Shown piece by piece: positions 1 through 64,000 of a stretch of 64,000 nucleotides of DNA. The position numbers and the translations under genes were made by a program. Positions within the stretch are counted from its first letter, which is position 1; the number at the start of each line of letters is the position of its first letter. The DNA is taken from the IMG/VR virus record IMGVR_UViG_3300045256_000188, positions 1 to 64,000 of that record; one strand, 5' to 3'. The notes beneath the pieces were generated by a model. The model saw only the letters and a program-made list of their open reading frames with translations. It was not told the origin of the DNA and ran no database searches. This DNA is from a virus.

Positions 1-35
1 TTGGGGGGGGGGGGGGGGGGGGGGGGCCCCCCCCC
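1..35. repeat. Homopolymer block, 24 G followed by 9 C
   Basis: Positions 3-26 are uninterrupted G and 27-35 uninterrupted C. The block can fold on itself and codes for nothing recognisable. It sits at the window edge and could be a real homopolymer or an assembly artefact; the sequence alone cannot decide. Confidence 0.9.
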
Positions 36-58
36 ACCGGCCCGCCCGACCCGTCGCT

Positions 59-544
59 TTAGCTTTGCCTGCAGATTCCGTCCTTACATTCCGGCTTATC
101 GCAGGTCTTGGGGTCGCACTCAGTTTCCCCGGCGACGTCACATGGGCACAGACCATTACAGCAGCCGTGGTAGTCGATCGGCTCTTCGAGTTCCCAGCCG
201 TCCTCCTGAGCAGAGCCAACGATACAGTCGATCTTGTGGCCGTCCCGCAGGTCGAGGTCCGTCTCTACGTAGACGGTGGCGACCTCCCCGATCGGGTCAT
301 AGGTCACATCCTGGACCACGCCCTCGATCTCGGCCTTGTCGTCCGCCCGCCGTACGCAGGTGGTGATGTAGACGTTCTCCCCCGCGCGGGGCACCACGAC
401 TTGTTTCTCAGCTTCGAACTCCAACTTGGCCGTGCCGTCATGGGTGACGACCAGAACCTTGTAGACGACGGTGCGCATCGGAGACTCCTGCGGAACGATG
501 ATTGTTTCGACGCCGAACAGTTTCCGTAGCCAGACCTTCAACAT
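59..544 (-). CDS. Hypothetical protein with Cys-rich C-terminus
   Basis: 161 residues, family not recognised. A GGAGGGG Shine-Dalgarno lies a few bases before the ATG. The first 120 residues look beta-rich with alternating charged and valine residues. The last 35 residues hold nine cysteines in pairs (CC, CPC, then spaced Cys-Asp-Lys repeats), which suggests a metal-binding or disulfide-linked tail. The gene diverges from the sigma-factor gene, and the 114-bp gap between them should hold promoters for both, although no consensus was identified with confidence. Confidence 0.7.
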   Translation of the reverse strand: MLKVWLRKLFGVETIIVPQESPMRTVVYKVLVVTHDGTAKLEFEAEKQVVVPRAGENVYITTCVRRADDKAEIEGVVQDVTYDPIGEVATVYVETDLDLRDGHKIDCIVGSAQEDGWELEEPIDYHGCCNGLCPCDVAGETECDPKTCDKPECKDGICRQS

Positions 545-658
545 GACGGCCCCTCCGTTTGGTTCTCTTTATTTTAGCTCCGGGAAAGCGTAGTTGAACT
601 GTTACTGCCCCTCCCCGAAGACGGGTAGCTAAGGCGAAAGATTAATCAGGAGGGAATC

Positions 659-1471
659 ATGCGGAAGGGGCGAGGAGACGAACCTCTCGCAACCTATTTG
701 CGAGAGATCAATGAAGTCCCGCTCCTGAACCGAGAACAGGAGCAGGACTTAGCTCGTCGTATCCAGGATGGAGACATGGAGGCTCGCGACTTACTCATCC
801 GTTCGAATCTTCGTCTCGTCGTCAACATCGCCCGCAATTATTACGGCCGTGGGATCGCTATGGCTGATCTCATCGAAGACGGGAACCTCGGCCTCATCCG
901 AGCCGCAGAAGGCTACGACATCAGTTATGGCACCCGCTTTTCCACCTATGCCTCCTTCTGGATCAAGCAGAGTATCAAGAGGGCGATGGCCAACACCTGC
1001 AGGACTATCCGCCTTCCAGCCTATCTAGTTGAACTCCTGACTAAATGGAACAAGGCCAAGAACGCCCTCACCATCCCAGGCCAACCAAAACCGACGGAAG
1101 CCCAAATCGCTAAAAAAGCCGGCATCACCAAGAAGCAACAACGTCTACTCAAGAAGGCCCAGCACCTCCAACAGGTCACCACCACACCAAATCAGCAAGA
1201 AGATGGTGGCGATATCCTCGACATGGTGGCGATCGACCAAACCGAGCGACTTTATTCAGCCGACGAGATCGAGATTCTGCTGAAGTTCGTGGGCAAGCTC
1301 CCGCCGCAAGAGGCCGACATCATCCGCATGCGGTTCGGTATGGACTGCGACGAGCTTACGCTCAAGGAGATCGGCGAGATCATGGGCGTGACGCGGCAGC
1401 GTATTCGTCAAATCGAAGCAAAGGCAATTGTACGCTTGAAAGAGTGGTTAGCTAGAACGAGCACATTTTAA
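659..1471 (+). CDS. RNA polymerase sigma-70 family factor
   Basis: 270 residues with the order expected for a primary-like sigma factor: region 1.2 (about 8-40), region 2 with the core-binding and -10 recognition helices (about 45-115, including FSTYASFWIKQSIKRA), region 3 (about 120-190) and region 4 with a helix-turn-helix ending in TRQRIRQIEAKA (about 205-265). Region 1.1 is absent. A strong AGGAGG site precedes the ATG. Such a factor directs core RNA polymerase to promoters. It is far closer to bacterial housekeeping-type factors than to phage late factors, and a separate gp55-like factor is encoded at 39482-40474, so two promoter classes are likely (inference). Confidence 0.93.
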   Translation: MRKGRGDEPLATYLREINEVPLLNREQEQDLARRIQDGDMEARDLLIRSNLRLVVNIARNYYGRGIAMADLIEDGNLGLIRAAEGYDISYGTRFSTYASFWIKQSIKRAMANTCRTIRLPAYLVELLTKWNKAKNALTIPGQPKPTEAQIAKKAGITKKQQRLLKKAQHLQQVTTTPNQQEDGGDILDMVAIDQTERLYSADEIEILLKFVGKLPPQEADIIRMRFGMDCDELTLKEIGEIMGVTRQRIRQIEAKAIVRLKEWLARTSTF

Positions 1472-1525
1472 GTTCTTCACACAACCTTCATACTCCGTGC
1501 GACCCGGCTTACTCAAAGCTAGGGC

Positions 1526-1550
1526 GTTATGACACTTATCGTGCCATAAC
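1526..1550. promoter_or_regulatory. Imperfect inverted repeat between sigma and phosphoesterase genes
   Basis: Two 10-base arms (1526-1535 and 1541-1550) pair with one mismatch around a 5-base loop. No T-run follows, so this could be an operator or a weak terminator. The rest of the 158-bp gap shows nothing further. Confidence 0.35.
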
Positions 1551-1629
1551 AAGCTCTGGGGAAGCTCACGCTAAAGGGTCTGCTCGAACATGCTATTCAC
1601 CCCCAAACTGCACCGAAAGGGTTCCTACC

Positions 1630-2496
1630 GTGGCCAACCGAAAGAAGGCTGTTCCGGCTAAGCAGGCCGTGAATACTCAGCAGGAAGCTGCCATCCTGTG
1701 CATGACGGACCTGCACTACGGCAAAAAGACAGATTCCTTCAACCAGGACATCTTCGAGCAAGAGATCCTCCGGCTCACAGAAACGATGCAGTCTCGCCGC
1801 GAAGAATTCGCCGGCCGCAACATCACTGAACTCGTCTGCTGCATCCTTGGGGACATCAACGACGGGTCCGAGATTTATCCGACCCAGCCTCACCACCAAG
1901 TCGAAACGAACGTCGAAGTCCAAGCCGAAGAAATCACCGAGATTCTGACGCCCTTCTTCCAGAAGATGAAGGAAGTCTGGGGTAACGTACGGATCGAGAC
2001 GGTCCCAGGCAACCACGGTCGGAGCGGCCGGTTCGCCCACGACTTCGCCTCGTGGGACACCGTGACCTACAAATACCTCCGCGGAAAACTGGCGAGCGAC
2101 GACATCAAGGTGGGGATCAACAAGGGCGGCACGAACCCATTCCTCAGGAAAGTGAACGTGCTCGGTCACAATTACCTGATGTATCACGGGCACGACATCA
2201 AAATGTTCCAGGGTATCCCCTGGTACGGGATCTGGAACCGGGTGGCAAAGTGGGCCACAACCTCGACGCTGAGCCCGTTCGAAGTAATTATGATGGGCCA
2301 CTTCCACTCGTTCGCGGACAACACGCTGAACAAGATCCGGATTCTGACCAACGGCACGATGATCACCGACGACGATTGGGCTCTGCAGGTGCTCGGTCGT
2401 GAGTCGGACAACAAGTGGCACCTGTTCGGGGTGACCAAGGATAAGGCCGTCGATTGGCAGTACCCGGTTGATCTGGTGACTGGCGGCGGCCACTAA
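1630..2496 (+). CDS. Calcineurin-like metallophosphoesterase
   Basis: 288 residues starting with GTG. The full metal-binding set of the calcineurin-like phosphoesterase superfamily is present in order: TDLHYG (Asp27, His29), LGDIND (Asp75), PGNHG (Asn128, His129), YHGHD (near 183-187) and GHFHS (near 223-227). These residues normally hold two metal ions that hydrolyse phosphomonoesters or phosphodiesters. The substrate cannot be told from sequence; phage members are often linked to DNA or nucleotide processing. No signal peptide, so cytoplasmic. The membrane-protein gene follows after 10 bp, so the two are probably co-transcribed. Confidence 0.9.
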   Translation: MANRKKAVPAKQAVNTQQEAAILCMTDLHYGKKTDSFNQDIFEQEILRLTETMQSRREEFAGRNITELVCCILGDINDGSEIYPTQPHHQVETNVEVQAEEITEILTPFFQKMKEVWGNVRIETVPGNHGRSGRFAHDFASWDTVTYKYLRGKLASDDIKVGINKGGTNPFLRKVNVLGHNYLMYHGHDIKMFQGIPWYGIWNRVAKWATTSTLSPFEVIMMGHFHSFADNTLNKIRILTNGTMITDDDWALQVLGRESDNKWHLFGVTKDKAVDWQYPVDLVTGGGH

Positions 2497-2506
2497 GGAA
2501 TCGATC

Positions 2507-2848
2507 ATGACCCCTGACATGGTGAACGAACTCTTCGAATTCGTGGGCGGGCTGTTTCTCTGCCTGAACTGCTGGCGAATCCACAAGGATAAGCAGCTAA
2601 AGGGTGTGAGCTTCTGGTCCGTCTTCTTCTTTACGTCCTGGAACCTGTTCTTCTACCCCTCCATGGAGGCGTACTACAGCTTCTACGGAGGAATCCTGAT
2701 CGCCCTCGCCAACACCGTATGGATCGGGTTGGTGATATATTATAAAGTTCACAAACCTGCTTCGCCCAAAGATTGGGTAAAGCTGGCTCCGAGAGCACCG
2801 GAGCCAATCGTCGTGTGCCCTCGGTCCCTACTGGTGTACTATGCATAA
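2507..2848 (+). CDS. Small multi-span membrane protein
   Basis: 113 residues with an AAGGA site 7 bases before the ATG. Three hydrophobic stretches are visible: about 8-24, about 36-50 and about 60-80 (the last beginning with the segment SFYGGILIALANTVWIG). A basic loop follows. Family not recognised. A holin role is possible for a small phage membrane protein, but no lysis gene lies next to it, so this is not claimed. The stop overlaps the start of the glycosyltransferase gene by 8 bases, implying coupled translation. Confidence 0.7.
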   Translation: MTPDMVNELFEFVGGLFLCLNCWRIHKDKQLKGVSFWSVFFFTSWNLFFYPSMEAYYSFYGGILIALANTVWIGLVIYYKVHKPASPKDWVKLAPRAPEPIVVCPRSLLVYYA

Positions 2849-5384
2849 CGATTTCTGCACAGTAGTGGTCGTGGCGGAAGAAGGGGCAAAGCAGCTAGAA
2901 TTCTTCCTCCAGAACTACCGAAAGTGCTATCCCAAGGCTCCACTCCACGTCATTAGCGATGGCGTGAATGACCCAGAATATTCCAAGCTCTGCAAGAAGT
3001 ACAACGCTGACTACACCCTCGGCCGCTACTACAAGCGGATCGAATGTGGCGGTCTATGGTGGAAGCGGACCCTGGAAGTCGGGCTCAAGTATGGCAAGAA
3101 GTGGATCTTGAAGGTAGACCCCGACACCAAGTTCTGGCGGCCATTCAAAACGGCTCCCAAGCACCCGGTATCCGGCACCCACAACAACATCGGCAACCCC
3201 CACGAATACATCCAGGGCGGATGTCAGGCTATCCGCAAGGACATCGCCAAGAAAATCCTCGACTCCGGCATCCTGGCCAGCGACGAACTAACCAAGCACT
3301 GGAACTTCTGCCCAGATAAGAAGTTCCTGAACTCCTGGCTGCCCACCGGCTACTTCACCACCGATTTCTCCCTCGTCTTCATCCTCCGCAAGCTGGGGAT
3401 CGAGTTCGGTGATTGGACCGACGTCGGCTGTCAGTGGCGAGTCGCTCCACCCAACTTCGACGGCACCTACGCCGTTACCCACCCACACAAGGTCGCCGAC
3501 CACAAGCCGGTCGGGGTGACGGACAAGACGCCCATCACCATCATCACCACCTGCAAGGGCCGCAAGCACCATCTGGAGCAGACACTCCCGAAGTGGCTCA
3601 AAGAAAAGAACGTCAACGTCGTGGTCGTCGATTACAACTGCCCGCAGAACGTCGGCAATTGGGTAGAGAAGACCTACCCAGGAGTGCGGGTTGCTCGCGT
3701 CCACAATGAGCGGAAATTCCATCTCGCCAAAGCCCGAAACGTCGGTGCCAAGTACGCCCCAGCCGGCTGGTGGGTGTTCATGGATGCCGACATGATCGTG
3801 AAACCGGGTATCATGGACGAGATCCGCAAGGTACTCACCAAGGGCTATTATTACGTCGCCAGTCCACTCAAATGGGGGATGTGCGGTACTGTGGTGGTCC
3901 ACAGCGAGGACTACAAGAAGGCCGGTGGCTACGATGAGATCCTGTCGGGTTGGGGTGCTGAGGATCTCGACTTCTACGCTCGTCTCCGCCAGATGAACGT
4001 TCGCCCGGCGTTCTGGAATGGAACCTACGCTGAGAACATCCCGCATTCCGACGAGGAGCGTGTGAAGTTCTACGATAAGGCCAAGGAAGTGGCCCTAGTC
4101 CAGAACGGCAAGTACGTGCGAGCCAAGAACAAGCTTATGGTCAAGAACTGGAAGCTCTTGACCCTAGATGAGCGGAAGGCTCTGTGGGCTGATATCGTGG
4201 GCGATAATCAACCGAAAGCGGCACCGCCATCGAAGGGGAAGGCGAACCCAAAAACTGGCACCCACAAGTGCAAGTTCGAGATCAAGTTCGAGTGTGGCAA
4301 CTGCGGTCACAAGAGCACCTGCCGAGCGACGGTAGTATGCACTAACGAAGACTGTCCGAATAACCACTACCCGTGCGGACCTGGGGTGGTATCGAAGCCT
4401 GAGGACAAGTCGGGCGTTCCGGCCGACTTCTTCGGGAAGATCGACAAGAAGGGGGATGATCGAGCGGCGAGCTCTACCTCTTTCGAAACCGACGATAACC
4501 GGGGCGGTTTCCCCGGCGGCCACCACCACTCTCACGGTGGCCATCACTTCGCAGGCGGTGGACACCACGCAGGTGGGTCGCTGTCCCGCGGCAGCGGTGG
4601 CCACACCGGGGCGGTGGTGGGCACTGGTGGTTTTTACATCCCTCCACCCATTGTGAGGAAGCCGATGACGAACATCAGCGTCGTGAACCACTCGACCATC
4701 CACCTTGGTATGAGCCTGGAAGAACTGTGCCGGGTGGGGATGGACTACCTAGAACTCTTGGCCCAGTTCTGGCCAGGAGTCCAGGCGAATCTGATCCCGA
4801 CCAAGGTGATCCTGCCGAACACCCACGCCCTGGTCATCATGGACGATCCAGACCAGAACCAGCAACTGCTTGGTTATCGCGATCAAACCCCGGACGGGTT
4901 CCCACTGGCGAAGTGCTTCGCCAAGGCGGAGATGGTCGAAGGAGTACCGGTGACCGTGACCTTCACCCACGAACTCGGCGAGTTCCGGGTGGACCCGAAC
5001 AACAGCAAGAGTGCGGTCAACAGCGATGGGGTTACCCACGCCGTTGAGATTTGCGATCCGGTCGAAGACGACTGGTTCCAGCACAACGGTGTTCAGGTGG
5101 CGAACTTCGTGCTCCCGTCGTGGTACGAGTCGTTCCACAAGACGGGTTCCACCAAGTTCGACTACATGGGCCTTCTGTCCCGGCCATTCTCGATGGCTCC
5201 GGGTGGGTTCACCACGGTCCGGTCTTCGGCCGGGCAGTGGATGCAGGTGCACGGGAGTCACCCGAAGCTGGAAGATCTGGCCGGGAAGGACCAGCGGGAA
5301 TGGCGGGGTGATCTGCGGAAAAACCAGCATCACGCTTCGACGCGGCACGCTCACAACAGCTACCTACGGACTGGCCGCAAGTAA
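2841..5384 (+). CDS. Two-domain glycosyltransferase with zinc-like cluster and His-rich linker
   Basis: 847 residues. Residues 1-220 resemble a GT-A fold transferase with a DPD metal-binding motif at 93-95. A second GT-A unit (about 228-420) has a DAD-type motif near 314 and the GWGAEDLDF signature near 371 typical of family-2/7C galactosyltransferases. A segment at about 477-515 contains CxxC-type cysteine pairs like a zinc ribbon. A Gly/His-rich stretch (about 559-590) links to a C-terminal domain of roughly 230 residues that I do not recognise. It probably transfers two sugars to a virion or cell-envelope acceptor (inference). Two different catalytic units plus a metal-rich linker in one protein is unusual. 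Confidence 0.8.
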   Translation: MHNDFCTVVVVAEEGAKQLEFFLQNYRKCYPKAPLHVISDGVNDPEYSKLCKKYNADYTLGRYYKRIECGGLWWKRTLEVGLKYGKKWILKVDPDTKFWRPFKTAPKHPVSGTHNNIGNPHEYIQGGCQAIRKDIAKKILDSGILASDELTKHWNFCPDKKFLNSWLPTGYFTTDFSLVFILRKLGIEFGDWTDVGCQWRVAPPNFDGTYAVTHPHKVADHKPVGVTDKTPITIITTCKGRKHHLEQTLPKWLKEKNVNVVVVDYNCPQNVGNWVEKTYPGVRVARVHNERKFHLAKARNVGAKYAPAGWWVFMDADMIVKPGIMDEIRKVLTKGYYYVASPLKWGMCGTVVVHSEDYKKAGGYDEILSGWGAEDLDFYARLRQMNVRPAFWNGTYAENIPHSDEERVKFYDKAKEVALVQNGKYVRAKNKLMVKNWKLLTLDERKALWADIVGDNQPKAAPPSKGKANPKTGTHKCKFEIKFECGNCGHKSTCRATVVCTNEDCPNNHYPCGPGVVSKPEDKSGVPADFFGKIDKKGDDRAASSTSFETDDNRGGFPGGHHHSHGGHHFAGGGHHAGGSLSRGSGGHTGAVVGTGGFYIPPPIVRKPMTNISVVNHSTIHLGMSLEELCRVGMDYLELLAQFWPGVQANLIPTKVILPNTHALVIMDDPDQNQQLLGYRDQTPDGFPLAKCFAKAEMVEGVPVTVTFTHELGEFRVDPNNSKSAVNSDGVTHAVEICDPVEDDWFQHNGVQVANFVLPSWYESFHKTGSTKFDYMGLLSRPFSMAPGGFTTVRSSAGQWMQVHGSHPKLEDLAGKDQREWRGDLRKNQHHASTRHAHNSYLRTGRK

Positions 5385-5398
5385 TCCGGTCTACAGCA

Positions 5399-5421
5399 CT
5401 GCCCGGCGATGAGCCGGGCAG
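5399..5421. terminator. Bidirectional hairpin between convergent genes
   Basis: Perfect 9-bp GC-rich stem (5399-5407 with 5413-5421) and a GATGA loop, placed in the 51-bp gap where the plus-strand glycosyltransferase gene and the minus-strand gene at 5436 converge. No clear T-tract on either side. Confidence 0.6.
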
Positions 5422-5435
5422 CGTCGTATCCGCGG

Positions 5436-5768
5436 TTAGGCCGCAGCGTACATCTCGACGACTTCGGCTTCCGTGACCGTCTTGCCCACTTCCAGGGCTG
5501 CGGCGTACATCTGCTTGGCGGTGACGCCTTCCGGTAGCTGACGGGCCGCGATGAGGTTCCGGAGCCGCCGCTTGGCGATGAGGCCCGGCTTTCGCATGTT
5601 CTCCGCGGCCATCGCCGCTGGCCGGTGGCAGGACCGGTACAGGGCAATGATCTCCTTGAGCAGTTCCAGAACCAGAGCAATAGTGACCGGGTCCAGGAAC
5701 GCCTCCTGGCCGTCATCCAACCCCTTCGCCTTGAGCATCAGTAGCTTGGCTTTGGCTTCGTAGACCAT
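5436..5768 (-). CDS. Hypothetical helical protein
   Basis: 110 residues, mostly predicted helical with many Ala, Leu, Lys and Glu and no Trp. No family recognised. A GAGGGGGG ribosome-binding site precedes the ATG. First of a run of small minus-strand genes extending to 7.6 kb. Confidence 0.6.
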   Translation of the reverse strand: MVYEAKAKLLMLKAKGLDDGQEAFLDPVTIALVLELLKEIIALYRSCHRPAAMAAENMRKPGLIAKRRLRNLIAARQLPEGVTAKQMYAAALEVGKTVTEAEVVEMYAAA

Positions 5769-5819
5769 GACTGCCCCCCTCGTGTAAGAGCCACCATATC
5801 TTTGGGAGCGCCTATAGTC

Positions 5820-6104
5820 TCAGATGTGGTACTCCGGTTCCCGCCCCCAAGTCTGCAACAGGTCATAAATCGGGCGGTCACCGTTGATATTGTAGTACAC
5901 GCCAGCCGTGTCGGGGTTTTCGAACTCCTGGAAGAACAGCATGTTGCAATTCTTTGGATACTGCGAGTAATCATACTCGCCAGCGTTCACGGCTGACATA
6001 CTCTTAAGTAGTCTCTCCTTCTCGACGTCGTCGATAACACCGGGATGGAGACACACATAGTGCTGGTGAGTGTGGTGATTCCAGAAGATAATGACGGTGG
6101 TCAT
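5820..6104 (-). CDS. Hypothetical protein
   Basis: 94 residues, Tyr- and His-rich, with an N-terminal FWNHHTHQHY segment. No family recognised. It follows the 6120-6500 gene by 15 bp on the same strand, so the two are probably one transcript. Confidence 0.55.
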   Translation of the reverse strand: MTTVIIFWNHHTHQHYVCLHPGVIDDVEKERLLKSMSAVNAGEYDYSQYPKNCNMLFFQEFENPDTAGVYYNINGDRPIYDLLQTWGREPEYHI

Positions 6105-6119
6105 GCCGTCACAACACCG

Positions 6120-6500
6120 TCAGCCGCCGCCATGGATCTTGAGCAACTTCTCACTCATGATCATTGAGTTGACCCGCATGTAGTCGTGGATATCCAACTC
6201 TTCCGGATTCCACTCTTTCATCTGCTCGTGGATGAAAGCGAGGATTTTGGTGACGTGATCGGGGTCGGTATAGGGGAACCGTTGGACCTTCTTGACGCGA
6301 GCAGACGAGGCCACCGCTTCGGCCTCTTTGAAGCCCACGACGACCAGCCCGGCCATGTGGGGGGCGTCGATGCGGATGATCTCGCGAACGCCTCCGTCGT
6401 AAGCGGAGAGCCGAAAAGACCCGCCCTCCGGCATAGTGATGCCAGCTTTGACTGCGGCGAGAGCGTTATCGGCGATCGATGGTGTGGTTTCGTCAGTCAT
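6120..6500 (-). CDS. Hypothetical protein
   Basis: 126 residues beginning MTDETTPSIAD. An AAAGGAGA site lies well placed before the ATG. Mixed alpha/beta composition, no signal peptide, no family recognised. Likely co-transcribed with 5820-6104. Confidence 0.6.
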   Translation of the reverse strand: MTDETTPSIADNALAAVKAGITMPEGGSFRLSAYDGGVREIIRIDAPHMAGLVVVGFKEAEAVASSARVKKVQRFPYTDPDHVTKILAFIHEQMKEWNPEELDIHDYMRVNSMIMSEKLLKIHGGG

Positions 6501-6529
6501 GGGGTTCTCCTTTGCTCCTATATACAGCA

Positions 6530-6555
6530 GAACCCGCCGAACGGCCAGCGGGTTC
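6530..6555 (-). terminator. Possible terminator hairpin
   Basis: 8-bp perfect stem (6530-6537 with 6548-6555), 10-base loop, located just downstream of the exported-protein gene on the minus strand. No strong T-run. Confidence 0.4.
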
Positions 6556-6570
6556 TCAGACTGTCACTCC

Positions 6571-7029
6571 TTACTTGGCAGGCGACGGCGTGATCGGCCA
6601 CAGAATGAAGCTGCCGGGCTGGATACCGGCCTCGATGTAGTAGTTCCCGGATGGGATGTTGCCCTGGCTTTGGATCGTCAGCGGCTGCTGACCGGGGTAG
6701 GCCGACGTGACCGGCTGGCCCTGCACTACGGGCTGGCTCATCACGACGCCGTTCTGGATCGGCTGGCTGTAGGTGTAGCTCGGCTGCTGGAACTCGCCGA
6801 TGACGACGGGGCAGCCGGTGGCGGAACACTCGCCGACCGAAGCTGGGGCCGACTGGCCCACGAACCCGCTGAAGCCAAACCCGCCGCAGGACGAGCGGAC
6901 GAAGCCCCCGCTCGTAAACGCCGGCTGGGAGCTACCGCAGCCGCCCTTGCTCTTCCGACCGAACGCCTGGGCGTCGGTACTCGTGGCCAGAACAGCCGCG
7001 ACCGCCAGCCCGAAAATCAGTCCACGCAT
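6571..7029 (-). CDS. Small exported Gly/Gln/Ser-rich protein
   Basis: 152 residues from the second ATG. That start is chosen because AAGGAGGT lies 8 bases before it but only 2 bases before the first ATG at 7035. An N-terminal signal peptide (MRGLIFGLAVAAVLATS, then AQA) is clear. The mature part is low complexity: cysteine-containing Gly/Ser repeats, then Gln/Pro/Tyr-rich sequence. Function unknown. Exported low-complexity proteins of this kind are common in planctomycetes (weak analogy). Confidence 0.6.
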   Translation of the reverse strand: MRGLIFGLAVAAVLATSTDAQAFGRKSKGGCGSSQPAFTSGGFVRSSCGGFGFSGFVGQSAPASVGECSATGCPVVIGEFQQPSYTYSQPIQNGVVMSQPVVQGQPVTSAYPGQQPLTIQSQGNIPSGNYYIEAGIQPGSFILWPITPSPAK

Positions 7030-7052
7030 CTCCATCGACCTCCTTGGTGATC

Positions 7053-7071
7053 CCGCACTCCTATCGTGCGG
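7053..7071 (-). terminator. Small hairpin between minus-strand genes
   Basis: 6-bp stem (7053-7058 with 7066-7071) and 7-base loop, downstream of the 7095-7364 gene and upstream of the exported-protein gene. Weak terminator at best. Confidence 0.3.
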
Positions 7072-7094
7072 AACGACTTAAATACAGGAGGACG

Positions 7095-7364
7095 TCAGAT
7101 CTCGACAGGTGTACGTCCGGCTCGGCGTTTGGACTTGATGAAGGGATTGCGAGAACAGGGCAGTCTGCGGGCTTCGGCTTTGGTGGGAGCTAACGGGATC
7201 GTGTGCTTGACGGGAACTGCTGTGACGTGACGGGCGAGTCTGGTGTCCGGCCACCGGTAGAAGACCGACGTGCCGATTTCGATGTGATTCTTACATACCC
7301 AGCACTTACGCGGCTGGTCCAGGACCGCGACGGGTCCTTCTTTTGGAAGTCGAGAGATCACCAT
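7095..7364 (-). CDS. Hypothetical protein with CxxC motif
   Basis: 89 residues; an AAGGAA site precedes the ATG at a good distance. A CWVC pair near residues 21-24 followed by an IEIGTSVFY strand looks like half of a small zinc-binding fold. The C-terminus is basic. It starts inside the last 59 bases of the gene at 7306-7611, consistent with coupled translation. No family recognised. Confidence 0.55.
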   Translation of the reverse strand: MVISRLPKEGPVAVLDQPRKCWVCKNHIEIGTSVFYRWPDTRLARHVTAVPVKHTIPLAPTKAEARRLPCSRNPFIKSKRRAGRTPVEI

Positions 7365-7611
7365 GATTATTCCTTACGGCGAGATCGATAGCCTCTTGGG
7401 GAGTCCGACCGAAATAATACCGGGCGTTGCCAATCCGGAATCTGTAACAGTCGCCGTCTGCCAGGAGTCCGCGAATGGTCGCTATCTCAGCGTCGGACAG
7501 CAAGCTTCTCAGATGAAGGACAACGCTGTTGACGTCTGAGTTCGGGCTGAGCCGATCCAGGTGCCACGAGCGAAGATTGTCTGGAATTGTCACCTTCATA
7601 TGTGCAGCCAC
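7306..7611 (-). CDS. Hypothetical protein
   Basis: 101 residues from a GTG start; an ATG four codons later (7599) is an equally good start. Segment NARYYFGRTPQEAIDLAV looks like a conserved small phage-protein motif, but I cannot name the family. Basic C-terminal tail. Overlaps the downstream gene by 59 bases. Confidence 0.5.
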   Translation of the reverse strand: MAAHMKVTIPDNLRSWHLDRLSPNSDVNSVVLHLRSLLSDAEIATIRGLLADGDCYRFRIGNARYYFGRTPQEAIDLAVRNNHGDLSTSKRRTRRGPGPAA

Positions 7612-7650
7612 TTTTTCACTTCCGTCAATACTTGATCGTCGAAAGTCGGA

Positions 7651-7665
7651 TCGGCATATTCAAAA
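7651..7665 (+). repeat. 15-bp direct repeat, left copy
   Basis: TCGGCATATTCAAAA, matched 14 of 15 at 10711-10725 on the same strand. The pair brackets the 3-kb cassette of host-like genes and may mark its insertion boundaries. Confidence 0.5.
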
Positions 7666-7679
7666 CGGGCCGCGTCAGC

Positions 7680-7850
7680 CGGCAGTCGATCGACATGACG
7701 GCCGGGGAGAAAGAGCGGGGGACGATGGAGACCCTACTCATCAGCTCGGCCGAGCGGACCGAGATCGTGGCCGGCAAGTTCGCCGCCACCACCGGGTTCG
7801 CGTTCGCCTCGGTGGTGTGGAACGTCCTGTGGATCACCGGCGGGTTGCGG
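7680..7850 (+). pseudogene. Fragment of an ABC-2 type transporter permease
   Basis: About 57 codons in one frame encode a segment with AGEKERGTMETLLIS and a following EIVAGKF motif, hallmark of NatB/ABC-2 permeases, then the start of a membrane helix (ASVVWNVLWITGG). Neither the N-terminal nor the C-terminal part of the gene is present. An internal scrap of a cellular transporter gene is best explained as a transferred or recombined host fragment. The remaining bases from 7612 to 7895 hold nothing else recognisable. Confidence 0.75.
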
Positions 7851-7895
7851 TTTTCGTGGAAAACGAGGACTGACTTCTGCTCATCTTAGCACGGA

Positions 7896-8477
7896 CTAGC
7901 GGCAGCGGCCCGTGGTGCAGACCGGGTAACGATAGATCGGCGGGGCGGACGGGATCGCTTCCATCATGGGAATCCCGTCCTTGAGGTAGCACCTGTACAG
8001 GCCGGGGGCAAGGCCGGCGTACCCGGCGGCTACCCGGCAGTCGCACGGACCGTCCCCCTCGCCGACCCGCAAGACGCCCGACTTGCCCTGGCGGACCGAA
8101 GCGAGAAACGCCGAGTACCGGTCGGTGTCAGTCGGGTTCCGCTTCGGCGCGGAAGATTTTAAGGCGACGGCCACCTTTTCGGCCAAATCTTTCGCCTGGT
8201 CGGCACAGTTCTTCCCGGGCGTCTCACACCGACCAGCCGACAGGGCCAAGGCGACACGGACTCTCGTTTCGGTGCCGTCGGCGGTCGGGTTCCGCTTCGG
8301 CACGGGAGATTTTAAGGCGACGGCCACCTTTTCGGCTAAATCTTTCGCCGGGTCGGCACAGTTCGTCTCACACTGGCAAGCCGACAGGGCCAAGGCGACA
8401 CGGACTCTCGTTTCGGTGTCGTCGGCGGTCAGGGGGGCGGCCGATAGCAGGGCGACAGTCAGGGCAAGCGTCTTCAT
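7896..8477 (-). CDS. Exported Cys-containing protein with internal duplication
   Basis: 193 residues with a signal peptide (residues 1-18) and a good GAGGTGA site. Residues about 19-67 and 68-116 are two copies of one helix-rich unit containing TETRVRVALALSA, a Cys cluster and AEKVAVALKS. The last 75 residues form a separate Cys-containing domain. Function unknown. Last gene of a three-gene minus-strand operon (10335 to 7896) of exported proteins. The style resembles planctomycete secreted proteins (inference). Confidence 0.65.
   Translation of the reverse strand: MKTLALTVALLSAAPLTADDTETRVRVALALSACQCETNCADPAKDLAEKVAVALKSPVPKRNPTADGTETRVRVALALSAGRCETPGKNCADQAKDLAEKVAVALKSSAPKRNPTDTDRYSAFLASVRQGKSGVLRVGEGDGPCDCRVAAGYAGLAPGLYRCYLKDGIPMMEAIPSAPPIYRYPVCTTGRCR
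8131..8427. repeat. Tandem duplication, 153- and 144-bp units
   Basis: Units 8131-8283 and 8284-8427 are near identical. The second has a few substitutions and a 9-base net deletion, so the reading frame of the exported protein is preserved. The closeness suggests a recent duplication. Confidence 0.9.
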
Positions 8478-8488
8478 TTTTCACCTCG

Positions 8489-9532
8489 TTAACGTGTCAG
8501 GGCGAATAGCGTCTCCGGCCGCAAACGAACGGCGAAGAACGGGGGCCGGCGGGCCGGGAACCCCACCGCGTCCGACAGGGCGTAGCTGTCCCCCTGGGCG
8601 ACCATGCGTTCAACCGTCTGGGCGTCCGCCCAGAACCCAGCGGGCGGCTGGTCGGGCGGGTAAACCGGGCCGGTGTGGGCCCGGTCGCCCCAACTGTTCA
8701 GGACGAAAGCCCCGTCCCTCGGAGTGCTCCGGACGCCGATGATCGCCATGCAGTGGTACCATGTCCCGGACGGCCTGGCAAACCCGTCCCGGTCCCGGGT
8801 CATGGTGAACCCTTGGTCCGAACAGACGGCCACCGGGTACCCCTGGGCGATCGCTCGCTTGACATCCGTCCAGGAGCGGACGAGGGCCGCCCCCTTGACC
8901 GGCGACTCCTTTGCCACGGTCTCGATCTCGTCGGGCACGCCCCGGGCCCCGAACACCCTGGCCCGGTACGGGTCGAACGTGGACAAGTCGATAGACCCGA
9001 CCTTCTCCATCGGGACGACGCCGTACCGGCTCACCCACTTCGCGGCCCACGCCCCGACCGACCCGTCGCCACGGATTCGCCCGCCGCCGATCTCGACGCG
9101 AGACCCGCCGTAGATCACCTCGGCGGACACCGGCTTCCACGCCGCCTCTTGGCCGGACAAGATTTGGTTGGCGAGCAGGATGTCAACCGCGTGCTTGAAC
9201 CCGCACCCGACGCAACAGCCCACGTCCCTCTGGTTGATGTTCGGGTAACTGTTTTCGGGCAAACCTGCGACACTGCGGACGCCGCGCCAGAGGAACGCTT
9301 CGGCGTACCCCTGGGCAGACTTCCCGGCCGGCGTGTCCGCGAAGTCCGGGATGGCGGACGCCTTGACCGTCTCTTCGACGGCGGCGGGATCCGGGACCCA
9401 GCCGGTCGCGGGGACGAAACCGAGCGCCGTTATGTCCTCGTCACTGGTTTTGCGGGCCGGCAGGAACGACAGGGCGACGCCGACAAGAATGCCGACGAGG
9501 AACACGATTACGTACTGGCGAAGGTGCGTCAT
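8489..9532 (-). CDS. Membrane-anchored papain-like cysteine protease
   Basis: 347 residues. A single N-terminal hydrophobic segment (about 6-24) should anchor or export it. A Cys cluster in RDVGCCVGCGFKHAV (Cys106, 107, 110), a WYHCMAIIG motif near 260 and FVLNSWGD near 280 match the Cys, His and Asn of papain-fold (C1) peptidases; the spacing around the active Cys is atypical. A GGAG site precedes the ATG and overlaps the upstream gene's stop, so it is coupled to the polyproline protein at 9535-10335. An envelope-degrading or maturation role is possible; no substrate evidence. Confidence 0.7.
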   Translation of the reverse strand: MTHLRQYVIVFLVGILVGVALSFLPARKTSDEDITALGFVPATGWVPDPAAVEETVKASAIPDFADTPAGKSAQGYAEAFLWRGVRSVAGLPENSYPNINQRDVGCCVGCGFKHAVDILLANQILSGQEAAWKPVSAEVIYGGSRVEIGGGRIRGDGSVGAWAAKWVSRYGVVPMEKVGSIDLSTFDPYRARVFGARGVPDEIETVAKESPVKGAALVRSWTDVKRAIAQGYPVAVCSDQGFTMTRDRDGFARPSGTWYHCMAIIGVRSTPRDGAFVLNSWGDRAHTGPVYPPDQPPAGFWADAQTVERMVAQGDSYALSDAVGFPARRPPFFAVRLRPETLFALTR

Positions 9533-9534
9533 GA

Positions 9535-10335
9535 TTACTCCAGAGTAGTCAGGGCGGAGGCCGCCCTATTGTACACGTTGGAGATTTTTGCCCTGGTGTC
9601 GTCGGTAAGCGGGGTCACGAGGTCGGCGATCTTCCCGATCTCCTCAGCAACCAAGGTTCGGACGGCAATTAGGCCGCTAACCCCCAGTAGATCGGCGGCC
9701 CGGCGAACCTGCTCGATCAGTTGGGAGCCGGTCGCCGTGTCCGGCCGACCCGCGATCATCGCAGCTTGCCGGTACAGTTCGGCGAGCGTTGCCGCCTGAC
9801 CTCGCTTGGTGTCGAGCTGGGTCGGGTCGGCCCGGTAGGCGGCCCTCAACGCGGCCGCGAACGGGTCGGCTGGTGGCGGCGGTGGCGGCGGCGGTGGCGG
9901 CGGCGGCGGTGGTGGCGGCGGCGGTGGCGGCGGCGGCGGTGGTGGCGGTGGCGGTGGCGGCGGCGGTGGCGGTGGAACGGGTGGGGTCGGCGGAAGGGGG
10001 GTCGGCGGTGGGCCGCCATAGACCACCTCGATTTCGAGCGGGCGGGACGACACGTTGTCTCTCACGGCCCACGCCAGGACCGGCCACCGGCCGGGGCCGG
10101 GCGGGATGAGGACTGCTGATTTCCGGTCCGGGAAAACGACGATCTCGGCGGCGGGCAGGACGCTCCACCATTCGCACGGGACGTCGCTGGTCAGCCGGAC
10201 CGGCCCCCTAGCCTGGGTGACGACGGTTGGGGCCGGCCGGTCCGGGGTCTTCGCCAGGGAAACGGCTGGCGGGGGCGGCGGGTCGGCGGCGGTTGCCGGG
10301 GGCGACGGATCGGCCAGTAAGGCGAGCAGGAGCAT
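9535..10335 (-). CDS. Exported protein with long polyproline linker
   Basis: 266 residues: short N-terminal hydrophobic segment, a beta-type domain (about 40-108), roughly 33 nearly unbroken prolines encoded by GGC/GGT repeats on the plus strand, then a helical domain of about 110 residues. The layout suggests an envelope protein whose rod-like proline spacer separates two domains. First gene of the operon with the papain-like protease (2-bp gap). No clear ribosome-binding site. Family not recognised. Confidence 0.6.
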   Translation of the reverse strand: MLLLALLADPSPPATAADPPPPPAVSLAKTPDRPAPTVVTQARGPVRLTSDVPCEWWSVLPAAEIVVFPDRKSAVLIPPGPGRWPVLAWAVRDNVSSRPLEIEVVYGGPPPTPLPPTPPVPPPPPPPPPPPPPPPPPPPPPPPPPPPPPPPPPPPADPFAAALRAAYRADPTQLDTKRGQAATLAELYRQAAMIAGRPDTATGSQLIEQVRRAADLLGVSGLIAVRTLVAEEIGKIADLVTPLTDDTRAKISNVYNRAASALTTLE

Positions 10336-10513
10336 CGGCGTCTCGGGTACTTGGCGGCTGGAAAGGGGTCAAATATTCAGAGTATCTTTGCTCGAACATT
10401 CGAATAGCCGTGCGGACTCATCACCAGCTCTCTAAAACAAAACACCGTGGAGAGCAGAGGAGGCAATCCACCTCAGCTTCCGTCGTTAGACCACGTGTTG
10501 TCGAGACCGGAGG

Positions 10514-10641
10514 AACCGTAGGAACTACGGGGTTAGCGGGTGGAGAGAAGCATAAGACTTCCCCAAGGAAGCAGTTCTCAGTGAAACCCGAAGCCGCCAC
10601 CTCTCTGCGAGCGAAAGCGAGCAGGGGGTAGGGGTAGTTCA
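10514..10641 (+). pseudogene. TnpB (IS200/IS605) 3'-end remnant, copy 1
   Basis: 128 bp nearly identical, in inverted orientation, to 22229-22355. It encodes the tail GTVGTTGLAGGEK typical after the TnpB zinc ribbon and ends near the presumed right end of the element. Small hairpins are visible (CCGTAG-GAA-CTACGG; CTTCC-loop-GGAAG). Nothing of the TnpB catalytic domain is present. The region 10336-10513 and 10642-10809 around it holds no intact gene. Confidence 0.65.
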
Positions 10642-10710
10642 CCTGAACCACTTGGTCGGGTGAGGTGGAACCCCCCGCGGGCGACTGCTGGGTCCATGTC
10701 TTAGCTTTGG

Positions 10711-10725
10711 TCGGCGTATTCAAAA
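10711..10725 (+). repeat. 15-bp direct repeat, right copy
   Basis: TCGGCGTATTCAAAA, one mismatch to 7651-7665. Closes the 3-kb interval holding the ABC-permease scrap, the exported-protein operon and the TnpB remnant. Confidence 0.5.
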
Positions 10726-10773
10726 GACAGCGATGATGCTGAGAATCCAGATCACGCCCCACAATTACTCAAA

Positions 10774-10790
10774 GCCAGTATTGTACTGGC
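10774..10790. promoter_or_regulatory. Small perfect hairpin upstream of DUF5131 pseudogene
   Basis: 7-bp stem GCCAGTA/TACTGGC with a TTG loop, about 20 bp before the pseudogene start. Function unknown. Confidence 0.3.
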
Positions 10791-10809
10791 AGTAACAGGG
10801 GAGTGGTCT

Positions 10810-11400
10810 ATGAGCAAGGGCACTGGCATTCAATGAGCTGACGACACCGTTAACCCCACGTCCGGCTGCGACGGTTGCGAACTCTGGATTCCGGGACAGG
10901 GCGGACCCTGTTACGTCGGGAACCTCCACGAGATTCGCCTCTCGAAGTCCCTACCGACACTGTACGATCCGGTCTTCACCAACGTCCGGCTCACCCCCGG
11001 ACCGATGGCCAAAGCCCTCCGCTGTATGGACCACACCGGGAAAGTGGCCCGGCCGGAAAAGCCGTGACTGGGGCTCAGTCCGCGGAAGATCTTCGTCGGC
11101 GACCTCGGAGACATCTTCTCGAAGGTCGTCCCGTTCGACTTCCTCAAGGCTGAGATCATCAACCCGGCCCGGAACTCGCCGCACCACATACAGCTTCTGA
11201 CCAAAGAGCCGCAACGGGCTCTCCAGTTTGCCGGATGGTTGAACGAGCCGTGGCCGGAGAACGTCTGGATCGGCACCAGCATCACCGGGGTCGCTAGCCC
11301 CCCACGGATCGAGCACCATCCCTCAAGGTCCGCCAGATGCCGGCCTAGCGGTGGCAAATCCGGCCGACCTTGGGATTGGCTGGCGAAACAGGAGCAGTGA
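10810..11400 (+). pseudogene. Broken DUF5131 (phage Gp37/Gp68 family) protein
   Basis: Read from the ATG at 10810 the frame gives a start like TGIQ, a TGA where the family has Trp, then VNPTSGCDGC, a CY motif, a second TGA after PEKP, then LSPRKIFVGDLGDIF, HHIQLLTKEPQR and NVWIGTSITG, all family landmarks. Both stops are one transition from TGG. Near 11315 the frame is lost: the expected helix (LKVRQMPA) continues in another frame. TGA is a normal stop elsewhere here and Trp is TGG, so this is decay rather than recoding. The bases up to 11515 show only degraded continuation. Confidence 0.75.
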
Positions 11401-11515
11401 CGACCGCCGGTGTGTGGAGAGGGGCCGCCCAATCCACAGCCGGCGAATCGATAGCACCCTTATGGCACCGGGGCATAGCCCGCCACCCGATGGATCTGGG
11501 CTGGAATGTGGTGGA

Positions 11516-12052
11516 TCATGGATGTGCTACCAGGATATCTTTGGGACCGTTGCAACTGTCCTCTAACTCGATCTTGTAGGCCGGGTTGATGGCCAGTAGC
11601 AGTTCGAGGGTGGTCTTTAAATCTACCTCCAGACCCCACAACGTCTTGCCGAAGACCCTGAGGTCGTCGATAATGATGGTATGTGTCTTGATGGGGTGAA
11701 GGGCTATCGATCGCAACTCCTGGTAGAGCGGCGTGTGCGGGGTGTGCCCATCCAACCAGAAGGTGATGGGGACGTCGATGGTCTTGATGAGTTCGGGCAG
11801 CACTACGGCTGAATCGCCGAGATGGAGTCTTACCCGTTTTTCACCGGCGAACATGGCCAAGGCGTTGGCGTGGGATTGCGGGTCGATCTCGATACTGTGA
11901 ACGGTTTCGAAGGGGAACTGCAGGGCTAAGGCAATACCACCGCCATTAAGTGTTCCGGTTTCGATGAAAACCGGGTTCTGGTGCTTTTGCAGTACCCCGT
12001 ACGGGAGCGTGCTATCCCCTGGGGTGAGGTTATTCTGGGTGTGTGGTATCAT
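11516..12052 (-). CDS. SAM-dependent methyltransferase-like protein
   Basis: 178 residues with a Rossmann-type motif I (FIETGTLNGGGIALALQ), an acidic residue after the second strand (HSIEIDP), a central strand TFWLDGHTP and IIIDDLRVFG. This is the pattern of class I methyltransferases of the type often found with phage glycan genes. Substrate unknown. An AGGAG site precedes the ATG, which overlaps the stop of the preceding gene (ATGA), so translation is coupled. Last gene of the 13094-11516 operon. Confidence 0.65.
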   Translation of the reverse strand: MIPHTQNNLTPGDSTLPYGVLQKHQNPVFIETGTLNGGGIALALQFPFETVHSIEIDPQSHANALAMFAGEKRVRLHLGDSAVVLPELIKTIDVPITFWLDGHTPHTPLYQELRSIALHPIKTHTIIIDDLRVFGKTLWGLEVDLKTTLELLLAINPAYKIELEDSCNGPKDILVAHP

Positions 12053-12357
12053 GACTTACTCCTGTAGATGGCTTCATAGATTCTACCGTGCGGTGGCTCC
12101 CAAGCTCGGTGCGAGTAGAGCGGCAGGGCACCGCGAGGCCCGACGCACGCGGCCATTTCCAAGGGGAAGAGATCGCCAAGGAAATTTTCTGTATGAAAGT
12201 TGAGATTCCACATGGCCCGCGTCCAGTTCTCTACTGCTTGGGGACGTGGGCCGGTACGTCTCATACCGTATGTTTGACCCACGAACCACCTGGCGACCTC
12301 GACGGCGGTCTGGACCTTGGACAGGCCGTACTTCTTCTTGACGACCCGCCTGAGCAT
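12049..12357 (-). CDS. Hypothetical protein, paralogous to C-terminus of its neighbour
   Basis: 102 residues from ATG. Its first 30 residues (VVKKKYGLSKVQTAVEVARW) match the last residues of the upstream gene product. The frame is open further upstream, in phase with that gene, back to its TAA stop at 12433. The similarity and phase suggest partial duplication or an old fusion. ATGA overlap with the methyltransferase gene supports real translation. No function assigned. Confidence 0.5.
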   Translation of the reverse strand: MLRRVVKKKYGLSKVQTAVEVARWFVGQTYGMRRTGPRPQAVENWTRAMWNLNFHTENFLGDLFPLEMAACVGPRGALPLYSHRAWEPPHGRIYEAIYRSKS

Positions 12358-12432
12358 CCGCCATTTGGACTCGCCGAGAGAAATCTGGGCTATGGTTACT
12401 CCAGGTAAGGGACCAGCGGAGCAACACGGGGC

Positions 12433-12741
12433 TTAGCCCACGAACCACGTGGCTACTTCCATTGACGCCCGGACCTTGGGGAGGCCATGTTTCTTGATAA
12501 GGGCTCCCAGTCCCTTGGCGACAACTGGATCAATAGTCTGGCCATCCTCGGTCTGGCCCGTCAGGAGAGTACCGACGGCTCGCTGTTGCTCGTTGCTTAC
12601 CCGCTTGATGAGTCGACCAACAACCGCTGCAGTAAACCGGCGGTGATACTTCTCTTGAATGTAAGCCGAGACTTCGGCGGAGCCATTGTGTCCCGCTTTG
12701 ATGGCTTCCCGAATCATGTCGATGGGGCGTAGATCTGGCAT
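12433..12741 (-). CDS. Hypothetical helical protein
   Basis: 102 residues. The start at 12741 (MPDLRPIDMIREAI) is preferred over an ORF start at 12792 because a GGAG lies 7 bases upstream. The N-terminal half resembles a small helical DNA-binding unit (REAIKAGHNGSAEVSAYIQE). It ends with KKHGLPKVRASMEVATW, echoed by the next gene. Role unknown. Confidence 0.55.
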   Translation of the reverse strand: MPDLRPIDMIREAIKAGHNGSAEVSAYIQEKYHRRFTAAVVGRLIKRVSNEQQRAVGTLLTGQTEDGQTIDPVVAKGLGALIKKHGLPKVRASMEVATWFVG

Positions 12742-12788
12742 GGCCATTCTCCATGTTGATGTTGCAGTCCTCCCCATCAACACGGTGG

Positions 12789-13094
12789 TCACTTCTTCTG
12801 ATATTGCCAGATCCGGTAGGGCGGAAATAGCCAGACAGTGTTATCCTTAGCCCGGCAGACGTTGAGGACGGGGACGCCGTAGTCCTGGAAGGTGGCTTTC
12901 CAGACCCAGCCCACTTCGGCGGGATTATGGCCACTGGTATCCAGGATGCGGTTGGGGATGAGAGGGTCGTGCGGTTCCTTGACGATCCCAACAACTTTGT
13001 ATTCCTTGCCCTTGGGGGTGGTGAATTGGGTGTCGTTGGGGGCCGGGCTGACGGATAGAAGTGCGAAGGCGAGTGCGAACATGGCGACCAACAT
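12789..13094 (-). CDS. Small exported hypothetical protein
   Basis: 101 residues with a signal peptide (MLVAMFALAFALLSVSP) and a strong AAGGAGGT site. The mature part has beta-strand-like segments with several Trp residues. No family recognised. First gene of the operon running to 11516. Confidence 0.6.
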   Translation of the reverse strand: MLVAMFALAFALLSVSPAPNDTQFTTPKGKEYKVVGIVKEPHDPLIPNRILDTSGHNPAEVGWVWKATFQDYGVPVLNVCRAKDNTVWLFPPYRIWQYQKK

Positions 13095-13262
13095 GGCGAC
13101 CTCCTTGTGGGTTCTCTAAATACGACAACGGCTGGGGACAGCCCCGGCCTTTTCCGCGTAGTTGGTTGGTGATTTTCCAGCGCCATCGCGCCCCACTACA
13201 GATGTCACCTCCATTGTTAAGGGGTCGGTGTCCCAGGGAGCGACCCAGAACCCTTCGACGCC

Positions 13263-13301
13263 TTATCTTCCAATGCGAATTTCCACAAACCACTCATTTA
13301 T
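13263..13301 (-). pseudogene. Fossil 3' end of a DNA methyltransferase gene
   Basis: Thirteen codons (INEWFVEIRIGR and stop) match the C-terminus of the methyltransferase fusion at 15322 (NEWFVEICAGR and stop), with DNA similarity continuing over about 35 bp. It sits just beyond the end of the EDxHD-Mom gene, so that gene appears to have replaced the body of a second methyltransferase copy. The rest of 13095-13354 has nothing recognisable. Confidence 0.6.
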
Positions 13302-13354
13302 GATCTAGGTAGCGACAGCGAGTTTCTTCATGCGCAGCAGATAGCGAAACGACC

Positions 13355-15148
13355 TCAGCGACTTCTGGATGGCGTGCCTGACAGTGGCCTGGCGGCGCTT
13401 TGGTATCGCCTCTCTAGCACAAACCTCAATTTTCCCGTCCCAAAAACCTTCTTGTAGCCGAACTTGTCGGCATAGGCTGCTTCTTTCATCGACATTTTCA
13501 CGGCGCGCTCGTAGAGCGTCTTTTTGTGCATCACCCAGCCGTGCTCGTCTACGTACCAGTAATCTGGGCGAATTACCTTGTCCTGCTTGAAATTGAGCGC
13601 TTTGTAGACCGCCCCGTCGTGATTGAATGTAGTGTCACAGTACGAGATGACAAACTTGTACTTCTTATCTAACTGCTTCAGGCACCTACTAACGAACCAG
13701 CTGGCGAAATTGTGCTTCTGATACCGTGGATGGATACACAGCCGACTCAATTCGACAGTCTCAGCCAATGTGAACTCGCCAGTGTCTACGTTCTGGCGCA
13801 CCGGAGGCGAAAAAACGCATACCGCGATGAGCTTATCTTCTAGATATGCCCCGTGGGCTATGCCGCCGCGTCCGGCGTTAGCCAAGTAGTGATACTTGGA
13901 CAACAACAACCTATAATCTACGGCGTCAGCTTTCCTGATTACAATGTCCTTGAAGGAGAACGATGCTATTTCCAACTCCGTTAGCCCAAGCCAATATTTC
14001 AAAGTCTCGACTACTTTCTCTTTGCAACCGAACTCGTGCTCCCACAGGTATTTCAGTTCGTGGCTACCGCCGCAATACCTGGCCACGTACATCGCTTTGG
14101 CCTTATCCACACGCACAGCTCGCGCCAGGGAATGCCAATAATCGCCTTGGCACTCAATCACCAATAATGGCTTGTTGGCCCGTGGGATTACACAGTCGAA
14201 ATTATATGGACCGATGGTGCACTCCGGATCAGCCGCCCTGTCGGCGTACTCCCGGAAGTATCGTATCCCCAGATCGTCCAGAATACTGTAAAGAGTCGTC
14301 TGTAGGCCGGAGACGCGCGGCTGTGCTTCCCGTGCTTTCGCCATACGTTCTCGGAATTCGTCACTCTCCCAAACTTTCCTAATCCTCTCTGCATTAGCTT
14401 CTCGCAATCCTGGGTCTGACCATACAATCTTCATCAGGTTTGAGATCTTCTGTCTCTTGAGCGGATCGGCCCATATCCTCTGCTGGATAGCCGACATCTC
14501 TGCTTTCTTCTCATCGGTCCATACTAAAACCTGGACCGCTCGCATAGCTTCGACGCGTTCGGGGCTGTCCCAGTAATCCCGGAGAATGTCGGCCATTTTC
14601 TCACGGAGCGTAATATCAGACCACACAATCTTCTGAATAGTCGCTTGTTTGCGGCGGTACTCCGGCTGAGCCCAGAGGTCCTTCGAGCCCTCGGACAGCT
14701 TCCGTCGGAGTTCCGGCGTTACCCGCGCCTCCGATGACGCAGCAGCAGCGCTCCGCTTATCGTCCGTCCACGCTTTCTTCATGCGTTCCGATTGAAGAGC
14801 CGCAAAGTCCTCTGGGCCACTTATGCCGTGCTTTTTGCAGAGACGCTCCAAGGCTGATACTGAACCGCCGACAACTGCGACGATCTCTTGCAATGACTTG
14901 GTAGGACGGAGTTGCCTGACCTGTTCTATGGTCTCTGGAGTATCTAGGTTCGATTTGTTGCATAAGGCTGCGGTCTCAGCCACACTCCGTTTCAGCCCCA
15001 AGTGCACCAGTAGCTTTCCTATGGTCCTAGCTGGCTTCCTGTAAATTGCCCCAATCTCCTTAGCAGTTTTCCCTTCCGAAAATAGCCTAATAATATCCTG
15101 CTTCTGGGTGTCACTGAACTGCTGATGAACTGAGATAGGCGCTGGCAT
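13355..15148 (-). CDS. EDxHD/Vsr-like nuclease fused to a Mom-like DNA-modification domain
   Basis: 597 residues. The start at 15148 (MPAPISVHQ) has an AAAGGA site; an earlier start at 15199 would lie inside a terminator hairpin. Order: helix-turn-helix region (about 10-110); several repeats of an arginine/tryptophan-rich DNA-binding unit (about 120-285); a nuclease core with YNFDCVIP and LLVIECQGDYWH, the arrangement of Vsr/EDxHD homing endonucleases; then about 190 residues with ELSRLCIHP and SYCDTTFNHDGAVYKALNF, resembling the GNAT-like Mom protein of phage Mu, which modifies adenine in DNA. It probably cleaves specific sites and may modify DNA. Located between fossil copies of capsid and methyltransferase genes. 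Confidence 0.7.
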   Translation of the reverse strand: MPAPISVHQQFSDTQKQDIIRLFSEGKTAKEIGAIYRKPARTIGKLLVHLGLKRSVAETAALCNKSNLDTPETIEQVRQLRPTKSLQEIVAVVGGSVSALERLCKKHGISGPEDFAALQSERMKKAWTDDKRSAAAASSEARVTPELRRKLSEGSKDLWAQPEYRRKQATIQKIVWSDITLREKMADILRDYWDSPERVEAMRAVQVLVWTDEKKAEMSAIQQRIWADPLKRQKISNLMKIVWSDPGLREANAERIRKVWESDEFRERMAKAREAQPRVSGLQTTLYSILDDLGIRYFREYADRAADPECTIGPYNFDCVIPRANKPLLVIECQGDYWHSLARAVRVDKAKAMYVARYCGGSHELKYLWEHEFGCKEKVVETLKYWLGLTELEIASFSFKDIVIRKADAVDYRLLLSKYHYLANAGRGGIAHGAYLEDKLIAVCVFSPPVRQNVDTGEFTLAETVELSRLCIHPRYQKHNFASWFVSRCLKQLDKKYKFVISYCDTTFNHDGAVYKALNFKQDKVIRPDYWYVDEHGWVMHKKTLYERAVKMSMKEAAYADKFGYKKVFGTGKLRFVLERRYQSAARPLSGTPSRSR

Positions 15149-15177
15149 GGTATATCCTTTCCACGTCCAATACATTT

Positions 15178-15219
15178 GACGCGCCCCAGAAAGAAACAAT
15201 AGTCTTTCCGGGACGCGTC
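15178..15219 (-). terminator. Strong hairpin, terminator of the fossil capsid copy
   Basis: 17-bp stem (two wobble pairs on the RNA) with an 8-base loop. It lies just 3' of the capsid-gene remnant, the same relative place as the hairpin after the intact capsid gene, and upstream of the nuclease-Mom start. Confidence 0.7.
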
Positions 15220-15233
15220 AGCATGAGACTGTT

Positions 15234-15304
15234 TTAGAGGTTGCTGACAGTGATTACGCTGTCAGGTCCAGCACGGTCGGCGTGCTGAGCAGCGGGACCA
15301 TCTC
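15234..15304 (-). pseudogene. Fossil 3' end of a second major capsid protein gene
   Basis: Two short frames match the C-terminus of the intact capsid protein: PLLSTPTVLD (intact: same residues) and VITVSNL followed by stop (intact: VVTVSNL and stop). About 27 codons between them are deleted and the frame shifts. The nucleotide sequence is diverged, so the event is old. Placed immediately 3' of the LAGLIDADG-methyltransferase gene. Confidence 0.75.
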
Positions 15305-15321
15305 AGATATTAAGACCTAAC

Positions 15322-17034
15322 TTATCTTCCAGCACAAATTTCCACAAACCACTCATTCGGTGCTTTGTGTCGGGCGCGGCTCACTAAAGGTAGCGCATTG
15401 ATGATAAAATCAGCAGTCAAAGCATTCTTCATCGGTTTGTCCACGTGCAGTACAACCCGCTTCGCATGAGTTTTCGCCTTTTGAACTAGAGGACGCAAAA
15501 ACTCAGCATACCAAGTCTCAAACTTCCCATACTCAACCCCATCCAAATAATCCTCCTTGTTGTGGAAAGGCGGAGATGTAAGCACGAAATCCACATCGGA
15601 CCATATCACATCTTGCCATTTCAAGTTGTGAAGCTGGCAAGAAGAACCCACAAATTCTTTGATCTTCACTAGGCCAGGATAGGAAATACCAGGATCGGTA
15701 GCCTCATAATCGCAACCCGCAATTTTCGCAGCTAAAAGTCGATGCCCCCAACCAGCACAAGGGTCGAACCATTTCCCTTGAAGCCCAAAATGTTTGAGCG
15801 CAGCAATAATCACCGGGACACTCAACATGGAGGCCATGGTCAAACCAGCAAACCGCAGTTCTCGAATTAGACGGGCTGGACTTAAAGTCTTCCCAGGGGT
15901 AATGAATGCTTTGACCGCTCGTGCTACCGTCTTCGGAGCCTTAGCAAGTTCAGCTACAGAGACACCACCCTGACGGACGTGATAAGCAAGTGGTTGGTGA
16001 TGTAAGACTAGCTGATTCCCAGGAGCCAATCCTGTAGTAATTTGATTTTCACCAAGATACTGACCAATATCGATCGATTGACAAGCTAACCAATCACTAT
16101 CGCAATCGAATTTCTTTGATTGCCAACCACTACTGATGATAGTAGACACAAATTCGTTGATAATATCATGCCTGTCGGTCCTTGCCATAATCTCTGCTGC
16201 GGTCAACTTAAATTCGAAATCGTGGATATTGTTCCAAACGAAAGGTCGCAGACCTTGAAATTCGAGCCAGCGAGTGTATTTCCGTTCCAACCGAACCGAA
16301 TTATCGGAGTAGATAAAATTCCCAAACTTCGCGACATTGCCGCGATTGGCCCAGCGAAGCTCGTAAACCGATTTTCGCGGCTTCACTTGTGTAAATGGCC
16401 CACCAACCGCCGCAATACGACAATTGATCTTATTCAGCGCCCCATCGAATTTGCAGACAATATTACTGTACCATCGACGTTTACGACGGTGTTTCCTCTT
16501 CTGGCTACTGATGCACCCATCTCCGTCAAAATAGCCGCGAACAAAATGATGCAAAAGAAAGTCCGGCACTGTGTTGATTATTTCGAAGTTGATGCCATTT
16601 TTATAATCGAGCCAACCTAATTGCAGGAGAATCCTGGTCATTATCACATCATTGAATACCATCACCTTCCTAGGATGATTGTCTCTCAGATCGTCAAAGA
16701 ACTCACCTTTATAACCCAAGAAATCGGCCAACAATCGCAGATGCCCTTCATCCCGCTTCTGTAAAGAAACCCTGATAGTGCGGTATGTGCCCGCTGATTT
16801 GGCGATGCAACCATCGGCCAACATGAAACCTAACCAGTAAGCTTTTTCCGGAACATCAATCGTATCGAAAATGTGACTGTTAAGAACGAATGAACGCTCA
16901 CCTTTTGACTGACCTTTCAACCCAGCTTTTTTCATATATCGACGAACGGTAGTAACACTACAGTTTAACCGCTCAGCGATAGTTTTCTGTGGAATCTTCT
17001 GACGAGCCAATTTAATGATGTCGTCGGATAGCAT
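15322..17034 (-). CDS. LAGLIDADG homing endonuclease fused to a DNA methyltransferase
   Basis: 571 residues from ATG 17034; a TTG at 17085 is possible but lies in a hairpin loop. An N-terminal helix-turn-helix (KTIAERLNCSVTTVRRYMKK) is followed by a two-motif LAGLIDADG nuclease, with WLGFMLADGC and FVRGYFDGDGC both retaining the catalytic Asp. From about residue 310 a SAM-dependent DNA methyltransferase follows, with DPCAGWGHRLLAA (motif I) and TSPPFHNKEDY (motif IV, N4/N6-type SPPF). No intein splice blocks are present, so this is a free-standing fusion, not an intein. Visibly more AT-rich than the capsid gene upstream, consistent with transfer. It may cut unmodified genomes and protect its own. 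Confidence 0.8.
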   Translation of the reverse strand: MLSDDIIKLARQKIPQKTIAERLNCSVTTVRRYMKKAGLKGQSKGERSFVLNSHIFDTIDVPEKAYWLGFMLADGCIAKSAGTYRTIRVSLQKRDEGHLRLLADFLGYKGEFFDDLRDNHPRKVMVFNDVIMTRILLQLGWLDYKNGINFEIINTVPDFLLHHFVRGYFDGDGCISSQKRKHRRKRRWYSNIVCKFDGALNKINCRIAAVGGPFTQVKPRKSVYELRWANRGNVAKFGNFIYSDNSVRLERKYTRWLEFQGLRPFVWNNIHDFEFKLTAAEIMARTDRHDIINEFVSTIISSGWQSKKFDCDSDWLACQSIDIGQYLGENQITTGLAPGNQLVLHHQPLAYHVRQGGVSVAELAKAPKTVARAVKAFITPGKTLSPARLIRELRFAGLTMASMLSVPVIIAALKHFGLQGKWFDPCAGWGHRLLAAKIAGCDYEATDPGISYPGLVKIKEFVGSSCQLHNLKWQDVIWSDVDFVLTSPPFHNKEDYLDGVEYGKFETWYAEFLRPLVQKAKTHAKRVVLHVDKPMKNALTADFIINALPLVSRARHKAPNEWFVEICAGR

Positions 17035-17036
17035 CT

Positions 17037-17108
17037 TTAGTCCGTAAAAGTGTTCAGCACCGTTTAAATACGTTTGATTCGGCAACCATGAACACTTTTA
17101 CGGACTAA
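17037..17108 (-). promoter_or_regulatory. 20-bp perfect inverted repeat at the endonuclease start
   Basis: Arms 17037-17056 and 17089-17108 are perfect reverse complements around 32 bases. In the transcript the stem ends 2 bases before the ATG at 17034 and includes the only candidate Shine-Dalgarno bases (GGA). A stem that hides the initiation region would keep translation low on some transcripts, as is known for phage T4 I-TevI. It could instead be a nuclease or protein recognition site. Confidence 0.6.
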
Positions 17109-17152
17109 TAAACCACTAGAAAGATGAATATTTCTACGAAACCATAAATACA

Positions 17153-17180
17153 ACAAGAGGGGCCGTCAGGCCCCTCTTGT
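17153..17180 (-). terminator. Terminator after major capsid gene
   Basis: Perfect 12-bp stem with a GTCA loop, 18 bp beyond the capsid stop codon, followed on the minus strand by TTGTATTTAT. A good intrinsic terminator. Confidence 0.8.
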
Positions 17181-17198
17181 GCCGTTCTTGACGGGGTT

Positions 17199-18845
17199 TT
17201 ACAGGTTGCTGACTGTTACCACGCCATAGTACAGACCACCATCTTCGATCAGCTTCTTCCCATAGCGGGTCATAATACCCTTGTTCGGCGTGAAGGAGTT
17301 CGGGTCGAGTACGGTAGGAGTACTCAGGAGGGGGATATAGGGAGCATAGAAGTAGCCCGCGTCGAGCACCGAGTTCCCCTTGAAGCCCATCAGAATCTTG
17401 CAGTTCGGGAACAGCGGGTCCTTGTAGATCTTCATCTTGCCCTGGATCGAGCCGATGTTCATGATCCCGATGTCCACGCCCTCGGTGGTGAAGGCGTCGG
17501 AGGCACGGAAGTCGTTCAACTGCTCGAACTTGGACGCGATGTCCGCCGACATCACCATCCAGTTGGCCGGGCCGCGGAGGGTGGTCCGGTGGATGATGTT
17601 CGCCACTTCCAGGACCTTGTACATCAGGGCGATGTTGCGGTCCGTGAAGTTGACGCTCGCCCCGGCAGCGGTGGCGAAGTTGTGGTCGGCTCGGATCGCC
17701 GCAGCGATGATGAGGTCGTTGATGATCTCACGATCGATCTCGGCCACCATCTCGTCGGCCATCAGGTCGGTCAGGGTGGACTCAGCGTCGATGTTGTGCA
17801 CCGACTTGAGGTCCTGAGCGGCTTCCAGCGACCAGGAGGTCTTCAGCTTGCGGGTGATCGCAGCGACCGAATCACTGTCGATGCTCAGGGTCACTTCCGG
17901 CTGGAAGGGGTTGGCTTCCAGGTCGTACTCGTAGTTGACGCGGGCCACGGCCCCGACCGGGAAGGACCCAGCGGACAGGGTGACCTGGACGGCACCGGTC
18001 GAGTGGTTGAAGGTAGTCGCACCGGGAGTGCTGACGTCCACCGTCAGGGTGTCGGTGAACTCGGTGCAGTCGCCGACCAACACGACGTCAGGGTTGCCGT
18101 CGCTGTCGAAGCTCACCCGGAGGCACGGCGTGGCGTCGTCGCAGTTCGGGCTGGCGTCGGCGGCGGAGGCGAAAACCTCGACCACGACGGTGCCGGCCAG
18201 GACCGGACGGTGAGCCAGGGTCGCGGACACCACCGAGTTACCGGTGATCGTCGCGTCCTCGCCCCGGACTTCCTGCGAGGAGTAGTATGGGTCGAGAGCC
18301 CAGCCGTTCTGACGAGCGAAGCTCTGGGCGGTGTTCTGCCGCATGATCTGCGTGCCGGCGACCGTCTGGCCCTTCGTCAGAGCGTAGCGGTACCGGATGT
18401 AGAAGATCAGGCTGGCCGGCTGGCTCATCGGCTGGACGCCGACGAGGTTGTCCGCGATCAGCTTCGGGTACGACTTCCGGATCAGCGGCAGGGCGAACCG
18501 GGTGAAGTCGGCGATGTTCGCGGTGGTGGTCTGGTCTTCGAACAGCAGCGACCGCTTCTCCGGGTTCCAGGCGTTGAACTGGTTCTCCAGGATGGAGGCC
18601 ATCAGCCCGAACTTTTGGGGGCCGACTTCGCGGCACTTACTCAGAACCGGCGACCACTTGCGGACGAGTTGGTTCTTCTTCGACTCATGGATGACGGCGG
18701 CCTTGTGCAGGTCCGTCTCCTCGGTCAGCATACGACTGCCACGATTGACCCCTTCAGCGAGGTGCCGGCGAGCAGCGGGGGCAGCGGCCCGTGCTGCGGG
18801 AGCAGCCGGACGAGCAGCGAACCGTTGCGTGCGAGAAGGAAGCAT
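17199..18845 (-). CDS. Major capsid protein, T4 gp23 family
   Basis: 548 residues with an AGGAGA site before the ATG. After an Ala/Arg-rich N-terminus comes the conserved gp23-type segment FTRFALPLIRKSYPKLIADN followed by VGVQPMSQPASLIFYIRYRYA, and later SWSLEAAQDL, DLMADEMVAEID and a C-terminal region with GVVTVSNL. This is the HK97-fold shell protein that assembles around the gp22-like scaffold and is processed by the gp21-like protease encoded upstream. An insertion at about 200-290 with Cys and Asp/Thr-rich sequence may be a surface domain. No intein. A fossil of a second copy lies at 15234-15304. Confidence 0.92.
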   Translation of the reverse strand: MLPSRTQRFAARPAAPAARAAAPAARRHLAEGVNRGSRMLTEETDLHKAAVIHESKKNQLVRKWSPVLSKCREVGPQKFGLMASILENQFNAWNPEKRSLLFEDQTTTANIADFTRFALPLIRKSYPKLIADNLVGVQPMSQPASLIFYIRYRYALTKGQTVAGTQIMRQNTAQSFARQNGWALDPYYSSQEVRGEDATITGNSVVSATLAHRPVLAGTVVVEVFASAADASPNCDDATPCLRVSFDSDGNPDVVLVGDCTEFTDTLTVDVSTPGATTFNHSTGAVQVTLSAGSFPVGAVARVNYEYDLEANPFQPEVTLSIDSDSVAAITRKLKTSWSLEAAQDLKSVHNIDAESTLTDLMADEMVAEIDREIINDLIIAAAIRADHNFATAAGASVNFTDRNIALMYKVLEVANIIHRTTLRGPANWMVMSADIASKFEQLNDFRASDAFTTEGVDIGIMNIGSIQGKMKIYKDPLFPNCKILMGFKGNSVLDAGYFYAPYIPLLSTPTVLDPNSFTPNKGIMTRYGKKLIEDGGLYYGVVTVSNL

Positions 18846-18933
18846 CGGAATCTCCTAGTTTCGTTCGTTGTGACTCAGTAGCTTACGTGTTGGAAACTCA
18901 CAGTACCCCATTTTTGCTTGGGGGACTAAGAGT

Positions 18934-19683
18934 TTAGATCAGGTCCTCGTCGATCTGCTCGGCGATGTCGGCAATGCCGAACCCGCCACGGTTCCCCTGC
19001 TGCCGGGTGTTACCACCCTGGGCCGGGGCCGCTTGACGACGATCCTGATTCTCAACGATGGTCGGCCGACTTGTCACCGGCCGAGCGGCCCGACGGGTCC
19101 CGTCGATCCGCTGCTGCCCCCGGGGGGCCCCACGCCCCTCAGTCACAGGTTGCTTTCCACCGCTGCCCTGGGACTTCAGCCTAGCGTTCTCGGTGACCAA
19201 CTCGCGGTTACGGCTCAGCACCTTCTCGGCGATGGCGTTCCGCTTGTTGGCGAGAGCGATGGCCTGATCCCGTTCTTCCGTTAGCTGCTGGATCTTCTGC
19301 TTCGCCTTCTCGATGACGGCTGGAAGTTGCCCGTTCTGGCTGGCACCATTCGACTCCACCTGCACACCCTCAAGAAGGGACTTCAGTTTACGGAGCTTGG
19401 TCACAGCCTCGGACTCGTTCAGGGCCGACTGACGCTGGAGATGAGCATCGATCGCAGCACTCTTCGTCTCCAGGAAGACCTGGAGCCGGCGGGCCAGTTC
19501 CCGCTTGTGGGCTTCCGTTTCCTCAATGCAGACCTTCTTGGCCTGCTCCACCTTTGCGGTGTAATCCGCCTCATACTGCTCACGGATGGTGGTCTTGTAC
19601 TGCTCCAGGGACTCGCCGATTGAAGCGACGAGTTCCGCTTTGCAGCCCGCCTTGGTCAGCAGGTCCAAGATCTTCTGGCTCAT
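18934..19683 (-). CDS. Prohead core scaffolding protein, T4 gp22-like
   Basis: 249 residues; ATG 19683 is chosen over the in-frame TTG at 19689 because GGAGGAG is 8 bases upstream. Long coiled coil (about 20-170) rich in Glu, Lys, Gln and Arg, then a disordered Gly/Arg/Gln-rich stretch, ending in a short acidic helix (IADIAEQIDEDLI) as in gp22 proteins. Position between protease and capsid genes matches T4 order 21-22-23. It should form the internal core on which the capsid assembles and be degraded by the protease. Confidence 0.85.
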   Translation of the reverse strand: MSQKILDLLTKAGCKAELVASIGESLEQYKTTIREQYEADYTAKVEQAKKVCIEETEAHKRELARRLQVFLETKSAAIDAHLQRQSALNESEAVTKLRKLKSLLEGVQVESNGASQNGQLPAVIEKAKQKIQQLTEERDQAIALANKRNAIAEKVLSRNRELVTENARLKSQGSGGKQPVTEGRGAPRGQQRIDGTRRAARPVTSRPTIVENQDRRQAAPAQGGNTRQQGNRGGFGIADIAEQIDEDLI

Positions 19684-19689
19684 GATCAA

Positions 19690-20014
19690 GACTCCTCCGC
19701 GAGCAGTTCGAGGTATATTTGCGTGAGGTCAGTTAGTTTAGGATGTACTTCGCGAGTATCCCCGCCAGACACCCTTTACCATCCACGGAGGTCAACGCCT
19801 CATAATGGATTTTTGACGACAACCCCCAATTTCTTCAGCACACCAGCCAGCCGACGATCGAACCACTCAGAATGCGGAGCCCACCACTTCTGGGCCTCCC
19901 GGGTGTTCGCCGATGATCTTGCAAGCAGCTACACCTGATGCTTGGTAAGGAGAAGCAGGACGCGATGAAGAAGTTGGGCGGTGGGAAGCCGCATCCGATG
20001 CAGACGGCGATGGG
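19690..20014. other. Gene-free debris between scaffold and protease genes
   Basis: No intact gene. On the minus strand around 19804-19930 there is an open stretch encoding EAQKWWAPHSEWFDRRLAG without a start codon, and on the plus strand a short tail (GKEKQDAMKKLGGGKP) ending at 20018. Both look like scraps of genes I cannot name. Confidence 0.5.
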
Positions 20015-20256
20015 TTAGTGAGTGGTGTTCTCGTCGCCGTAGCACATCCGCCCTTGTGTGGTGTAGATGAACGCCACCGAACCCGGCTTCAGGAACAGAG
20101 AATCCGGGTTCTGGTAGTCCCGATGGTGCCCCGCCAGTTCGTTTTCGTTCGGCTTCTCGGCATTTGACCCAGAAGACGATGGGATTTGTCAGTCAGGATT
20201 CGGAATTGCCCGGAGAGGACGTACCCGGCTTTCCCGAATTTGGCGAAGAGAGCCCA
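20015..20256 (-). pseudogene. Frameshifted unidentified gene remnant
   Basis: Two overlapping frames look coding: WALFAKFGKAGYVLSGQFR (from about 20250) and, after a shift near 20155, NPDSLFLKPGSVAFIYTTQG to a stop at 20015. Together they read as one broken small protein. Family unknown. It directly follows the protease stop codon. Confidence 0.45.
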
Positions 20257-20258
20257 TA

Positions 20259-22214
20259 TTAGCTCCGACGAGATGGCAGCCGGACGGGAACAGTCACCTT
20301 CTTGCGGTCCAACCCGAAATAGCCGTTGATCTCCTTGACGAGAAGGTCGTTGTAGACATCCTCGCTGAAGAGCTTCTTCTGCTGAACGATTGGCTTGATC
20401 CGCCGGTTAAGTCCTTCCTGAATGTTCAGGATGGCCCCATGCACCGACGGCTCCGCCACCACATCCCAGGTCACGAAAGTGTAACCCGGCATGACCCGGT
20501 AGACGTCCCGACCCTTGTGCTCCATCACTTCCATGTCGCCCACGCCGCGGGACGAGATACCGACGCGAACCTTGTGCTCGAACAGACCACGAAGCATCGC
20601 CCCACATGGCAGCTTGTGGAGCACTTCGGCTTCGCCATACACCTTCTTCCCCTCCAACCACACCTTGGTCATCAGGTGGGACAGGCGGTCGAGGTGAATC
20701 TTGGCATCGGAGTTACCGGTCCAGAATGAACAACCACCGGTTTCCATATAGAAATTGCCGTGGTCCACCGAAACGCAATAAATCCGACCGGTATGGTGGA
20801 TCTTCTCGATGATAGTAAACCGCGGATCTAGACAAACCGATCGCGTCCGCGACACATGAAGCTGATGAAGGGTCCGCTTGTCAACAGCCCGAATGGCTCG
20901 GCCGGCGAACATATAATCATTGCTCGGCTCAACCTTCGACAGCCGGCCGGCACCACCAACTTTGACCAAGCACTCATGCAGGTCCCGAATCAGTCGTTCG
21001 GACACGCTGGACACAGCCAGCCTGCTGTACACCCCTAAATCGAGTTTCTGGACCACAGCGGCGTCAGTCTTGACACTTAGCGAGCGGGAATGACGATCCT
21101 CGGCCCGTAGCATCCGACCGTCGCCAATCGCGAAAGAGTAGATCAGAGCTTCAAGACAATCATCCGACAACGACTTGATATCTTCGGGAATGAATTTATC
21201 GGCAACGCCACCTAGACGGCGTAGCCAATTCGCCAGCCGTGCATCGTTCGTGAGGAACCCGCGTTTGCAGGGGGTCCACTGCAGTTCATTTGACACCCCA
21301 TCTAGAATTTCAGACACCAATTTGCGACCATGTGGCGTCTTTTGAGCAATACAAACCCCATTACGACCATTCAGATTGCCCTTGGATAGATAAAGACCCA
21401 ACAACAGACAGAATTGCCTTGCGTCCATTACCAGAGGGTTGACGAGATGTGGCTTCTTGAGTTTAAAGGCGTAGGCAGCTTCTACACCAGGGATAGTGTA
21501 CAAAGATGACTGTGCCACTTTCCTACTAGCGGTCTTTGGGATGCGATAATGAGCGTAGCGTTTCCGGTTTAAGTATACGTCCTCGATGGTGGCGTAGATC
21601 TGGTGGCCGTGGCGGTCCTCCAGAAGCAGTCGATGTCCCGGCGTATACGAATCGCTGATGTTGGCGTTATGAATCCTATATGCAGGACCATCGTACGGCT
21701 CGTCGATTATCGCGTTGACCCGCGATTCCACGAACGAACCGGCGACCCGCGACCAAATCCGGTCACCCACCCGAACTTCTCGGAACTCCTTCCATCCGGA
21801 GGTGGTCATCAAACGGAAGTTTGTATCCAATCGGCAAGGGTGGTCAAATTCACCGGGGACAGCACGAGCCGCCACATCCTCCTGGATATTGCGGACCGCA
21901 GGGATCAGCACATCCTGAGTGCCGTAGAACCGGCCGTTGGCGTTCTCGACGTCACCGTTCTGGATCAGCCCGCTGATCTTCATGATCGGCTCTTCCCGGC
22001 CACCGACCCCCTCGCAGATGGACTGCTTGATGTCCATCACTTCGAATGGGAAAGTGTCCCGGATTAGCTGCATCCCAGCGGGAATGACGCCAGTCTCGGC
22101 GATCAACGCACGGTTGATCACACCCGACTGGAGCCGGGTGTTCTTGTCTTCGGAGAGAACGCCCTGGCGAACTAGGCCGGGGCTGATTCCCATTACGCGA
22201 CGGCTAGGTAACAT
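20259..22214 (-). CDS. Prohead protease, T4 gp21-like, with one intein
   Basis: 651 residues as translated, 276 after removal of the intein. An AAGGAG site precedes the ATG. Exteins carry the gp21/S78-type protease signature: GEFDHP ending with the catalytic His, then (after the intein) SDAKIHLDRLSH, YGEAEVL and the catalytic Ser in VGISSRGVGD. The enzyme is packaged in the prohead and cleaves scaffold and capsid proteins during maturation. The intein sits one residue after the catalytic His, so no active protease can exist before splicing. A degraded TnpB lies directly upstream. Confidence 0.9.
   Translation of the reverse strand: MLPSRRVMGISPGLVRQGVLSEDKNTRLQSGVINRALIAETGVIPAGMQLIRDTFPFEVMDIKQSICEGVGGREEPIMKISGLIQNGDVENANGRFYGTQDVLIPAVRNIQEDVAARAVPGEFDHPCRLDTNFRLMTTSGWKEFREVRVGDRIWSRVAGSFVESRVNAIIDEPYDGPAYRIHNANISDSYTPGHRLLLEDRHGHQIYATIEDVYLNRKRYAHYRIPKTASRKVAQSSLYTIPGVEAAYAFKLKKPHLVNPLVMDARQFCLLLGLYLSKGNLNGRNGVCIAQKTPHGRKLVSEILDGVSNELQWTPCKRGFLTNDARLANWLRRLGGVADKFIPEDIKSLSDDCLEALIYSFAIGDGRMLRAEDRHSRSLSVKTDAAVVQKLDLGVYSRLAVSSVSERLIRDLHECLVKVGGAGRLSKVEPSNDYMFAGRAIRAVDKRTLHQLHVSRTRSVCLDPRFTIIEKIHHTGRIYCVSVDHGNFYMETGGCSFWTGNSDAKIHLDRLSHLMTKVWLEGKKVYGEAEVLHKLPCGAMLRGLFEHKVRVGISSRGVGDMEVMEHKGRDVYRVMPGYTFVTWDVVAEPSVHGAILNIQEGLNRRIKPIVQQKKLFSEDVYNDLLVKEINGYFGLDRKKVTVPVRLPSRRS
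20712..21836 (-). mobile_element. Intein in prohead protease (375 aa)
   Basis: Starts at Cys (CRLDTNFRLMTTSGW) after DHP and ends WTGN before Ser; the penultimate residue is Gly instead of His. A two-motif LAGLIDADG domain is present, but motif 1 reads GLYLSKGN, with Lys where the metal-binding Asp/Glu should be. Motif 2 (FAIGDGRM) is intact. Endonuclease probably dead, splicing likely retained. Confidence 0.9.
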
Positions 22215-22228
22215 TGCGACTCTCCTTG

Positions 22229-22586
22229 TGAACTACCCTACCCTCTGCTCGCTCTCGCTCACAGAGAGGTGGTGGCTTCGGGTTTCACTGAGAACTGCTT
22301 CCTTGCGGAAGGCTGACGCTTCTCTCCACCCGCTAACCCCGTAGTTCCTACGGTTCTTTTTCCTTCCATCAAGATGTTCTTCGCCGCGTTAAAGTCCCTG
22401 TCATGCTCCACCCGACATCCCGGACACACCCAAGACCGGTCGGACAAAGTGAGGGGCTCGTTGACGAAACCACCTTTTCGCTCGCTCTCTGGACTTCGAC
22501 CCCTTCACCTTCCGGGACAACTCCCGATGCAGGCGCTTCAACCGCCGCTCCAACGTCCTGTACGGCTTGATGGCGGGCCAGGAAGG
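22229..22586 (-). pseudogene. Internally deleted TnpB (IS200/IS605-type), copy 2
   Basis: On the minus strand an N-side piece (PYRTLERRLKRLHRELSRK and following KGSKSRERAK) is typical of TnpB. About 100 codons are then missing and the frame shifts to the C-terminal zinc ribbon (SWVCPGCRVEHDRDFNAAKN) and tail. The 3' 127 bp match 10514-10641. The piece begins right after the stop codon of the internal head protein and stops just before the protease ribosome-binding site, so neither neighbour is damaged. Confidence 0.8.
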
Positions 22587-25500
22587 TTACTCGTCAGAGC
22601 CCTTCTTGGCGACTGGAGGGTTGGTGCCGCTGCCGTCATCGACCTTCAGATCCGGCCCGATACCATCGAGCTTGTCATCGGTCTTGCCGGGCACCTTCAC
22701 GTCCGGCATCTTCCTCTTGTTGTCCTTCAGCGGGGCCGTGTACTTCGAAGAGGCCGGGGACGTCATGTCCTTGTCTTCGAAGTGAACCCTGTCATCTTCC
22801 GAGCCAGCGGGAGCGGGCTTGGCGGCCGGCTTCTCGGCCGGGGCCGCGGGCTTGGTAGGAGCGGGTTCCATCGCACCGCCCTGGGCCTCGAAGTCCGGCA
22901 TTGCCTCTTCGCCAGCACCACCGTTCGGGTCGAGGCCATCCTCCCCGCCACCGGTCTGAGCCTGGGCCGGTTCCGAACCCGCGGCAGCCGGGTCAGTCGC
23001 ATCCACCGGAGCCATACCATCGTCGGCACCGGCATCCATCCCGCCACCGGCGGTGTCAAGGCCACCATCACCGCCACCCTGGTCAGCCAGTTCCTGAACT
23101 TCGACGTCCGGGGTTACCTCCACCGACAGCGAGCCGTCCGGCCCGGCGGTGATCTTGGCGACAGCCTCCTCCAGAGCCCGGTCCTCAGCGTCCGAGATCG
23201 GCCGGAGTTGCTCCAGGGAGTTGGCCAGCCAGCCCACGAACCGGGAGCCATCACCCTCGGTCATGTTGGCCGCGGCGAAAGCGTCCTCGACCAGGTCCTG
23301 CGGCACTGGGATCTCGACCGCCCCGTCTTCCGACAGGATGACCGGCTCCAATCCGGTGTCACCACCGTGATCGAAGATGAACTTCACCCCGGCCATCTCA
23401 CCCAAGACAGCATCATCCTGCGAAACCCCCCAGATGATACCCTCGGCGACAGCCCGCTTCACGTTGATGCGGCCCTCGTTCGTGGAGCCACCTGCCCGGC
23501 TGGGCTTCGGAACCTCACGTTCCAGGTTGGACCGGGCGAAGCCGCGGGGCCGACGGACCGGGATCTTGTACTGATCCTCGTCCACGCACCCGTCGTCCTC
23601 GTGCTCGTCGTCCTCGTGCTCGTCGTCCTCGTGCTCGTCGTCCTTCTTCTTGTCCTTCTTGAGCCAGGGCTTCTCCCACTCCTCAGAAAAGGCGTTGACA
23701 ACCTGTTCGAGAGCCTTGGGCATCTTCCCTTCGGGAATCCGCAGGCCAATGGCCTTGATACTGGCCCTGGCCATGTTCTCCAGGTTCTCGCCCAGGGCCT
23801 TGCCGACGAGCTTGTGCTCGGTGGCCAGACGCCGCATGATGCGGATGATCTTGTCGAGGTCGCCCTCGTCGGTGATCACCGGGGCACCGTAATCGGTGAA
23901 CCGCAGCCCTTCGTTGACGATGAATTCGCCCTTCTTCACGGCGTAGGGGTCCGAGTTTTCGGCTAGGAAGTCGCCGTCCCGTTCCAGACCCTGCATCAGC
24001 GGCTGAGCACGGGGAGCCAAAGGAGCCCCGCCTGGGGCCGGAGGAGCCCCGCCGGGAGCCGGAGGAGCCCCGCCGGGAGCGGGAGCACCACCCGGAGGCG
24101 GCGGAGCCCCGCCACCGCCGCCCAGAAGGGCGTCGAGTTCCGGATCGCCCGCACCACCCGCGGCCGGGTCCCCACCCGGCGGCGGAGCACCGCCAGCAGC
24201 GGCTGGATCGCCACCCGCGGCGGATGTACCACCGATCTGGATGAGCGGACTGTTGATGTTGATGACCGGGGCACCCTGCCCGCCGCCACCTATATCGATT
24301 GCCCCGCCACCCGGAGCCATCGGGTCCATGCCTTCCATGTCGCCCGGTATCTGATCGAAGTTGCCCATCGTCTCGGCCGCCCCCAACTCCTCCTGGATGG
24401 TGGCGATGAGGTCTTCGGCCTCGTAGATGGCAGCGTCGTCAAAGTTCCGCTGCTTGAGCCGGTTGATGAGCCCGTTCAGCTTGGACGACAGTTCGTGAGA
24501 CTCCTTGATCTTCGGGGTCTTGTTTCGCAGCACGTCCAGGGTCGTGGCCAGGGCTTCAGCCGCCACTTCCCGGTTACTGATGGCCTCGAAGATGAGGGTT
24601 AGAAACTTGTTGTAGGTCGCCTCAAAGTTCTTGGCGTTCTCCAGTATGTTGACGTTCTCGGCGAGCACCGGGTGTTCGGACTTACGAGCGATGTTCTTCC
24701 ACTCCTCGACGATCTTGGCCTTGTTGACCTTGATGTTGGTGCGGTAGAACAGAGTCGCCGTGTCGTCGCACAGTTGCTGGTTGAAGACGGCCTTGGCTGC
24801 CAGAGCGTTCTCGACCAGGGTCTGCGTCTGGCTGCGGGTCAGGAGAGTGAATTCCTCCATCTCATCCAGGAACCCGGCGAGCCCCTTGACGGCTTCTTCA
24901 ATCTTGTTCTCGGAGATAAGCTTAGCTGCAGTGTAGATCCGGTCCTGGAACCCCTGGCTCCAGTAGGCGTTCTTGGCCGACTCCAGCATTCGCCGGGCGA
25001 CGAGCTTGCGTGCGGCCCACTTGGTCACAGGTAGCTTGACCTGCTCTTCACCGAAGGAGGCAGAGGTGACGTGGCCGTTCTCGACAATCACTCGGTCACG
25101 GAGAGACTCCACGATGGCGCTGACCAACCGGTCTTTCACGTCCTCGCCGATCTCGTCGCCCTTGCTGATGGTGATGCGCCGCAGCACCCCATCCTTGCAC
25201 TTGACCATGCCGGATTCGGGGACGACGCGAGAGGAGAACCGCTGGCTCTTAAGCCGGTTGAAAGCGGTCGCCATCTCCTTCTGGTCATTGGCTTCCAGAG
25301 CGTTGATGAGCCGCAAGGCACTCTCACTGAAGAGTTCCTGCTTCTCACCCTCCACCACCACGACCGGTCGGATGTTGGTGATGTTCACCTTCCCGTGGTC
25401 CCGGCTGTGCTCGGCCACGTAGTAGGTGTGGGTATCCTGGTCCTCAATGAACAGTTCCTTGGCATGAAGGGCAGCTAGACGCCAGTCCTTACCGGCTTGA

Positions 25501-25616
25501 GCACCCATTTCCCGGACACGCTCTTCAAAGAACGCGACCTTGGCCTGAGCGGAATCGTTTAGGTGACCAAGAAATTTGCGGCTGTCCATGATAACCGCTG
25601 CAACCGACTTGCTCAT
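22587..25616 (-). CDS. Very large low-complexity internal head/prohead protein
   Basis: 1009 residues. The N-terminal 430 residues are helical and look folded. Then come long Gly/Pro/Ala repeats (about 440-545), a helical segment, an acidic repeat (DEHED units, about 660), another folded-looking region, and a disordered Gly/Ala/Pro/Asp-rich C-terminus. No enzyme motif. Encoded between portal and prohead protease, where T4 has its small core genes 67 and 68, so an internal core or packaged virion protein is the best guess. It is about ten times larger than those. Confidence 0.6.
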   Translation of the reverse strand: MSKSVAAVIMDSRKFLGHLNDSAQAKVAFFEERVREMGAQAGKDWRLAALHAKELFIEDQDTHTYYVAEHSRDHGKVNITNIRPVVVVEGEKQELFSESALRLINALEANDQKEMATAFNRLKSQRFSSRVVPESGMVKCKDGVLRRITISKGDEIGEDVKDRLVSAIVESLRDRVIVENGHVTSASFGEEQVKLPVTKWAARKLVARRMLESAKNAYWSQGFQDRIYTAAKLISENKIEEAVKGLAGFLDEMEEFTLLTRSQTQTLVENALAAKAVFNQQLCDDTATLFYRTNIKVNKAKIVEEWKNIARKSEHPVLAENVNILENAKNFEATYNKFLTLIFEAISNREVAAEALATTLDVLRNKTPKIKESHELSSKLNGLINRLKQRNFDDAAIYEAEDLIATIQEELGAAETMGNFDQIPGDMEGMDPMAPGGGAIDIGGGGQGAPVININSPLIQIGGTSAAGGDPAAAGGAPPPGGDPAAGGAGDPELDALLGGGGGAPPPPGGAPAPGGAPPAPGGAPPAPGGAPLAPRAQPLMQGLERDGDFLAENSDPYAVKKGEFIVNEGLRFTDYGAPVITDEGDLDKIIRIMRRLATEHKLVGKALGENLENMARASIKAIGLRIPEGKMPKALEQVVNAFSEEWEKPWLKKDKKKDDEHEDDEHEDDEHEDDGCVDEDQYKIPVRRPRGFARSNLEREVPKPSRAGGSTNEGRINVKRAVAEGIIWGVSQDDAVLGEMAGVKFIFDHGGDTGLEPVILSEDGAVEIPVPQDLVEDAFAAANMTEGDGSRFVGWLANSLEQLRPISDAEDRALEEAVAKITAGPDGSLSVEVTPDVEVQELADQGGGDGGLDTAGGGMDAGADDGMAPVDATDPAAAGSEPAQAQTGGGEDGLDPNGGAGEEAMPDFEAQGGAMEPAPTKPAAPAEKPAAKPAPAGSEDDRVHFEDKDMTSPASSKYTAPLKDNKRKMPDVKVPGKTDDKLDGIGPDLKVDDGSGTNPPVAKKGSDE
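23591..23643 (-). repeat. 15-bp tandem repeat coding for DEHED units
   Basis: Three and a half direct copies of a 15-base unit within the internal head protein gene give an acidic Asp/Glu/His stretch. Confidence 0.85.
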
Positions 25617-25625
25617 GATGACCTC

Positions 25626-25999
25626 TTAACGGGTGGCTTCCTGAACGCCGTTGTCTGCCCTTTGGTTACCCCGCTCTCCCCAATGGAGTTTGCGGTGGCA
25701 ATTAGAACAGAGTTGTCGGCACTTCTTAATTTCACCAGTAATCCGCTCCATACTGTAGCGTTTGCGAACAGCTACAGAGATGGAGAACTCCTTGACTTGC
25801 GGATCGGTATGGTGGAAGTCAATCACCGCCGGGTGATCTTCTCCGCAGGCATCACAGGCCAACTCGATCCCTTGAGTGGCCAAACAAACGAAAATTTTTT
25901 GCAAGTAGTCTGCAATCCATCGTAACGGCTTCAATTACTCGCAAAACACGACCTATCGAGACAACTATCACAATCGGGGCAGTGCTTCTCGTCCGGCAT
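25626..25999 (-). pseudogene. Broken HNH endonuclease
   Basis: From ATG 25999 (GGAGG upstream) the frame gives MPDEKHCPDCDSCLDRSCF, a TGA at 25931-25933, then RYDGLQTTCKKF, the usual N-terminal zinc half of phage HNH proteins. After a shift in an A/T run near 25890 a second frame carries the HNH core: CDACGEDHP, IDFHHTDP and LCSNCHRKLHWGE. Translation from the internal TTG at 25934 could still give a 102-residue core, but the gene is most likely inactivated. It sits between portal and internal-protein genes like a free-standing homing nuclease. Confidence 0.7.
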
Positions 26000-26036
26000 C
26001 AGCACACCCTCCATTACTAATTTTGACAAAGGTGGC

Positions 26037-29000
26037 TTACAAGCCACTCACCGCCACCGGTAAGTCGGACTCCGTTATCTCTTCCGAGTCAGACTCCTCA
26101 GGCAGATCATGACCCACGGTGATGACGTTGTAGACTTCCCGAATTACCTCATCCCGGATGTCCTTAGGTACTGACCACTCGACGAGAAGCCCAGGGTCCT
26201 CGCTTGGATCGTACAACAACGGAACCTCAAGCCCCTCGGACATCACGATCTGGTTGGGCGTAGGTTTGCCCCTACACAGCCCATCCAACTCCTTGCTCTC
26301 CAGCACGGCCTGGAAACCGCTGGTAAACTCACGGTCCTCCGCAAACAGAGGCTTACCCAACCGATCAGCCCACTTGCGGACCAAGGACATCGCCTTGTTG
26401 CGTTGACCACTCTTCTTATACTCAGCCAGGAGACGCTTATCAGCCTCCCAGTCGAAGCCCGGCAGCTTCGATTCAGGGATAGCGTTGGGGTCGGTCATCG
26501 CCGCAGCTTCCGCCCCCGCCGCAGCAGGGTCAGGAGGAGCCCCACCAGCAGCAGGATCACCACCAGCAGCAGGATCACCACCAGCCGCAGGATCAGCGGG
26601 AACATCCAAGCCACCACCCCCACCACCCCCACCACCCCCACCACCCCCACCAGCAGCATCCCCACCGCCACTAACTGCCTCAGCGGTCATCTCCTTAAGT
26701 TCTTCGATCTCGTCCGGAGACAGATCGGTGAAGTTGGTGACAATCCACTCCTTCGGGAACCAGCCCAGAGCTTGCAGGTCGGTCATCACACCCACCCGCG
26801 TCTGCCACGTCTCGATCCGGTACAATTCCTCCATCGCAGAAGTAGCGGTCAGAGCGATCTCGAATCCCTTCAGATCCTCGACCGGATAACCACGCAAAGC
26901 GAGGTGGATGATGGCCACTTTGGTCAGACCGGTAGCCACCTCCCGTTGAACCCACTGCACCGACTTGGCGAACTCCGAATGCGACTGGCTGAGCGACTTC
27001 TCGCTCGCTTCCCCACTGCCCTCCCCGATACCCACACGAGAGAAGGGGATCTTCATGGGGGCGATCATCTTCTTCTTGAAGTATTCGATATCAGCGATCT
27101 TGTCCACGTTCTCGCCACCCGGCAGCACATCCACGTCCGGACCAGTGCCGTCAGGACGACGCGGCAAGAAGAAATCGTCTTCTTGGATAAGCGGCGAGTA
27201 CCGCTCGTCGAAACTCCCTGTCGAAGGGTTGTAGAACCGCTGCCGCTTGAAGTTGCGGGCGATCATCTGCATATATTCAGGCACTTCCTTCGGCGGAATC
27301 AAGCCAACCGGGATAGTGAACTTCCGCTTTTCAGGCGCGCGGGTATTCGCTTGCACATTACCATTGGAGATGAAATTATGGACCTCATCCTCAACAGTAA
27401 TATCATAGACTAGATCATCACCTACCTCCTCTACTCCCAAGATGGCCTCGGAAGCGTTCGAATGCCTCTCACCAGCCCTCACGATATAATCAGGATCTGG
27501 CAATTGTCTCTTGGTAAAGTAGAGAGACCAACCAACGGTGTCCGGCATAACTCTGCCGGGCTCTATCTCGTGACCGCCACTTCGTTCATGCTTCCGCACT
27601 AGGCCAACATCCCAGCCCAGGCGATGACAAAGTTCCTTGAGGTCCCTCAGCAGCAGCTCGTTGCAGCAATCAACCTCGCAAGACTCGGTATTACCGCCCT
27701 CGAACAGTCGGCGATGGCCGTCAGCATCAATATAGCCGTCAATGAACGCTTCCTGCACCGAGCGAGGCGACTGGAACACCCACGCCGGAATCCGCTTGTT
27801 AGCCGCCCCAGAAATGAAACCATTGTCAAGCATGAAATCATGCAACGGCTTTGAATTAATCGAAAACGAACCGAGCCTCCCACCAGAATCACCGGAAAAA
27901 GTAAGCTGGCCAACAAACGACGCAAACAACTTAGCATAATAATCATTGGTGTGGGCATCAGCACCAATAGCAAACCCAACCTGTCTGGTTACGCTGCCAG
28001 GACGATTCCGATGTGGCCTCGCCGACACGAAGCCGTCACCGACCATGAACCCGAACCACCTAGCAAAGTCTTCGGTAGCCACTTCAGGAATTGTGAAGGC
28101 TCTGCTGGCTGATTCGCGACCGCCAGCGGCCAACGACGACCGATCGAGTGGCACATACTCAGTGTGTTTCACCTGCGGCAGCAAGAAGCGATGATGGCTA
28201 GCGATGCCGTTACGCTTAACGATCAAGTCTTTGACATCAACGTATTCCAAACGAGCTGGGCGGTCCTTGTCTCGTTTATTCGAATAGGACGTCTCGACAA
28301 GGATCGGGTGGGTAGCATTACAAAAGATCTCCCGATGTTGTGAGTAGACGCGATAGATGACGTCCCGCCCATTGCATTGCCAGTCAATTACTTTAGTGAC
28401 TTTGGGCTGGCCGTCCTTGAAGCAGTAAACCTCGTCGCCGACCTTGAGATCCTTAATGGGGGTGTGGCCGGTAGGCGTCCACACCAGAGTATCACCCCTA
28501 AGGCAGATCCTATAGATAAGAGCAGCATCCTCCATGAGACGTAACTGCTTAAACGCCTTGCGGCCACCATCAAGAATTGAGTTGTGAACGACAACACCAT
28601 TGGCGTTGAAATTGTGGAAGCAAGAGGCGACTTGGATGTCACCGACCTCCAGACGACCGGCACTCTCAGCGCGGACGACATCCTCGGCCATATACGAGTT
28701 GGCGTCATCATACTCCGGGTCATGGACTACGATCTTGCTACCTGGAACGACGTATTTAGCCGGCACATACCGGCGGAATAACTTGCCGCCAGCCCCGCCC
28801 ATAACAGCCAAGATCGGGTGATCTTCACTGACCTCTATAGTCCGATACTTCGTGGTTATCCTCAACCCCGGCTTATAACCGCTGCAAACGGTCTGCCGGA
28901 CTGTCGTGGCCCTGGGTGTGAGCCCATCAAACGAGTAAACGACGTCGCCGCGTGTGAGATCCCGTAGTTGCTTGTACCCACCCGGTACCAGGATGGGTGT

Positions 29001-30797
29001 ACGCATATCGCAACACCGCCCATACGGGTGATAGATGTTCTCGAAGGACGTCAGCCGAAGGTGCATCACCTGCCAGGGGTGCAGGAACACCGGACGCGGC
29101 CAGAGGGCATCCATGTAGAAGAAACCGATCAGGTCACCGTACCGCGTCTCGATCCGGGTGAAGTTGTAGACGTTCATGAACTTCAGTGATGCCACTGCAG
29201 TTCGATGTTGGTCAAGAATCACTTCGAAGGGAAGATCGCCGTACTTGCACAGGTAGCGAACCGACGGCCTGCAGTAGGTATCCCACTGTAGGGTATTGAA
29301 GAATAGTTCCTCAAGCTCCTTCTTCAGGCGGCGGTTTCGAGCACGGATGATGAGGGTGTGCTTGCGTTCCGGGTCAACCAGGCTGTTGTGAACGATAACC
29401 CAGGACGATTCAGTGCCGGCCGCAAAACAGTGATATCCTGGAACTTCGATGTCGTAAACTGTCTCAGAAACGCCGGCTGGCTCGACGGCGACAACCTTGT
29501 GATTTCCGAACGACTTCTGCAAATAACGGGATTCGCAGACGGTCGGCCGGCAGTCGTCGCAGTAAGGACTGTAGGCCGCGCCATTCTTGAGAAACCGGCT
29601 CGCCGGTTTGACGTCATCACAAGCTAAGCACAGACGTTCGGATACAGGGACGTAGGCGGAACGCTTATTAGCGTTACGTCTATCGCGATACGCCGTTTCA
29701 CTCTTGCGGCGCTGATGGTAATCACGAAGATATTCCTGACGACACTGCCGACAGACCCACGCCACGCCAGTAATCCGTTCGTTACAGCACGAGCAACGGT
29801 GGTGAGCGTCACGGAAAGCGGCCCACGTCAGATCGTTGGCCGCCAGGACCCGGCGCAAGACCCGCTCCCCGATATCACAGGCCCCACAGACCCCGGCGAT
29901 GGTGACCGGACCAGACCAATCGGCCATCGCATGGAGTATCTCGTCCAGGGTGATATCGTTGAAACTGTGGTTCTCAGCGCCATACTTCTTGTGGATGATA
30001 TCATGCTGAGTCTTGGTCATCCCTACCAAATTAGACGGAGAATTATTTAGACTGTCAAAATCCTTGTGGTGAACGACCTGCGGGCTATCGTCGTTGAGGT
30101 GGTGATAGACCCACCGGTGAGTGCTGGTGAAATTCTTGCCGTTGAAGAAATACTCATAGGCGGTCGCCGTCGGGTATGGTTTCTCGTCGAATAGGGCGTA
30201 ACCGTCTTTGGCGCGATATTTCTTCTTCCGGTATAGGGGTTTGAGGCTGTCGCCGGGGCGCAGATCACCCGCCTGACGATAGGTCCCGGCCTTAGTCATA
30301 AAAAGGTGGTCCGAGGTACACTTAATACTAGATCCATCATCAAGAACGACGCGGACGATCGGGACATTAATCCCGCTGACACGAGCCCCACGCGCCAACG
30401 CGGGGACGTATGAACCAGTCTTGGGGTCGACTGAATACACCCAGAATTCGTTATCCACTCCTCTATTGGCCAGCTCGGCGATAGTGGGACAGGAACCGTC
30501 TAGAAGTGGGATACGCGTATCCCCGGTCAAGCAGGCTTCATCAGCATAAAGATCCAATGCCAGGGACACTTCCCCGGTCTGATCCATCTGCTCGTAGTCC
30601 TTATACCGCTCCAAACGGTTGATCTGAAGGTTGGTCTGGTCAAGGATCGCCGCCTGATTGTTGAAATCAAGGAACTCGCCGCCAGCCGTCAGCCGGTCTA
30701 GATTGGATTGGTCCTGGAAGACCCGTTCGAAGCTGTAAATCCGACCCTGCCGGGCTAGGGCTCGAATGCGGTCAAAGACCAACCAGTTGCTTGGCAT
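26037..30797 (-). CDS. Portal vertex protein, T4 gp20-like, with three inteins
   Basis: 1586 residues as translated, 671 after removal of 383-, 145- and 387-residue inteins. A GGGGAG site precedes the ATG. Extein landmarks of gp20: SLALDLYADEA, TLIIRARNRRLKKELEELFF, YHPYGR joined to SILDGGRKAFKQLRL, then YRI joined to TRAPEKRKFTIPVG, and FLPRRPDGTGPDVDVLPGG. A Gly/Ala/Pro-rich insert lies near the C-terminus. The dodecameric portal nucleates the prohead and conducts DNA. Intein sites lie at DEA|S, YGR|S and YRI|T, all in conserved stretches, so splicing is essential. Upstream neighbour on this strand is the terminase. Confidence 0.93.
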   Translation of the reverse strand: MPSNWLVFDRIRALARQGRIYSFERVFQDQSNLDRLTAGGEFLDFNNQAAILDQTNLQINRLERYKDYEQMDQTGEVSLALDLYADEACLTGDTRIPLLDGSCPTIAELANRGVDNEFWVYSVDPKTGSYVPALARGARVSGINVPIVRVVLDDGSSIKCTSDHLFMTKAGTYRQAGDLRPGDSLKPLYRKKKYRAKDGYALFDEKPYPTATAYEYFFNGKNFTSTHRWVYHHLNDDSPQVVHHKDFDSLNNSPSNLVGMTKTQHDIIHKKYGAENHSFNDITLDEILHAMADWSGPVTIAGVCGACDIGERVLRRVLAANDLTWAAFRDAHHRCSCCNERITGVAWVCRQCRQEYLRDYHQRRKSETAYRDRRNANKRSAYVPVSERLCLACDDVKPASRFLKNGAAYSPYCDDCRPTVCESRYLQKSFGNHKVVAVEPAGVSETVYDIEVPGYHCFAAGTESSWVIVHNSLVDPERKHTLIIRARNRRLKKELEELFFNTLQWDTYCRPSVRYLCKYGDLPFEVILDQHRTAVASLKFMNVYNFTRIETRYGDLIGFFYMDALWPRPVFLHPWQVMHLRLTSFENIYHPYGRCCDMRTPILVPGGYKQLRDLTRGDVVYSFDGLTPRATTVRQTVCSGYKPGLRITTKYRTIEVSEDHPILAVMGGAGGKLFRRYVPAKYVVPGSKIVVHDPEYDDANSYMAEDVVRAESAGRLEVGDIQVASCFHNFNANGVVVHNSILDGGRKAFKQLRLMEDAALIYRICLRGDTLVWTPTGHTPIKDLKVGDEVYCFKDGQPKVTKVIDWQCNGRDVIYRVYSQHREIFCNATHPILVETSYSNKRDKDRPARLEYVDVKDLIVKRNGIASHHRFLLPQVKHTEYVPLDRSSLAAGGRESASRAFTIPEVATEDFARWFGFMVGDGFVSARPHRNRPGSVTRQVGFAIGADAHTNDYYAKLFASFVGQLTFSGDSGGRLGSFSINSKPLHDFMLDNGFISGAANKRIPAWVFQSPRSVQEAFIDGYIDADGHRRLFEGGNTESCEVDCCNELLLRDLKELCHRLGWDVGLVRKHERSGGHEIEPGRVMPDTVGWSLYFTKRQLPDPDYIVRAGERHSNASEAILGVEEVGDDLVYDITVEDEVHNFISNGNVQANTRAPEKRKFTIPVGLIPPKEVPEYMQMIARNFKRQRFYNPSTGSFDERYSPLIQEDDFFLPRRPDGTGPDVDVLPGGENVDKIADIEYFKKKMIAPMKIPFSRVGIGEGSGEASEKSLSQSHSEFAKSVQWVQREVATGLTKVAIIHLALRGYPVEDLKGFEIALTATSAMEELYRIETWQTRVGVMTDLQALGWFPKEWIVTNFTDLSPDEIEELKEMTAEAVSGGGDAAGGGGGGGGGGGGGGLDVPADPAAGGDPAAGGDPAAGGAPPDPAAAGAEAAAMTDPNAIPESKLPGFDWEADKRLLAEYKKSGQRNKAMSLVRKWADRLGKPLFAEDREFTSGFQAVLESKELDGLCRGKPTPNQIVMSEGLEVPLLYDPSEDPGLLVEWSVPKDIRDEVIREVYNVITVGHDLPEESDSEEITESDLPVAVSGL
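27345..28505 (-). mobile_element. Portal intein 3 (387 aa, LAGLIDADG)
   Basis: Cys1 in CLRGDTLVWTPTG; motifs WFGFMVGDGFV and FIDGYIDADGH both keep the catalytic Asp, so the endonuclease may be active. Ends NVQAN before Thr: the penultimate His is Ala, which usually slows C-terminal cleavage. Confidence 0.92.
28581..29015 (-). mobile_element. Portal intein 2, mini-intein (145 aa)
   Basis: Begins with two cysteines (CCDMRTPILVPGG); alignment with the other inteins makes the first Cys residue 1. Block B (SEDHPIL) and C-terminal NFNANGVVVHN before Ser are present. Only splicing blocks are left; there is no endonuclease domain. Confidence 0.9.
29385..30533 (-). mobile_element. Portal intein 1 (383 aa, HNH endonuclease)
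   Basis: Cys1 in CLTGDTRIPLLDG, end SSWVIVHN before Ser. Instead of LAGLIDADG it carries an HNH core (VVHHKDFDSLNNSPSNL) followed by two zinc-like Cys clusters (CSCCNE, CRQC; CLACDD, CDDC), unlike every other intein in the window. Confidence 0.9.
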
Positions 30798-30880
30798 TAC
30801 GACTCCCCTAGAGCGATGCGACAGAGAGTATCTACGGTGAGGTCGCCCTGAGCGTCTATTCGTAAGTTTGAGGGTGTAGA

Positions 30881-31465
30881 ATGCGTCGTCGCGTACTCCC
30901 AGGAGCGATCGGGGCCGGACTTCTCGGCGGTCTGCTGTGGTGGCTCACCGGCAGCCAACCGCCTCCGCCCGCTCCACAACCGCCACCAAACCCGGCTCCC
31001 ACACCGGCCCCAACCAACACCATCTCCCAATTACTCGACGCCCACAATCGCTACCGTGCCCAGCACAACGTCCCCGCCTTAGCCCTCAACGCCAAGCTCA
31101 CCGCTGCCGCCCAGAAGCATGCACGGTGGATGGCCAACAACCGAAGAATGAGCCACACCGGAGTCGGCGGCTCATCCTTCGCCGACCGCATCAGGGCGGA
31201 GGGCTACGACTTCCGGATGGGAGGAGAGAACATCGCGGCTGGCTATAAGTCCGTCGATGCTGCCATGACCGGCTGGATGAACAGTCCAGGCCACCGGGCC
31301 AACATCCTAAACCCAAACTATAAGGAGGTCGGGCTGGGGGTCGTCAACAACTACTGGTGTACCGTATTCGCTACCCCATTCACCAGCACCAACGCCGTCA
31401 CCAACTCGATCATCGAACTCCCCGGTGGCATCCGAGCCGGTGACCTCGACGAATTCGGGCCTTAA
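30881..31465 (+). CDS. CAP/SCP-domain protein with N-terminal membrane anchor
   Basis: 194 residues: a hydrophobic N-terminal segment (about 8-22), a Pro-rich spacer, and a CAP domain like bacterial YkwD, with AHNRYRAQHNVPAL, MSHTG, GENIAAG and WMNSPGHRANIL. CAP proteins are secreted; phage and bacterial roles are poorly known, though envelope binding is plausible. It lies on the opposite strand between terminase and portal genes and its TAA stop overlaps the terminase TAA in a shared TTAA. A GAGG site precedes the ATG. Probably an acquired accessory gene with its own promoter. Confidence 0.85.
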   Translation: MRRRVLPGAIGAGLLGGLLWWLTGSQPPPPAPQPPPNPAPTPAPTNTISQLLDAHNRYRAQHNVPALALNAKLTAAAQKHARWMANNRRMSHTGVGGSSFADRIRAEGYDFRMGGENIAAGYKSVDAAMTGWMNSPGHRANILNPNYKEVGLGVVNNYWCTVFATPFTSTNAVTNSIIELPGGIRAGDLDEFGP

Positions 31466-34400
31466 TCCTTGTCGTAAAAGAAACGCTTTGGGGTGACCAA
31501 CGGCTTACCCTGGCTGATTGGGATACTACCCAGCGACAAAGTATAAGCATCAAGCTGCCGCTGGGCCGAAGTCTCCGGTAGCTCCGTCGGGGCCAGGGTC
31601 ATGGGCATCAAAAGCCCAGGCCCGCCGCGTGCCGCGAACGTCTCCTGCAGATCTACTCGCGACGTATCGGACAGAATCTTCGGCCCCGTCTGGCTCTTGA
31701 AATCACCACCATTCGGCCCCATCGGAACGAGGTTCCCGGCGTCGATAATGTAAGCATCAGCGGCCCCCACCAGGGCCATACCGCATGCCATCACCAAGTC
31801 GTCGAAATTACCAGCCCCGTCCTCCGCCTCAGTCTTCATTGTGTCCTTACCAGACCGGTCACGCTTTCGCACATAGGTCTGGAACTGTTTGAGCAATCGC
31901 TTAGAAAAGACCGTGTAGCCGTCTTCCTCGTTATCACGGATGCAGTCGATGAGGAACTTGTTGAGTGTGGGCTTCGACGCAGTAGTGGTCAAGAAACCGT
32001 AGGGAGCCACCTTGAGTGGCCGAGCCCGCTGCCCAGACCACATCGGACGGGGCTTGTCGTTGATATCCTTCTTACGCCAGATTCGTGGATACATGATGTC
32101 GTGACGGAGCATGTCGATGAGAGTGTCGCCGCCATTGTTCCGCTCGATTACCGCCAGAGCACAGTTATACCACCGCCCAATCCGGTCGATGAACTTCACA
32201 AATTCCCGCGGCAGGCAGTGAGCCATAAACTCAGCCACTTGTTGGCGGGTGATGACATCGAAGACCTCGATAGCCGAATAGTCACGGCCCTTACCGGTCG
32301 CGATGTCCACCCCCATCACGTAGGAATGGGCCGGAGTACCAGGGTCGATGATCGTATTGCCCCGCTTCTTCATCGGGGTCGCCAGTACCGGCTTCTCCCA
32401 GACCCATAGACCCTCGTTGGGATCCCTAAACGAGAAGTCCAATTCCTCGGTGCTACCGGTGACAGGGTGCACGTAAACCTGAAGTCCCTCGACCTTGTAC
32501 TTGGGCTCTTTGAGGGTGGTCTGGACGTGGGCCAGAACCTCCTTGGAGAGCACCGTGTTACCGGAGCCGACGAACTGTGCGAGCACTTCTTGTTCGAACT
32601 TCCAGGCTTCACCCTGTTCTTGCAGTGCCCGATATTGGTCTTCCAGCCACGGTGACCACCACTGCCCGTACTTCACGGGATCGAGGCGGATCGGCCCGTG
32701 CTTGGGGTGCTGGATGATCTGGCCCTTGGCCTCCAAGATACCGTCACACGGAGCAATCCGGCGGTTCTCTTTGGACAGAGGATCGACATACTCGATCGCC
32801 CAATCCATATCCCACCAGTTGATGATACATGGGTTGAACTGGTTGACGCCGGCTTCCGCGTCAGTGACTGTACTCCAGTACCAGTTACCGACGCCATTGG
32901 TATTATGCGAGACGAAACCGTTGGAGATGAACGTATGGTCACCTGGAATCGTGAAGTCATACGTCTCTGCGCTCGAAACATCGACATTCTTAACTTCGTC
33001 CCAAAAAATAGACTCATCGGTCAATGACTGTAGAGCCTTAAATGACAGATAGGTGTTATGGTCTGGGGCTAGCACATCGACCAGTTTACGGAGTACGGAG
33101 CGCTCGGTAAGATCCTTAGCCCGTTTCTTGAATAACAGATTCGGAGTGTTGATTCCGCGACGCTTCAGCTCGCCGATAGACAGTCCGGACTCCTGCCGCA
33201 AACGCGCGAGCCAAAAACGGACATTAGGGACGAATTCTCTTCTGGAGAGTGTCTTGTTCGAATTGGCCGTCTTCCTATCCAGCCCGAAACCGATGAGATC
33301 ATAGAATTTATCGATCTCTCCGGACGGGACAATCAACTGCCACGACTCCCGACAGTCAGACATGTAGCTGCGTCCGTTGAGGTCGAAAGTCTTCGTGTGT
33401 GCCGGATGATATTCTTCGCGAGTGATGATCCCAAAATTAAGGAGTATTGCCCGCACTTGTTTGATGAGTTGCCGCGAGGTGGACGTATATCCGACCTCTC
33501 CGTTGCGTGAGCGACTGTGACCATCGCCGTCGTACAACCCACGCAAGAATGCGGCGATGATGCCTTTGGAACACGACCAGAGACGCCGTGGGATTTCTTT
33601 ATCCGGTGCCGTTCCGGGGACACACCCGAGCCATCTGAGGAACCTAACAAAACAACGATTGTAACAACTGATATGCGCAGACCGACTCTCCGGCATCCAG
33701 ACTAGGCCCCACCGGTTGGATGTCAGCCAGTCATGGGTCTCGCGATCATCACTGGTAACCGTGACATAATCGTCATTGATGTAGCCTTCAGCGACAATTA
33801 GGCCGACCATGGCCGCCAATTCATCGTCAATCTTGCCGACGTTGAATGACGATGACGCATGCGTGCCCGGACCGTCGCTGAAGTTCAGGTCGTCATCGTC
33901 CCCGAACTGCATCATCCCGCGTTTGATTGGTATAAAGTCACCGGGCCTAATTTGATCGGCGTAGGTCCAACCCGCCATCTCTCCCTCACGACAGAGCCAG
34001 ACACGATGCTTGGTGTGGGCTTCTAGCTCATAGCCCATTTTGGAAGTGATACGACGAGTCTCTTCGGCTCGCCGTTTGTAGAATGCACTAGGTTGTTGTA
34101 AACCTCGCCGCCCGAACACAGCCGGGCCGACATACAGCTTGTATTCATACCCACCCTCTTCACCGACATAGTCGCCGTCAAAATCGCCGATGCGGCACAT
34201 ACCCTTGTTCGTCCACACCAGCGAGTCGCCGGCCACGCACGTACTGATGACGATGACGTTACCACCGTGCTGCAGGGTGTTGTGACTCACCATCCCGTTA
34301 GCGAGATAGGTATTGTTGTGAGGAACAGAAATATCAAATGTCTCAGTTTCACCGCTCTTTACAGCAGCGACAGTGTCGAAAAAGAACCCTCGCTGGATAT

Positions 34401-37134
34401 AAGAGGACAAGCGATCCGTTAGACCAAATTCGTTAGCCAGCTCACGAACCAAAGCCAATCGTACCACTCCAGACCGGCGGATTCTATGGAGATTCCACTT
34501 GCGAGCATCTGGGCATTGACGGAATGTCCCACCAGCAATCAATTTCTTGAGAACGGCAGTGGCGAACTCATAGACAAGCACTGGATGATCTATCTCGGCG
34601 AATTCGTTGGAGCCGCAAAAAGCGTCGAGGGCAGCCTGCTTCCTGTCCGTGATAAAACCAATCAAGTCCCGATATTTTAGTTTGCTCGCAGCGTCCCAAA
34701 TATCGACTCGCCAATATGGCTCACCGCCATAACGCTGCTCGTTTCGGTCCGGAACTTTAGCCGGCTCGACCAGGCAACGGCGGCTGATGATACCCAGAGC
34801 ATGTAACGCGATCTGGACTTGTTCAGCCAGCAACTCCGATGTGGTGGACAACCCAAGCTTCAGGCCGGTTGACGACTGATAACACCAGCCGTCCGAATCA
34901 AACAACCCCCGCAAGAACGCACAGAGAACCTTGGTGTCCGACTTGAGGATCATTTGGGGGATTTGTGCATTCTGCGGCTTACTCTTACTGGCCAGCCCAT
35001 TACGGACTAGCAGCTCACAAAATTCAGCCGAGTTCAGACGTAGATTCTCAGTGTCGAACTCCGTCTCAGCATACGCTGTGGTCGTGAGGCCCAAAGGCAG
35101 ACCGTTGAATTTGGCTATAACAGCGTCCCTGGTGGCCGCATCTTGGGGGTCGAAAACAATCTTGAAACGCTTGGGCCTGGAGCGACTGAGGCTTCCGTCA
35201 CCGATATAAAGACCTAAGATCTCGGCGAGATCCGGAGATAACTCGATGCCATTATCGAGGTATTGACGTTTGCCGACGAACTGACCTGGGAGACTAACAA
35301 GGATATCTCCTGGGCTGATATCACCTAGTTCTCTCCAGACGTAGTTCCCAACTTCATCGATAACCCGTAAACGGTGGTGGTGCGTGCCTTCGATCTGGAA
35401 TCCAAGCGACGTATCAACGATCGTGGTGGGTTTACGTCCGGAGACGTAAGCCTTATCACTATACTGATAGCCATTGTCGGTCGCGACACTGATGCTATGA
35501 TCTTTCCACGGATCTCCACCTCGTGCCAGGTCGCCTACCTTAACCAACCCCTCTGCCGTCTGGATGAGTGTATTATACCTAGTGCAAGGCCAACCACCAG
35601 CCCACATGATATCCATAGACGGGATGAACGCCGCTTCGTCAATGATGTTCAGCGAGGAGGCGTTCGACCGGAGGACGTCGGGGTGGCTGGTGAGGCTCTT
35701 GATCTTAGAGCCGTTCGGGAAGAATAGCTCGTGCTCGTTGTTCTTGACCGGCTTCCACAACTCTTGCATCCAGGGCGGCAGGTGCTCGAATAGGAAGACG
35801 ATCTGTTCACGCAAGAAGTTCATCGCGTCATTGTCGGTACGGGACACGATAAGAATCGTCTTGTGTGGATGGAACATCGCAAACCAGAGTGCGAATGCCC
35901 CAGCGATCTTCGAGATGCCAGCCTGACGGCAATTATGTGCGACGACACCATCAACAATGAAGTTGTATTTGTCAACCTCAAGATCGTAGACCAACGCCTT
36001 CCCGGCCGGCTTCACGGACTTGACCTGCCCCTTGACCCGCTTTCGGAAGAAGCCTTTGGTCGTAGGAGTGTATCGCGGTTCCTTGCCGTATATCCCGATC
36101 TGGTCTACGAAGCGGCTGAAGTTGTCAGTTCCGAAGATCCGCAGTTTGGCCAATGAATTATCAGTGGCCGGATAAAATTTAGCGTCGATCCCGAACCGGC
36201 TCAACAGCTGCTTGACTTGATGTAGCAGCAAGGCCGACTCCGACCTCAGCCCCACCTCATTGCAGTGCTTACCGCTGTACCAACCGCCCCCAGCGAAGAT
36301 GCGATTCAGAAGCACGGCCAGCGAAGCATTATTCCAGCTGAAGACACATTCCGGGAGCCGTTTGTTCTCGGCCTTGTGGCCCCACATCCCGATCGATTTG
36401 AGCCACTTGCGGGCCGCCGTATCGGAAGAAAGCACGCGATACAAGTCTTTCTTACTCTTCCCACTTCCGGCTTTGTTGTGCAGTTTGATGCGTAGGCGTT
36501 TGGCGAACCTTTTCTGAAAGTGCCGCTGATATTCAAGCAAGTATTTCCGACAGGTATTGGTGAAATGGAACTGATGGCCGCTACCGGAGCCGCTGTAACA
36601 GCCATCGGTCACCAGATAACCAATTATGATAGCTTCTGACTCGTCGGCGTCCAGATACCGCTGCGGTTCGTGAACCTCGACCAGGACGTCGTTGGGGGTG
36701 AAGTCCTTGGCTTCCATCCAGCGACGGCGTGTCAGAAACGAATGATCAGGAGTGCAATCGGAACGGTGGCCAGTCTTGGTCCGCACCGTGACGATGTCCC
36801 TCTCACCATTACACCAGGCCGCTGTGACCTTACCGATCACTACGGCACCGGTGCGTTGGTCGTACGAATAGACCTCATCCCCCTTCTTGACAGCCTCGAT
36901 CGGCTTGGGGCCGGTAGGCGTCCAGACCATCGATCCGGCCGCGAAACACTTGCGGAAAATGTTCAGGCGGTGCTTGCGGAACGACTTAATGGCCTTTAGC
37001 TGGTACTTGAACGGGAAGAAGGGAATGATACCCGCGGACGGGTGCTTCACCTTCCCCAGGTTACGCAAGAACCACGCCATCGACAATTGGCAACGACGGA
37101 TCACCTCACGTTGTTGTGCGTTGACCACTACCAT
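31462..37134 (-). CDS. Large terminase subunit, T4 gp17-like, with three inteins
   Basis: 1890 residues as translated, 669 after removal of 339-, 436- and 446-residue inteins. Exteins give the packaging ATPase: a Walker A-type loop formed only after splicing (IFRK joined to CRQAGISK), Walker B SLNIIDEAAF, the coupling motif VIST joined to TNGVGNWYW, and a nuclease domain with VMGVDIATGKGRDYSA, AVIERNNGG and NFDDLVMACGMAL. It pumps DNA into proheads and cuts it to length. All intein sites lie in or next to ATPase motifs. The start overlaps the stop of the putative small subunit (TAATG). Inteins 2 and 3 are 13 residues apart. Confidence 0.95.
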   Translation of the reverse strand: MVVVNAQQREVIRRCQLSMAWFLRNLGKVKHPSAGIIPFFPFKYQLKAIKSFRKHRLNIFRKCFAAGSMVWTPTGPKPIEAVKKGDEVYSYDQRTGAVVIGKVTAAWCNGERDIVTVRTKTGHRSDCTPDHSFLTRRRWMEAKDFTPNDVLVEVHEPQRYLDADESEAIIIGYLVTDGCYSGSGSGHQFHFTNTCRKYLLEYQRHFQKRFAKRLRIKLHNKAGSGKSKKDLYRVLSSDTAARKWLKSIGMWGHKAENKRLPECVFSWNNASLAVLLNRIFAGGGWYSGKHCNEVGLRSESALLLHQVKQLLSRFGIDAKFYPATDNSLAKLRIFGTDNFSRFVDQIGIYGKEPRYTPTTKGFFRKRVKGQVKSVKPAGKALVYDLEVDKYNFIVDGVVAHNCRQAGISKIAGAFALWFAMFHPHKTILIVSRTDNDAMNFLREQIVFLFEHLPPWMQELWKPVKNNEHELFFPNGSKIKSLTSHPDVLRSNASSLNIIDEAAFIPSMDIMWAGGWPCTRYNTLIQTAEGLVKVGDLARGGDPWKDHSISVATDNGYQYSDKAYVSGRKPTTIVDTSLGFQIEGTHHHRLRVIDEVGNYVWRELGDISPGDILVSLPGQFVGKRQYLDNGIELSPDLAEILGLYIGDGSLSRSRPKRFKIVFDPQDAATRDAVIAKFNGLPLGLTTTAYAETEFDTENLRLNSAEFCELLVRNGLASKSKPQNAQIPQMILKSDTKVLCAFLRGLFDSDGWCYQSSTGLKLGLSTTSELLAEQVQIALHALGIISRRCLVEPAKVPDRNEQRYGGEPYWRVDIWDAASKLKYRDLIGFITDRKQAALDAFCGSNEFAEIDHPVLVYEFATAVLKKLIAGGTFRQCPDARKWNLHRIRRSGVVRLALVRELANEFGLTDRLSSYIQRGFFFDTVAAVKSGETETFDISVPHNNTYLANGMVSHNTLQHGGNVIVISTCVAGDSLVWTNKGMCRIGDFDGDYVGEEGGYEYKLYVGPAVFGRRGLQQPSAFYKRRAEETRRITSKMGYELEAHTKHRVWLCREGEMAGWTYADQIRPGDFIPIKRGMMQFGDDDDLNFSDGPGTHASSSFNVGKIDDELAAMVGLIVAEGYINDDYVTVTSDDRETHDWLTSNRWGLVWMPESRSAHISCYNRCFVRFLRWLGCVPGTAPDKEIPRRLWSCSKGIIAAFLRGLYDGDGHSRSRNGEVGYTSTSRQLIKQVRAILLNFGIITREEYHPAHTKTFDLNGRSYMSDCRESWQLIVPSGEIDKFYDLIGFGLDRKTANSNKTLSRREFVPNVRFWLARLRQESGLSIGELKRRGINTPNLLFKKRAKDLTERSVLRKLVDVLAPDHNTYLSFKALQSLTDESIFWDEVKNVDVSSAETYDFTIPGDHTFISNGFVSHNTNGVGNWYWSTVTDAEAGVNQFNPCIINWWDMDWAIEYVDPLSKENRRIAPCDGILEAKGQIIQHPKHGPIRLDPVKYGQWWSPWLEDQYRALQEQGEAWKFEQEVLAQFVGSGNTVLSKEVLAHVQTTLKEPKYKVEGLQVYVHPVTGSTEELDFSFRDPNEGLWVWEKPVLATPMKKRGNTIIDPGTPAHSYVMGVDIATGKGRDYSAIEVFDVITRQQVAEFMAHCLPREFVKFIDRIGRWYNCALAVIERNNGGDTLIDMLRHDIMYPRIWRKKDINDKPRPMWSGQRARPLKVAPYGFLTTTASKPTLNKFLIDCIRDNEEDGYTVFSKRLLKQFQTYVRKRDRSGKDTMKTEAEDGAGNFDDLVMACGMALVGAADAYIIDAGNLVPMGPNGGDFKSQTGPKILSDTSRVDLQETFAARGGPGLLMPMTLAPTELPETSAQRQLDAYTLSLGSIPISQGKPLVTPKRFFYDKD
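32902..34239 (-). mobile_element. Terminase intein 3 (446 aa, LAGLIDADG)
   Basis: Cys1 in CVAGDSLVWTNKG; motifs MVGLIVAEGYI (Glu as the acid) and FLRGLYDGDGH; ends GFVSHN before Thr. Inserted exactly in the ATPase coupling motif (IST|TNG). Confidence 0.93.
34279..35586 (-). mobile_element. Terminase intein 2 (436 aa, LAGLIDADG)
   Basis: Cys1 in CTRYNTLIQTAEG; motifs ILGLYIGDGSL and FLRGLFDSDGW both intact; ends GMVSHN before Thr. Only 13 extein residues (TLQHGGNVIVIST) separate it from intein 3. Confidence 0.93.
35932..36948 (-). mobile_element. Terminase intein 1 (339 aa, degenerate LAGLIDADG)
   Basis: Cys1 in CFAAGSMVWTPTG, end GVVAHN before Cys, inserted in the Walker A loop. Motif 1 (IIGYLVTDGC) keeps Asp; motif 2 reads LLNRIFAGGGW with Gly in place of the catalytic Asp, so cleavage is probably lost. 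Confidence 0.92.
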
Positions 37135-37847
37135 TAGTATTCATCATCCCCACTGGATTCCAACGGATTGTTGTTGAGAAGATCCACCAGCGACTTATCA
37201 GCTTGGGCAGAGACGTTAGTATTCTGGATCAAGTTGTTGTTCTGAACCTGAACGCCAGCTTTGGTTGCCGCCAACAACTTAGCCTTAGCTTCGAGGGCCT
37301 TGATAGCTGTCAAGTTTACCGTCGCTTTGATCTCCAGTGCTTTGGTGAGGTTATCTACCCACATCCGTGATGGGTTCTGCCCAGCATTTATTGCTTTCTG
37401 AATTTCACCACGACACAAATTGATGGCGTCCTGCGTTTCTTGACGATCATGTCTAGTGCCCTGGACCACTTCTTCGGCGATTGCATCAAACTGCTCAAAT
37501 TGCTTGCGAATGTCCACCACCGGTTCCGGCGGCGGAGGTGGTGGAGTTGACTCCTCGGCGGTCACCAGCTGAGGGAGGATATCGAGGCGACGGACCTCGG
37601 AAGTCTGGGGCGGAGTAGCTGGGGGTTCGTCGAGCTTGTCGGCAGCGGGGTTCGGGGCCATCTCGATAGGCGGGGAGGCATCACCATCTACGCCGGGGAC
37701 CTCGGCCACCATACGGCCGGTCAAGTACTCGTCTGTTTCGTCCAGTTCACCTAGCAAGCCCTTCATCTCGTCGTCGAGGTCATCGACGTCTTGCGGCGGA
37801 CCCTCGGTATCAAACTGGTCGTCAGGGTCGATGGGAATATCTGGCAT
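37134..37847 (-). CDS. Putative small terminase subunit
   Basis: 237 residues. Acidic, Pro-rich N-terminal half (about 1-110), then a helical coiled-coil region (about 110-200, with ALEIKATVNLTAIKALEAKA) and a short disordered acidic tail. No motif proves the function. The call rests on its place directly before the large terminase with a TAATG overlap, and on the helical oligomerisation region typical of gp16-type proteins. It could be another packaging-associated protein. Confidence 0.5.
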   Translation of the reverse strand: MPDIPIDPDDQFDTEGPPQDVDDLDDEMKGLLGELDETDEYLTGRMVAEVPGVDGDASPPIEMAPNPAADKLDEPPATPPQTSEVRRLDILPQLVTAEESTPPPPPPEPVVDIRKQFEQFDAIAEEVVQGTRHDRQETQDAINLCRGEIQKAINAGQNPSRMWVDNLTKALEIKATVNLTAIKALEAKAKLLAATKAGVQVQNNNLIQNTNVSAQADKSLVDLLNNNPLESSGDDEY

Positions 37848-37848
37848 A

Positions 37849-38493
37849 TTAGCCCAGCTTTTGAGTGAGAGCGTACAACCAGTCTCGGTCTACACCCGGC
37901 CGGCTCATCAACTTACCAGCCAAGGTTTTCACGTACAGCCTGTTGGGGACTTCGGCCATAACCTCAGGTGTGAGGGGTTGGCCGATATGCTCGGCCAGGA
38001 ACTTCAGAGCGGGCTGGAACTTCTCCGGCACCTTAGCCTCCTTAAGGGAGGCTGCCATTGTCTTCTCCTGGGTCCGGGCGGAGTGGGCGTGAGCGATACG
38101 GGCCCGGCCATGCGACTGCTGGTTGACCGGTTGCCGCTTGGGTTGGACGCGAGCCGCCATTGTCAGCGTCTTGAGGGGATCAGTCTCGTTGTCGATGTGA
38201 CTGTCGGTCGGGTTGGTGATTGTCCGACGACGTACACGATCCCGGATAGCTTCAGGGGTGCTCTCGCCGATCATAGTCCTAGAGATCAGCTTATTGAAGT
38301 CTTCGCATGTAACCGAGCCAGAGTCGATCCGTTCGATTACCGACTCCAGGGCAGCGTCAAGTTCCCGCTTCTTTGGCTGGATCATATCCTCTACCCCATA
38401 TGGTTTGCCCGGACTATGTATCTTTACGGGCCGCAGGAATCCTGCCATATCTTTGGTAAAGACAACAACGTCCGTATTAGAGCCAGTAACCAA
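37849..38493 (-). CDS. Hypothetical protein upstream of terminase
   Basis: 214 residues from a TTG at 38493; an internal ATG at residue 16 (MAGFLRPVKIHSPGK) is an alternative start. Basic overall, helical N- and C-terminal parts separated by an Arg/Gln/His-rich linker. No family recognised. Its stop is one base from the next start (TAATATG), so it belongs to the packaging operon. The 18-bp gap to the divergent gene at 38512 limits promoter space. Confidence 0.55.
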   Translation of the reverse strand: MVTGSNTDVVVFTKDMAGFLRPVKIHSPGKPYGVEDMIQPKKRELDAALESVIERIDSGSVTCEDFNKLISRTMIGESTPEAIRDRVRRRTITNPTDSHIDNETDPLKTLTMAARVQPKRQPVNQQSHGRARIAHAHSARTQEKTMAASLKEAKVPEKFQPALKFLAEHIGQPLTPEVMAEVPNRLYVKTLAGKLMSRPGVDRDWLYALTQKLG

Positions 38494-38511
38494 CCATCCG
38501 CGAGGCCCTAA

Positions 38512-39105
38512 ATGCTACGTCGCCAGGAGCGTAAGCTCAAAATCAAAGTAACCGACAGTCTCCGCATCCGCATGCTCGACGTCGCCCGGCAGTTCGACAT
38601 CAACAAGGGTGGCCACTACGACGGCTCCGGCGGGATGGTCGTTAACGTCTGGTGTGCCCCAGACGACAAGCCGGTCTGCTGGGACGTGCCCATCAACCAG
38701 GGCGGACTAGACTATCCGCGGGAGTTCGTCGGCACCATCCGCTTCGAGCTACTGACAGACGACACCTACCAACTCGAACTGGAAGCGCTCCCTTACGAAC
38801 TGTACCGAGAACGGGAACGGCCCCGCAAGCCCTCGGAAGCCGAACTGGGCCAGTGCCTCAACTGGATCGAGGTCAAGGCTCAGGAACTACTACGGCTGGC
38901 TGACCTGCACCCGGACATCGTGGGCCTTAAATGCCCCTTCTGCAACTACATCCACCCAACGGGCGAGCTACTCAACGACATGCTCACCCACATCCAGGAT
39001 GTCCACGGTACGTCTATCCTGGGCCTGACCCTAAGTGACCCGCCCTATATCACCGTGGACGGCGGAGCCAAACACAACCTCGAACCTGCTGAGCAGTTCG
39101 TATGA
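38512..39105 (+). CDS. Hypothetical protein with C-terminal zinc-finger-like motif
   Basis: 197 residues. N-terminal 100 residues are beta-rich (MVVNVWCAPDDKPVCWDV region). Near 143-170 a CPFCNY pair is followed by LTHIQDVHG, a C2H2-like arrangement. CGAGG lies 6 bases before the ATG. Its last bases overlap the start of the next gene (ATGA). Transcribed opposite to the packaging and sigma genes around it. No function assigned. Confidence 0.6.
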   Translation: MLRRQERKLKIKVTDSLRIRMLDVARQFDINKGGHYDGSGGMVVNVWCAPDDKPVCWDVPINQGGLDYPREFVGTIRFELLTDDTYQLELEALPYELYRERERPRKPSEAELGQCLNWIEVKAQELLRLADLHPDIVGLKCPFCNYIHPTGELLNDMLTHIQDVHGTSILGLTLSDPPYITVDGGAKHNLEPAEQFV

Positions 39106-39485
39106 TTCAGCGGGAGCGTGCCTGGGGATTGGACGACGGTGGCCTACTGGCGGTGCTGGCTAACGACCTGCACTTGAAAGTATCCTACGGGGTGTTCCAG
39201 TCCAAGCAGTACGTCTTGAGCCGGCTAAACTTAGCCGGCAAGATACTCTACTGCTCCTGTCGTATCAGCACAGAAGGCACCGACGTGATGTTGACCGGTT
39301 CGAACGGTCAGGAAATGGTTGTCAACATCGCCGACCCCAACAGCATCGAGAAGTTGGAGAAAGCCATCAAGGACGACAACTTCATGCTGGTTGCCGGTCC
39401 TAAGACCGAGCAAAAAATCATCGAGATGGAGCGAGATGTGTTCGGCCTAGAAGATTTACTCTTCAAGATGAAGAGTACGATCTAG
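39102..39485 (+). CDS. Hypothetical protein
   Basis: 127 residues; start overlaps the stop of the preceding gene (ATGA), so it is translationally coupled. Alpha/beta composition, no recognised motif. Converges on the sigma-like gene with a 4-base overlap of stop codons. Confidence 0.55.
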   Translation: MIQRERAWGLDDGGLLAVLANDLHLKVSYGVFQSKQYVLSRLNLAGKILYCSCRISTEGTDVMLTGSNGQEMVVNIADPNSIEKLEKAIKDDNFMLVAGPKTEQKIIEMERDVFGLEDLLFKMKSTI

Positions 39486-40474
39486 GACTCGTCCTCGTTG
39501 TCGTCCGCGCTACGTCGCCATCCGGCCCGCTGCCCATCAGCACCACGGTTCAGATTCGAGTCAGTCAGTTCCATACTCCGCAATTTCGTCAACTGGATGA
39601 AGTTGGTGACCGTAGCCCGGGATAGCCCGGTGCGGTCTACCAGCTTACCAATGATCCCATCGTGCGGCCGGTCGTCGTTCTCGGCAATCCAGGCGATTGC
39701 TTCGATGATCTGCAGGTGATCGTTGTGGTACTTCCACAATTCGCGGGCTTCGTTGAGGAACCTCTCCATCACCCCCGACACCGGCCGGCTCTTGGTCCCA
39801 AGGTGGTTAACGTAAGAGCCGGAGTTCTTGCGGTCCCGGCCCTCTTTCTTGATATAGGCCAAGATTACCGTTCGGGCGATCTGGCTCCACATGTTGAAGA
39901 CTTTGGATATGCCGCGGAACAGTACCGTCTCAGAACCACCATATCTGCCCTGCTTGGGCTCGACGCCCGGTGATGCATTCAGGAGGGCTTGGCAATGTGG
40001 GCAGCGACGGCCGCGGTGGAGACTGATAACCTCCTCAATCGTCTTGATACCATACTCCTTGTCGCCCGGTTGGTAGAGCAGGGAGTCGGAGGGGCGTTCT
40101 GGGTTGAAGCAAACCCGACAGTGTGGGCGTGCTCGATACTTGTAGAGGGTCCGCTCGATTTGAACCCAGGCAGTCTGGAGAAGGTCACCGAAAGCGGACT
40201 CTTCTTGGCCTGGGTAGATGGTGTGGAGGCCCTGCTTGCGGATTATTTGGCGGATGAGTTCGGTGGCGTGACTCATGATCTGGTCACGCAGAACTACCTT
40301 CGTGCAACCCGTCCAAATGTATAGCGTTAGCTGCCATTCGACTTCTTCATTAATGAAATACAATTTACGTTGCGGCGTCACCACCGGTGGCGGGCACGGG
40401 GGGACTTGGCTGCTTGGAGGCTGGGACAAGCAGCTTTCGTCGGATTTTGAATCTACTTTTAACGAGTTCTGCAC
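39482..40474 (-). CDS. Putative late-transcription sigma factor, T4 gp55-like
   Basis: 330 residues. A region-2-like core is split in two: GLHTIYPGQEE with LLQTAWVQIERTLYKY, and later SKVFNMWSQIARTVILAYIK. Between them lie about 70 residues with two CxxC pairs (CRVC, CPHC), like a zinc ribbon insert. The C-terminal part contains a helix-turn-helix (VDRTGLSRATVTNFIQLTKL). In T4-type phages gp55 with the sliding clamp activates late promoters. A GTG start with GGGAG is assumed, giving a 110-bp overlap with the helicase gene; the conserved part could begin later. Family assignment is by pattern recognition only. Confidence 0.6.
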   Translation of the reverse strand: MQNSLKVDSKSDESCLSQPPSSQVPPCPPPVVTPQRKLYFINEEVEWQLTLYIWTGCTKVVLRDQIMSHATELIRQIIRKQGLHTIYPGQEESAFGDLLQTAWVQIERTLYKYRARPHCRVCFNPERPSDSLLYQPGDKEYGIKTIEEVISLHRGRRCPHCQALLNASPGVEPKQGRYGGSETVLFRGISKVFNMWSQIARTVILAYIKKEGRDRKNSGSYVNHLGTKSRPVSGVMERFLNEARELWKYHNDHLQIIEAIAWIAENDDRPHDGIIGKLVDRTGLSRATVTNFIQLTKLRSMELTDSNLNRGADGQRAGWRRSADDNEDES

Positions 40475-43400
40475 CGTCCACGCTCCCGCCAGGAAATACG
40501 ACCTTGGTAGGGTAGCCGGCTTGGACTATCACCTTGAGCCGGGCCTTCGAGTGATCGTATAGGTACCGGTTGCAGCGGAAGAAGAAGTCGTAAATCTTGC
40601 TTTCGCCGCGACGGTTCCGCCGAAGGGCACGGCCGATCTTTTGAATGAACTCCGATTGGAGCTTACCCCCCGACGCGATTATCAGGTTCTCGCAACCTCC
40701 CTGCAGGTCAAGACCCCGGTTAATAATCTTCCCGCCGATAAGTACATCCAGTTCCCGCCGTTCGAACGCACGCAATGCCTCATCACGTTTACGCTGCGGC
40801 GTCTTCCCGAAGATGAACTTCACCCTGAGTCCGGTCAGATTCACAGCCTCTTCCAACTTGAAACCCAACGCCTCCCGGTCCACCAGCACTAGTGTCCCAT
40901 CCATCGGGTCCCGTTTACACCGCTTGCACAACTTCGCCACGATCGTGTGGAAGCGGACACTCTCAGTAATGTGCTCGTTGTAGGCGATGTCGTAAGCCGA
41001 CGCCTCGTTGATATCCCCATCCAGCCCGCAGGCCAACATGTGGTATTCGCAAGGAATGATCCGGCCCAGCTTCGTCAGGTTCTCCCGCGTCTCCTGGAAA
41101 ATCACACTGCCCAAGTGCTCCTGCACCACCATCGCCTCGACCGGCTTGGCCGGATCGAACGGAGTACCAGAGTTGTGAACCAGCACACCATCAGCATAGA
41201 AGTTTGAGGCCGGATTGACGTCCAGAACGTCATACATTCTGACCTCTTTGCCGGTATCGACGACTTCAATCACCGACGTTTTAGCTTTTCGACAGAGATA
41301 AACGGGAACACCTTTCCATGAGGACAAGCTGTGATCGTCAAAAGAGAACGGGATAAAAGCCGCATTGGGTATCACTACGTCATCACCGTTCGATGCGACG
41401 ACTGTCCTGCAGTATACCAGTGCCCGGTGGACCGCCCAACCTATCAGATCCGGACTTTTGGTAGGCATCTGTGTCCGCAGTGCATCCAGAAATTGCCACA
41501 CATCGTTGAGAGAAGAAGACGGGCTATGGAGGCCACAAAAGAAAAGATGTTGCGAGATCACGGCGTGGAAAACTGGTTTTCCGTCGCAGAGCACCAGAAA
41601 ACCGCGAAGTCCACTAGGCAACGGCTGTACGGCAGTGAGTCGTTCAACAATCAAAAACGGCGTAGGGAGACCTGCCTCGGCAGATACGGCGTTGACCACC
41701 CGATGAAACTGAAGGGCATGGTCCAGAGAGTCCAAAACACTATGATGGAGCGTTACGGCTGTCCCATCATCTTCCAAGCACCCGATAAGATCCAACGACG
41801 ATTGAAGATATTCAAGCAGCGTTTCGGCGGCAACCCCGTCAACGACCCTTCCGTTCGACAGAAAATTAGCCGCACTCTCGCTGAAGGATACAGCAGTGGC
41901 AGACTCAAATTCCCGACCAAATTCAAGACCGGATACTACCTCGACCGGCATGGGCGGTTGTTGTATTACGCCTCGTCTTATGAACTCCTGTTTCTCCAGT
42001 TCCTCGACGGGCACGGCATTGCGTTCACCACGCAAGAACCCAGAATCGGCTATGAATTCGAGGGGAGACGCCAATACGTGATCGATTTCTGTACCGACGA
42101 GTGCTTGATCGAGGTAGGACCGCGTAAACTCAAGGCCCGGCCACGCAATGTGGCCAAGATCCACGCCGGGGTCGCTTTTGCCCAGAAAGTCGGTAAGCGA
42201 TATAAGCTTCTCGACGAGACGATCATCTTGAGTCTGGATAATTTGACCTGGGCTGATATCTTGAACTCTGATGTAGCGTCCCAGATCGTCAGCGATAAGG
42301 TGATCACCTGACGCCCCTAGCCGCGTACCGTCGCTGAATAAGACCTCCCATAACCTCTTAAAGCCGCTGTCAACAACTGTCCCGACCCCAAAAACATCCC
42401 TACCATTCGATCGGCACAGGACGTCAACCACCTGACCGTCGCCGAACGAACTCAACTTTCTACATCCATCTTTAGTGACCACAGACACATCGCCTGGCAA
42501 GCAGAACCCATACCGCCGCCGGCCTCTGAAATAGAAGCGGAACAGGTTCTTCCACGGATCGGACACAGCCTTGTCGCAATTATGAACTAACAAGCCGTTC
42601 GCTTCAAAACAAGCTGGACCGGGGACAGTCAAATCAATCAAGCGTGCGGGATCAGCCAACTCGACGGTTTTAACTATTTCAACCGCATAATCACAGAGAC
42701 TGGTGTCCACTCGTTTAGAAGCAAGGCGATTTTGCAAATTCCGCACATAACCACGCCATAGATCATCACCTCGCTGGCGACGATCCCACGCCGTCTTGCT
42801 GTCTATGCCAGCGAACGCCGCCACTTTGGCGTCACTAACACCGAATAAATTTTTGGCAGCAGCATAATTGGCCGGTACCACCGCGATCAAATTGTCAATT
42901 GATTTTTGCCATTTAACCAACCTTATAAGACTAATTTTGTTACGATTGCCAGGAGACACACCGGTAGTGTTGGTCCCTAGGATTCTAGCCAGTTTGACTG
43001 GGGGCAGACCAGCTTCCCGCCAGTGAGCCAACCATGGTTGCGGATCAATTCGTCGTTCACTGTCCACAACCGAAGAGAGCACGGGTTTGCTCTGTTTTCG
43101 GCTGAAACCAAAACCAACCAGTCGATGCCACTTCCTAAAATTTTCGCCAGATACGGCAACCCGCCACAGTTTAGCGTGTTGTGCACGATCACGCTTATTA
43201 CTAATGAACACACTAGAGCCAATTCCTAAATAAGCCATGAGTTTCTGAGCGAAATTCATCAATGCCCAATCGATTGAGTCACAAGTCACGGAGCTTGGAT
43301 AAGACGACCCTTTTGCATCAAATAATCCACGCAATAAGCTAGCCGCAGCGTCGGTGCTGGGAACCACAAATCGTGGATCGATCGACCCCATCTTACGTCC

Positions 43401-44714
43401 GGGTTTGAACCCAAGCTGTTTCAACCATGCTGTTAAGGCTGACGACTTGATTATAAACACAAAATCGCCACGGCGATTGAAACCAGATTTAAATGACCCA
43501 GACCAGGCGACAGCCATCGCCACACCAACAGCATGCCAGTCGTCAACATCTTTCCGAACTGCGAAGCGTACTCGCTCATTATCCAAAAAATGGCCATCTC
43601 CGATAAACAGACCGAGGTGGTACCAAGAGTCTATGATTGTGGTGGTAGCAATCTCCGGGCGAGGGGCCAACAGCAAGTCGCCGGGGACGAGATCGCAAGC
43701 ATGACGATAGTCGCATCGGCCATTAACTAAAACAGCACATGGATGGTTGTGCGAAGTCCGCAAAATTATACCAGTCGTGGTTGTAACGTTGACAGTAGCT
43801 TCTACCTTTTCGGACCACCCACTAATTCGATAATACTTATCATTGACGCGAGCCATTACAACTTGACCAGTCTGCAAACGTTCTACCACCACTGCGGCTC
43901 GTTCGAGACCTCCGTCGGTGACTATTACAGTGTCTTCGTGAACGCACTCGTCCACAATAATCATTTCGGCCTTGCGGACGTACTCGATCAGCACCTTAGC
44001 ATTCTTGCGACGGGTCTTGAACGCCTTGAACTTCTTATCCCACTGTTCCATCCGTTTCTGGAACGAGATATCGCCTTCCCCCATCTTCTGGGTAGGGACC
44101 TCCGGTGGCTTGGTAGGCAATGTAAGTGACTGGATAGAACCGATGACCACCATCTGGCCATTGGGCCGCTTCCCAGCGTAGAACATGCCGACTTCTTCGG
44201 CCACATCCCGCAGTTCCAGCCGCTCCTTGAGTTGCTTTACTACAATCACTTGGTCAGCGAGGATGATCGTCGGGCAAGGAATAGCCTTGCAAGTGCCGGC
44301 GATGAGTTCGCCCTTACCGCCGCCGGTTGGTATGTCGATAATACCGCACTCGACCCTGACGGTCTTTCGGATGCAGTCGATCTGGTACTGCTCCAGCTTG
44401 ATGCCGGGCAGGAAATTCTCGTCGATGGTATCAGGATCGACTGTTTGGTAATTCCAAGCTGGGCGAAGATCGCGAACTGAGAGGGGTAGGTTGTGCTTGT
44501 TGCAAACACCACGGAGCATCGACAGGAATGGGCGGGCCATTCGCCGCCGGCCGCGATTGTACTTGCGGAACACCCCATCCCAATTCGCCATCTGGGTTGG
44601 GTCAACATAACGGCCCGGTCGACTAACACTGAACTCTTCCCAAAGGATGTTCTCCTCGGCGTCCGTGATGTTGTCGAAGTAAATCCACTGGTTGTCGTTG
44701 AGTATGGCGATCAC
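40365..44714 (-). CDS. UvsW-like superfamily 2 DNA helicase with two inteins
   Basis: 1449 residues as translated, 549 after removal of 456- and 444-residue inteins. GTG start with GAGG 7 bases upstream. Helicase motifs on the exteins: Walker A IPTGGGKGE (about 128-136), motif II IIVDE joined to CDKA, motif III RYGF joined to SGTPFDP, and motif VI QKIGRALRRNRRGES. UvsW-type enzymes unwind branched DNA and clear R-loops during phage replication. Intein 1 splits the DExx box and intein 2 lies 25 residues later, immediately before SGTP, so both must splice for activity. Intein 2 contains a gene on the other strand. Confidence 0.92.
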   Translation of the reverse strand: MIAILNDNQWIYFDNITDAEENILWEEFSVSRPGRYVDPTQMANWDGVFRKYNRGRRRMARPFLSMLRGVCNKHNLPLSVRDLRPAWNYQTVDPDTIDENFLPGIKLEQYQIDCIRKTVRVECGIIDIPTGGGKGELIAGTCKAIPCPTIILADQVIVVKQLKERLELRDVAEEVGMFYAGKRPNGQMVVIGSIQSLTLPTKPPEVPTQKMGEGDISFQKRMEQWDKKFKAFKTRRKNAKVLIEYVRKAEMIIVDECVHEDTVIVTDGGLERAAVVVERLQTGQVVMARVNDKYYRISGWSEKVEATVNVTTTTGIILRTSHNHPCAVLVNGRCDYRHACDLVPGDLLLAPRPEIATTTIIDSWYHLGLFIGDGHFLDNERVRFAVRKDVDDWHAVGVAMAVAWSGSFKSGFNRRGDFVFIIKSSALTAWLKQLGFKPGRKMGSIDPRFVVPSTDAAASLLRGLFDAKGSSYPSSVTCDSIDWALMNFAQKLMAYLGIGSSVFISNKRDRAQHAKLWRVAVSGENFRKWHRLVGFGFSRKQSKPVLSSVVDSERRIDPQPWLAHWREAGLPPVKLARILGTNTTGVSPGNRNKISLIRLVKWQKSIDNLIAVVPANYAAAKNLFGVSDAKVAAFAGIDSKTAWDRRQRGDDLWRGYVRNLQNRLASKRVDTSLCDYAVEIVKTVELADPARLIDLTVPGPACFEANGLLVHNCDKAVSDPWKNLFRFYFRGRRRYGFCLPGDVSVVTKDGCRKLSSFGDGQVVDVLCRSNGRDVFGVGTVVDSGFKRLWEVLFSDGTRLGASGDHLIADDLGRYIRVQDISPGQIIQTQDDRLVEKLISLTDFLGKSDPGVDLGHIAWPGLEFTRSYLDQALVGTEIDHVLASPLEFIADSGFLRGERNAVPVEELEKQEFIRRGVIQQPPMPVEVVSGLEFGREFESATAVSFSESAANFLSNGRVVDGVAAETLLEYLQSSLDLIGCLEDDGTAVTLHHSVLDSLDHALQFHRVVNAVSAEAGLPTPFLIVERLTAVQPLPSGLRGFLVLCDGKPVFHAVISQHLFFCGLHSPSSSLNDVWQFLDALRTQMPTKSPDLIGWAVHRALVYCRTVVASNGDDVVIPNAAFIPFSFDDHSLSSWKGVPVYLCRKAKTSVIEVVDTGKEVRMYDVLDVNPASNFYADGVLVHNSGTPFDPAKPVEAMVVQEHLGSVIFQETRENLTKLGRIIPCEYHMLACGLDGDINEASAYDIAYNEHITESVRFHTIVAKLCKRCKRDPMDGTLVLVDREALGFKLEEAVNLTGLRVKFIFGKTPQRKRDEALRAFERRELDVLIGGKIINRGLDLQGGCENLIIASGGKLQSEFIQKIGRALRRNRRGESKIYDFFFRCNRYLYDHSKARLKVIVQAGYPTKVVFPGGSVDGAELVKSRFKIRRKLLVPASKQPSPPVPATGGDAAT
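41172..42503 (-). mobile_element. Helicase intein 2 (444 aa) whose central part is antisense to an endonuclease gene
   Basis: N-terminal splicing blocks begin CLPGDVSVVTKDG and include block B (GASGDHLIADDLG); the C-terminal part has MYDVLDVNPASNFYADGV and ends LVHN before Ser. Between 42311 and 41331 the host-strand translation matches nothing, because that DNA encodes a plus-strand nuclease. The last codons of the nuclease are antisense to block B. Codon boundaries of the two strands coincide. Confidence 0.9.
41331..42311 (+). CDS. Homing endonuclease gene nested antisense in an intein
   Basis: 326 residues, GTG start with GAGG 8 bases upstream. N-terminal CxxC pairs (CDDCP, CPQC), then repeats of the DNA-binding type RYGVDHPMK and ERYGCPIIF seen in phage homing proteins, then a PD-(D/E)XK-like core with ASSYELLFLQFLDGHGI, YVIDF and CLIEVGPRKLK. 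It fills exactly the place where other inteins in this window carry their in-frame endonuclease. With coinciding codon boundaries, TTA, CTA and TCA codons would be stops on the host strand; none of the roughly 24 Leu and 15 Ser codons uses them. Transcription must come from its own promoter or an antisense transcript. Confidence 0.85.
   Translation: MIVKRERDKSRIGYHYVITVRCDDCPAVYQCPVDRPTYQIRTFGRHLCPQCIQKLPHIVERRRRAMEATKEKMLRDHGVENWFSVAEHQKTAKSTRQRLYGSESFNNQKRRRETCLGRYGVDHPMKLKGMVQRVQNTMMERYGCPIIFQAPDKIQRRLKIFKQRFGGNPVNDPSVRQKISRTLAEGYSSGRLKFPTKFKTGYYLDRHGRLLYYASSYELLFLQFLDGHGIAFTTQEPRIGYEFEGRRQYVIDFCTDECLIEVGPRKLKARPRNVAKIHAGVAFAQKVGKRYKLLDETIILSLDNLTWADILNSDVASQIVSDKVIT
42579..43946 (-). mobile_element. 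Helicase intein 1 (456 aa, degenerate LAGLIDADG)
   Basis: Cys1 in CVHEDTVIVTDGG directly after the VDE of motif II; ends GLLVHN before Cys. Motif 1 HLGLFIGDGHF is intact; motif 2 LLRGLFDAKGS has Lys for the catalytic Asp. Visibly more AT-rich than the exteins. Confidence 0.92.
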
Positions 44715-44935
44715 TCGATGACCTCTTTATCTCGCCATCCATCACAACTCGCCGCCGGTCATTACCGAATTTGACTTCTCCTTCAACCGGTAACACCGTT
44801 CTGACAAGGTATCTACTAATACCAGTGACAGATGGGATCTCTTTGATCGATTTACCTTCGGTGACCAAATCGCAAATACAACGGGAGCCTGGGATGAATA
44901 CCCCCCAGGCCCCGTTGGTGCCGCAACCACATACC
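44715..44935 (-). other. Gap between reductase and helicase genes with a coding-like stretch
   Basis: One minus-strand frame reads VCGCGTNGAWGVFIPG, then EGKSIKEIPSVTGISRYLV, like a small helix-turn-helix protein, but no usable start codon precedes it and the frame runs into both neighbours. Possibly a decayed small regulator or homing fragment. Confidence 0.35.
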
Positions 44936-47900
44936 CTACGTGGGCATGGCGCACTTGTCGTTGTCGCAGAACTGCGAACCCACCGCCTCGTACAGATACT
45001 CCGAGTAATCGGCGTTACCGAGCTTGGAGTTGTACTCCTCAACTTCCGCGGCCTCACACGGAATGTATGGGGCCTGGGCGTAGCCATGGTCTACGTGCGG
45101 CAGGAAACTGATGCCCTTGAGTTGGTCCTCAAAAGCTTCCAGCACGCGGGCAATGTCCGCGGCCTCGTGCGGCTTAAACTTCACGGTACACGACACTTGG
45201 TTATCGGCCCAATACCGCTGGTAATCCACGGCGTTCTGCATCTGTTCCCAGATGCTAACTTCGCCGACTGGCCGGACGCCCGATTCGCCCTTGACGCCGA
45301 AGTAGACCACCACGGTCCGGTCCGGGTCAGACAGCACCGGCTCGACCTTGAAACCCGCCTCGCGGAGGATCTTGACCAGGACCGAGTCCTTGGCGACCCG
45401 CACCAACCGCCAGTAGGTGCCGGCTTCGGGATGGTGGATGCCGGGGGAGACGCCCACGACCAGACTGACGGTGTTATGGCTTTTCACCGCCCCCGCATAG
45501 TACCAGTGACTATTATCGACCTCGACATCATATGTGCGTTGCCGTTCGCCTTGGGTTACAGCCACCACTTTGCCAAATAATCTGTTCTTCTTGCCAACTT
45601 GGTGTGTCCATGGTAAATCGGCAACGGCGTCTTCCACACACTTATTGCAGTGTTTAGCGAACAACGCGAAGCGGTCGTCCACGGTGTGTTTCATCCCAGA
45701 CAAGGACCACATTCTTCGCACGCCTTGATGATTGCGTCCCTTAGCGTTAAGCGACCTACTGAAAACAAGACCAACGGCCAACGCCACATCCTGAACGTGC
45801 CGAGCAAATAAATCCCCAGACATTGAAATGATTGGATACTGATCAGACGCCCGCCGACCAATGCAGCCATCGGAATCACACAGCCCAGCCAGGAAGGCCA
45901 AGATGTCTTCGTAGCTTGAACTGCGTATGCATTTCGGGATCAAATCAGCATTGCTCTTGATTTTCAGACAGTCGTTAATCAAGAGCCAGTGCCACAGCAA
46001 CTTGGAACCAACTTCGAGAACGAAAGCATCACGACCTTGGGAAGCCCGTGTGATTTTCGTCTCGACTCCGAATTGCTCCAGAATAACCCTTTGGGCTTTG
46101 TGTAAATTAGACAGATTTTGATCGGTGTACCGCATCCTGAATTTCAGGAACGATTGTGAACCGTCGCCCCACATGTATCCGAGCAACCACGCTAGATCCG
46201 GGTTCATGTGCGTTGGTTGCTCAATGGCTGCGACCGGACCACGCATCGACACGTGCCTAGATGATAGTTTGCAGAGGGCAGCATGGTTGCGACACGAATA
46301 AATACCAGGAGTCAGTTGCACGATGTCGCCAGGCAACAGTTCGTCGGCACGTTTCCAGTCGTTGACCTGGCTTAATTTCCGCTTCTTACCTCGGTCGTAT
46401 CGTGACACTACGAACCATTGATGGTTTGGAGTCGACTCAAGCATGAAATTGTAGTTGAGTTTGACCTTCACGACATCAGATAAGCCGTTGTCATAGGTCT
46501 TGGTGATGCGATCACCGATTGCCGTGGCAACTCCAGCCATCATCGACCGACTAGAATCGATTCCATCTCCCTGAACAGCGATCACTTCTTTGGTCATATC
46601 ACACCACCGTTCCCCATCCTGATGGCCAGACATCTCGAACAGCTCTTCGAGGGTCAGCAGACCGGCGGATGTTGTCGTCAGTGCATGCCAGGGCCGACAG
46701 CCGCTAGGCTTGACCGACGTGACCTTGATCGACTTCGGAACGCACATCCATTCCGAGTAGATCTGGTCCCAACGGCGGATCTCATTGTAGCCGGCATCGC
46801 AGAAGTCCTTGAGGACCGTGCGACGACCAAACTTGGCGAACGCTTCCACGATCCCCGACTGGCTCAGGCCGATCCGCCGGTTGCGGAGGGTGACCTGATT
46901 CGTCCGGCGATTGTGGGTTGGCAGCAGGGTGACGGTCTTGGCGTACAGGTAGGCGAACTTGAGGGTCCGCATGTAGTCGTTGGCATCATCGTGGTTCGAT
47001 GGGAACGTCTCCACGAGATTACATTGGTAAGTGATGACGTTCCCGAATACACCCATGTGGTTGTCCGGCTCATCAAAGCAATAAGTAGTATGCAGACCAG
47101 GAAGTTTCTCGACGGCAACCACATACTGCTTTTGGGCGACATCGATTCCGCGATTCGAGTATCGTGGATTCGGCTTAATCCGGCTACCGATCTTAGTTGC
47201 TCGCTTCACCCTGGTTGGGATTTCTCCGCACTCGAAGCTCGGAATCTGAATGTACCAGAGGTCGTTCTGTCGCACCCCCTTGTTCGTCACTTGCCCAGCC
47301 GGGTGATAAAAATTGACGGAGGCGTGGTTGATCCCAGCCCTGCGTAGGAGTAGTTGGGCATCACGAATCTTGGCTTCCAAACCGTAGATCCGATAGCTGT
47401 GAGTATTAGCCTGCTTACACACGCAACCGTCCGACTCGATCCAACCGGCGATGAACTCCAAGATGCTCTCACGATCGAAAGCCATCACCCACGCCGGTAA
47501 GCCGGCGTTCTTGTCGCGAAGTTCTCTGAGCTGATCGGAAGTCATACAGTCTCGAAGATTGATGCGATTATACGGGTCGCCGTAACCATCCTTATTCTGT
47601 GGTTTGTACCAACGACCTCCCATGTCCAGCGTCTTGAGTTTGGCCTTTTGGCCACAGGCGACGGCCATGGGGCGGGTATAGCGTGGCCGATTCACGAGAT
47701 CACCATCGCCAGTAGCATAGCCCATTTCAAAAGCGTTAGAGACTTTGTTACCAGCGACCCGGCCCAGAGAGAAACCCAGCACGCGGTCTCCAGGCTGTAA
47801 TTGTAGGGTTCCAACACGTCGATAGACCCGTTTTCCAACAGGCCGCACCGACCATCCGTGATTGCCGGTAGCATCCAGATAAGAACCGTCGGAGAAGTGA

Positions 47901-50900
47901 ACTCGATATAGTTCGCGGTCGCTCCCAGTGACGCGGGGCGTGACTTTCGACCAACTATCGCCGTTCCAGACTTCGACAATCTTACCAACCACGGCGTCGA
48001 TCCGGCGGATGCCATCCCGGAGCTGTAATTTAGTGTCACCACTGACACACAGCTCGTACGACTCCAGGGACTGCTCCATGCATTGACCAATTATTATCCC
48101 ATTGACAACAACTTTATTATGCCCCGGTTCGGTAAGACAGAAAGTCTCCTCCTCACCGACACGCTCAACAGACATGACCATCGCAAACAGTTTCGGTAAA
48201 GAGTTGCGGCTACCATGGTGGTCGGCCAACCAAGATGTAGCCTTTTCGGTTTTCGAAGCCTGTATAAAACCGATCTGATTCATGAACAGCTGAACGTTAG
48301 TACGACCGGAGATTATTAGTTCGTGGCCACCATTTCCATCGTTCATAAGTCTGGTGGTAACCGCTTGTCTTCGCAGGACGCTAGAATTGATCCCAAACTG
48401 CCTAAGCAACAGTTGACATTCATTCAAGAATGACTTCGATTTCTGGCCGGCCCTGATAGAGATTGATAGTTTGTAGTTGCTAATCTGTACACCACCGTCC
48501 GCACTAAAGAAGCCCCTAAGGAAAGCTGCCACTGTTTCGCGAGTGCCACCCCAAATAGATGTAGGGACCCTGTGCTTGTCGCCTGGAACAACACCGTCAC
48601 TATTAAGCAATCGACCCAGGACATTGGACCTGATCGATTTCTGCCGATGGCTGAAATGCTCCTGACGGCGTTCACTGCCATCGAAATCGGGAGACTGATC
48701 ACTGGATTGATTGTGCCGATGATAGACATCCAATAGATTACGGCGCAACACCGGTAAGACCTCTTCGATATCGTCCTGATGACAGGCCACAAACGCCGTC
48801 ACCTGACCATCACGCTGTTGTGACAGTGAGCCATCTCCGATCACCCAGCCAGCCAATTCAGCATAGTGCGGATCGCTGAATTGCCCGAATGCTGGCACGA
48901 AATGAAGTGGCAAACGGTGACCCGGAACCAATTCACATAGCCGTACCCTGTGCTCAACCATATCATCATCCAAGACTACGAAGACATGATCAGCGGTGGC
49001 GTCGATATACTGACCATTACTAAGCATCACGCGGAATATTTCAGCACGTTCGCTAGTTCGATAAACATTGGTAGCAGTAACCACACCAGCATGGTTTACT
49101 ACTCTGAGTGTGCCATGCTTGTCAACGGATGGTTGACCGCTATACTCCTGAAACCCACCACTTACCCACAGTTCGCGCATCGTGCGATATCCGTTCTCGG
49201 TCAACAACCTCATGGCTCCCGCAAAACAAGGGTTCGCCCCCATCACGCGGCCATCCACACCGGGCTTGAGGCCGTCCACCATCCGCCCGTAGTCGCGGAC
49301 GTTGTTGAGCCAGATGATACCCGGCTCGCCGTTGACGCCGATCTGCTGACCGACAGGACGGTAATCCATGCCGAGCTTGGCGAAGATCGAGTTGTTGGAT
49401 GCCCAGCGGTGGTGGTTAAGGGCGTTCCAGGTCTGGATTGCCGGCAGCAACCGCTCATCCGGGATGTCCTTACCGGCGAAGTCGTCCTTGGTGGCCGAGT
49501 TCCGCTTGGCGGCGTAAATCTTGCCCGTAACTTCGAACCACGCATCCATGTCCTGCGGCAGCAGGGTCTTGGTCGGGTTCTTCATCGAGCAGTACGCTTC
49601 GTCGTCGGCGTCACCGAAGGCGATTTCGGCGGTGTTATGCACCAAACGCCCCTCCGCCACGAACTCGCTGCGGTCCGGCACGGACAGATCGTAGGTCTCG
49701 ACGGTCACTCCCTCGTCCACGACTGAGGTCACCGCCACCGGAATCAGACCCTTTGTCTTCAGGCCCAGCGTAGTAGCACTTGAATAGGTCATCTGTTCCT
49801 GTTGCGGCGTCCAGGTTCGGCCGTAGTCAGCATACATCACACTCTTGCTGACCATCTCCGTCGGGTAGCCGAAATCGTGGCCGCTGGCCCGTCCCATCTC
49901 GCGAAGCTGCTTGACCGCATGGGGCTGGACATGCTGGCGGAAACCGGCGATGGCATACTCGCCCAGCAACGAGATCTCCCATTTGGCCTGGCCAGCAGCG
50001 TCGGCCTTCTTACGGAGCCGCAATTTGGTCGGGATACCAAGGCTTGAGTATACGGCCTGCACCTGCCGTAGGAAGTCACGATATACGCTAGTCACCAGGG
50101 TGGTTGGACGGTTCTTGGTGGAACCGTCGCTGTCCAGCAGCCCGGCGAGGTAGGCAGATCTGATCTCCGGGATCCCCATGCGGATACAGGCCGGTACGTC
50201 AAGGGGCTTACGGGCCTGCTTAACGTGAGTGTACAAATAGTGGGCCAGTCGCTTGGAAATGACACGGATCTTGCGACAATTATCTTGGCTGCGTTGCTCG
50301 CCGGGGGCGTCGAAACCGAAGGCCGCAAATCCGGCGTTCACTTTGGCGGTGATACCATCATGGTATTCGTCTCGATTTACGGGGATCGTCACCGAGGCTC
50401 CATGGTACTTGCGGCCCTTGTGGGCACGCCCAGGATACACGTAGCCGCCGCCATGTACGGCCCCCAGGAACCACGCCACGTCCGTGGTCAGACCGGGGAC
50501 GATCAGGGTTGACCCGCGGCCGGATAGGTCACTGTAGCCGGGCAGGACGGTATCGGTACCGGGGATGACGGCATCCACGAACACCATTCGGTCACCGGCC
50601 CGGAGTTCGTGGGCACGCTTCCACTCGTATTGGTCCAGGCCGCTCATCACGGCGATCCGGTGCCTGTCGGTGCAGCGGAACGGCCCCATCAGACTGTTGA
50701 TGGTCACCACCCGCTGAACCCCCTGGGCCACGTTTTCGGCGACCGGGTAATAGCCGTCGGCGGTGAGGACTAAATCACCGACCTGTACCTGTTCGATCGG
50801 GACCAACCCGCGTTTGAGGTGAACCAGGGTGCCCTTGGGCAAGCACCGACGGACATTCCCAGCAACCACGCAACGACCAATGTAGTTCATCAAGTCGGTG

Positions 50901-53857
50901 ATGTCCACCGAATCGAGGGTCTGGCCGATCTTCCGGTCCAGGTGGGCTCGAATGAGGACGTGCAGTTCGATCAGGATACTAGGGCCGCTGGCCTTGCCGC
51001 CAAAGCCCTTGATGTCCGACCCTTCCTTTCGAATCTGGGAATAGTCGAACTCGACGATGCCTTCCTTGTAGGCCACGGTGTAGGAGCGGATCAGGTGGCG
51101 TACCGAGTCAACCCAGCCCTCGCGGGAGTCTGGGATGACAAACGGCCGAATGATGCTTGGATTGGGCTGGTAGATGTTGATCTTGCCAGCACCCTTGGTA
51201 TCAAACCCGACGCCCACGCCGAGCATCGACATGTCCATGAGGAAGCAGAACGGCTCAGCCGGGTCTGACTCCGACAGATCGGAGGTCGAGACGAAGCCGC
51301 AGTTCCGGGAATGGATACCGTCAGCGAGAGCAAATGAGTGGTAATCTGGAACCTGTGGGCAGAAGACTTCTTCGTACCGGTCGGTTGGCTCCACTGACTT
51401 GACGCGCCAGTGATATACAGGCCGCGTCCGGTGACTGGACCAGGACTCGAATCGACGGCGATGTTCTTTCAGCAAGAAGAACTCAGGCCGTAAATGAGAC
51501 CCCATAAGCCCAATCTCATAACTGTCGAAGGTCTTAACTTCCCCATCATGCTTGACAACTTGATGGCTCTTGATGATAGAATATGTGCCAATACCAAGAA
51601 CGGCACACACGTCACGCACGACTAGAAGATTGGACTTCTTACTGCTGCTAATCCTGATACAGTTGCCTTTCTTGTTGATCTTCCCGTCAGCAGCGAAGTA
51701 ACCGGCGAGCCAGCCATAGAGATAACTGCTCGACTCACGCAGAGACGGTGGTTCTTTGAAGAATCGCGGAAGATCCGCGACTCGCACCGCCCCACCCTCA
51801 CACTTGTCGGGATGATCGGTAGTCGGGCAAGAGTTGAAGTACTTGAGCAGTTCCCTATCCTTGTGGCCACACAGATAAATAGATGCTCCGCTGTGACCAG
51901 CTGCCGGGGTATTGCCGTCACCATACGTGATCCCGTGGGCGATGCCAAAGTTACTTGGCCGAAGTTCACCACCGATGCCACGTCCAAACAGGTATCGCAG
52001 GCAATCAACGCCGGGTTTGAGGTCCTTAGTAGTGCAGATGCGATAAGGAGCCGTTCTCCGCCTCTTGGCTGTGATGACAGCCACACTCACACCATCGGAC
52101 TGACTGGCATGGTTTGCCGGTGCGAACCGGCGATCACGTGCGTACCACTCATGATCAGCGGTAGCGTAGATGATCTTCTCTGAACCAGAACGCTCAAGAG
52201 TGATTTTCCATAGTTGTTGCACCCCAAACGATTTGATAGGTGCTTCAACCCAGCGTCCACCCTCGGTCAGTAGCGTCTGGACGGTGCCAGCCAATTCACC
52301 TATGGGCTTGATGCCGTCGCGAGTAACAATCTCCTCTTCGGCCGGGAGACAGTTCCCGGTCAAGATGTTGTCTTCGAGGACGAAACATCCCTTGCCAGGA
52401 ACTGTGGCACAATATACTTCCTCTTCCCGATCAGTTTCTTCGACCGATTCCACGATCCATTTTTCGCGATGGCTACCGCCGCGTTCCTTCCAGGCCAGGA
52501 ATCGCTGGCGGTGATGAGACAGCAGGAAGAAGTCTTCGGTCAGGTGCTCCAATTTCAGGTACACCCGGTATCCAACGAATTCGCGGCGGTCACCGCGGTG
52601 GTTCACCACATGCATGCCCTGTTGTACTAGACCGGTGCCGATACCGAGAACAGCACAGACCTCACGTACCAGTTCCATGTTCTCCTGTTTCGAGGAATGG
52701 ATAAACGCCGTACATGCCTTCTTATTGATAGAGCCGTCAGCAGCGAAATATCCGGCCAGCCAACCGTACAAGTACGCCTTACACTCACGCAGATCCGGCG
52801 GCGACTTATAGTGGCGTGGCAGATCAGCCACCCGGATCGCGCCCTCCTTGCCCTTGCGTGGGTCGAAACTCGTCGGCGATTTCGAGAAGAACTCTAGTAA
52901 TTCAAAGTTCTTCTTGCCGCAGAGATAGAGATAGCTGCCGGTGCTCTTATCCTTGTGACCGAGCGTCCCATCGCCAAAGCAGATGCCATGGGCGATGCCG
53001 AACTGCGACGGTCGAACGCTCTGAACGCCTTGCCCATAGACCATCTGAAGCTCGTGCCCGATCTCCAGATTGCGTGTAAGCGTTTCCTGGAACGGCCCCT
53101 TACGCCGGATGTGACGAAGCCGTTCGTCCCGGTCCACTCCGGCCGGGATTCGATTCAGTGCTGGTCTAGCGAACCAGCGGTGATCAGGGGTGGCGTAGAT
53201 GACCTTGCGAGTCCTGAACCGCTTCAGGACTATTTTCATCAGTTTCTGTCTGCCGAAACTGCGGATTGGTGCATCTACCCACTCACCGTTGCTAGTCATC
53301 AACATCTGAGTGGTACCGGCCAGCTCCCCAATGGGCTTGATCCCATCTCTGGTGATGATCCGTGTGTTGAATTCCAGACAGTTGTTCAAGGCGGCGGAGC
53401 CCCGTTCCCACATGAACTTGGTGCCCATCATCCAGAGCCCGCGGCCCGGCGGCAGGAACTTGAAGTCCCACATCCGCTGAAACATCTCCTGGGCACTGGC
53501 CTGGGCTTTTTCAGCGGTCCAGGGGATGTGCAGGTGATTGCAGTGTCGCCGCTGGATCTCGTAGCAGCCTTCAACGACCCGCTGGACGACGTCGAGGAAC
53601 GTCTCCTTGCTGCCGTCCTCCTTGAGGCGGGAGTAGGTGCGGTAGAAGACGAATTCACCGAGTCCGCTGAAGCCGAATTTGGGCTTCTTCCCCTTGTACC
53701 CCTTGAGGAATGCCGGATCGAGGGTGAAATGAGCTTCTCCCTGTCCGCCGCCGAGATACTTCTCGGCGATGTTATAGATCTCGGCTTGCGGAGACAGGGG
53801 GATAGCGGGGCCATTCCCCACGGCCGCTGGCCGCAGGTTCAAGAGGATAACAGACAC
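44936..53857 (-). CDS. Class II (B12-dependent) ribonucleotide reductase with six inteins
   Basis: 2973 residues from GTG 53857 (GGAGAG upstream; the longer frame to 54067 lacks support), 743 after removal of 343-, 350-, 404-, 382-, 342- and 409-residue inteins. Exteins give a monomeric NrdJ/RTPR-type enzyme: FVFYRTYSRL, FLPPGRGLWMMGT, active-site NNCGFVST, GNVRR joined to TAEIAFGD, GANP joined to CMEQSLE (radical-site Cys), CNLVETFPSNH, SVKPSG joined to TVSLVVGVSPGIH, and a C-terminal redox pair in FCDNDKCAMPT. It makes deoxynucleotides for phage replication without oxygen. Every intein abuts a catalytic or highly conserved motif. Inteins 1 and 2 are directly adjacent. Confidence 0.95.
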   Translation of the reverse strand: MSVILLNLRPAAVGNGPAIPLSPQAEIYNIAEKYLGGGQGEAHFTLDPAFLKGYKGKKPKFGFSGLGEFVFYRTYSRLKEDGSKETFLDVVQRVVEGCYEIQRRHCNHLHIPWTAEKAQASAQEMFQRMWDFKFLPPGRGLWMMGTKFMWERGSAALNNCLEFNTRIITRDGIKPIGELAGTTQMLMTSNGEWVDAPIRSFGRQKLMKIVLKRFRTRKVIYATPDHRWFARPALNRIPAGVDRDERLRHIRRKGPFQETLTRNLEIGHELQMVYGQGVQSVRPSQFGIAHGICFGDGTLGHKDKSTGSYLYLCGKKNFELLEFFSKSPTSFDPRKGKEGAIRVADLPRHYKSPPDLRECKAYLYGWLAGYFAADGSINKKACTAFIHSSKQENMELVREVCAVLGIGTGLVQQGMHVVNHRGDRREFVGYRVYLKLEHLTEDFFLLSHHRQRFLAWKERGGSHREKWIVESVEETDREEEVYCATVPGKGCFVLEDNILTGNCLPAEEEIVTRDGIKPIGELAGTVQTLLTEGGRWVEAPIKSFGVQQLWKITLERSGSEKIIYATADHEWYARDRRFAPANHASQSDGVSVAVITAKRRRTAPYRICTTKDLKPGVDCLRYLFGRGIGGELRPSNFGIAHGITYGDGNTPAAGHSGASIYLCGHKDRELLKYFNSCPTTDHPDKCEGGAVRVADLPRFFKEPPSLRESSSYLYGWLAGYFAADGKINKKGNCIRISSSKKSNLLVVRDVCAVLGIGTYSIIKSHQVVKHDGEVKTFDSYEIGLMGSHLRPEFFLLKEHRRRFESWSSHRTRPVYHWRVKSVEPTDRYEEVFCPQVPDYHSFALADGIHSRNCGFVSTSDLSESDPAEPFCFLMDMSMLGVGVGFDTKGAGKINIYQPNPSIIRPFVIPDSREGWVDSVRHLIRSYTVAYKEGIVEFDYSQIRKEGSDIKGFGGKASGPSILIELHVLIRAHLDRKIGQTLDSVDITDLMNYIGRCVVAGNVRRCLPKGTLVHLKRGLVPIEQVQVGDLVLTADGYYPVAENVAQGVQRVVTINSLMGPFRCTDRHRIAVMSGLDQYEWKRAHELRAGDRMVFVDAVIPGTDTVLPGYSDLSGRGSTLIVPGLTTDVAWFLGAVHGGGYVYPGRAHKGRKYHGASVTIPVNRDEYHDGITAKVNAGFAAFGFDAPGEQRSQDNCRKIRVISKRLAHYLYTHVKQARKPLDVPACIRMGIPEIRSAYLAGLLDSDGSTKNRPTTLVTSVYRDFLRQVQAVYSSLGIPTKLRLRKKADAAGQAKWEISLLGEYAIAGFRQHVQPHAVKQLREMGRASGHDFGYPTEMVSKSVMYADYGRTWTPQQEQMTYSSATTLGLKTKGLIPVAVTSVVDEGVTVETYDLSVPDRSEFVAEGRLVHNTAEIAFGDADDEAYCSMKNPTKTLLPQDMDAWFEVTGKIYAAKRNSATKDDFAGKDIPDERLLPAIQTWNALNHHRWASNNSIFAKLGMDYRPVGQQIGVNGEPGIIWLNNVRDYGRMVDGLKPGVDGRVMGANPCFAGAMRLLTENGYRTMRELWVSGGFQEYSGQPSVDKHGTLRVVNHAGVVTATNVYRTSERAEIFRVMLSNGQYIDATADHVFVVLDDDMVEHRVRLCELVPGHRLPLHFVPAFGQFSDPHYAELAGWVIGDGSLSQQRDGQVTAFVACHQDDIEEVLPVLRRNLLDVYHRHNQSSDQSPDFDGSERRQEHFSHRQKSIRSNVLGRLLNSDGVVPGDKHRVPTSIWGGTRETVAAFLRGFFSADGGVQISNYKLSISIRAGQKSKSFLNECQLLLRQFGINSSVLRRQAVTTRLMNDGNGGHELIISGRTNVQLFMNQIGFIQASKTEKATSWLADHHGSRNSLPKLFAMVMSVERVGEEETFCLTEPGHNKVVVNGIIIGQCMEQSLESYELCVSGDTKLQLRDGIRRIDAVVGKIVEVWNGDSWSKVTPRVTGSDRELYRVHFSDGSYLDATGNHGWSVRPVGKRVYRRVGTLQLQPGDRVLGFSLGRVAGNKVSNAFEMGYATGDGDLVNRPRYTRPMAVACGQKAKLKTLDMGGRWYKPQNKDGYGDPYNRINLRDCMTSDQLRELRDKNAGLPAWVMAFDRESILEFIAGWIESDGCVCKQANTHSYRIYGLEAKIRDAQLLLRRAGINHASVNFYHPAGQVTNKGVRQNDLWYIQIPSFECGEIPTRVKRATKIGSRIKPNPRYSNRGIDVAQKQYVVAVEKLPGLHTTYCFDEPDNHMGVFGNVITYQCNLVETFPSNHDDANDYMRTLKFAYLYAKTVTLLPTHNRRTNQVTLRNRRIGLSQSGIVEAFAKFGRRTVLKDFCDAGYNEIRRWDQIYSEWMCVPKSIKVTSVKPSGCRPWHALTTTSAGLLTLEELFEMSGHQDGERWCDMTKEVIAVQGDGIDSSRSMMAGVATAIGDRITKTYDNGLSDVVKVKLNYNFMLESTPNHQWFVVSRYDRGKKRKLSQVNDWKRADELLPGDIVQLTPGIYSCRNHAALCKLSSRHVSMRGPVAAIEQPTHMNPDLAWLLGYMWGDGSQSFLKFRMRYTDQNLSNLHKAQRVILEQFGVETKITRASQGRDAFVLEVGSKLLWHWLLINDCLKIKSNADLIPKCIRSSSYEDILAFLAGLCDSDGCIGRRASDQYPIISMSGDLFARHVQDVALAVGLVFSRSLNAKGRNHQGVRRMWSLSGMKHTVDDRFALFAKHCNKCVEDAVADLPWTHQVGKKNRLFGKVVAVTQGERQRTYDVEVDNSHWYYAGAVKSHNTVSLVVGVSPGIHHPEAGTYWRLVRVAKDSVLVKILREAGFKVEPVLSDPDRTVVVYFGVKGESGVRPVGEVSIWEQMQNAVDYQRYWADNQVSCTVKFKPHEAADIARVLEAFEDQLKGISFLPHVDHGYAQAPYIPCEAAEVEEYNSKLGNADYSEYLYEAVGSQFCDNDKCAMPT
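45473..46699 (-). mobile_element. Reductase intein 6 (409 aa, LAGLIDADG)
   Basis: Begins CRPWHALTTTSAG after KPSG, ends AVKSHN before Thr. Motifs LLGYMWGDGSQ and FLAGLCDSDGC keep their acids, so the endonuclease may be active. Confidence 0.93.
47024..48049 (-). mobile_element. Reductase intein 5 (342 aa, LAGLIDADG, Gln-terminal)
   Basis: Begins CVSGDTKLQLRDG after SYEL, ends GNVITYQ before Cys: the last residue is Gln rather than Asn and the penultimate is Tyr rather than His. Motifs EMGYATGDGDL and FIAGWIESDGC intact. Eleven extein residues separate it from intein 4. Confidence 0.92.
48083..49228 (-). mobile_element. Reductase intein 4 (382 aa, LAGLIDADG, Gln-terminal)
   Basis: Begins CFAGAMRLLTENG after GANP and ends GIIIGQ before the catalytic Cys of CMEQ. 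Terminal Gln replaces Asn. Motifs AGWVIGDGSL and FLRGFFSADGG intact. Confidence 0.92.
49634..50845 (-). mobile_element. Reductase intein 3 (404 aa, degenerate LAGLIDADG)
   Basis: Begins CLPKGTLVHLKRG after NVRR, ends RLVHN before Thr. Motif 1 reads FLGAVHGGGYV with Gly for the catalytic Asp; motif 2 YLAGLLDSDGS is intact. Cleavage probably lost. Confidence 0.92.
51302..52351 (-). mobile_element. Reductase intein 2 (350 aa), second of a tandem pair
   Basis: Begins CLPAEEEIVTRDG immediately after the last residue of intein 1, ends GIHSRN before the Cys of CGFVST. Motifs HGITYGDGNT and WLAGYFAADGK intact. Clearly homologous along its whole length to intein 1. Confidence 0.92.
52352..53380 (-). 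mobile_element. Reductase intein 1 (343 aa), first of a tandem pair
   Basis: Begins CLEFNTRIITRDG after AALNN, ends NILTGN (penultimate Gly) directly before Cys1 of intein 2, which serves as its +1 nucleophile. Motifs HGICFGDGTL and WLAGYFAADGS intact. Confidence 0.92.
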
Positions 53858-54510
53858 GGTTCTCTCCAGTCTTGCTCGAAGATGTCGCGGGCTTGGTTGA
53901 GGTTTCCCTGATCCTTCAGGAATTCCTGCCACAGGATGTACAATTCGGTCTGCCTGGGTAACAATCCCCGTTCGTCTGGGTAGTCGCGGTTGAGTCGAGC
54001 CAGAACTTTGGAGCAGGACCGCGACAGTGCGAGATAGAGCGGTGTGATACGGGACGCCTGGAACCACATAGTCAGGTTACAAAACCCGTCAGGGTCTGCC
54101 CGACTTGATAGCACTTCCACGGCGTTGCCATCGCCAATTTTCTTGCTGAGCCAGGACTTGATGTGCCGGAGGGAATCGGTCGTTCGCGTGTTGTTGTTGG
54201 ACTCTTCTTGCAGTTCCTCGTAGCACAGATCCAGCATGTTGTGCTGGTGCAGTACTGCGAGTCCCTTGTTCAGCAGTCCCTTCTCTTTCGCGAGCCGCAC
54301 GGCGATGTCGATGAACTTCTTCGCCGCTTCATCCGGTAGTTCCCACTCCTCAAACTTTTTAGCGATGGCCGTCGCATACCGCCACTGGTAAGTCTTGGAC
54401 GGGTCCGTACCGGCCGGGAGGCTCAGCCTACGGCCTTGCCGTAGATAGGCTTCTGAGCACCAGGACCAGACGTCGAGCACCCGGTTGTCGTCCACTTGCG
54501 ACCTCTTCAT
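53839..54510 (-). CDS. Hypothetical protein preceding ribonucleotide reductase
   Basis: 223 residues from ATG 54510 (MKRSQVDDNRVLD); the open frame extends further but overlaps the divergent gene. Mostly helical, Trp/Tyr-containing, no recognised domain. Its 3' end overlaps the reductase start by 19 bases, implying coupled expression and perhaps a role in nucleotide metabolism (inference from position only). Confidence 0.6.
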   Translation of the reverse strand: MKRSQVDDNRVLDVWSWCSEAYLRQGRRLSLPAGTDPSKTYQWRYATAIAKKFEEWELPDEAAKKFIDIAVRLAKEKGLLNKGLAVLHQHNMLDLCYEELQEESNNNTRTTDSLRHIKSWLSKKIGDGNAVEVLSSRADPDGFCNLTMWFQASRITPLYLALSRSCSKVLARLNRDYPDERGLLPRQTELYILWQEFLKDQGNLNQARDIFEQDWREPCLLSS

Positions 54511-54535
54511 GCGGATGTCAATACAAGGAGCTTCG

Positions 54536-54913
54536 ATGACTGACAAGCCCGCACTCCCAGACAAGCAGAAGGCCAAGAATGCACCAGATGTGGCCACCAC
54601 TATCGATGCCCCAGCAGTGGCCCAAAACGGGGTTGGCGAGGGTGCTTCCGACCCTCGCCAGGACAGTTTTGACGCTCGATTCGCGAAGCTAACCAATGGA
54701 TTTGGTCAAGCCTGCGAACAGGAGGGTGTCGAAATCGCGATAGCTATCGCCATCCACCCGGAAGAGAAGCACCCCATCATATTCATGCGGGGCCACCAAT
54801 ACGACGTCGGGGTGCTCTTAGCAGACGTGCTTCGGCAGTTCTCACGACGGCTGATCGGGCCTCTCAACGCCAACCCGAACTACGAGCCAGAAGAAGACGA
54901 GAACGACGAATGA
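54536..54913 (+). CDS. Hypothetical protein
   Basis: 125 residues from ATG 54536, chosen for AAGGAG 5 bases upstream; an ORF start at 54485 lacks a site and overlaps the divergent gene. Disordered N-terminal 45 residues, then a small folded region with IAIAIAIHPEEKHPIIFMRG, then an acidic tail. Divergent from 53839-54510 with 25 bp between, so the promoters must be compact or overlap. No family recognised. Confidence 0.6.
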   Translation: MTDKPALPDKQKAKNAPDVATTIDAPAVAQNGVGEGASDPRQDSFDARFAKLTNGFGQACEQEGVEIAIAIAIHPEEKHPIIFMRGHQYDVGVLLADVLRQFSRRLIGPLNANPNYEPEEDENDE

Positions 54914-55646
54914 GATAGTAGGGCGTCCCGGATCTCGGTGTAGACCTGCCGAGCCGCCGTTTCTCGCGTATACCCGTCCGGCGGATTGGTGATCGGCCGA
55001 CCCACCACGATCATGTCGGCCCCGGCCTTCATCGCCTCCGCCGGGGTCATTACCCACTTCTGGTCATTTGCTGCCGCCCACTCAGGGCGGATACCGGGAG
55101 TGATCTTCTTGAACTTGTCGAACAGCCCCTCTTGCTTGAGGTGCTCCAGGTCTTTTGACGAACAGATCAGAGCCTCGATACCCGCTTCATGAGCCCGCCG
55201 AACCAGCAGACCGACCCCACTGCATCTGCGTCCGACCGGCCGTGCATATCGAAACCGAGCGATGACAAATCTTGAGCGTCCATCGAGGTAAGCACCGTCA
55301 CCGCTGCCACCGTCATGGCCTTTCCTGCCGCTTCCTTGGCCTTCCGCATTGCCTCGACGCCCGCCGTGGCGTGCATGTTAATGAGATCAACGGAAAGGCC
55401 ACGGAACACACGAACGGCCCGTTCCACAGTGGTTGGGGTGTCATTCAGTTTAATGTCGTAGAAGACCTTCCCGCCATACTGCTTGATCCAGCCGATCACC
55501 TTGGCCGCTTCCTGGCTGGCGATCAGTTCCAGACCCACCTTGTACCAACCCACGTGTTGGTGAGTCTATTCGATCACCAGCAGAGCACTGGAAACATCAG
55601 GTACGTCCAGAGCCACGATGATCCGGTCCGCGATCGCGTCAGCCAT
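54884..55646 (-). pseudogene. pyrF: Broken orotidine 5'-phosphate decarboxylase
   Basis: From ATG 55646 (GAGGTGACGG upstream) the frame gives RIIVALDVPD, a TAG at 55566-55568, then in the same frame WYKVGLELI, the catalytic FYDIKLNDTPTTV, LINMHATAGVEAM and TVLTSMDAQDL. Near 55210 a one-base shift moves coding to another frame, which carries EAGIEALICSSKDL, ITPGIRPEW and DMIVVGRPIT. All family landmarks are present, so this was a complete enzyme of UMP synthesis now inactivated by one nonsense change and one frameshift. Its end overlaps the 3' end of the plus-strand gene. Confidence 0.85.
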
Positions 55647-55649
55647 CCG

Positions 55650-56051
55650 TCACCTCGGATTTGAGAGAAGTGCCATGATATCTACTTTGGTGGTTGCATC
55701 CACCTGTTCATAGCACTTACTCAACACGCGGAACAAAGGCGTAGACGAATCGATCTCCCACCGGTATACGGTGATCATGAACTCCTTACCACTCGACATG
55801 TTCAAGCAGATCGGAACCAGAGCCCGCATGCTGGCACCCTTCAAGTTCTCCATCAAAAACTTGATGAAAACATCAGTCTTGGGATCGTCGTCATCAATGT
55901 AAGTGCGGAGGGACCCTTCAATACCGCGGAGAACCTGATCCCAACTGAAACAGGGATAGACACAATCAGCATCCTGGTGATACACCAGGGCCCACAGAAC
56001 AATCACTTGACCTTTAAGGTCGGGAGAGATGTCAGTCTGTTGAGTAGGCAT
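55650..56051 (-). CDS. Hypothetical protein
   Basis: 133 residues, helical, with several Cys and Trp residues; no recognised motif. It starts inside the cupin gene (49-base overlap) and ends 3 bases before the pyrF start, so the three form one transcript. Confidence 0.55.
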   Translation of the reverse strand: MPTQQTDISPDLKGQVIVLWALVYHQDADCVYPCFSWDQVLRGIEGSLRTYIDDDDPKTDVFIKFLMENLKGASMRALVPICLNMSSGKEFMITVYRWEIDSSTPLFRVLSKCYEQVDATTKVDIMALLSNPR

Positions 56052-56428
56052 TCAGGTAGCTCGCCTAACCTAGAGACGTCAAGTTTGCCGCCCTCGACCA
56101 GTCGGACGATATCGTCCCGCCGCACCTGCCCACCCCTGTCCGAGAAGTATTCCTCGAACATGGCCCCCGACTTATGCACAATAAACATGTGCGGCACTAG
56201 CGAGGCTACGTCATAAGTATTTCCAGGCCCCAGGTGCGTCCGTATTACAAATGGCCCGAAAAACTCAACGATCTCTACCAACCCAGAAGTGACCGTGAAC
56301 CTATTGGCCCGATGGCGATGGAAATGCATCGAACAATACCCTCCCGCCACGATCTCCAACTCATGGCAGGAGTAGAACGGACTATCGACAAGCTCCTTGG
56401 TCCGACCCCAGACCTTATCCACCCACAT
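56003..56428 (-). CDS. Cupin-fold protein, sugar-isomerase-like
   Basis: 141 residues. Begins VDKVWGRTKELVDSPF and carries cupin motif 1 (GGYCSMHFHRHRANRF) and motif 2 region (VPHMFIVHKSGAMFEEYF), followed by DDIVRLVEGG. This is the pattern of the cupin domain of type II mannose-6-phosphate isomerases and related sugar-nucleotide enzymes. It may act on sugars used by the glycosyltransferase at 2841 (inference). Overlaps the gp6-like gene by 14 bases. Confidence 0.7.
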   Translation of the reverse strand: MWVDKVWGRTKELVDSPFYSCHELEIVAGGYCSMHFHRHRANRFTVTSGLVEIVEFFGPFVIRTHLGPGNTYDVASLVPHMFIVHKSGAMFEEYFSDRGGQVRRDDIVRLVEGGKLDVSRLGELPECLLNRLTSLPTLKVK

Positions 56429-58058
56429 GGTTGGCCCCTTGCCGGCCCGACTTGATACCGCCCGGCGGCGGATTCTTCTCGTAGTAGTAAGTGATCTTCC
56501 GGGAACCCATCACGATCAACTCGTTGAAACCGACACCTGACTTGTTAGTCGGGTCCGCTGGCTTCCCCGTCGGTAGGATGTTCCCAGCCGGCTGAAAAAC
56601 ATCCACATAGGCAATCCCGTCGATCCGCTTGATCGTCTCGATGAAGTTCGACAGGTAGAACGGCAGTCCCATCTCCCACTTCGTGATATCGAAGTAACTG
56701 GTGATCGCCGTCTCCACCCGTTCCTTCACCACGGAGGCGTCAGCGTTCCGGTTAACGATGACCGTCATCTCCACATCAACCGGCCGGATCGCCCCATCCA
56801 AGACAACCACATGGTCAGTCAGAACATTCAGGTCGTTGAAGTAGGTCACCAGACCCGCCTTCAGGCCCGCATTCGGGGCCACCGGCAGACCATCCGGCCC
56901 TTCAGCCAGAGCGTACATCTCGACCCGGTTGGCGTTCTTGCTCGTGCGGATTGTCGCCAGTGACTTCGAAATCGCCCCGAAGACCGGGTGGCTGAAGCTT
57001 GATGCCGCCTGTGCGTAGTCCTCGGCGGTCACAATCGACCGCTGCAAGGCGAAGTCACGGGGAGCCCGTTTCTTGGCTGCTTCCAAGCTCTCGCGGTCCG
57101 TACCACCAGCCGATGGCGAAATGTTCCGGAATCGCACGGAAGTAGCAGCGTTAGCTGGCGGCAGAGGCGTCACCTGCCGGGTCGTGTCAATCTGGCCCAC
57201 CCCGATCCGGCCACGAATACCACCACCGGCCCGGTAGCGGAATTGGATCAACGATCCGGACACCGGAGCTTGGCCGGTCACATCATCCCCGAACCGGAAC
57301 TTTACCTTGTCTTCGATGAAGATGACTTCTACCACCTTATCGGTCGGGCCGTATCGCTCGATCGGTTCGGTAATGACCTTCCATTCTTCGGTAGTGTTCC
57401 CGACCGTGACCGTGACAAAGATCGGCGATTCAAGGATGTTGGCATCCTGGACGGTATAAGTCTGGTTCCCACCACCGGCACTCGTCACCACCACAGGACC
57501 GGCAAACACCCCCTCCAAACCATAGGCGATGACGCCCCGCTTACCAGCGGGGATGACCACCTTGCTCTTCCAGTCCCCAGGTGCCCGGTAGACTTCATAG
57601 GTGACAGAGGAGCCATCCGGCCCGTTCACCGTGAAGCTAGTGCCCGGCTCAATCTCGATGTCGGTGAAAGTCGGCTGGTCCACGCTGACTTCAATATCAA
57701 CGACCGCTGGGGTCTGCCGCTTAATCCGTTGGTTGATGAGAGCAAGGTGGTTAACCACCGCTTCTTCAGTCTGGGACGTGGGTAAGGTGGCTTCATTGGC
57801 CAGGATGTCACCCCGCAGCGACAGTTTGCCGACGCCCGACGAGAAGATTTCAAGGAGCATCATCATACCGTTGGAGGCGATGAAGTCGTTGAAATCGTCG
57901 GGGAAGTAGGTCTTGATATACTCGATGCCGGCACGCCGAGCAGTGGTGAAGTCCAGCCCAGAAAAGTCCAACCGCCGCAAGTTGGGCGGCGGCAGAACAA
58001 CCCCGAACTCGTCTGGCGTGTTCGGCAGGTCGAATAGGGTCGAACGGCTATCAGCCAT
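56415..58058 (-). CDS. Baseplate wedge protein, T4 gp6 / baseplate J-like
   Basis: 547 residues. N-terminal IEYIKTYFPDDFNDFIASNG with EIFSSGVGKLSLRGDILANEA, central VKFRFGDDVTG and GGTDRESLEAAKKRAPRDFA with RSIVTAEDYAQAA, as in gp6/gpJ proteins. Forms the wedge ring that triggers sheath contraction. Start overlaps the stop of the gp25-like gene (TAATG), so wedge subunits are translated together. Confidence 0.9.
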   Translation of the reverse strand: MADSRSTLFDLPNTPDEFGVVLPPPNLRRLDFSGLDFTTARRAGIEYIKTYFPDDFNDFIASNGMMMLLEIFSSGVGKLSLRGDILANEATLPTSQTEEAVVNHLALINQRIKRQTPAVVDIEVSVDQPTFTDIEIEPGTSFTVNGPDGSSVTYEVYRAPGDWKSKVVIPAGKRGVIAYGLEGVFAGPVVVTSAGGGNQTYTVQDANILESPIFVTVTVGNTTEEWKVITEPIERYGPTDKVVEVIFIEDKVKFRFGDDVTGQAPVSGSLIQFRYRAGGGIRGRIGVGQIDTTRQVTPLPPANAATSVRFRNISPSAGGTDRESLEAAKKRAPRDFALQRSIVTAEDYAQAASSFSHPVFGAISKSLATIRTSKNANRVEMYALAEGPDGLPVAPNAGLKAGLVTYFNDLNVLTDHVVVLDGAIRPVDVEMTVIVNRNADASVVKERVETAITSYFDITKWEMGLPFYLSNFIETIKRIDGIAYVDVFQPAGNILPTGKPADPTNKSGVGFNELIVMGSRKITYYYEKNPPPGGIKSGRQGANHVGG

Positions 58059-58450
58059 TACGTCCTCCCCGTCAGGAAGTGCTCGACGGTCAGGACCCGC
58101 TTGAGATCCTTCTTGAGCCGGACCACGACCTTGATGTTGATGCCATTACGTTCATCGTCCCGATCGATAGTCACCTCCTCGACGGTCACCCGCTTATCGG
58201 TCTCCGTGATGGCGTCGATAATCTGGCTACGCAGAATGTCGATGTCAGAGGACGTGGACTGCTCGAACACGAATGACCGAAGCGGCACCCCATACAGAGG
58301 CCGCATAACCCGCTCGCCCGGCACCGTCAGGAGTAGCTGCAGGATGTCGTTCTTGATGAGCCGATCGTCCTCCTGGCGAGACAGGACGTTCTGCGGCCCC
58401 CCCAAGAAGGGTGGGTTGAAGCCAAAGAATATAGCCTTTGATTTAGCCAT
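58058..58450 (-). CDS. Baseplate wedge protein, gp25/gpW family
   Basis: 130 residues. LIKNDILQLLLTVPGERVMRP with PLYGVPLRSFVFEQ is the gp25-type lysozyme-like wedge signature. It binds the gp6-like protein and seeds sheath assembly. Overlaps both neighbours by a base. Confidence 0.9.
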   Translation of the reverse strand: MAKSKAIFFGFNPPFLGGPQNVLSRQEDDRLIKNDILQLLLTVPGERVMRPLYGVPLRSFVFEQSTSSDIDILRSQIIDAITETDKRVTVEEVTIDRDDERNGINIKVVVRLKKDLKRVLTVEHFLTGRT

Positions 58451-59175
58451 TACTTCAGCACCATCGCAACTGCCCGCAGTTGCACCAGGACAGCCTCAGC
58501 ATCGGCGGCGTAGCCGTTAGCGGCCTCGATCGCCTTGTCGCGGGCGGCTGTGGCTTCAGCCCGCTTCTTCTTGAGTTTGGTGATAAGATCAGCCACGTCC
58601 GAAGATGACTTGGCGATAACCTCCAGAGCTTTAATAGTTCGGTTCGTCTCGTTGATGAGCTTCTGCTGTAGGTTGATATCCACTTCAGCGTCAGCCCGCT
58701 GCTGTTTCAGCTTGTTCAACTGGTCGGTCAAATCAGAATGGGTCTTAAGGGACGCCATAGCGATGGTCGCTTGCTCCTCCTCCGTGACTCCCAAAGCGTC
58801 ATAGTCGAAGATGTTGTTATTGTGTTGGATCTCCGTCACAGCACTGACTAGCATCGGCTCGACCGCCGCCGTGTCCGACTCCTCGAATTCCAGCACCTGC
58901 CCAATCTCGAACTGCTTGGAGTTACTACCCACCGCCCGCCGCCGCGAACTGGAGATGCTGAAGATCAGGTCCCCCAAATACTTGCGGTTGTCCAGCGGAG
59001 TGATGGGTTCAGGCTTGTCCCGGCCGCGGTCCACTAGACCGACCGGGATCTTGGGGAACACAAGGTTAGTGCGGGGCGGGGTTGTGTTCGATATCGTGAA
59101 CGTAACATTCCCCCGGTCCTGCGGATTCACCGGCAGGACATCACGGTATAGACCGGTTGGGAATTTGACGATCAC
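58450..59175 (-). CDS. Baseplate-associated protein with coiled coil
   Basis: 241 residues. N-terminal part is beta-rich; from about 140 on a long coiled coil with Lys, Glu, Gln and Ala. No family recognised. Its place between gp5-like and gp25-like genes with overlapping stop/start codons supports a baseplate or tail-tip role. Confidence 0.6.
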   Translation of the reverse strand: MIVKFPTGLYRDVLPVNPQDRGNVTFTISNTTPPRTNLVFPKIPVGLVDRGRDKPEPITPLDNRKYLGDLIFSISSSRRRAVGSNSKQFEIGQVLEFEESDTAAVEPMLVSAVTEIQHNNNIFDYDALGVTEEEQATIAMASLKTHSDLTDQLNKLKQQRADAEVDINLQQKLINETNRTIKALEVIAKSSSDVADLITKLKKKRAEATAARDKAIEAANGYAADAEAVLVQLRAVAMVLK

Positions 59176-59185
59176 TGCCTACCCC

Positions 59186-61435
59186 CTAACTTGTCGGGTG
59201 CTCGATTTCGTCCCGCGGGCACTCCTCAAATGGCTCATTGTAAGTTTGGCCACGGTCCGTCGGCTCCAGCTTCGGCACATCCGGCGGATTCACCCTCCCC
59301 ACACGAGCCCCACCCGGCCGTTGACAACCAGTTGTGGTCCGACCCTTGACGCGGACGCGGACATTGAGCCGCACTGGCACGCTCTTATTACCCACCTTGA
59401 CCTTACCGCTGGCAGACCCAGTGCCGACCCCCACCACTTTGTGGGTGCAGATTTGGGCCATAATCCGTCGGCCGAAGTAGGTCTTATTGGTCCGAACCCC
59501 ACCCCCGTTAATAGTGAGCCTAGTACCACCAGCCTCCATCCGAATCGCACGCTGGGCGTACATGTCAATGGTGCCGTTGGATGAGATCTTCACATCCCTC
59601 TTGGCGATGATGTTCACATTCGTCTTAGCGAAGATGGTAATTTCACCTTCGTTGTTGTAAATGGCAATCCGCCGACCTTTCTCATCCATCCATATGAACA
59701 TCTTCTTACCCTTGCGGGCACGCCAAATACCAAGTTTCTCCTGCTTACTCCACCACATCCCGCGGTGCTGAGAATCGACAATCTCCGTCCAGGGACCATC
59801 CCCAGACCGCCCGTCCCGCATCTCCACGCCCTGCTGGAACTTGGACCCCGATTTCTCAGCCGGCATCATCGGCCGGGGACCGCCACCACCACGAGTCTTC
59901 AAACGGATATATTCGTTATCGTGATCGAGCTTCAGGTGATGGGAGGTCTTCTCCGGGTTCCGCATCATAGCGGGCTTCCCGATGAACTCGTTCTCTTTGA
60001 TCCCCTCCCACTTCCTGGCCCATTTCTTACCAAGTGAGGCCGACAGTAGCACGTACTGGTAGCGGTCGTTCATCTCCATAGTGAGACCCATCGGGGTGCC
60101 CCACATGGTGTGATTCGCCTTGTCGTTCTCGTTGAACTCCCAGAAGTAACCCTTCCCCTTACCACCGCGTGGAACAGCTTTCACCGACGGTTCACGCCGT
60201 CCCTTGATTAGAACGCCGTTGCCGTGCGGGTCACTCCGCTTGTCGGCACGTTTGTCATCGGAACCACGGTCATCGAGCACGAACTTGAAACCGTGCCGCG
60301 TGACCATCCGCATCCAGCGGGCATCCTTATCCTTCCAGTATTGATCTTCCTTCTCGGACCGCGGCCCCATCTCTTCGGTGATCTTCCGCTTGACGAATTG
60401 ATCTTCTTCAGGGTCGAATCCCTTGTCGTACGCTTGGAATAGCATACCGCCTTTGGTGCGGAGCTTGATCCAGCGGAAATCGTTTTCCGATTCCTCAGAC
60501 AAGATGCGGCGAGGACCGTACTCATCACTCCGCGATTTTGACTTGATTGGTCCCTGTTGTGCCCAGCCAGTGTCCCGCATCTCGAACTTGGAACCATAGC
60601 GGTTCATGATAGAAACGCGGCGGTGATCACCCTTCGGCTCACCCTCATTGAGCACTTTCTGTAGGCACTTCCACCGCTTGATCTCATACTTCTCATCCTT
60701 TTTGAACGAGCCCTCGAACTCGCCGAGTTCGCCGCCATCCTCGTCCTTTTTCCAGTGATAGCCCTGGTCCGACATGATGAACATAGAGCCGTACTTCGTC
60801 ACACGAGCCATATACTTCTTGTCGGGGTCGTTCACCTCCGGCGTTTGTCGCTTCTGCTCGAATTTAGCCTTCTGAACGGCATCGTGGTCCGGTGGCGGCG
60901 GCGGGTCCTTGTGTTCTTCGGGGAAAAAGCCCACGGACGAGTGAATGTCCAAGTTGCCGTAGCGATCCTGCCAGCCGTGGGCCATCGGCCGCCCGTCCTT
61001 CGGCAGGTACTGCTCGTCGTAGTCGTTGGGGCGGTCGGCTGGTTTGCCGTCCTCATTCACCGATAGTGGCGTCTTTTGGAAGATTTGTGGGTAGGCGTAA
61101 TACTTGCGACGGGTAGGTGTGGCGAAGCCAGTCCAGATTGGTCCGTACGGGTGCTGCTTTTCGAAGGTAATCCAGATCCAGTCGCCGATACAGGGGTGTG
61201 AGAATCGCCCAGCCCGTTGGCCACCCAGGTCAAAGGCGGGAACGGCCCAGGGGCAGTCCTCGGCTTCGAGATCGAAATCGTGCATGTCCGGGCACTTGAA
61301 TCGTACCCGATACATGTTAAGGGGGTCGTTGGTTTCGACGACCAGAGCACGGAAATGCCCAGGGAACCGCTCCCAGAGGGTCCGGGTGCGGTGTCCGAAA
61401 AACTTTCCCCAAACGACGTTTAGGTTATCGGCCAC
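59186..61435 (-). CDS. Baseplate hub/spike protein, gp5 OB-fold type
   Basis: 749 residues. N-terminal OB-fold domain: RALVVETNDPLNMYRVRFK, CPWAVPAFDLGG, GDWIWITFEKQHPYGPIWTG. The middle has repeated strand-turn units each containing YGSKF/RHGFKF-like and W-rich motifs. The C-terminal part has the NITAK-type beta-helix pattern (INIIAKRDVKISSNGTIDMY region, then GTRLTINGGG). This forms the membrane-puncturing spike or its adaptor. No lysozyme domain is evident, unlike T4 gp5. Confidence 0.8.
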   Translation of the reverse strand: MADNLNVVWGKFFGHRTRTLWERFPGHFRALVVETNDPLNMYRVRFKCPDMHDFDLEAEDCPWAVPAFDLGGQRAGRFSHPCIGDWIWITFEKQHPYGPIWTGFATPTRRKYYAYPQIFQKTPLSVNEDGKPADRPNDYDEQYLPKDGRPMAHGWQDRYGNLDIHSSVGFFPEEHKDPPPPPDHDAVQKAKFEQKRQTPEVNDPDKKYMARVTKYGSMFIMSDQGYHWKKDEDGGELGEFEGSFKKDEKYEIKRWKCLQKVLNEGEPKGDHRRVSIMNRYGSKFEMRDTGWAQQGPIKSKSRSDEYGPRRILSEESENDFRWIKLRTKGGMLFQAYDKGFDPEEDQFVKRKITEEMGPRSEKEDQYWKDKDARWMRMVTRHGFKFVLDDRGSDDKRADKRSDPHGNGVLIKGRREPSVKAVPRGGKGKGYFWEFNENDKANHTMWGTPMGLTMEMNDRYQYVLLSASLGKKWARKWEGIKENEFIGKPAMMRNPEKTSHHLKLDHDNEYIRLKTRGGGGPRPMMPAEKSGSKFQQGVEMRDGRSGDGPWTEIVDSQHRGMWWSKQEKLGIWRARKGKKMFIWMDEKGRRIAIYNNEGEITIFAKTNVNIIAKRDVKISSNGTIDMYAQRAIRMEAGGTRLTINGGGVRTNKTYFGRRIMAQICTHKVVGVGTGSASGKVKVGNKSVPVRLNVRVRVKGRTTTGCQRPGGARVGRVNPPDVPKLEPTDRGQTYNEPFEECPRDEIEHPTS

Positions 61436-61447
61436 AAGTCATTCCTA

Positions 61448-61759
61448 CTACAGAAGCTCGGGTAGAACAATCGCGTCAACCGGATACTCGATCGTGTCAC
61501 CAGTTCGTGGCCAGTTGAGGGGGTCACGCACCTTATTGAAGGCGATCAGGACCCAATCCAGCAAGGGTGTGCTGTAGATCTGGTTGGAGATAAGATCAGG
61601 GCGACCTTCCAGGGCACTAGTGACCCGGAAAACGCCGATGTTCTCCTCGTCTGGCCGCTCCTTGAGGAATGAGAAGCTGACCCAACGACCGTATGTCTCC
61701 TTGCCCTCCACGATTGTAGGAGGGGTTTTCTTGAAACGGGAGAACGTGTCGAGGTCCAT
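61448..61759 (-). CDS. Baseplate wedge protein, gp53-like
   Basis: 103 residues. YSTPLLDWVLIAFNKVRDPL followed by NWPRTGDTIEYP matches the gp53/LysM-like wedge subunit pattern. In T4 gene 53 also lies next to gene 5. Gap of 12 bp to the hub gene. Confidence 0.75.
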   Translation of the reverse strand: MDLDTFSRFKKTPPTIVEGKETYGRWVSFSFLKERPDEENIGVFRVTSALEGRPDLISNQIYSTPLLDWVLIAFNKVRDPLNWPRTGDTIEYPVDAIVLPELL

Positions 61760-61769
61760 AGCCTACCCC

Positions 61770-62342
61770 TTAGTACCACTTCGTCTCTTCCTCCCGCTTC
61801 AGACCCTTGAGGTCCTGCGTCTCCACTTTGCTACCCCTGGTCCAGAGTCGCAGTTCAATCGTGATATCGGTGCGGAGCGGGTACGCTTTATCGTAATTCT
61901 TGTTGCCACCGGTGCAGTGAGTCACAATCGTCTCAGAGTGCTTCACGTCCACACTCTTGATGCGGCACGACATGGTGTCTGAGCCACCGAAGTTCCACAT
62001 CTTGAAGAAGACGATCAGGTTACGCTGGCCCTGGACATTAGGGTCTTTGGTCCGGGCGAAGTAACCACGCATGATCTTAACTTGCTCGGCCACTTTATCC
62101 GTGGTCCACTCCTGACTACCATCGACGATGTAGGTCCACGTGAGACTGATCTCACGCGGTCCGGACCTCTGGTAGACGGCCACCGGTTCCGTGCCGGGCA
62201 AATTGCCCTCGTGCCACTCGCCCTTACGACTGTCGCTCGTAATCTTGGGTGGGAACTGGAAGACAATCTTGGGGCCATTGTTGAACTGCATGGTGACAGC
62301 ATCAGCAAGGCCCCGGTCGAACTCAGTAATTTGTGCTGGCAT
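61770..62342 (-). CDS. Tail/baseplate structural protein
   Basis: 190 residues, beta-rich, with a tail-tube-like pattern (SLTWTYIVDGSQEWTTDKV). Probably a tube initiator or hub subunit by position between tape measure and gp53-like genes; exact T4 equivalent not established. Its ATG overlaps a TAGGTAACC leader directly after the tape-measure stop. Confidence 0.6.
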   Translation of the reverse strand: MPAQITEFDRGLADAVTMQFNNGPKIVFQFPPKITSDSRKGEWHEGNLPGTEPVAVYQRSGPREISLTWTYIVDGSQEWTTDKVAEQVKIMRGYFARTKDPNVQGQRNLIVFFKMWNFGGSDTMSCRIKSVDVKHSETIVTHCTGGNKNYDKAYPLRTDITIELRLWTRGSKVETQDLKGLKREEETKWY

Positions 62343-62344
62343 GG

Positions 62345-64000
62345 TTACCTAGCCCATGAGTTAAGTTCGCTACCAAGACCATGGTCACCCTTGTTCATCC
62401 CAGGCAAGTAAGCCTGCAGGATGGCGACGATCTCAGACAGTTCACCCTTACCGCCGGCCGTCATCTCTCCGAGCTTCTCGTCAATAGCTACCAGGGTTTC
62501 GCTCACCTTCACCAGTATCTTCGTGCTCTCATCCTGTGCCTCACGTGCCTCCCCATCGGTTCTATCCATGACCTGGACAGTACTGATAGCCTCAGATCGC
62601 ACCGTCTCCTCGATCCCGGCCTCCCCCGCCGCTCGGATCGCCGGCATCGCCTTGGTTACTACCGCCGTCTCGATCCGGCTGGACGCATTCTCCAGTAGAT
62701 TAGCGTAGTTGTCTAGCATATCGGCCAGTTTGCCGACGTCATCAGTCAAGTTCAACCCCTGACCAAACGCGGTAATCGTCTCGGTCAGTTCCTTGAGGAT
62801 AGCGTTCAGCCGCTCCGCCGGTCCCTGGAAGGCCCGGACACCCTCATCGAGCTTGGAGGCGGCGACCGTTAGGTCGCTGCCCAACTTCTCGATGTCTGGG
62901 ATTGCTCCCAGAGCCTCGTCCGCCATCTCCCGCAGACCCTTCAGCGGGGTATTGTTGAGGGCCTGGAACGAGTCAGCCAGAAGCGACATCGCCGCCCCGA
63001 CCTTCTCCACCCGGTCAATGGTCTTGGAGAAGCGGAAGACCGCAAACTCCAGCACCATCAGCCCGCCGTAGATCGCCCAGGCCGCCGGCCTCATCATGTT
63101 CCCAGCGATCATTAACATCACCGCCGAATCGATCATCCATCCGGCCGCGATCGACAGCACAATCGCCCCGAAGGTGAGGCCCCCGCTCGCGTAGATCGCC
63201 ATATCCCCAGCCACAGCCAGGGTGAACATAGCGTCCATGATATTGAGGGCCGCCATCGGGAGCAGGACACCCGCCACCACCAACTGGATGGCCGCCACGA
63301 AGATATTCCTCGCAGCGATCGACAGGAAGATCGACCCGACCAGGATGATGGCCATCGCACCCAGGTAGAGGACCGATGTGTAGAGGATAACCATCGAAGC
63401 CTCGGCCAGAGCCAGGGCCGCCGGTAGCAGCACGAACGAGGCGAGCAGCAGGACAGAGGACCCCGACAAGAGCAGGAGGCCGGCGGACAGCGACATCTCC
63501 GCGGCCGGCAGCAGGAACTGCATCGCCGTCAGCAGGAGGTTGGCAGCCGGAGCCATCACCACGCCACCGACCAGGAGCAGAACCGCAGCAACCAGCAGGA
63601 ACTGGACACCCCACAGAATCATCGCGATGCCCGTCGCCAGGGGGACACCGGAGATCGCCATGAGCAGGGCCGCCGGCAGCAGCTTCAGTGCCGCTTCCAG
63701 AAGGATCGTCGCCCCAATAAGGACCTGCACCGAAGCCGTCAGCATCACCGAGGCCAGTGACCCCAGCATCCCCACCGCCATCTGCAGGATGATCGTCCCG
63801 AACAGCAGCGGGAACACCCCCTCCTGCAGAGCACGCCCAACGATCGAGATGTAGATGCAACCCAACACCAGTTGGAGCGAAGCAATCCGGAGCATGAGTC
63901 CGGCCGGGAACATGGCGTTAGCCGCCTCTGTCACCTTCGGCATCAACCCCTTCAGGACGTCAAGACTGGAGTCGATCTGCCCGGCCGAGTCGCCCAGCAG
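62345..64000 (-). CDS. Tail tape measure protein, 5' end beyond window
   Basis: At least 551 residues; the frame is open to the window edge without a convincing start, so the N-terminal part is missing. The visible part has a long hydrophobic region (about ten Ala/Leu/Val-rich segments from 63880 to 63050) followed by a helical, coiled-coil C-terminal part ending in EIVAILQAYLPGMNKG. Hydrophobic helices within a long helical protein next to baseplate genes fit a tape measure that sets tail length and may insert into the membrane on DNA entry. Confidence 0.75.
   Translation of the reverse strand: MLGDSAGQIDSSLDVLKGLMPKVTEAANAMFPAGLMLRIASLQLVLGCIYISIVGRALQEGVFPLLFGTIILQMAVGMLGSLASVMLTASVQVLIGATILLEAALKLLPAALLMAISGVPLATGIAMILWGVQFLLVAAVLLLVGGVVMAPAANLLLTAMQFLLPAAEMSLSAGLLLLSGSSVLLLASFVLLPAALALAEASMVILYTSVLYLGAMAIILVGSIFLSIAARNIFVAAIQLVVAGVLLPMAALNIMDAMFTLAVAGDMAIYASGGLTFGAIVLSIAAGWMIDSAVMLMIAGNMMRPAAWAIYGGLMVLEFAVFRFSKTIDRVEKVGAAMSLLADSFQALNNTPLKGLREMADEALGAIPDIEKLGSDLTVAASKLDEGVRAFQGPAERLNAILKELTETITAFGQGLNLTDDVGKLADMLDNYANLLENASSRIETAVVTKAMPAIRAAGEAGIEETVRSEAISTVQVMDRTDGEAREAQDESTKILVKVSETLVAIDEKLGEMTAGGKGELSEIVAILQAYLPGMNKGDHGLGSELNSWAR

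Follow-up and report, generated by a model that had tools for sequence, protein, structure and literature searches.

A gene on the minus strand of a 64,000-nucleotide stretch of viral DNA (the window; the virus record behind it is 83 kb long) encodes a single-chain protein, P0001, that has an EDxHD/Vsr-like nuclease flanked by DNA-binding modules on its N-terminal side and a Mom-like GNAT domain on its C-terminal side. Comparison with related loci gives good support for reading this gene (13355–15148) as a free-standing homing element that would be aimed at the end of the major capsid gene, and we regard it as an evenly balanced matter whether its modification domain shields the intact target of the carrier. 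The homing reading is supported by the predicted domain identities, intact active-site residues, an insertion hot spot, a site-linked N-terminus, scars of older insertions, and presence/absence polymorphism in the related Hef family. Capsid-gene cleavage, DNA modification, copying by recombination and self-protection are activities that we infer from these sequence comparisons. An earlier note on this DNA had described the nuclease–Mom fusion and the recurrence of such fusions; its interpretation is partly supported by our results, and it overlooked the setting: homing elements occupy an insertion hot spot that follows the major capsid gene, and older insertions have left scars there.

The P0001 frame (597 aa) starts with the ATG at 15148, a choice backed by homologues that start MPxPxxV, and its stop ends at 13355. 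These are exactly the bounds noted earlier for the gene, which we place on the minus strand and which is the sole copy of the EDxHD-Mom type in the 83-kb record. Residues 1–150 (14699–15148) form an N-terminal DNA-binding domain, here named NADDR, which is a putative address for the capsid site. Residues 151–275 (14324–14698) are helical repeats of DNA-binding type, seen as repeated helices in the AlphaFold2 model and matching phrog_22215, and they are followed by the nuclease domain at residues 280–390 (13979–14311) and the GNAT domain at residues 398–580 (13409–13957). The AlphaFold2 model (pLDDT 85) predicts N-terminal helical modules of DNA-binding type, and HTH-type Pfam matches were weak in P0001 and over the cut-off in some of its relatives. 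The motifs on which the fusion had been recognized (FDCVIP and ECQGDYWH in the nuclease, SRLCIHP and SYCDTTFNHDGAVY in the GNAT domain) are all present.

The C-terminus of P0001 matched the Pfam Mom model PF25680 far over the cut-off (E=3.6e-17, residues 403–558) and a PHROG annotated 'Mom-like' (1e-25). When a profile of 34 relatives was searched against the PDB, two chains only were returned, 3r3p for the nuclease (E=5.4e-7) and the Mu Mom structure 8bv8 for the C-terminus (E=8e-6). The PDB molecule name of 3r3p is intron-encoded homing endonuclease, and we take this structure to be that of I-Bth0305I. The nuclease also gave a weak match, under the cut-off, to the Pfam restriction endonuclease model MTES_1575 (0.0015). 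A fold search of the PDB with the P0001 model ranked Mu Mom 8bv8 first (E=3.3e-8), with other GNAT enzymes lower, so that the structural comparison of the C-terminal domain suggested in the earlier note came out in favor of Mom over other acetyltransferases. PADLOC returned no match for P0001, and NCBIfam had no model for it.

Both catalytic domains appear intact. Among P0001 relatives, the nuclease residues E300, D318, E332, Q334, H339, D348 and K351 are almost invariant, with E300, D318, E332, H339 and D348 each kept in 31–33 of 33 sequences. The Mom residues Y421, R469, S483, D505 and Y515 are essentially invariant: within the 33-sequence set, Y421, D505 and Y515 are kept in all sequences that cover these positions, and S483 is present in 30 of 33 (one Thr, two gaps). 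Alignment to Mu Mom equates Y421 with Y59, S483 with S124, D505 with D149 and Y515 with Y159, and the PDB title of 8bv8 describes the S124 alanine mutant of Mu Mom as inactive. Collectively, these data confirm the three-part architecture of P0001. By sequence, fold and active-site residues the protein belongs to the Mom family, and it would presumably modify adenine.

The neighbor of this gene is, as had been claimed, a different nuclease–modification fusion (15322–17085, minus strand), composed of an HTH domain, a LAGLIDADG nuclease with Pfam matches over the cut-off, and an amino-methyltransferase with DPCxGWG and TSPPF motifs. A search with this fusion as query returned no relatives. Methyltransferase domains at the capsid site keep DPCxGWG and TSPP[FY], match nucleic-acid amino-methyltransferases and fold likewise. 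Upstream of both fusions stands the major capsid protein gene (17199–18845, minus strand; phrog_138, E=1.6e-80), and insertions concentrate at its 3′ end. A 20-bp perfect inverted repeat (17037–17108, minus strand) lies in the leader and about the start of the LAGLIDADG fusion; RNA folding of 17030–17198, a segment that also includes the capsid-gene terminator, gave z=-6.6. By analogy with regulated phage homing genes, this repeat may mask the start signal of the fusion. Inverted repeats that are similar yet different precede relatives in loci L034, L078 and L111 (such labels denote loci used for comparison).

Scars of successive insertions were found on both sides of the P0001 gene. Between it and the LAGLIDADG-methyltransferase gene sits a degenerate, shortened copy of a capsid-gene 3′ end (15234–15297, minus strand), which encodes PLLSTPTVLD ... 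VITVSNL followed by a stop. Its 33-nt part encoding PLLSTPTVLD is identical at 33/33 positions to the capsid gene of L051, the best of the compared loci, and at 25/33 to the capsid gene of the window itself, and the end of the piece forms a 29-nt repeat with 17196–17224 at the end of the capsid gene. We identify the piece as a capsid remnant because of the L051 match and the 29-nt repeat; gapped local alignment of the remnant with the window's own capsid gene scored no better than shuffles. Past this piece lies a G+C-rich inverted repeat that is a possible terminator (15178–15219, minus strand; GACGCGTCCC...GGGGCGCGTC), and downstream of the P0001 gene 37 nt (13262–13298, minus strand) survive from the end of a LAGLIDADG-methyltransferase gene, identical at 33 of 37 positions to the 3′ end of 15322–17085. 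The order of the window (full-length capsid gene, LAGLIDADG element, capsid fragment, P0001 element, fragment of the other element) is the layout that stacked homing would be expected to produce. A codon repeat of the capsid 'MTRYGKKLI' stretch before elements in other loci was suggestive by eye; in most loci it scored no higher than shuffled controls, and it was dropped.

Side observations concern other minus-strand genes of the window. Of the two inteins in a T4-like portal gene (26037–30797), one carries an HNH nuclease and the other a LAGLIDADG nuclease, and the terminase large subunit gene (31462–37134) is a single 1890-aa frame with three intein-splicing and three LAGLIDADG stretches. 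The head maturation protease (20259–22214) has an insert of ~355 aa that starts with Cys and ends before Ser, and this insert looks like an intein with a LAGLIDADG-type nuclease. On the plus strand, the product of 2841–5384 (847 aa) includes a family 2 glycosyltransferase domain, which may act on surface sugars of the phage or of the host.

We collected 80 loci with related capsid genes, of which 61 were non-redundant, and classified the region 3′ of the capsid gene. NADDR-EDxHD-Mom proteins stood behind the capsid gene in eight loci, the window included, LAGLIDADG-methyltransferase proteins in seven plus one partial, PD-(D/E)XK-methyltransferase proteins in seven, EndoVII-methyltransferase proteins in three and TnsA-like-methyltransferase proteins in two, along with about 15 lone EndoVII nucleases. 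We assign L089-type proteins to PD-(D/E)XK on account of their YVPDF...VEIKPPE motif, and a PDB profile search with these proteins gave nothing useful. Occupancy of the site is patchy among the related loci, and no pair of empty and occupied loci close enough to give exact P0001 junctions was found among them. Across 54 loci, 25 nuclease–modification fusion ORFs started within 2 kb behind the capsid gene, and the next 5 kb, to 7 kb downstream, held none in about 154 kb of sequence; eight lay upstream of it in about 278 kb, most of them at another insertion site, which follows the head protease gene. No intact lone modification ORF was present within ±7 kb of the 54 capsid loci, the sole lone one being truncated where its contig ends. 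Since the capsid-site proteins themselves served to build the domain models, these counts cover these families and not every possible one.

At this hot spot, then, at least five unrelated nuclease classes are each joined to a Mom or methyltransferase domain. The recurrence, which suggests selection for coupling cleavage to modification as the earlier note proposed, goes further than the note claimed: in related phages this one spot hosts five classes of nuclease and two types of modification domain. The accompanying claim that the combination arose twice at one locus needs to be divided: the two unrelated fusions do adjoin, but they lie side by side because both lineages occur at the capsid hot spot, and not through evolution of the pair in place.

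The N-terminal domain of P0001 was present in 8/8 EDxHD-Mom proteins of the capsid site and in 0/32 of those elsewhere (Fisher 1.3e-8, for rows that are related and so not independent). In a tree of the nuclease–Mom core, the capsid-site proteins may form one clade, and for this reason the association, taken alone, argues only weakly for a site-linked N-terminus. A second line of evidence does not depend on the nuclease tree: PD-(D/E)XK-methyltransferase proteins of the capsid site, and short ORFs there, begin with this same domain. Other copies of the nuclease–Mom core, with other N-termini, lie behind tail sheath, terminase, helicase and head protease genes; of the copies at the head-protease site, all but one share an N-terminus of another kind. 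L014 carries two EDxHD-Mom elements, 1445–3019 and 5962–7425, at two sites and with different N-termini. Searches with the N-terminal domains as single sequences yielded few relatives. In L127 (8676–10004) the capsid-site domain heads a protein whose nuclease matches both PD-(D/E)XK and EDxHD models in an ORF cut by the contig end. In L084 (9405–9911) and L096 (9381–9887) the domain stands alone in short nuclease-less ORFs that follow a lone EndoVII gene; these ORFs may be decayed elements, or may encode repressors.

Searches for relatives extended the family to known phage genes. A tblastn search with P0001 matched 113 phage records, and one with a Campylobacter Hef-like relative matched 410, many annotated as Hef-like homing endonuclease and some as 'nuclease/acetyltransferase'. 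The Hef alignment matched the P0001 family over residues 280–579, nuclease and GNAT domain together (hhalign 99.7%, E=2.5e-25). Campylobacter hef lies beside recA, a site that is occupied in all records with fully matching flanks; since no empty site was found there, we took the nrdA–nrdB site for Hef polymorphism. In the T4-like phage SG1, hef is located between nrdA and nrdB. This region matched 798 records, and just 17 of these reach ≥80% coverage of the query with hef included; in T2 and many other records the two flanks adjoin without an insert, and mobE takes the place in T4 and RB3. In PA5oct, a Hef-like homing endonuclease gene lies between two pieces annotated as DNA polymerase. Hef does not have the same GNAT residues as P0001, with HY changed to HL at the Y421 position and D changed to N at the D505 position in three of five sequences. 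The Hef GNAT domain may thus be inactive or act differently, and P0001, whose active site is closer to that of Mom, stands beside Hef as a sister branch and is not Hef proper. With nuclease homology, tethered DNA-binding modules and apparent mobility at a defined site, P0001 has the features of an EDxHD homing endonuclease, as judged from sequence.

We propose that the N-terminal domain guides P0001 to the 3′ end of the major capsid gene, where the EDxHD nuclease would cut element-free capsid loci of co-infecting phages. Repair would then copy the element and adjoining capsid-gene sequence into the cut genome, and the element would settle behind a capsid gene that stays whole. Because insertion leaves the capsid gene intact, a target open to cutting may persist in the carrier. 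The Mom-like domain would most likely modify adenine at or near this target in carrier DNA and so block its own nuclease, with P0001 acting somewhat like a single-chain restriction-modification enzyme. This protective role is suggested by the intact capsid gene and by its conserved end: the encoded protein end is near-invariant among carriers, and a codon comparison of carrier capsid 3′ ends, in which the target is only presumed to lie, revealed no element-specific recoding or codon signature. Hef is reported in its 2005 description to cut also the DNA of its own phage in vitro, which, if so, fits a need for protection in vivo.

Protection could also be achieved by other means. Yeast WHO elements escape self-cutting by replacing the 3′ end of their target gene, and the WHO clusters behind FBA1 contain gene 3′ fragments between stacked elements (PMC7282813). 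A comparable mode of homing, in which immunity comes from a replaced capsid-gene 3′ end and the Mom or methyltransferase domain is cargo against host restriction or has another role, is possible and to us a minority reading. The window shows this layout, with full-length gene, element, gene 3′ fragment and older element, and its capsid remnant also fits 3′ replacement of the WHO kind; lone EndoVII elements without modification domains and the altered GNAT residues of Hef point the same way. At about 86% identity near the capsid 3′ end, the closest relative, L051, gave no clean breakpoint in a sliding-identity comparison. Against this reading, carrier capsid 3′ ends share no common codon signature, the encoded protein end is near-invariant, and cargo alone leaves unexplained why five nuclease classes carry a fused modification domain when no intact free one is found. 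Self-protection would account for the Mom or methyltransferase domains of the five capsid-site classes and for the absence of lone modification ORFs other than the one cut by a contig end. It is not always needed, since lone EndoVII-type nucleases thrive at the capsid site without it.

The fusion of nuclease and modification domain in P0001 also fits a single-chain, type IIG-like restriction-modification layout. For the Mom-REase fusions of jumbo phages, a weapon has been proposed whose Mom domain would modify the phage's own genome at large and whose nuclease would destroy DNA of the host or of superinfecting phages (PMC7824862). Among the methyltransferase fusions at the capsid site of related loci, three had weak PADLOC matches to mad2 and type II MTase. 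We consider this reading rather unlikely for P0001, which itself has no PADLOC match: insertion at hot spots that follow essential genes, N-termini linked to the site, the nesting of scars and the presence of more than one copy in a genome mark homing and not a fixed phage gene, and PA5oct has a copy annotated as Hef-like homing endonuclease between two DNA polymerase pieces. Free-standing Mom genes do exist (Mu Mom, L050 and a 218-aa Mom-like ORF in L046), so a phage modification gene might have gained a nuclease by chance and acquired its neighbor by coincidence. The census disfavors this explanation, which we regard as very improbable, by the lack of an intact free modification gene around the 54 capsid loci and by the repeated fusion of unrelated nucleases at one spot.

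The homing reading with self-protection might extend to a class of self-immunizing homing endonucleases, with at least five nuclease classes and two modification chemistries, in which the modification domain protects the intact target of the carrier; we put this forward tentatively, as somewhat less probable than not. No description of homing endonucleases with modification domains as a class was found in the literature searched, subscription papers being mostly outside it. If the proposal is true, homing elements and restriction-modification enzymes merge into one mobile kind, specialized on conserved sites that survive insertion. Free-standing homing endonucleases that sit beside and not inside their target raise the question of why the carrier stays uncut, and recurrent fusion to a modification domain is a testable answer that also ties homing elements to how single-chain restriction-modification enzymes arose. 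N-terminal domains swapped between unrelated nucleases at one site offer a natural source of modules that would bind DNA where the capsid gene ends. A concrete reading is thereby available for hundreds of 'Hef-like' and 'Mom-like' phage genes, with a caution against taking every phage Mom–nuclease fusion as a tool of whole-genome modification.

The nuclease–Mom fusion itself is already published, and P0001 is a further member of that type. REase-Mom fusions were reported in jumbo phages and read as phage restriction-modification, with PA5oct cited for five momylating enzymes (PMC7824862). They have in common with P0001 a restriction-fold nuclease and a Mom-family GNAT in one protein, but homing, the hot spot and the site-linked N-terminus are not discussed there, and the word 'homing' is absent from the text. 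What is new is that unrelated homing nucleases have repeatedly been coupled, at one site, to modification domains. I-Bth0305I has the EDxHD nuclease domain (3r3p, E=5.4e-7) with DNA-binding modules; it differs in being intron-encoded (PMC3943268; PDB molecule name), and the solved chain is the catalytic domain only. Mu Mom (8bv8) has the GNAT domain, with S124, D149, Y159 and Y59 matched in P0001, but is a stand-alone protein without a nuclease. The yeast WHO elements (PMC7282813) likewise home behind a conserved gene and leave gene 3′ fragments between stacked elements, but are eukaryotic, use intein-zinc-finger nucleases and, in the portion of their description consulted, are given no modification domain. 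Hef of phage U5 and the Hef-like proteins of T4-like, Campylobacter and other phages share with P0001 the order of nuclease then GNAT-like domain and show presence/absence polymorphism beside essential genes, whereas their N-termini are others and the residues matching Y421 and D505 are altered.

What the first reader, a model, noticed from the sequence alone, without database searches (positions are those of the whole stretch)
15322..17034. LAGLIDADG homing endonuclease fused to a DNA methyltransferase
Seen: helix-turn-helix, two intact LAGLIDADG motifs, then methyltransferase motifs I and IV in one free-standing ORF beside the capsid gene. A site-specific nuclease joined to a DNA methylase could spread by homing while protecting modified copies, or exclude rival phages, like a mobile restriction-modification unit. 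AT-richer than its neighbours.
Basis: partly seen in the sequence, partly recalled or inferred. Interest (0 to 1): 0.72.

Follow-up and report, generated by a model that had tools for sequence, protein, structure and literature searches.

The report
Homing nuclease fused to DNA methylase
A selfish DNA-cutting gene next to a phage's capsid gene carries a DNA-methylating enzyme in the same protein, and related phages repeat the combination with other cutters and another DNA-modifying enzyme, which suggests, but does not prove, that these elements mark their own DNA.

Summary
In detail: one ORF (15322-17034, minus strand, 570 aa) encodes an HTH, a two-motif LAGLIDADG nuclease and an AdoMet methyltransferase, modelled with confidence (mean pLDDT 92.8). 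The setting is more unusual than reported. In phages with a related capsid gene, the stretch just 3' of that gene is an insertion hotspot: 39 of 60 loci hold one of seven nuclease or modification profiles there, against 1 of 64 upstream. The same methyltransferase family is fused there to LAGLIDADG, HNH and two PD-(D/E)XK-like nucleases. The next window ORF joins another nuclease to a Mom-type DNA modifier. A relic of a capsid-gene 3' end lies just behind the fusion; a second lineage shows the same. A 20-bp hairpin precedes the start codon, as in T4 homing genes. I conclude: a free-standing homing endonuclease of a modular class that carries its own modifying domain. That this domain protects the element's DNA from its nuclease is inferred. 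Anti-restriction cargo is the main rival, supported by elements that lost the nuclease but kept the methylase. Mom-nuclease fusions are already published as predicted restriction-modification units; methyltransferase fusions to homing nucleases were not found in my searches.

The parts
15322..17034 (-). ORF of the finding, 570 aa: HTH + LAGLIDADG nuclease + methyltransferase
16914..17034 (-). N-terminal helix-turn-helix, about residues 1-40
   Evidence: Pfam HTH_11 8e-6 over residues 8-36; helices 2-11, 16-22, 27-36 in the model
16252..16866 (-). two-repeat LAGLIDADG nuclease, about residues 57-261
   Evidence: Z 18.5 to PI-PfuI, 15.6 to I-DmoI, 15.8 to I-Tsp061I; phrog_4645 4.2e-43
15325..16251 (-). 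methyltransferase part, about residues 262-570 (Rossmann core about 416-570)
   Evidence: family profile match 5.8e-102 at 15325-16251 (the profile includes this sequence); Z 15.8 TrmN, 15.6 Trm11; motifs DPCAGWG and TSPPF
17037..17108 (-). 20-bp perfect inverted repeat (arms 17037-17056 and 17089-17108) ending just before the ATG; motif CGTAAAAGTGTTCA, similar motif in related elements
   Evidence: RNA z -5.4, 0 of 200 shuffles as stable
17153..17180 (-). terminator-like hairpin between capsid gene and fusion ORF
17199..18845 (-). major capsid protein gene (Gp23-like), the neighbour at whose 3' end the element sits
   Evidence: Pfam Gp23 1.2e-78
15234..15297 (-). relic of a capsid-gene 3' end (codes PLLSTPTVLD, then an out-of-frame ITVSNL-stop; internal deletion)
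   Evidence: 41 aligned columns at 95% to L117's capsid gene, E 4.4e-13; best of 200 shuffles 29.2 bits against 62.6; window's own capsid gene shares only 31 of those 41 nt with L117
15178..15219 (-). terminator-like hairpin behind the relic
13355..15148 (-). neighbouring ORF (ATG at 15148, open to a TTG at 15199): HTH + PD-(D/E)XK-type nuclease (Vsr/MTES-like) + Mom-type DNA modification domain
   Evidence: Pfam Mom 3.8e-17, MTES_1575 0.0016 (below cut-off); phrog_1384 1.1e-25, phrog_559 1e-22; phage Mu Mom structure E 8.6e-5

Best explanation
The ORF is a free-standing homing endonuclease gene inserted at the 3' end of the capsid gene; its product is a bifunctional protein. The HTH and LAGLIDADG parts bind and cut a site, most likely in or near the capsid gene, of a co-infecting phage genome that lacks the element. 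Break repair then copies the element, with some flanking capsid sequence, into the cut genome. The fused methyltransferase modifies DNA, probably an exocyclic amino group of cytosine or adenine, and by being tethered to the same DNA-binding parts it marks genomes that carry the element, so that the nuclease spares them. Graded: architecture shown; mobility strongly supported by comparison; target site, base modified and protective role inferred. The protein belongs to a modular class in which different nucleases are joined to one of two modification domains (this methyltransferase or Mom).
For: Architecture and fold. Hotspot: in IMG/VR loci found only by the capsid gene, 39 of 60 with 1.5 kb downstream have one of seven nuclease/modification profiles starting within 1.5 kb, against 1 of 64 in the 1.5 kb upstream. 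After clustering capsid genes at 98%, of 44 clusters with at least 1,400 bp downstream 16 have the methyltransferase, 2 Mom, 11 a nuclease alone, 15 none of the profiles. Nuclease exchange: one supported set of methyltransferases (13 of 95 rows, SH-aLRT 95) holds LAGLIDADG (6), HNH (3) and TnsA-like (3) fusions plus one without a nuclease; another (7 rows, 97) holds LAGLIDADG_2 (4) and Vsr-like (3). Insertion scars: capsid 3'-end relics behind the fusion in the window and in L179/L180; reversed-sequence control 0 of 73. Hairpin before the start codon in 4 of 6 capsid-adjacent LAGLIDADG fusions examined; hairpins before homing genes are described in T4-like phages (passages of PMC2988022). Both halves kept: in L041/L044/L051 dN/dS 0.16-0.18 (nuclease side) and 0.07-0.10 (methyltransferase side); the two halves diverge together in seven relatives, r 0.77, 50 of 5040 permutations as high. 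A second modification enzyme in the same design: 20 of 24 methyltransferase ORFs at capsid loci carry a nuclease profile in the same ORF, and 10 of 11 Mom ORFs fetched from two related phages do.
Against: Nothing shows that methylation blocks the nuclease. Nuclease exchange within one methyltransferase lineage is hard to square with a methyltransferase tuned to one nuclease's site, unless specificity comes from tethering. Related elements have lost the nuclease and kept the methyltransferase (L176/L178, L166, L188), so the methyltransferase has value by itself. HNH nucleases without the domain sit at the same site (10 of 44 clusters), so protection is not required for homing. Best structural matches of the methyltransferase are mostly RNA methyltransferases. 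Relics were seen in 3 of 73 loci (2 lineages) only. 15 of 44 clusters have nothing recognisable there.
Confidence: 0.55

Rival explanations
1. Anti-restriction cargo. The methyltransferase (like Mom) shields phage DNA from host restriction; the homing nuclease is only its vehicle. Fusion keeps the two together but their targets are unrelated.
For: Elements with the nuclease lost and the methyltransferase motifs kept. The same domain occurs without a nuclease in 55 of 100 rows and with ParB-like N-termini (by eye) in 5. In lactococcal 936 phages orphan methyltransferases that protect against restriction sit in the same slot as HNH homing genes (passages of PMC4190342). 8 Mom copies in one 341-kb phage would suit broad protection.
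Against: A cargo gene need not share a polypeptide with the nuclease, yet at capsid loci 20 of 24 methyltransferase ORFs do, with several nuclease types. Nuclease and methyltransferase diverge together in 7 relatives.
Confidence: 0.25
2. Single-chain restriction-modification for superinfection exclusion, not homing. The nuclease destroys unmodified host or rival phage DNA, as proposed for Mom-nuclease fusions of jumbo phages.
For: Published prediction for Mom fusions (passages of PMC7824862). Architecture resembles fused R-M enzymes (passages of PMC3039593).
Against: LAGLIDADG, HNH/EndoVII, Vsr-like and TnsA-like nucleases with HTH and NUMOD3 matches are the homing toolkit (recalled). Hotspot, relics and multicopy dispersal indicate mobility.
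Confidence: 0.12
3. The C-terminal enzyme methylates RNA or protein.
For: Best structural matches are TrmN, Trm11, Trm14 and METTL5 (Z about 15).
Against: Relatives match N6_N4_Mtase; the alignment profile finds a putative modification methylase and a DNA cytosine-N4 methyltransferase; DNA enzymes of the beta order are permuted relative to this protein, which lowers their structural score (inference). Repeated partnership with DNA nucleases, and Mom as the alternative partner.
Confidence: 0.05
4. A chance read-through fusion or decaying chimera without joint function.
For: Pfam does not recognise the methyltransferase half of this copy.
Against: Relatives with the same architecture at 38-51% identity, purifying selection on both halves in other members, intact motifs in 98 of 100 rows, the other two cut by contig ends.
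Confidence: 0.03

Closest known systems
Free-standing homing endonucleases of T4-like phages (Seg, Mob; segD lies between genes 23 and 24)
   Same: Gene next to the capsid gene, patchy among relatives, hairpin before the start codon (PMC2988022 passages)
   Different: No DNA-modifying domain is mentioned for those ('methyl' and 'modification' occur 0 times in the text); segD is GIY-YIG
Mom-REase fusions of jumbo phages (PMC7824862)
   Same: Nuclease joined to a DNA modification enzyme in one chain; the neighbouring window ORF is of this kind
   Different: Different modification enzyme; described as restriction-modification, with no occurrence of the word homing in the main text held
Fused restriction-modification enzymes, type IIC (e.g. 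engineered RM.Eco29kI, PMC3039593)
   Same: Cleavage and methylation in one polypeptide
   Different: Here the nuclease is of homing type and the element is phage-borne and apparently mobile; common specificity untested
936-type lactococcal phages with orphan methyltransferases and HNH homing genes in one slot (PMC4190342)
   Same: Methyltransferase and homing nuclease share an insertion slot near packaging genes
   Different: Separate genes, not fused
ShiLan insertion in a phage methylase (PMC11855218)
   Same: Homing nuclease associated with a phage methylase
   Different: There an HNH gene is inserted out of frame inside a methylase; here two domains are fused in frame

Membership tests
LAGLIDADG homing endonuclease | two LAGLIDADG motifs with acidic residues | tested here: met
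   sequence
LAGLIDADG homing endonuclease | LAGLIDADG fold with two repeats | tested here: met
   residues 60-261 on PI-PfuI, Z 18.5, rmsd 2.4, 181 aligned; model pLDDT 92.8
LAGLIDADG homing endonuclease | cuts a long specific site | not testable with these tools
   needs biochemistry
Free-standing (intronless) homing element | not within an intron or intein | tested here: met
   no intein domain in this ORF at E<=1; no Rfam family reaches its cut-off in the window
Free-standing (intronless) homing element | patchy presence at a conserved site among relatives | tested here: met
Free-standing (intronless) homing element | transfer with co-conversion of flanking sequence | tested here: inconclusive
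   capsid 3'-end relics in 2 lineages; no clear recombination breakpoint along the capsid gene
N4/N6 amino DNA methyltransferase | motif I and (S/T)PP(Y/F) motif IV on a Rossmann fold | tested here: met
N4/N6 amino DNA methyltransferase | match to a DNA methylase profile | tested here: inconclusive
   not for the window copy; 15 of 28 long ORFs of the family match N6_N4_Mtase
N4/N6 amino DNA methyltransferase | DNA as substrate | not testable with these tools
   structural neighbours are mostly RNA enzymes
Single-chain restriction-modification enzyme | nuclease and methyltransferase in one polypeptide | tested here: met
Single-chain restriction-modification enzyme | both activities share one recognition site; methylation blocks cleavage | not testable with these tools
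   needs biochemistry
Intein | splicing blocks around the endonuclease | tested here: not met
   no Intein_splicing or Hint match in this ORF, whereas three other window ORFs do match
Mom-nuclease fusion (neighbour 13355-15148) | Mom domain plus REase-fold nuclease | tested here: inconclusive
   Mom met: Pfam 3.8e-17, Mu Mom structure. Nuclease fold: PHROGs of endonucleases with Mom match, but Pfam MTES_1575 only 0.0016, below its cut-off, and the model is of middling confidence

The most novel reading that the evidence does not exclude
Self-marking homing endonucleases: a large modular class of phage selfish elements in which almost any homing nuclease fold is wired to a DNA-modifying domain (this methyltransferase or Mom), so that carrier genomes are immune by an epigenetic mark rather than by a disrupted target. 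Homing and restriction of rival phages would then be one process, and conserved essential genes such as the capsid gene could be targeted without being recoded.
Probability: 0.35. Interest if true: 0.88.

Novelty: new variant of a known kind. Interest (0 to 1): 0.72.

Why it matters
Homing elements are usually thought to protect their own copy by splitting or recoding the target (recalled). A class that carries its own DNA-marking enzyme would link homing endonucleases to restriction-modification, explain why Mom and this methyltransferase family so often follow nucleases in these phages, and give a direct test of how R-M enzymes and homing enzymes interconvert. The hotspot offers many natural nuclease-modifier combinations at one locus.

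Tried and rejected
Own-capsid 3' end as blastn/tblastn query against the downstream stretch of each locus found no relic in the window at E<=0.001; it gave 3 of 73 loci with weak protein hits elsewhere (L129/L130 about 5.8 kb downstream, L189 on the other strand), which I did not pursue. The relic was seen by eye and confirmed only against relatives' capsid genes; a protein-level search for relics found none.

Co-conversion tract along the capsid gene: no clear breakpoint or donor.

dN/dS was interpretable only for L041/L044/L051 and, on the nuclease side, L170/L194 (0.19); the other pairs were saturated or identical, and none are close kin of the window ORF. The cut between halves was my approximation.

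A search for long inverted repeats before all nuclease ORFs was too crude: it excluded the first 60 nt after the capsid stop and so missed L179/L180 and the imperfect L145 repeat; perfect repeats of 10 nt or more before 6 ORFs (L123, L147, L148, L159, L175, L189) are not interpreted, except L159.

Long-branch warnings apply to the tree, which is a quick search with SH-aLRT only; five short rows were left out of it (L055, L082, L098, L168, L188). The nuclease labels for the VEIKP, zinc-finger PD-(D/E)XK, duplicated PD-(D/E)XK and L069 groups, and the ParB label, are mine by eye; only LAGLIDADG, Vsr, TnsA-like, HNH/EndoVII and Mom come from library matches.

Literature: no papers; listings. No paper in these listings reported, by title or start of abstract, a LAGLIDADG or HNH homing nuclease fused to a DNA methyltransferase; the library lacks most subscription journals and preprints. 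I read the abstract and one section of PMC11855218 and only passages of PMC2988022, PMC7824862, PMC13096335, PMC4190342, PMC3039593 and PMC1564403. PMC1564403 describes a GIY-YIG nuclease with a methyltransferase domain in Lactobacillales, in the Slx-1 group.

Full report
What is there. The window is 64 kb of an 83,425-base IMG/VR virus record with T4-like structural genes: Gp23-like capsid (Pfam 1.2e-78), prohead protease and Gp20-like portal. The ORF of the finding runs from an ATG at 17034 to 15322 on the minus strand, 570 codons. Residues 4-255 match PHROG 4645 'endonuclease' (4.2e-43) and carry an HTH and two LAGLIDADG motifs with their acidic residues. The C-terminal 300 residues have no Pfam match at E<=1. 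They are nonetheless a methyltransferase: tblastn found relatives in 18 phage records, of which I opened five, including separate genes of about 330 aa in Herelleviridae and a Vibrio phage; 4 of 6 aligned members match N6_N4_Mtase; a profile of the six finds a putative modification methylase (2zie, 6.8e-7) and a DNA cytosine-N4 methyltransferase (8s9n, 2.6e-5) in the PDB, each through a part of the domain, as expected if the motif order is permuted. AlphaFold with 30 sequences gave mean pLDDT 92.8 and pTM 0.70. Residues 60-261 superpose on PI-PfuI (Z 18.5), 58-250 on I-DmoI (Z 15.6); residues 325-569 on TrmN (Z 15.8) and related RNA methyltransferases. So fold and motifs are clear, the substrate is not.

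No record in the phage collection covered 80% of the protein (0 of 161 matching records). The 29 IMG/VR loci found with the whole protein match only its nuclease part, and a profile search of all ORFs listed no methyltransferase domain in them.

Same methyltransferase, other nucleases. In two uncultured phage genomes the domain is fused to other N-termini: LAGLIDADG-like repeats with an HTH in L002 (1229 aa) and zinc-finger-like plus PD-(D/E)XK-like segments in L006 (644 aa) (labels partly by eye). Among 28 long ORFs of the family scanned, Pfam found N6_N4_Mtase in 15, LAGLIDADG_2 in 10 (best 1.7e-38), Vsr in 2 and LAGLIDADG_3 in 2. Five others carry ParB-like N-termini, by eye. In bacterial and archaeal contigs 30 loci were found; 3 of 30 looked like nuclease fusions by eye (L196, L198, L201), all in metagenome-assembled genomes.

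A hotspot 3' of the capsid gene. I then searched IMG/VR with the capsid protein alone, which is blind to what lies beside it: 143 confirmed, best 80 kept, 74-90% identical. Of 60 loci with 1.5 kb downstream, 39 have an ORF that matches at least one of seven profiles (this methyltransferase, LAGLIDADG, HNH, TnsA-like, 'VEIKP' PD-(D/E)XK-like, the Mom-linked nuclease, Mom) and starts within 1.5 kb of the capsid stop; of 64 loci with 1.5 kb upstream, 1 has one there. Six of the seven profiles were built from ORFs at these loci, so the count describes the hotspot rather than tests an independent prediction; the methyltransferase profile was built before. After clustering at 98% capsid identity, 44 clusters have at least 1,400 bp: methyltransferase 16, Mom 2, nuclease alone 11, none 15. 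The 16 divide by partner: LAGLIDADG 5 (one behind an HNH gene), 'VEIKP' 4, HNH 3, TnsA-like 2, no nuclease profile in the ORF 2. Relatives of the window fusion at this site: L159 (51% identical), L180 and L145 (47%), L182 (38%), L177 (28%).

Nuclease exchange. In a tree of 95 methyltransferase domains, one set of 13 rows (SH-aLRT 95) holds 6 LAGLIDADG, 3 HNH, 3 TnsA-like fusions and one without nuclease; a set of 7 (97) holds 4 LAGLIDADG_2 and 3 Vsr-like. The search was short, with long-branch warnings. Within the LAGLIDADG_3 group nuclease and methyltransferase diverge together (21 pairs, r 0.77; 50 of 5040 permutations as high).

Scars of insertion. Between the fusion ORF and the next ORF lies 15297-15234, which resembles a capsid-gene 3' end: 41 aligned columns at 95% to L117's capsid gene (E 4.4e-13; best of 200 shuffles 29.2 bits against 62.6), followed by a piece like the capsid's last codons and stop. 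The window's own capsid gene shares 31 of those 41 nt with L117, so the relic is not a recent copy of it. A second case lies behind the fusion of L179/L180 (GGLYYGVVTV). In all 3 of 73 loci, two lineages, against 0 of 73 reversed sequences. The simplest reading is that the element entered the capsid gene's 3' end, brought its own version of that end, and left the old end behind.

Regulation. A perfect 20-bp inverted repeat ends just before the ATG (17037-17056/17089-17108; z -5.4). L180 (27 bp), L159 and L145 have one in the same place with a similar core; L177 and L182 do not. Stable hairpins before homing genes are described for T4-like phages, and segD lies next to gene 23 (passages of PMC2988022).

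The neighbour. ORF 13355-15148 has HTH-like repeats, a Vsr/MTES-like nuclease and a Mom domain (model pLDDT only 68.6). Mom-REase fusions are published for jumbo phages as predicted restriction-modification units (passages of PMC7824862). In 12 records (the window's own and 11 related) 15 Mom matches were found in 5, all in open frames of 460-620 aa, 8 of them in one 341-kb phage, one with a stop inside. Of the 11 in two of those records, 10 carry the nuclease profile in the same ORF. That many copies looks more like a mobile family than like one R-M system (inference).

What the modification domain does. Methyltransferase motifs are intact in 98 of 100 rows, the other two cut by contig ends (rows were chosen by a profile, so this is partly circular). 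Where measurable, selection is purifying on both halves. For self-marking: fusion in one chain with many nuclease types, and a second modifier used the same way. Against: nuclease partners change within one methyltransferase lineage; some elements lost the nuclease and kept the methyltransferase (L176/L178, L166, L188); HNH elements at the same site do without it. I therefore put self-marking somewhat above anti-restriction cargo, and neither is shown.

Noticed in passing
window 40365-44714 (-) and 41331-42311 (+): A helicase ORF contains two intein-like inserts. The second (about residues 745-1170, boundaries by eye) has its middle occupied by an ORF on the opposite strand that matches DUF7487 (1.9e-20) and homing endonuclease PHROG 3339 (4e-7), while the intein frame stays open. 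An antisense endonuclease inside an intein would be unusual; one distant relative of it was found.
   Followed up: partly
window 31462-37134 (-): Terminase large subunit ORF of 1890 aa with several intein/LAGLIDADG matches (Intein_splicing 4.5e-34, LAGLIDADG_3 5e-47 in 4 stretches).
   Followed up: no
window 26037-30797 (-): Portal (Gp20) ORF of 1586 aa with two intein-like inserts, one with HNH and one with LAGLIDADG matches.
   Followed up: no
L151, L152, L155, L159, L179, L180, ORF starts about 4.5-6.7 kb before the capsid stop: Further Mom-nuclease fusions sit upstream of the capsid gene in several relatives.
   Followed up: no
L166, L176, L178, L182, just 3' of the capsid gene: An HNH gene lies between the capsid gene and a methyltransferase element, as if newer elements land nearest the capsid gene.
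   Followed up: partly
L045, L052, L064, L066, L088: The same methyltransferase domain follows a ParB-like N-terminal part, by eye.
   Followed up: no
L129 and L130, about 5.8 kb downstream of the capsid stop: A 22-aa stretch 64% identical to part of the capsid C-terminus (E about 1e-8).
   Followed up: no
window 2841-5384 (+): 847-aa ORF with a family 2 glycosyltransferase domain (1.3e-9).
   Followed up: no
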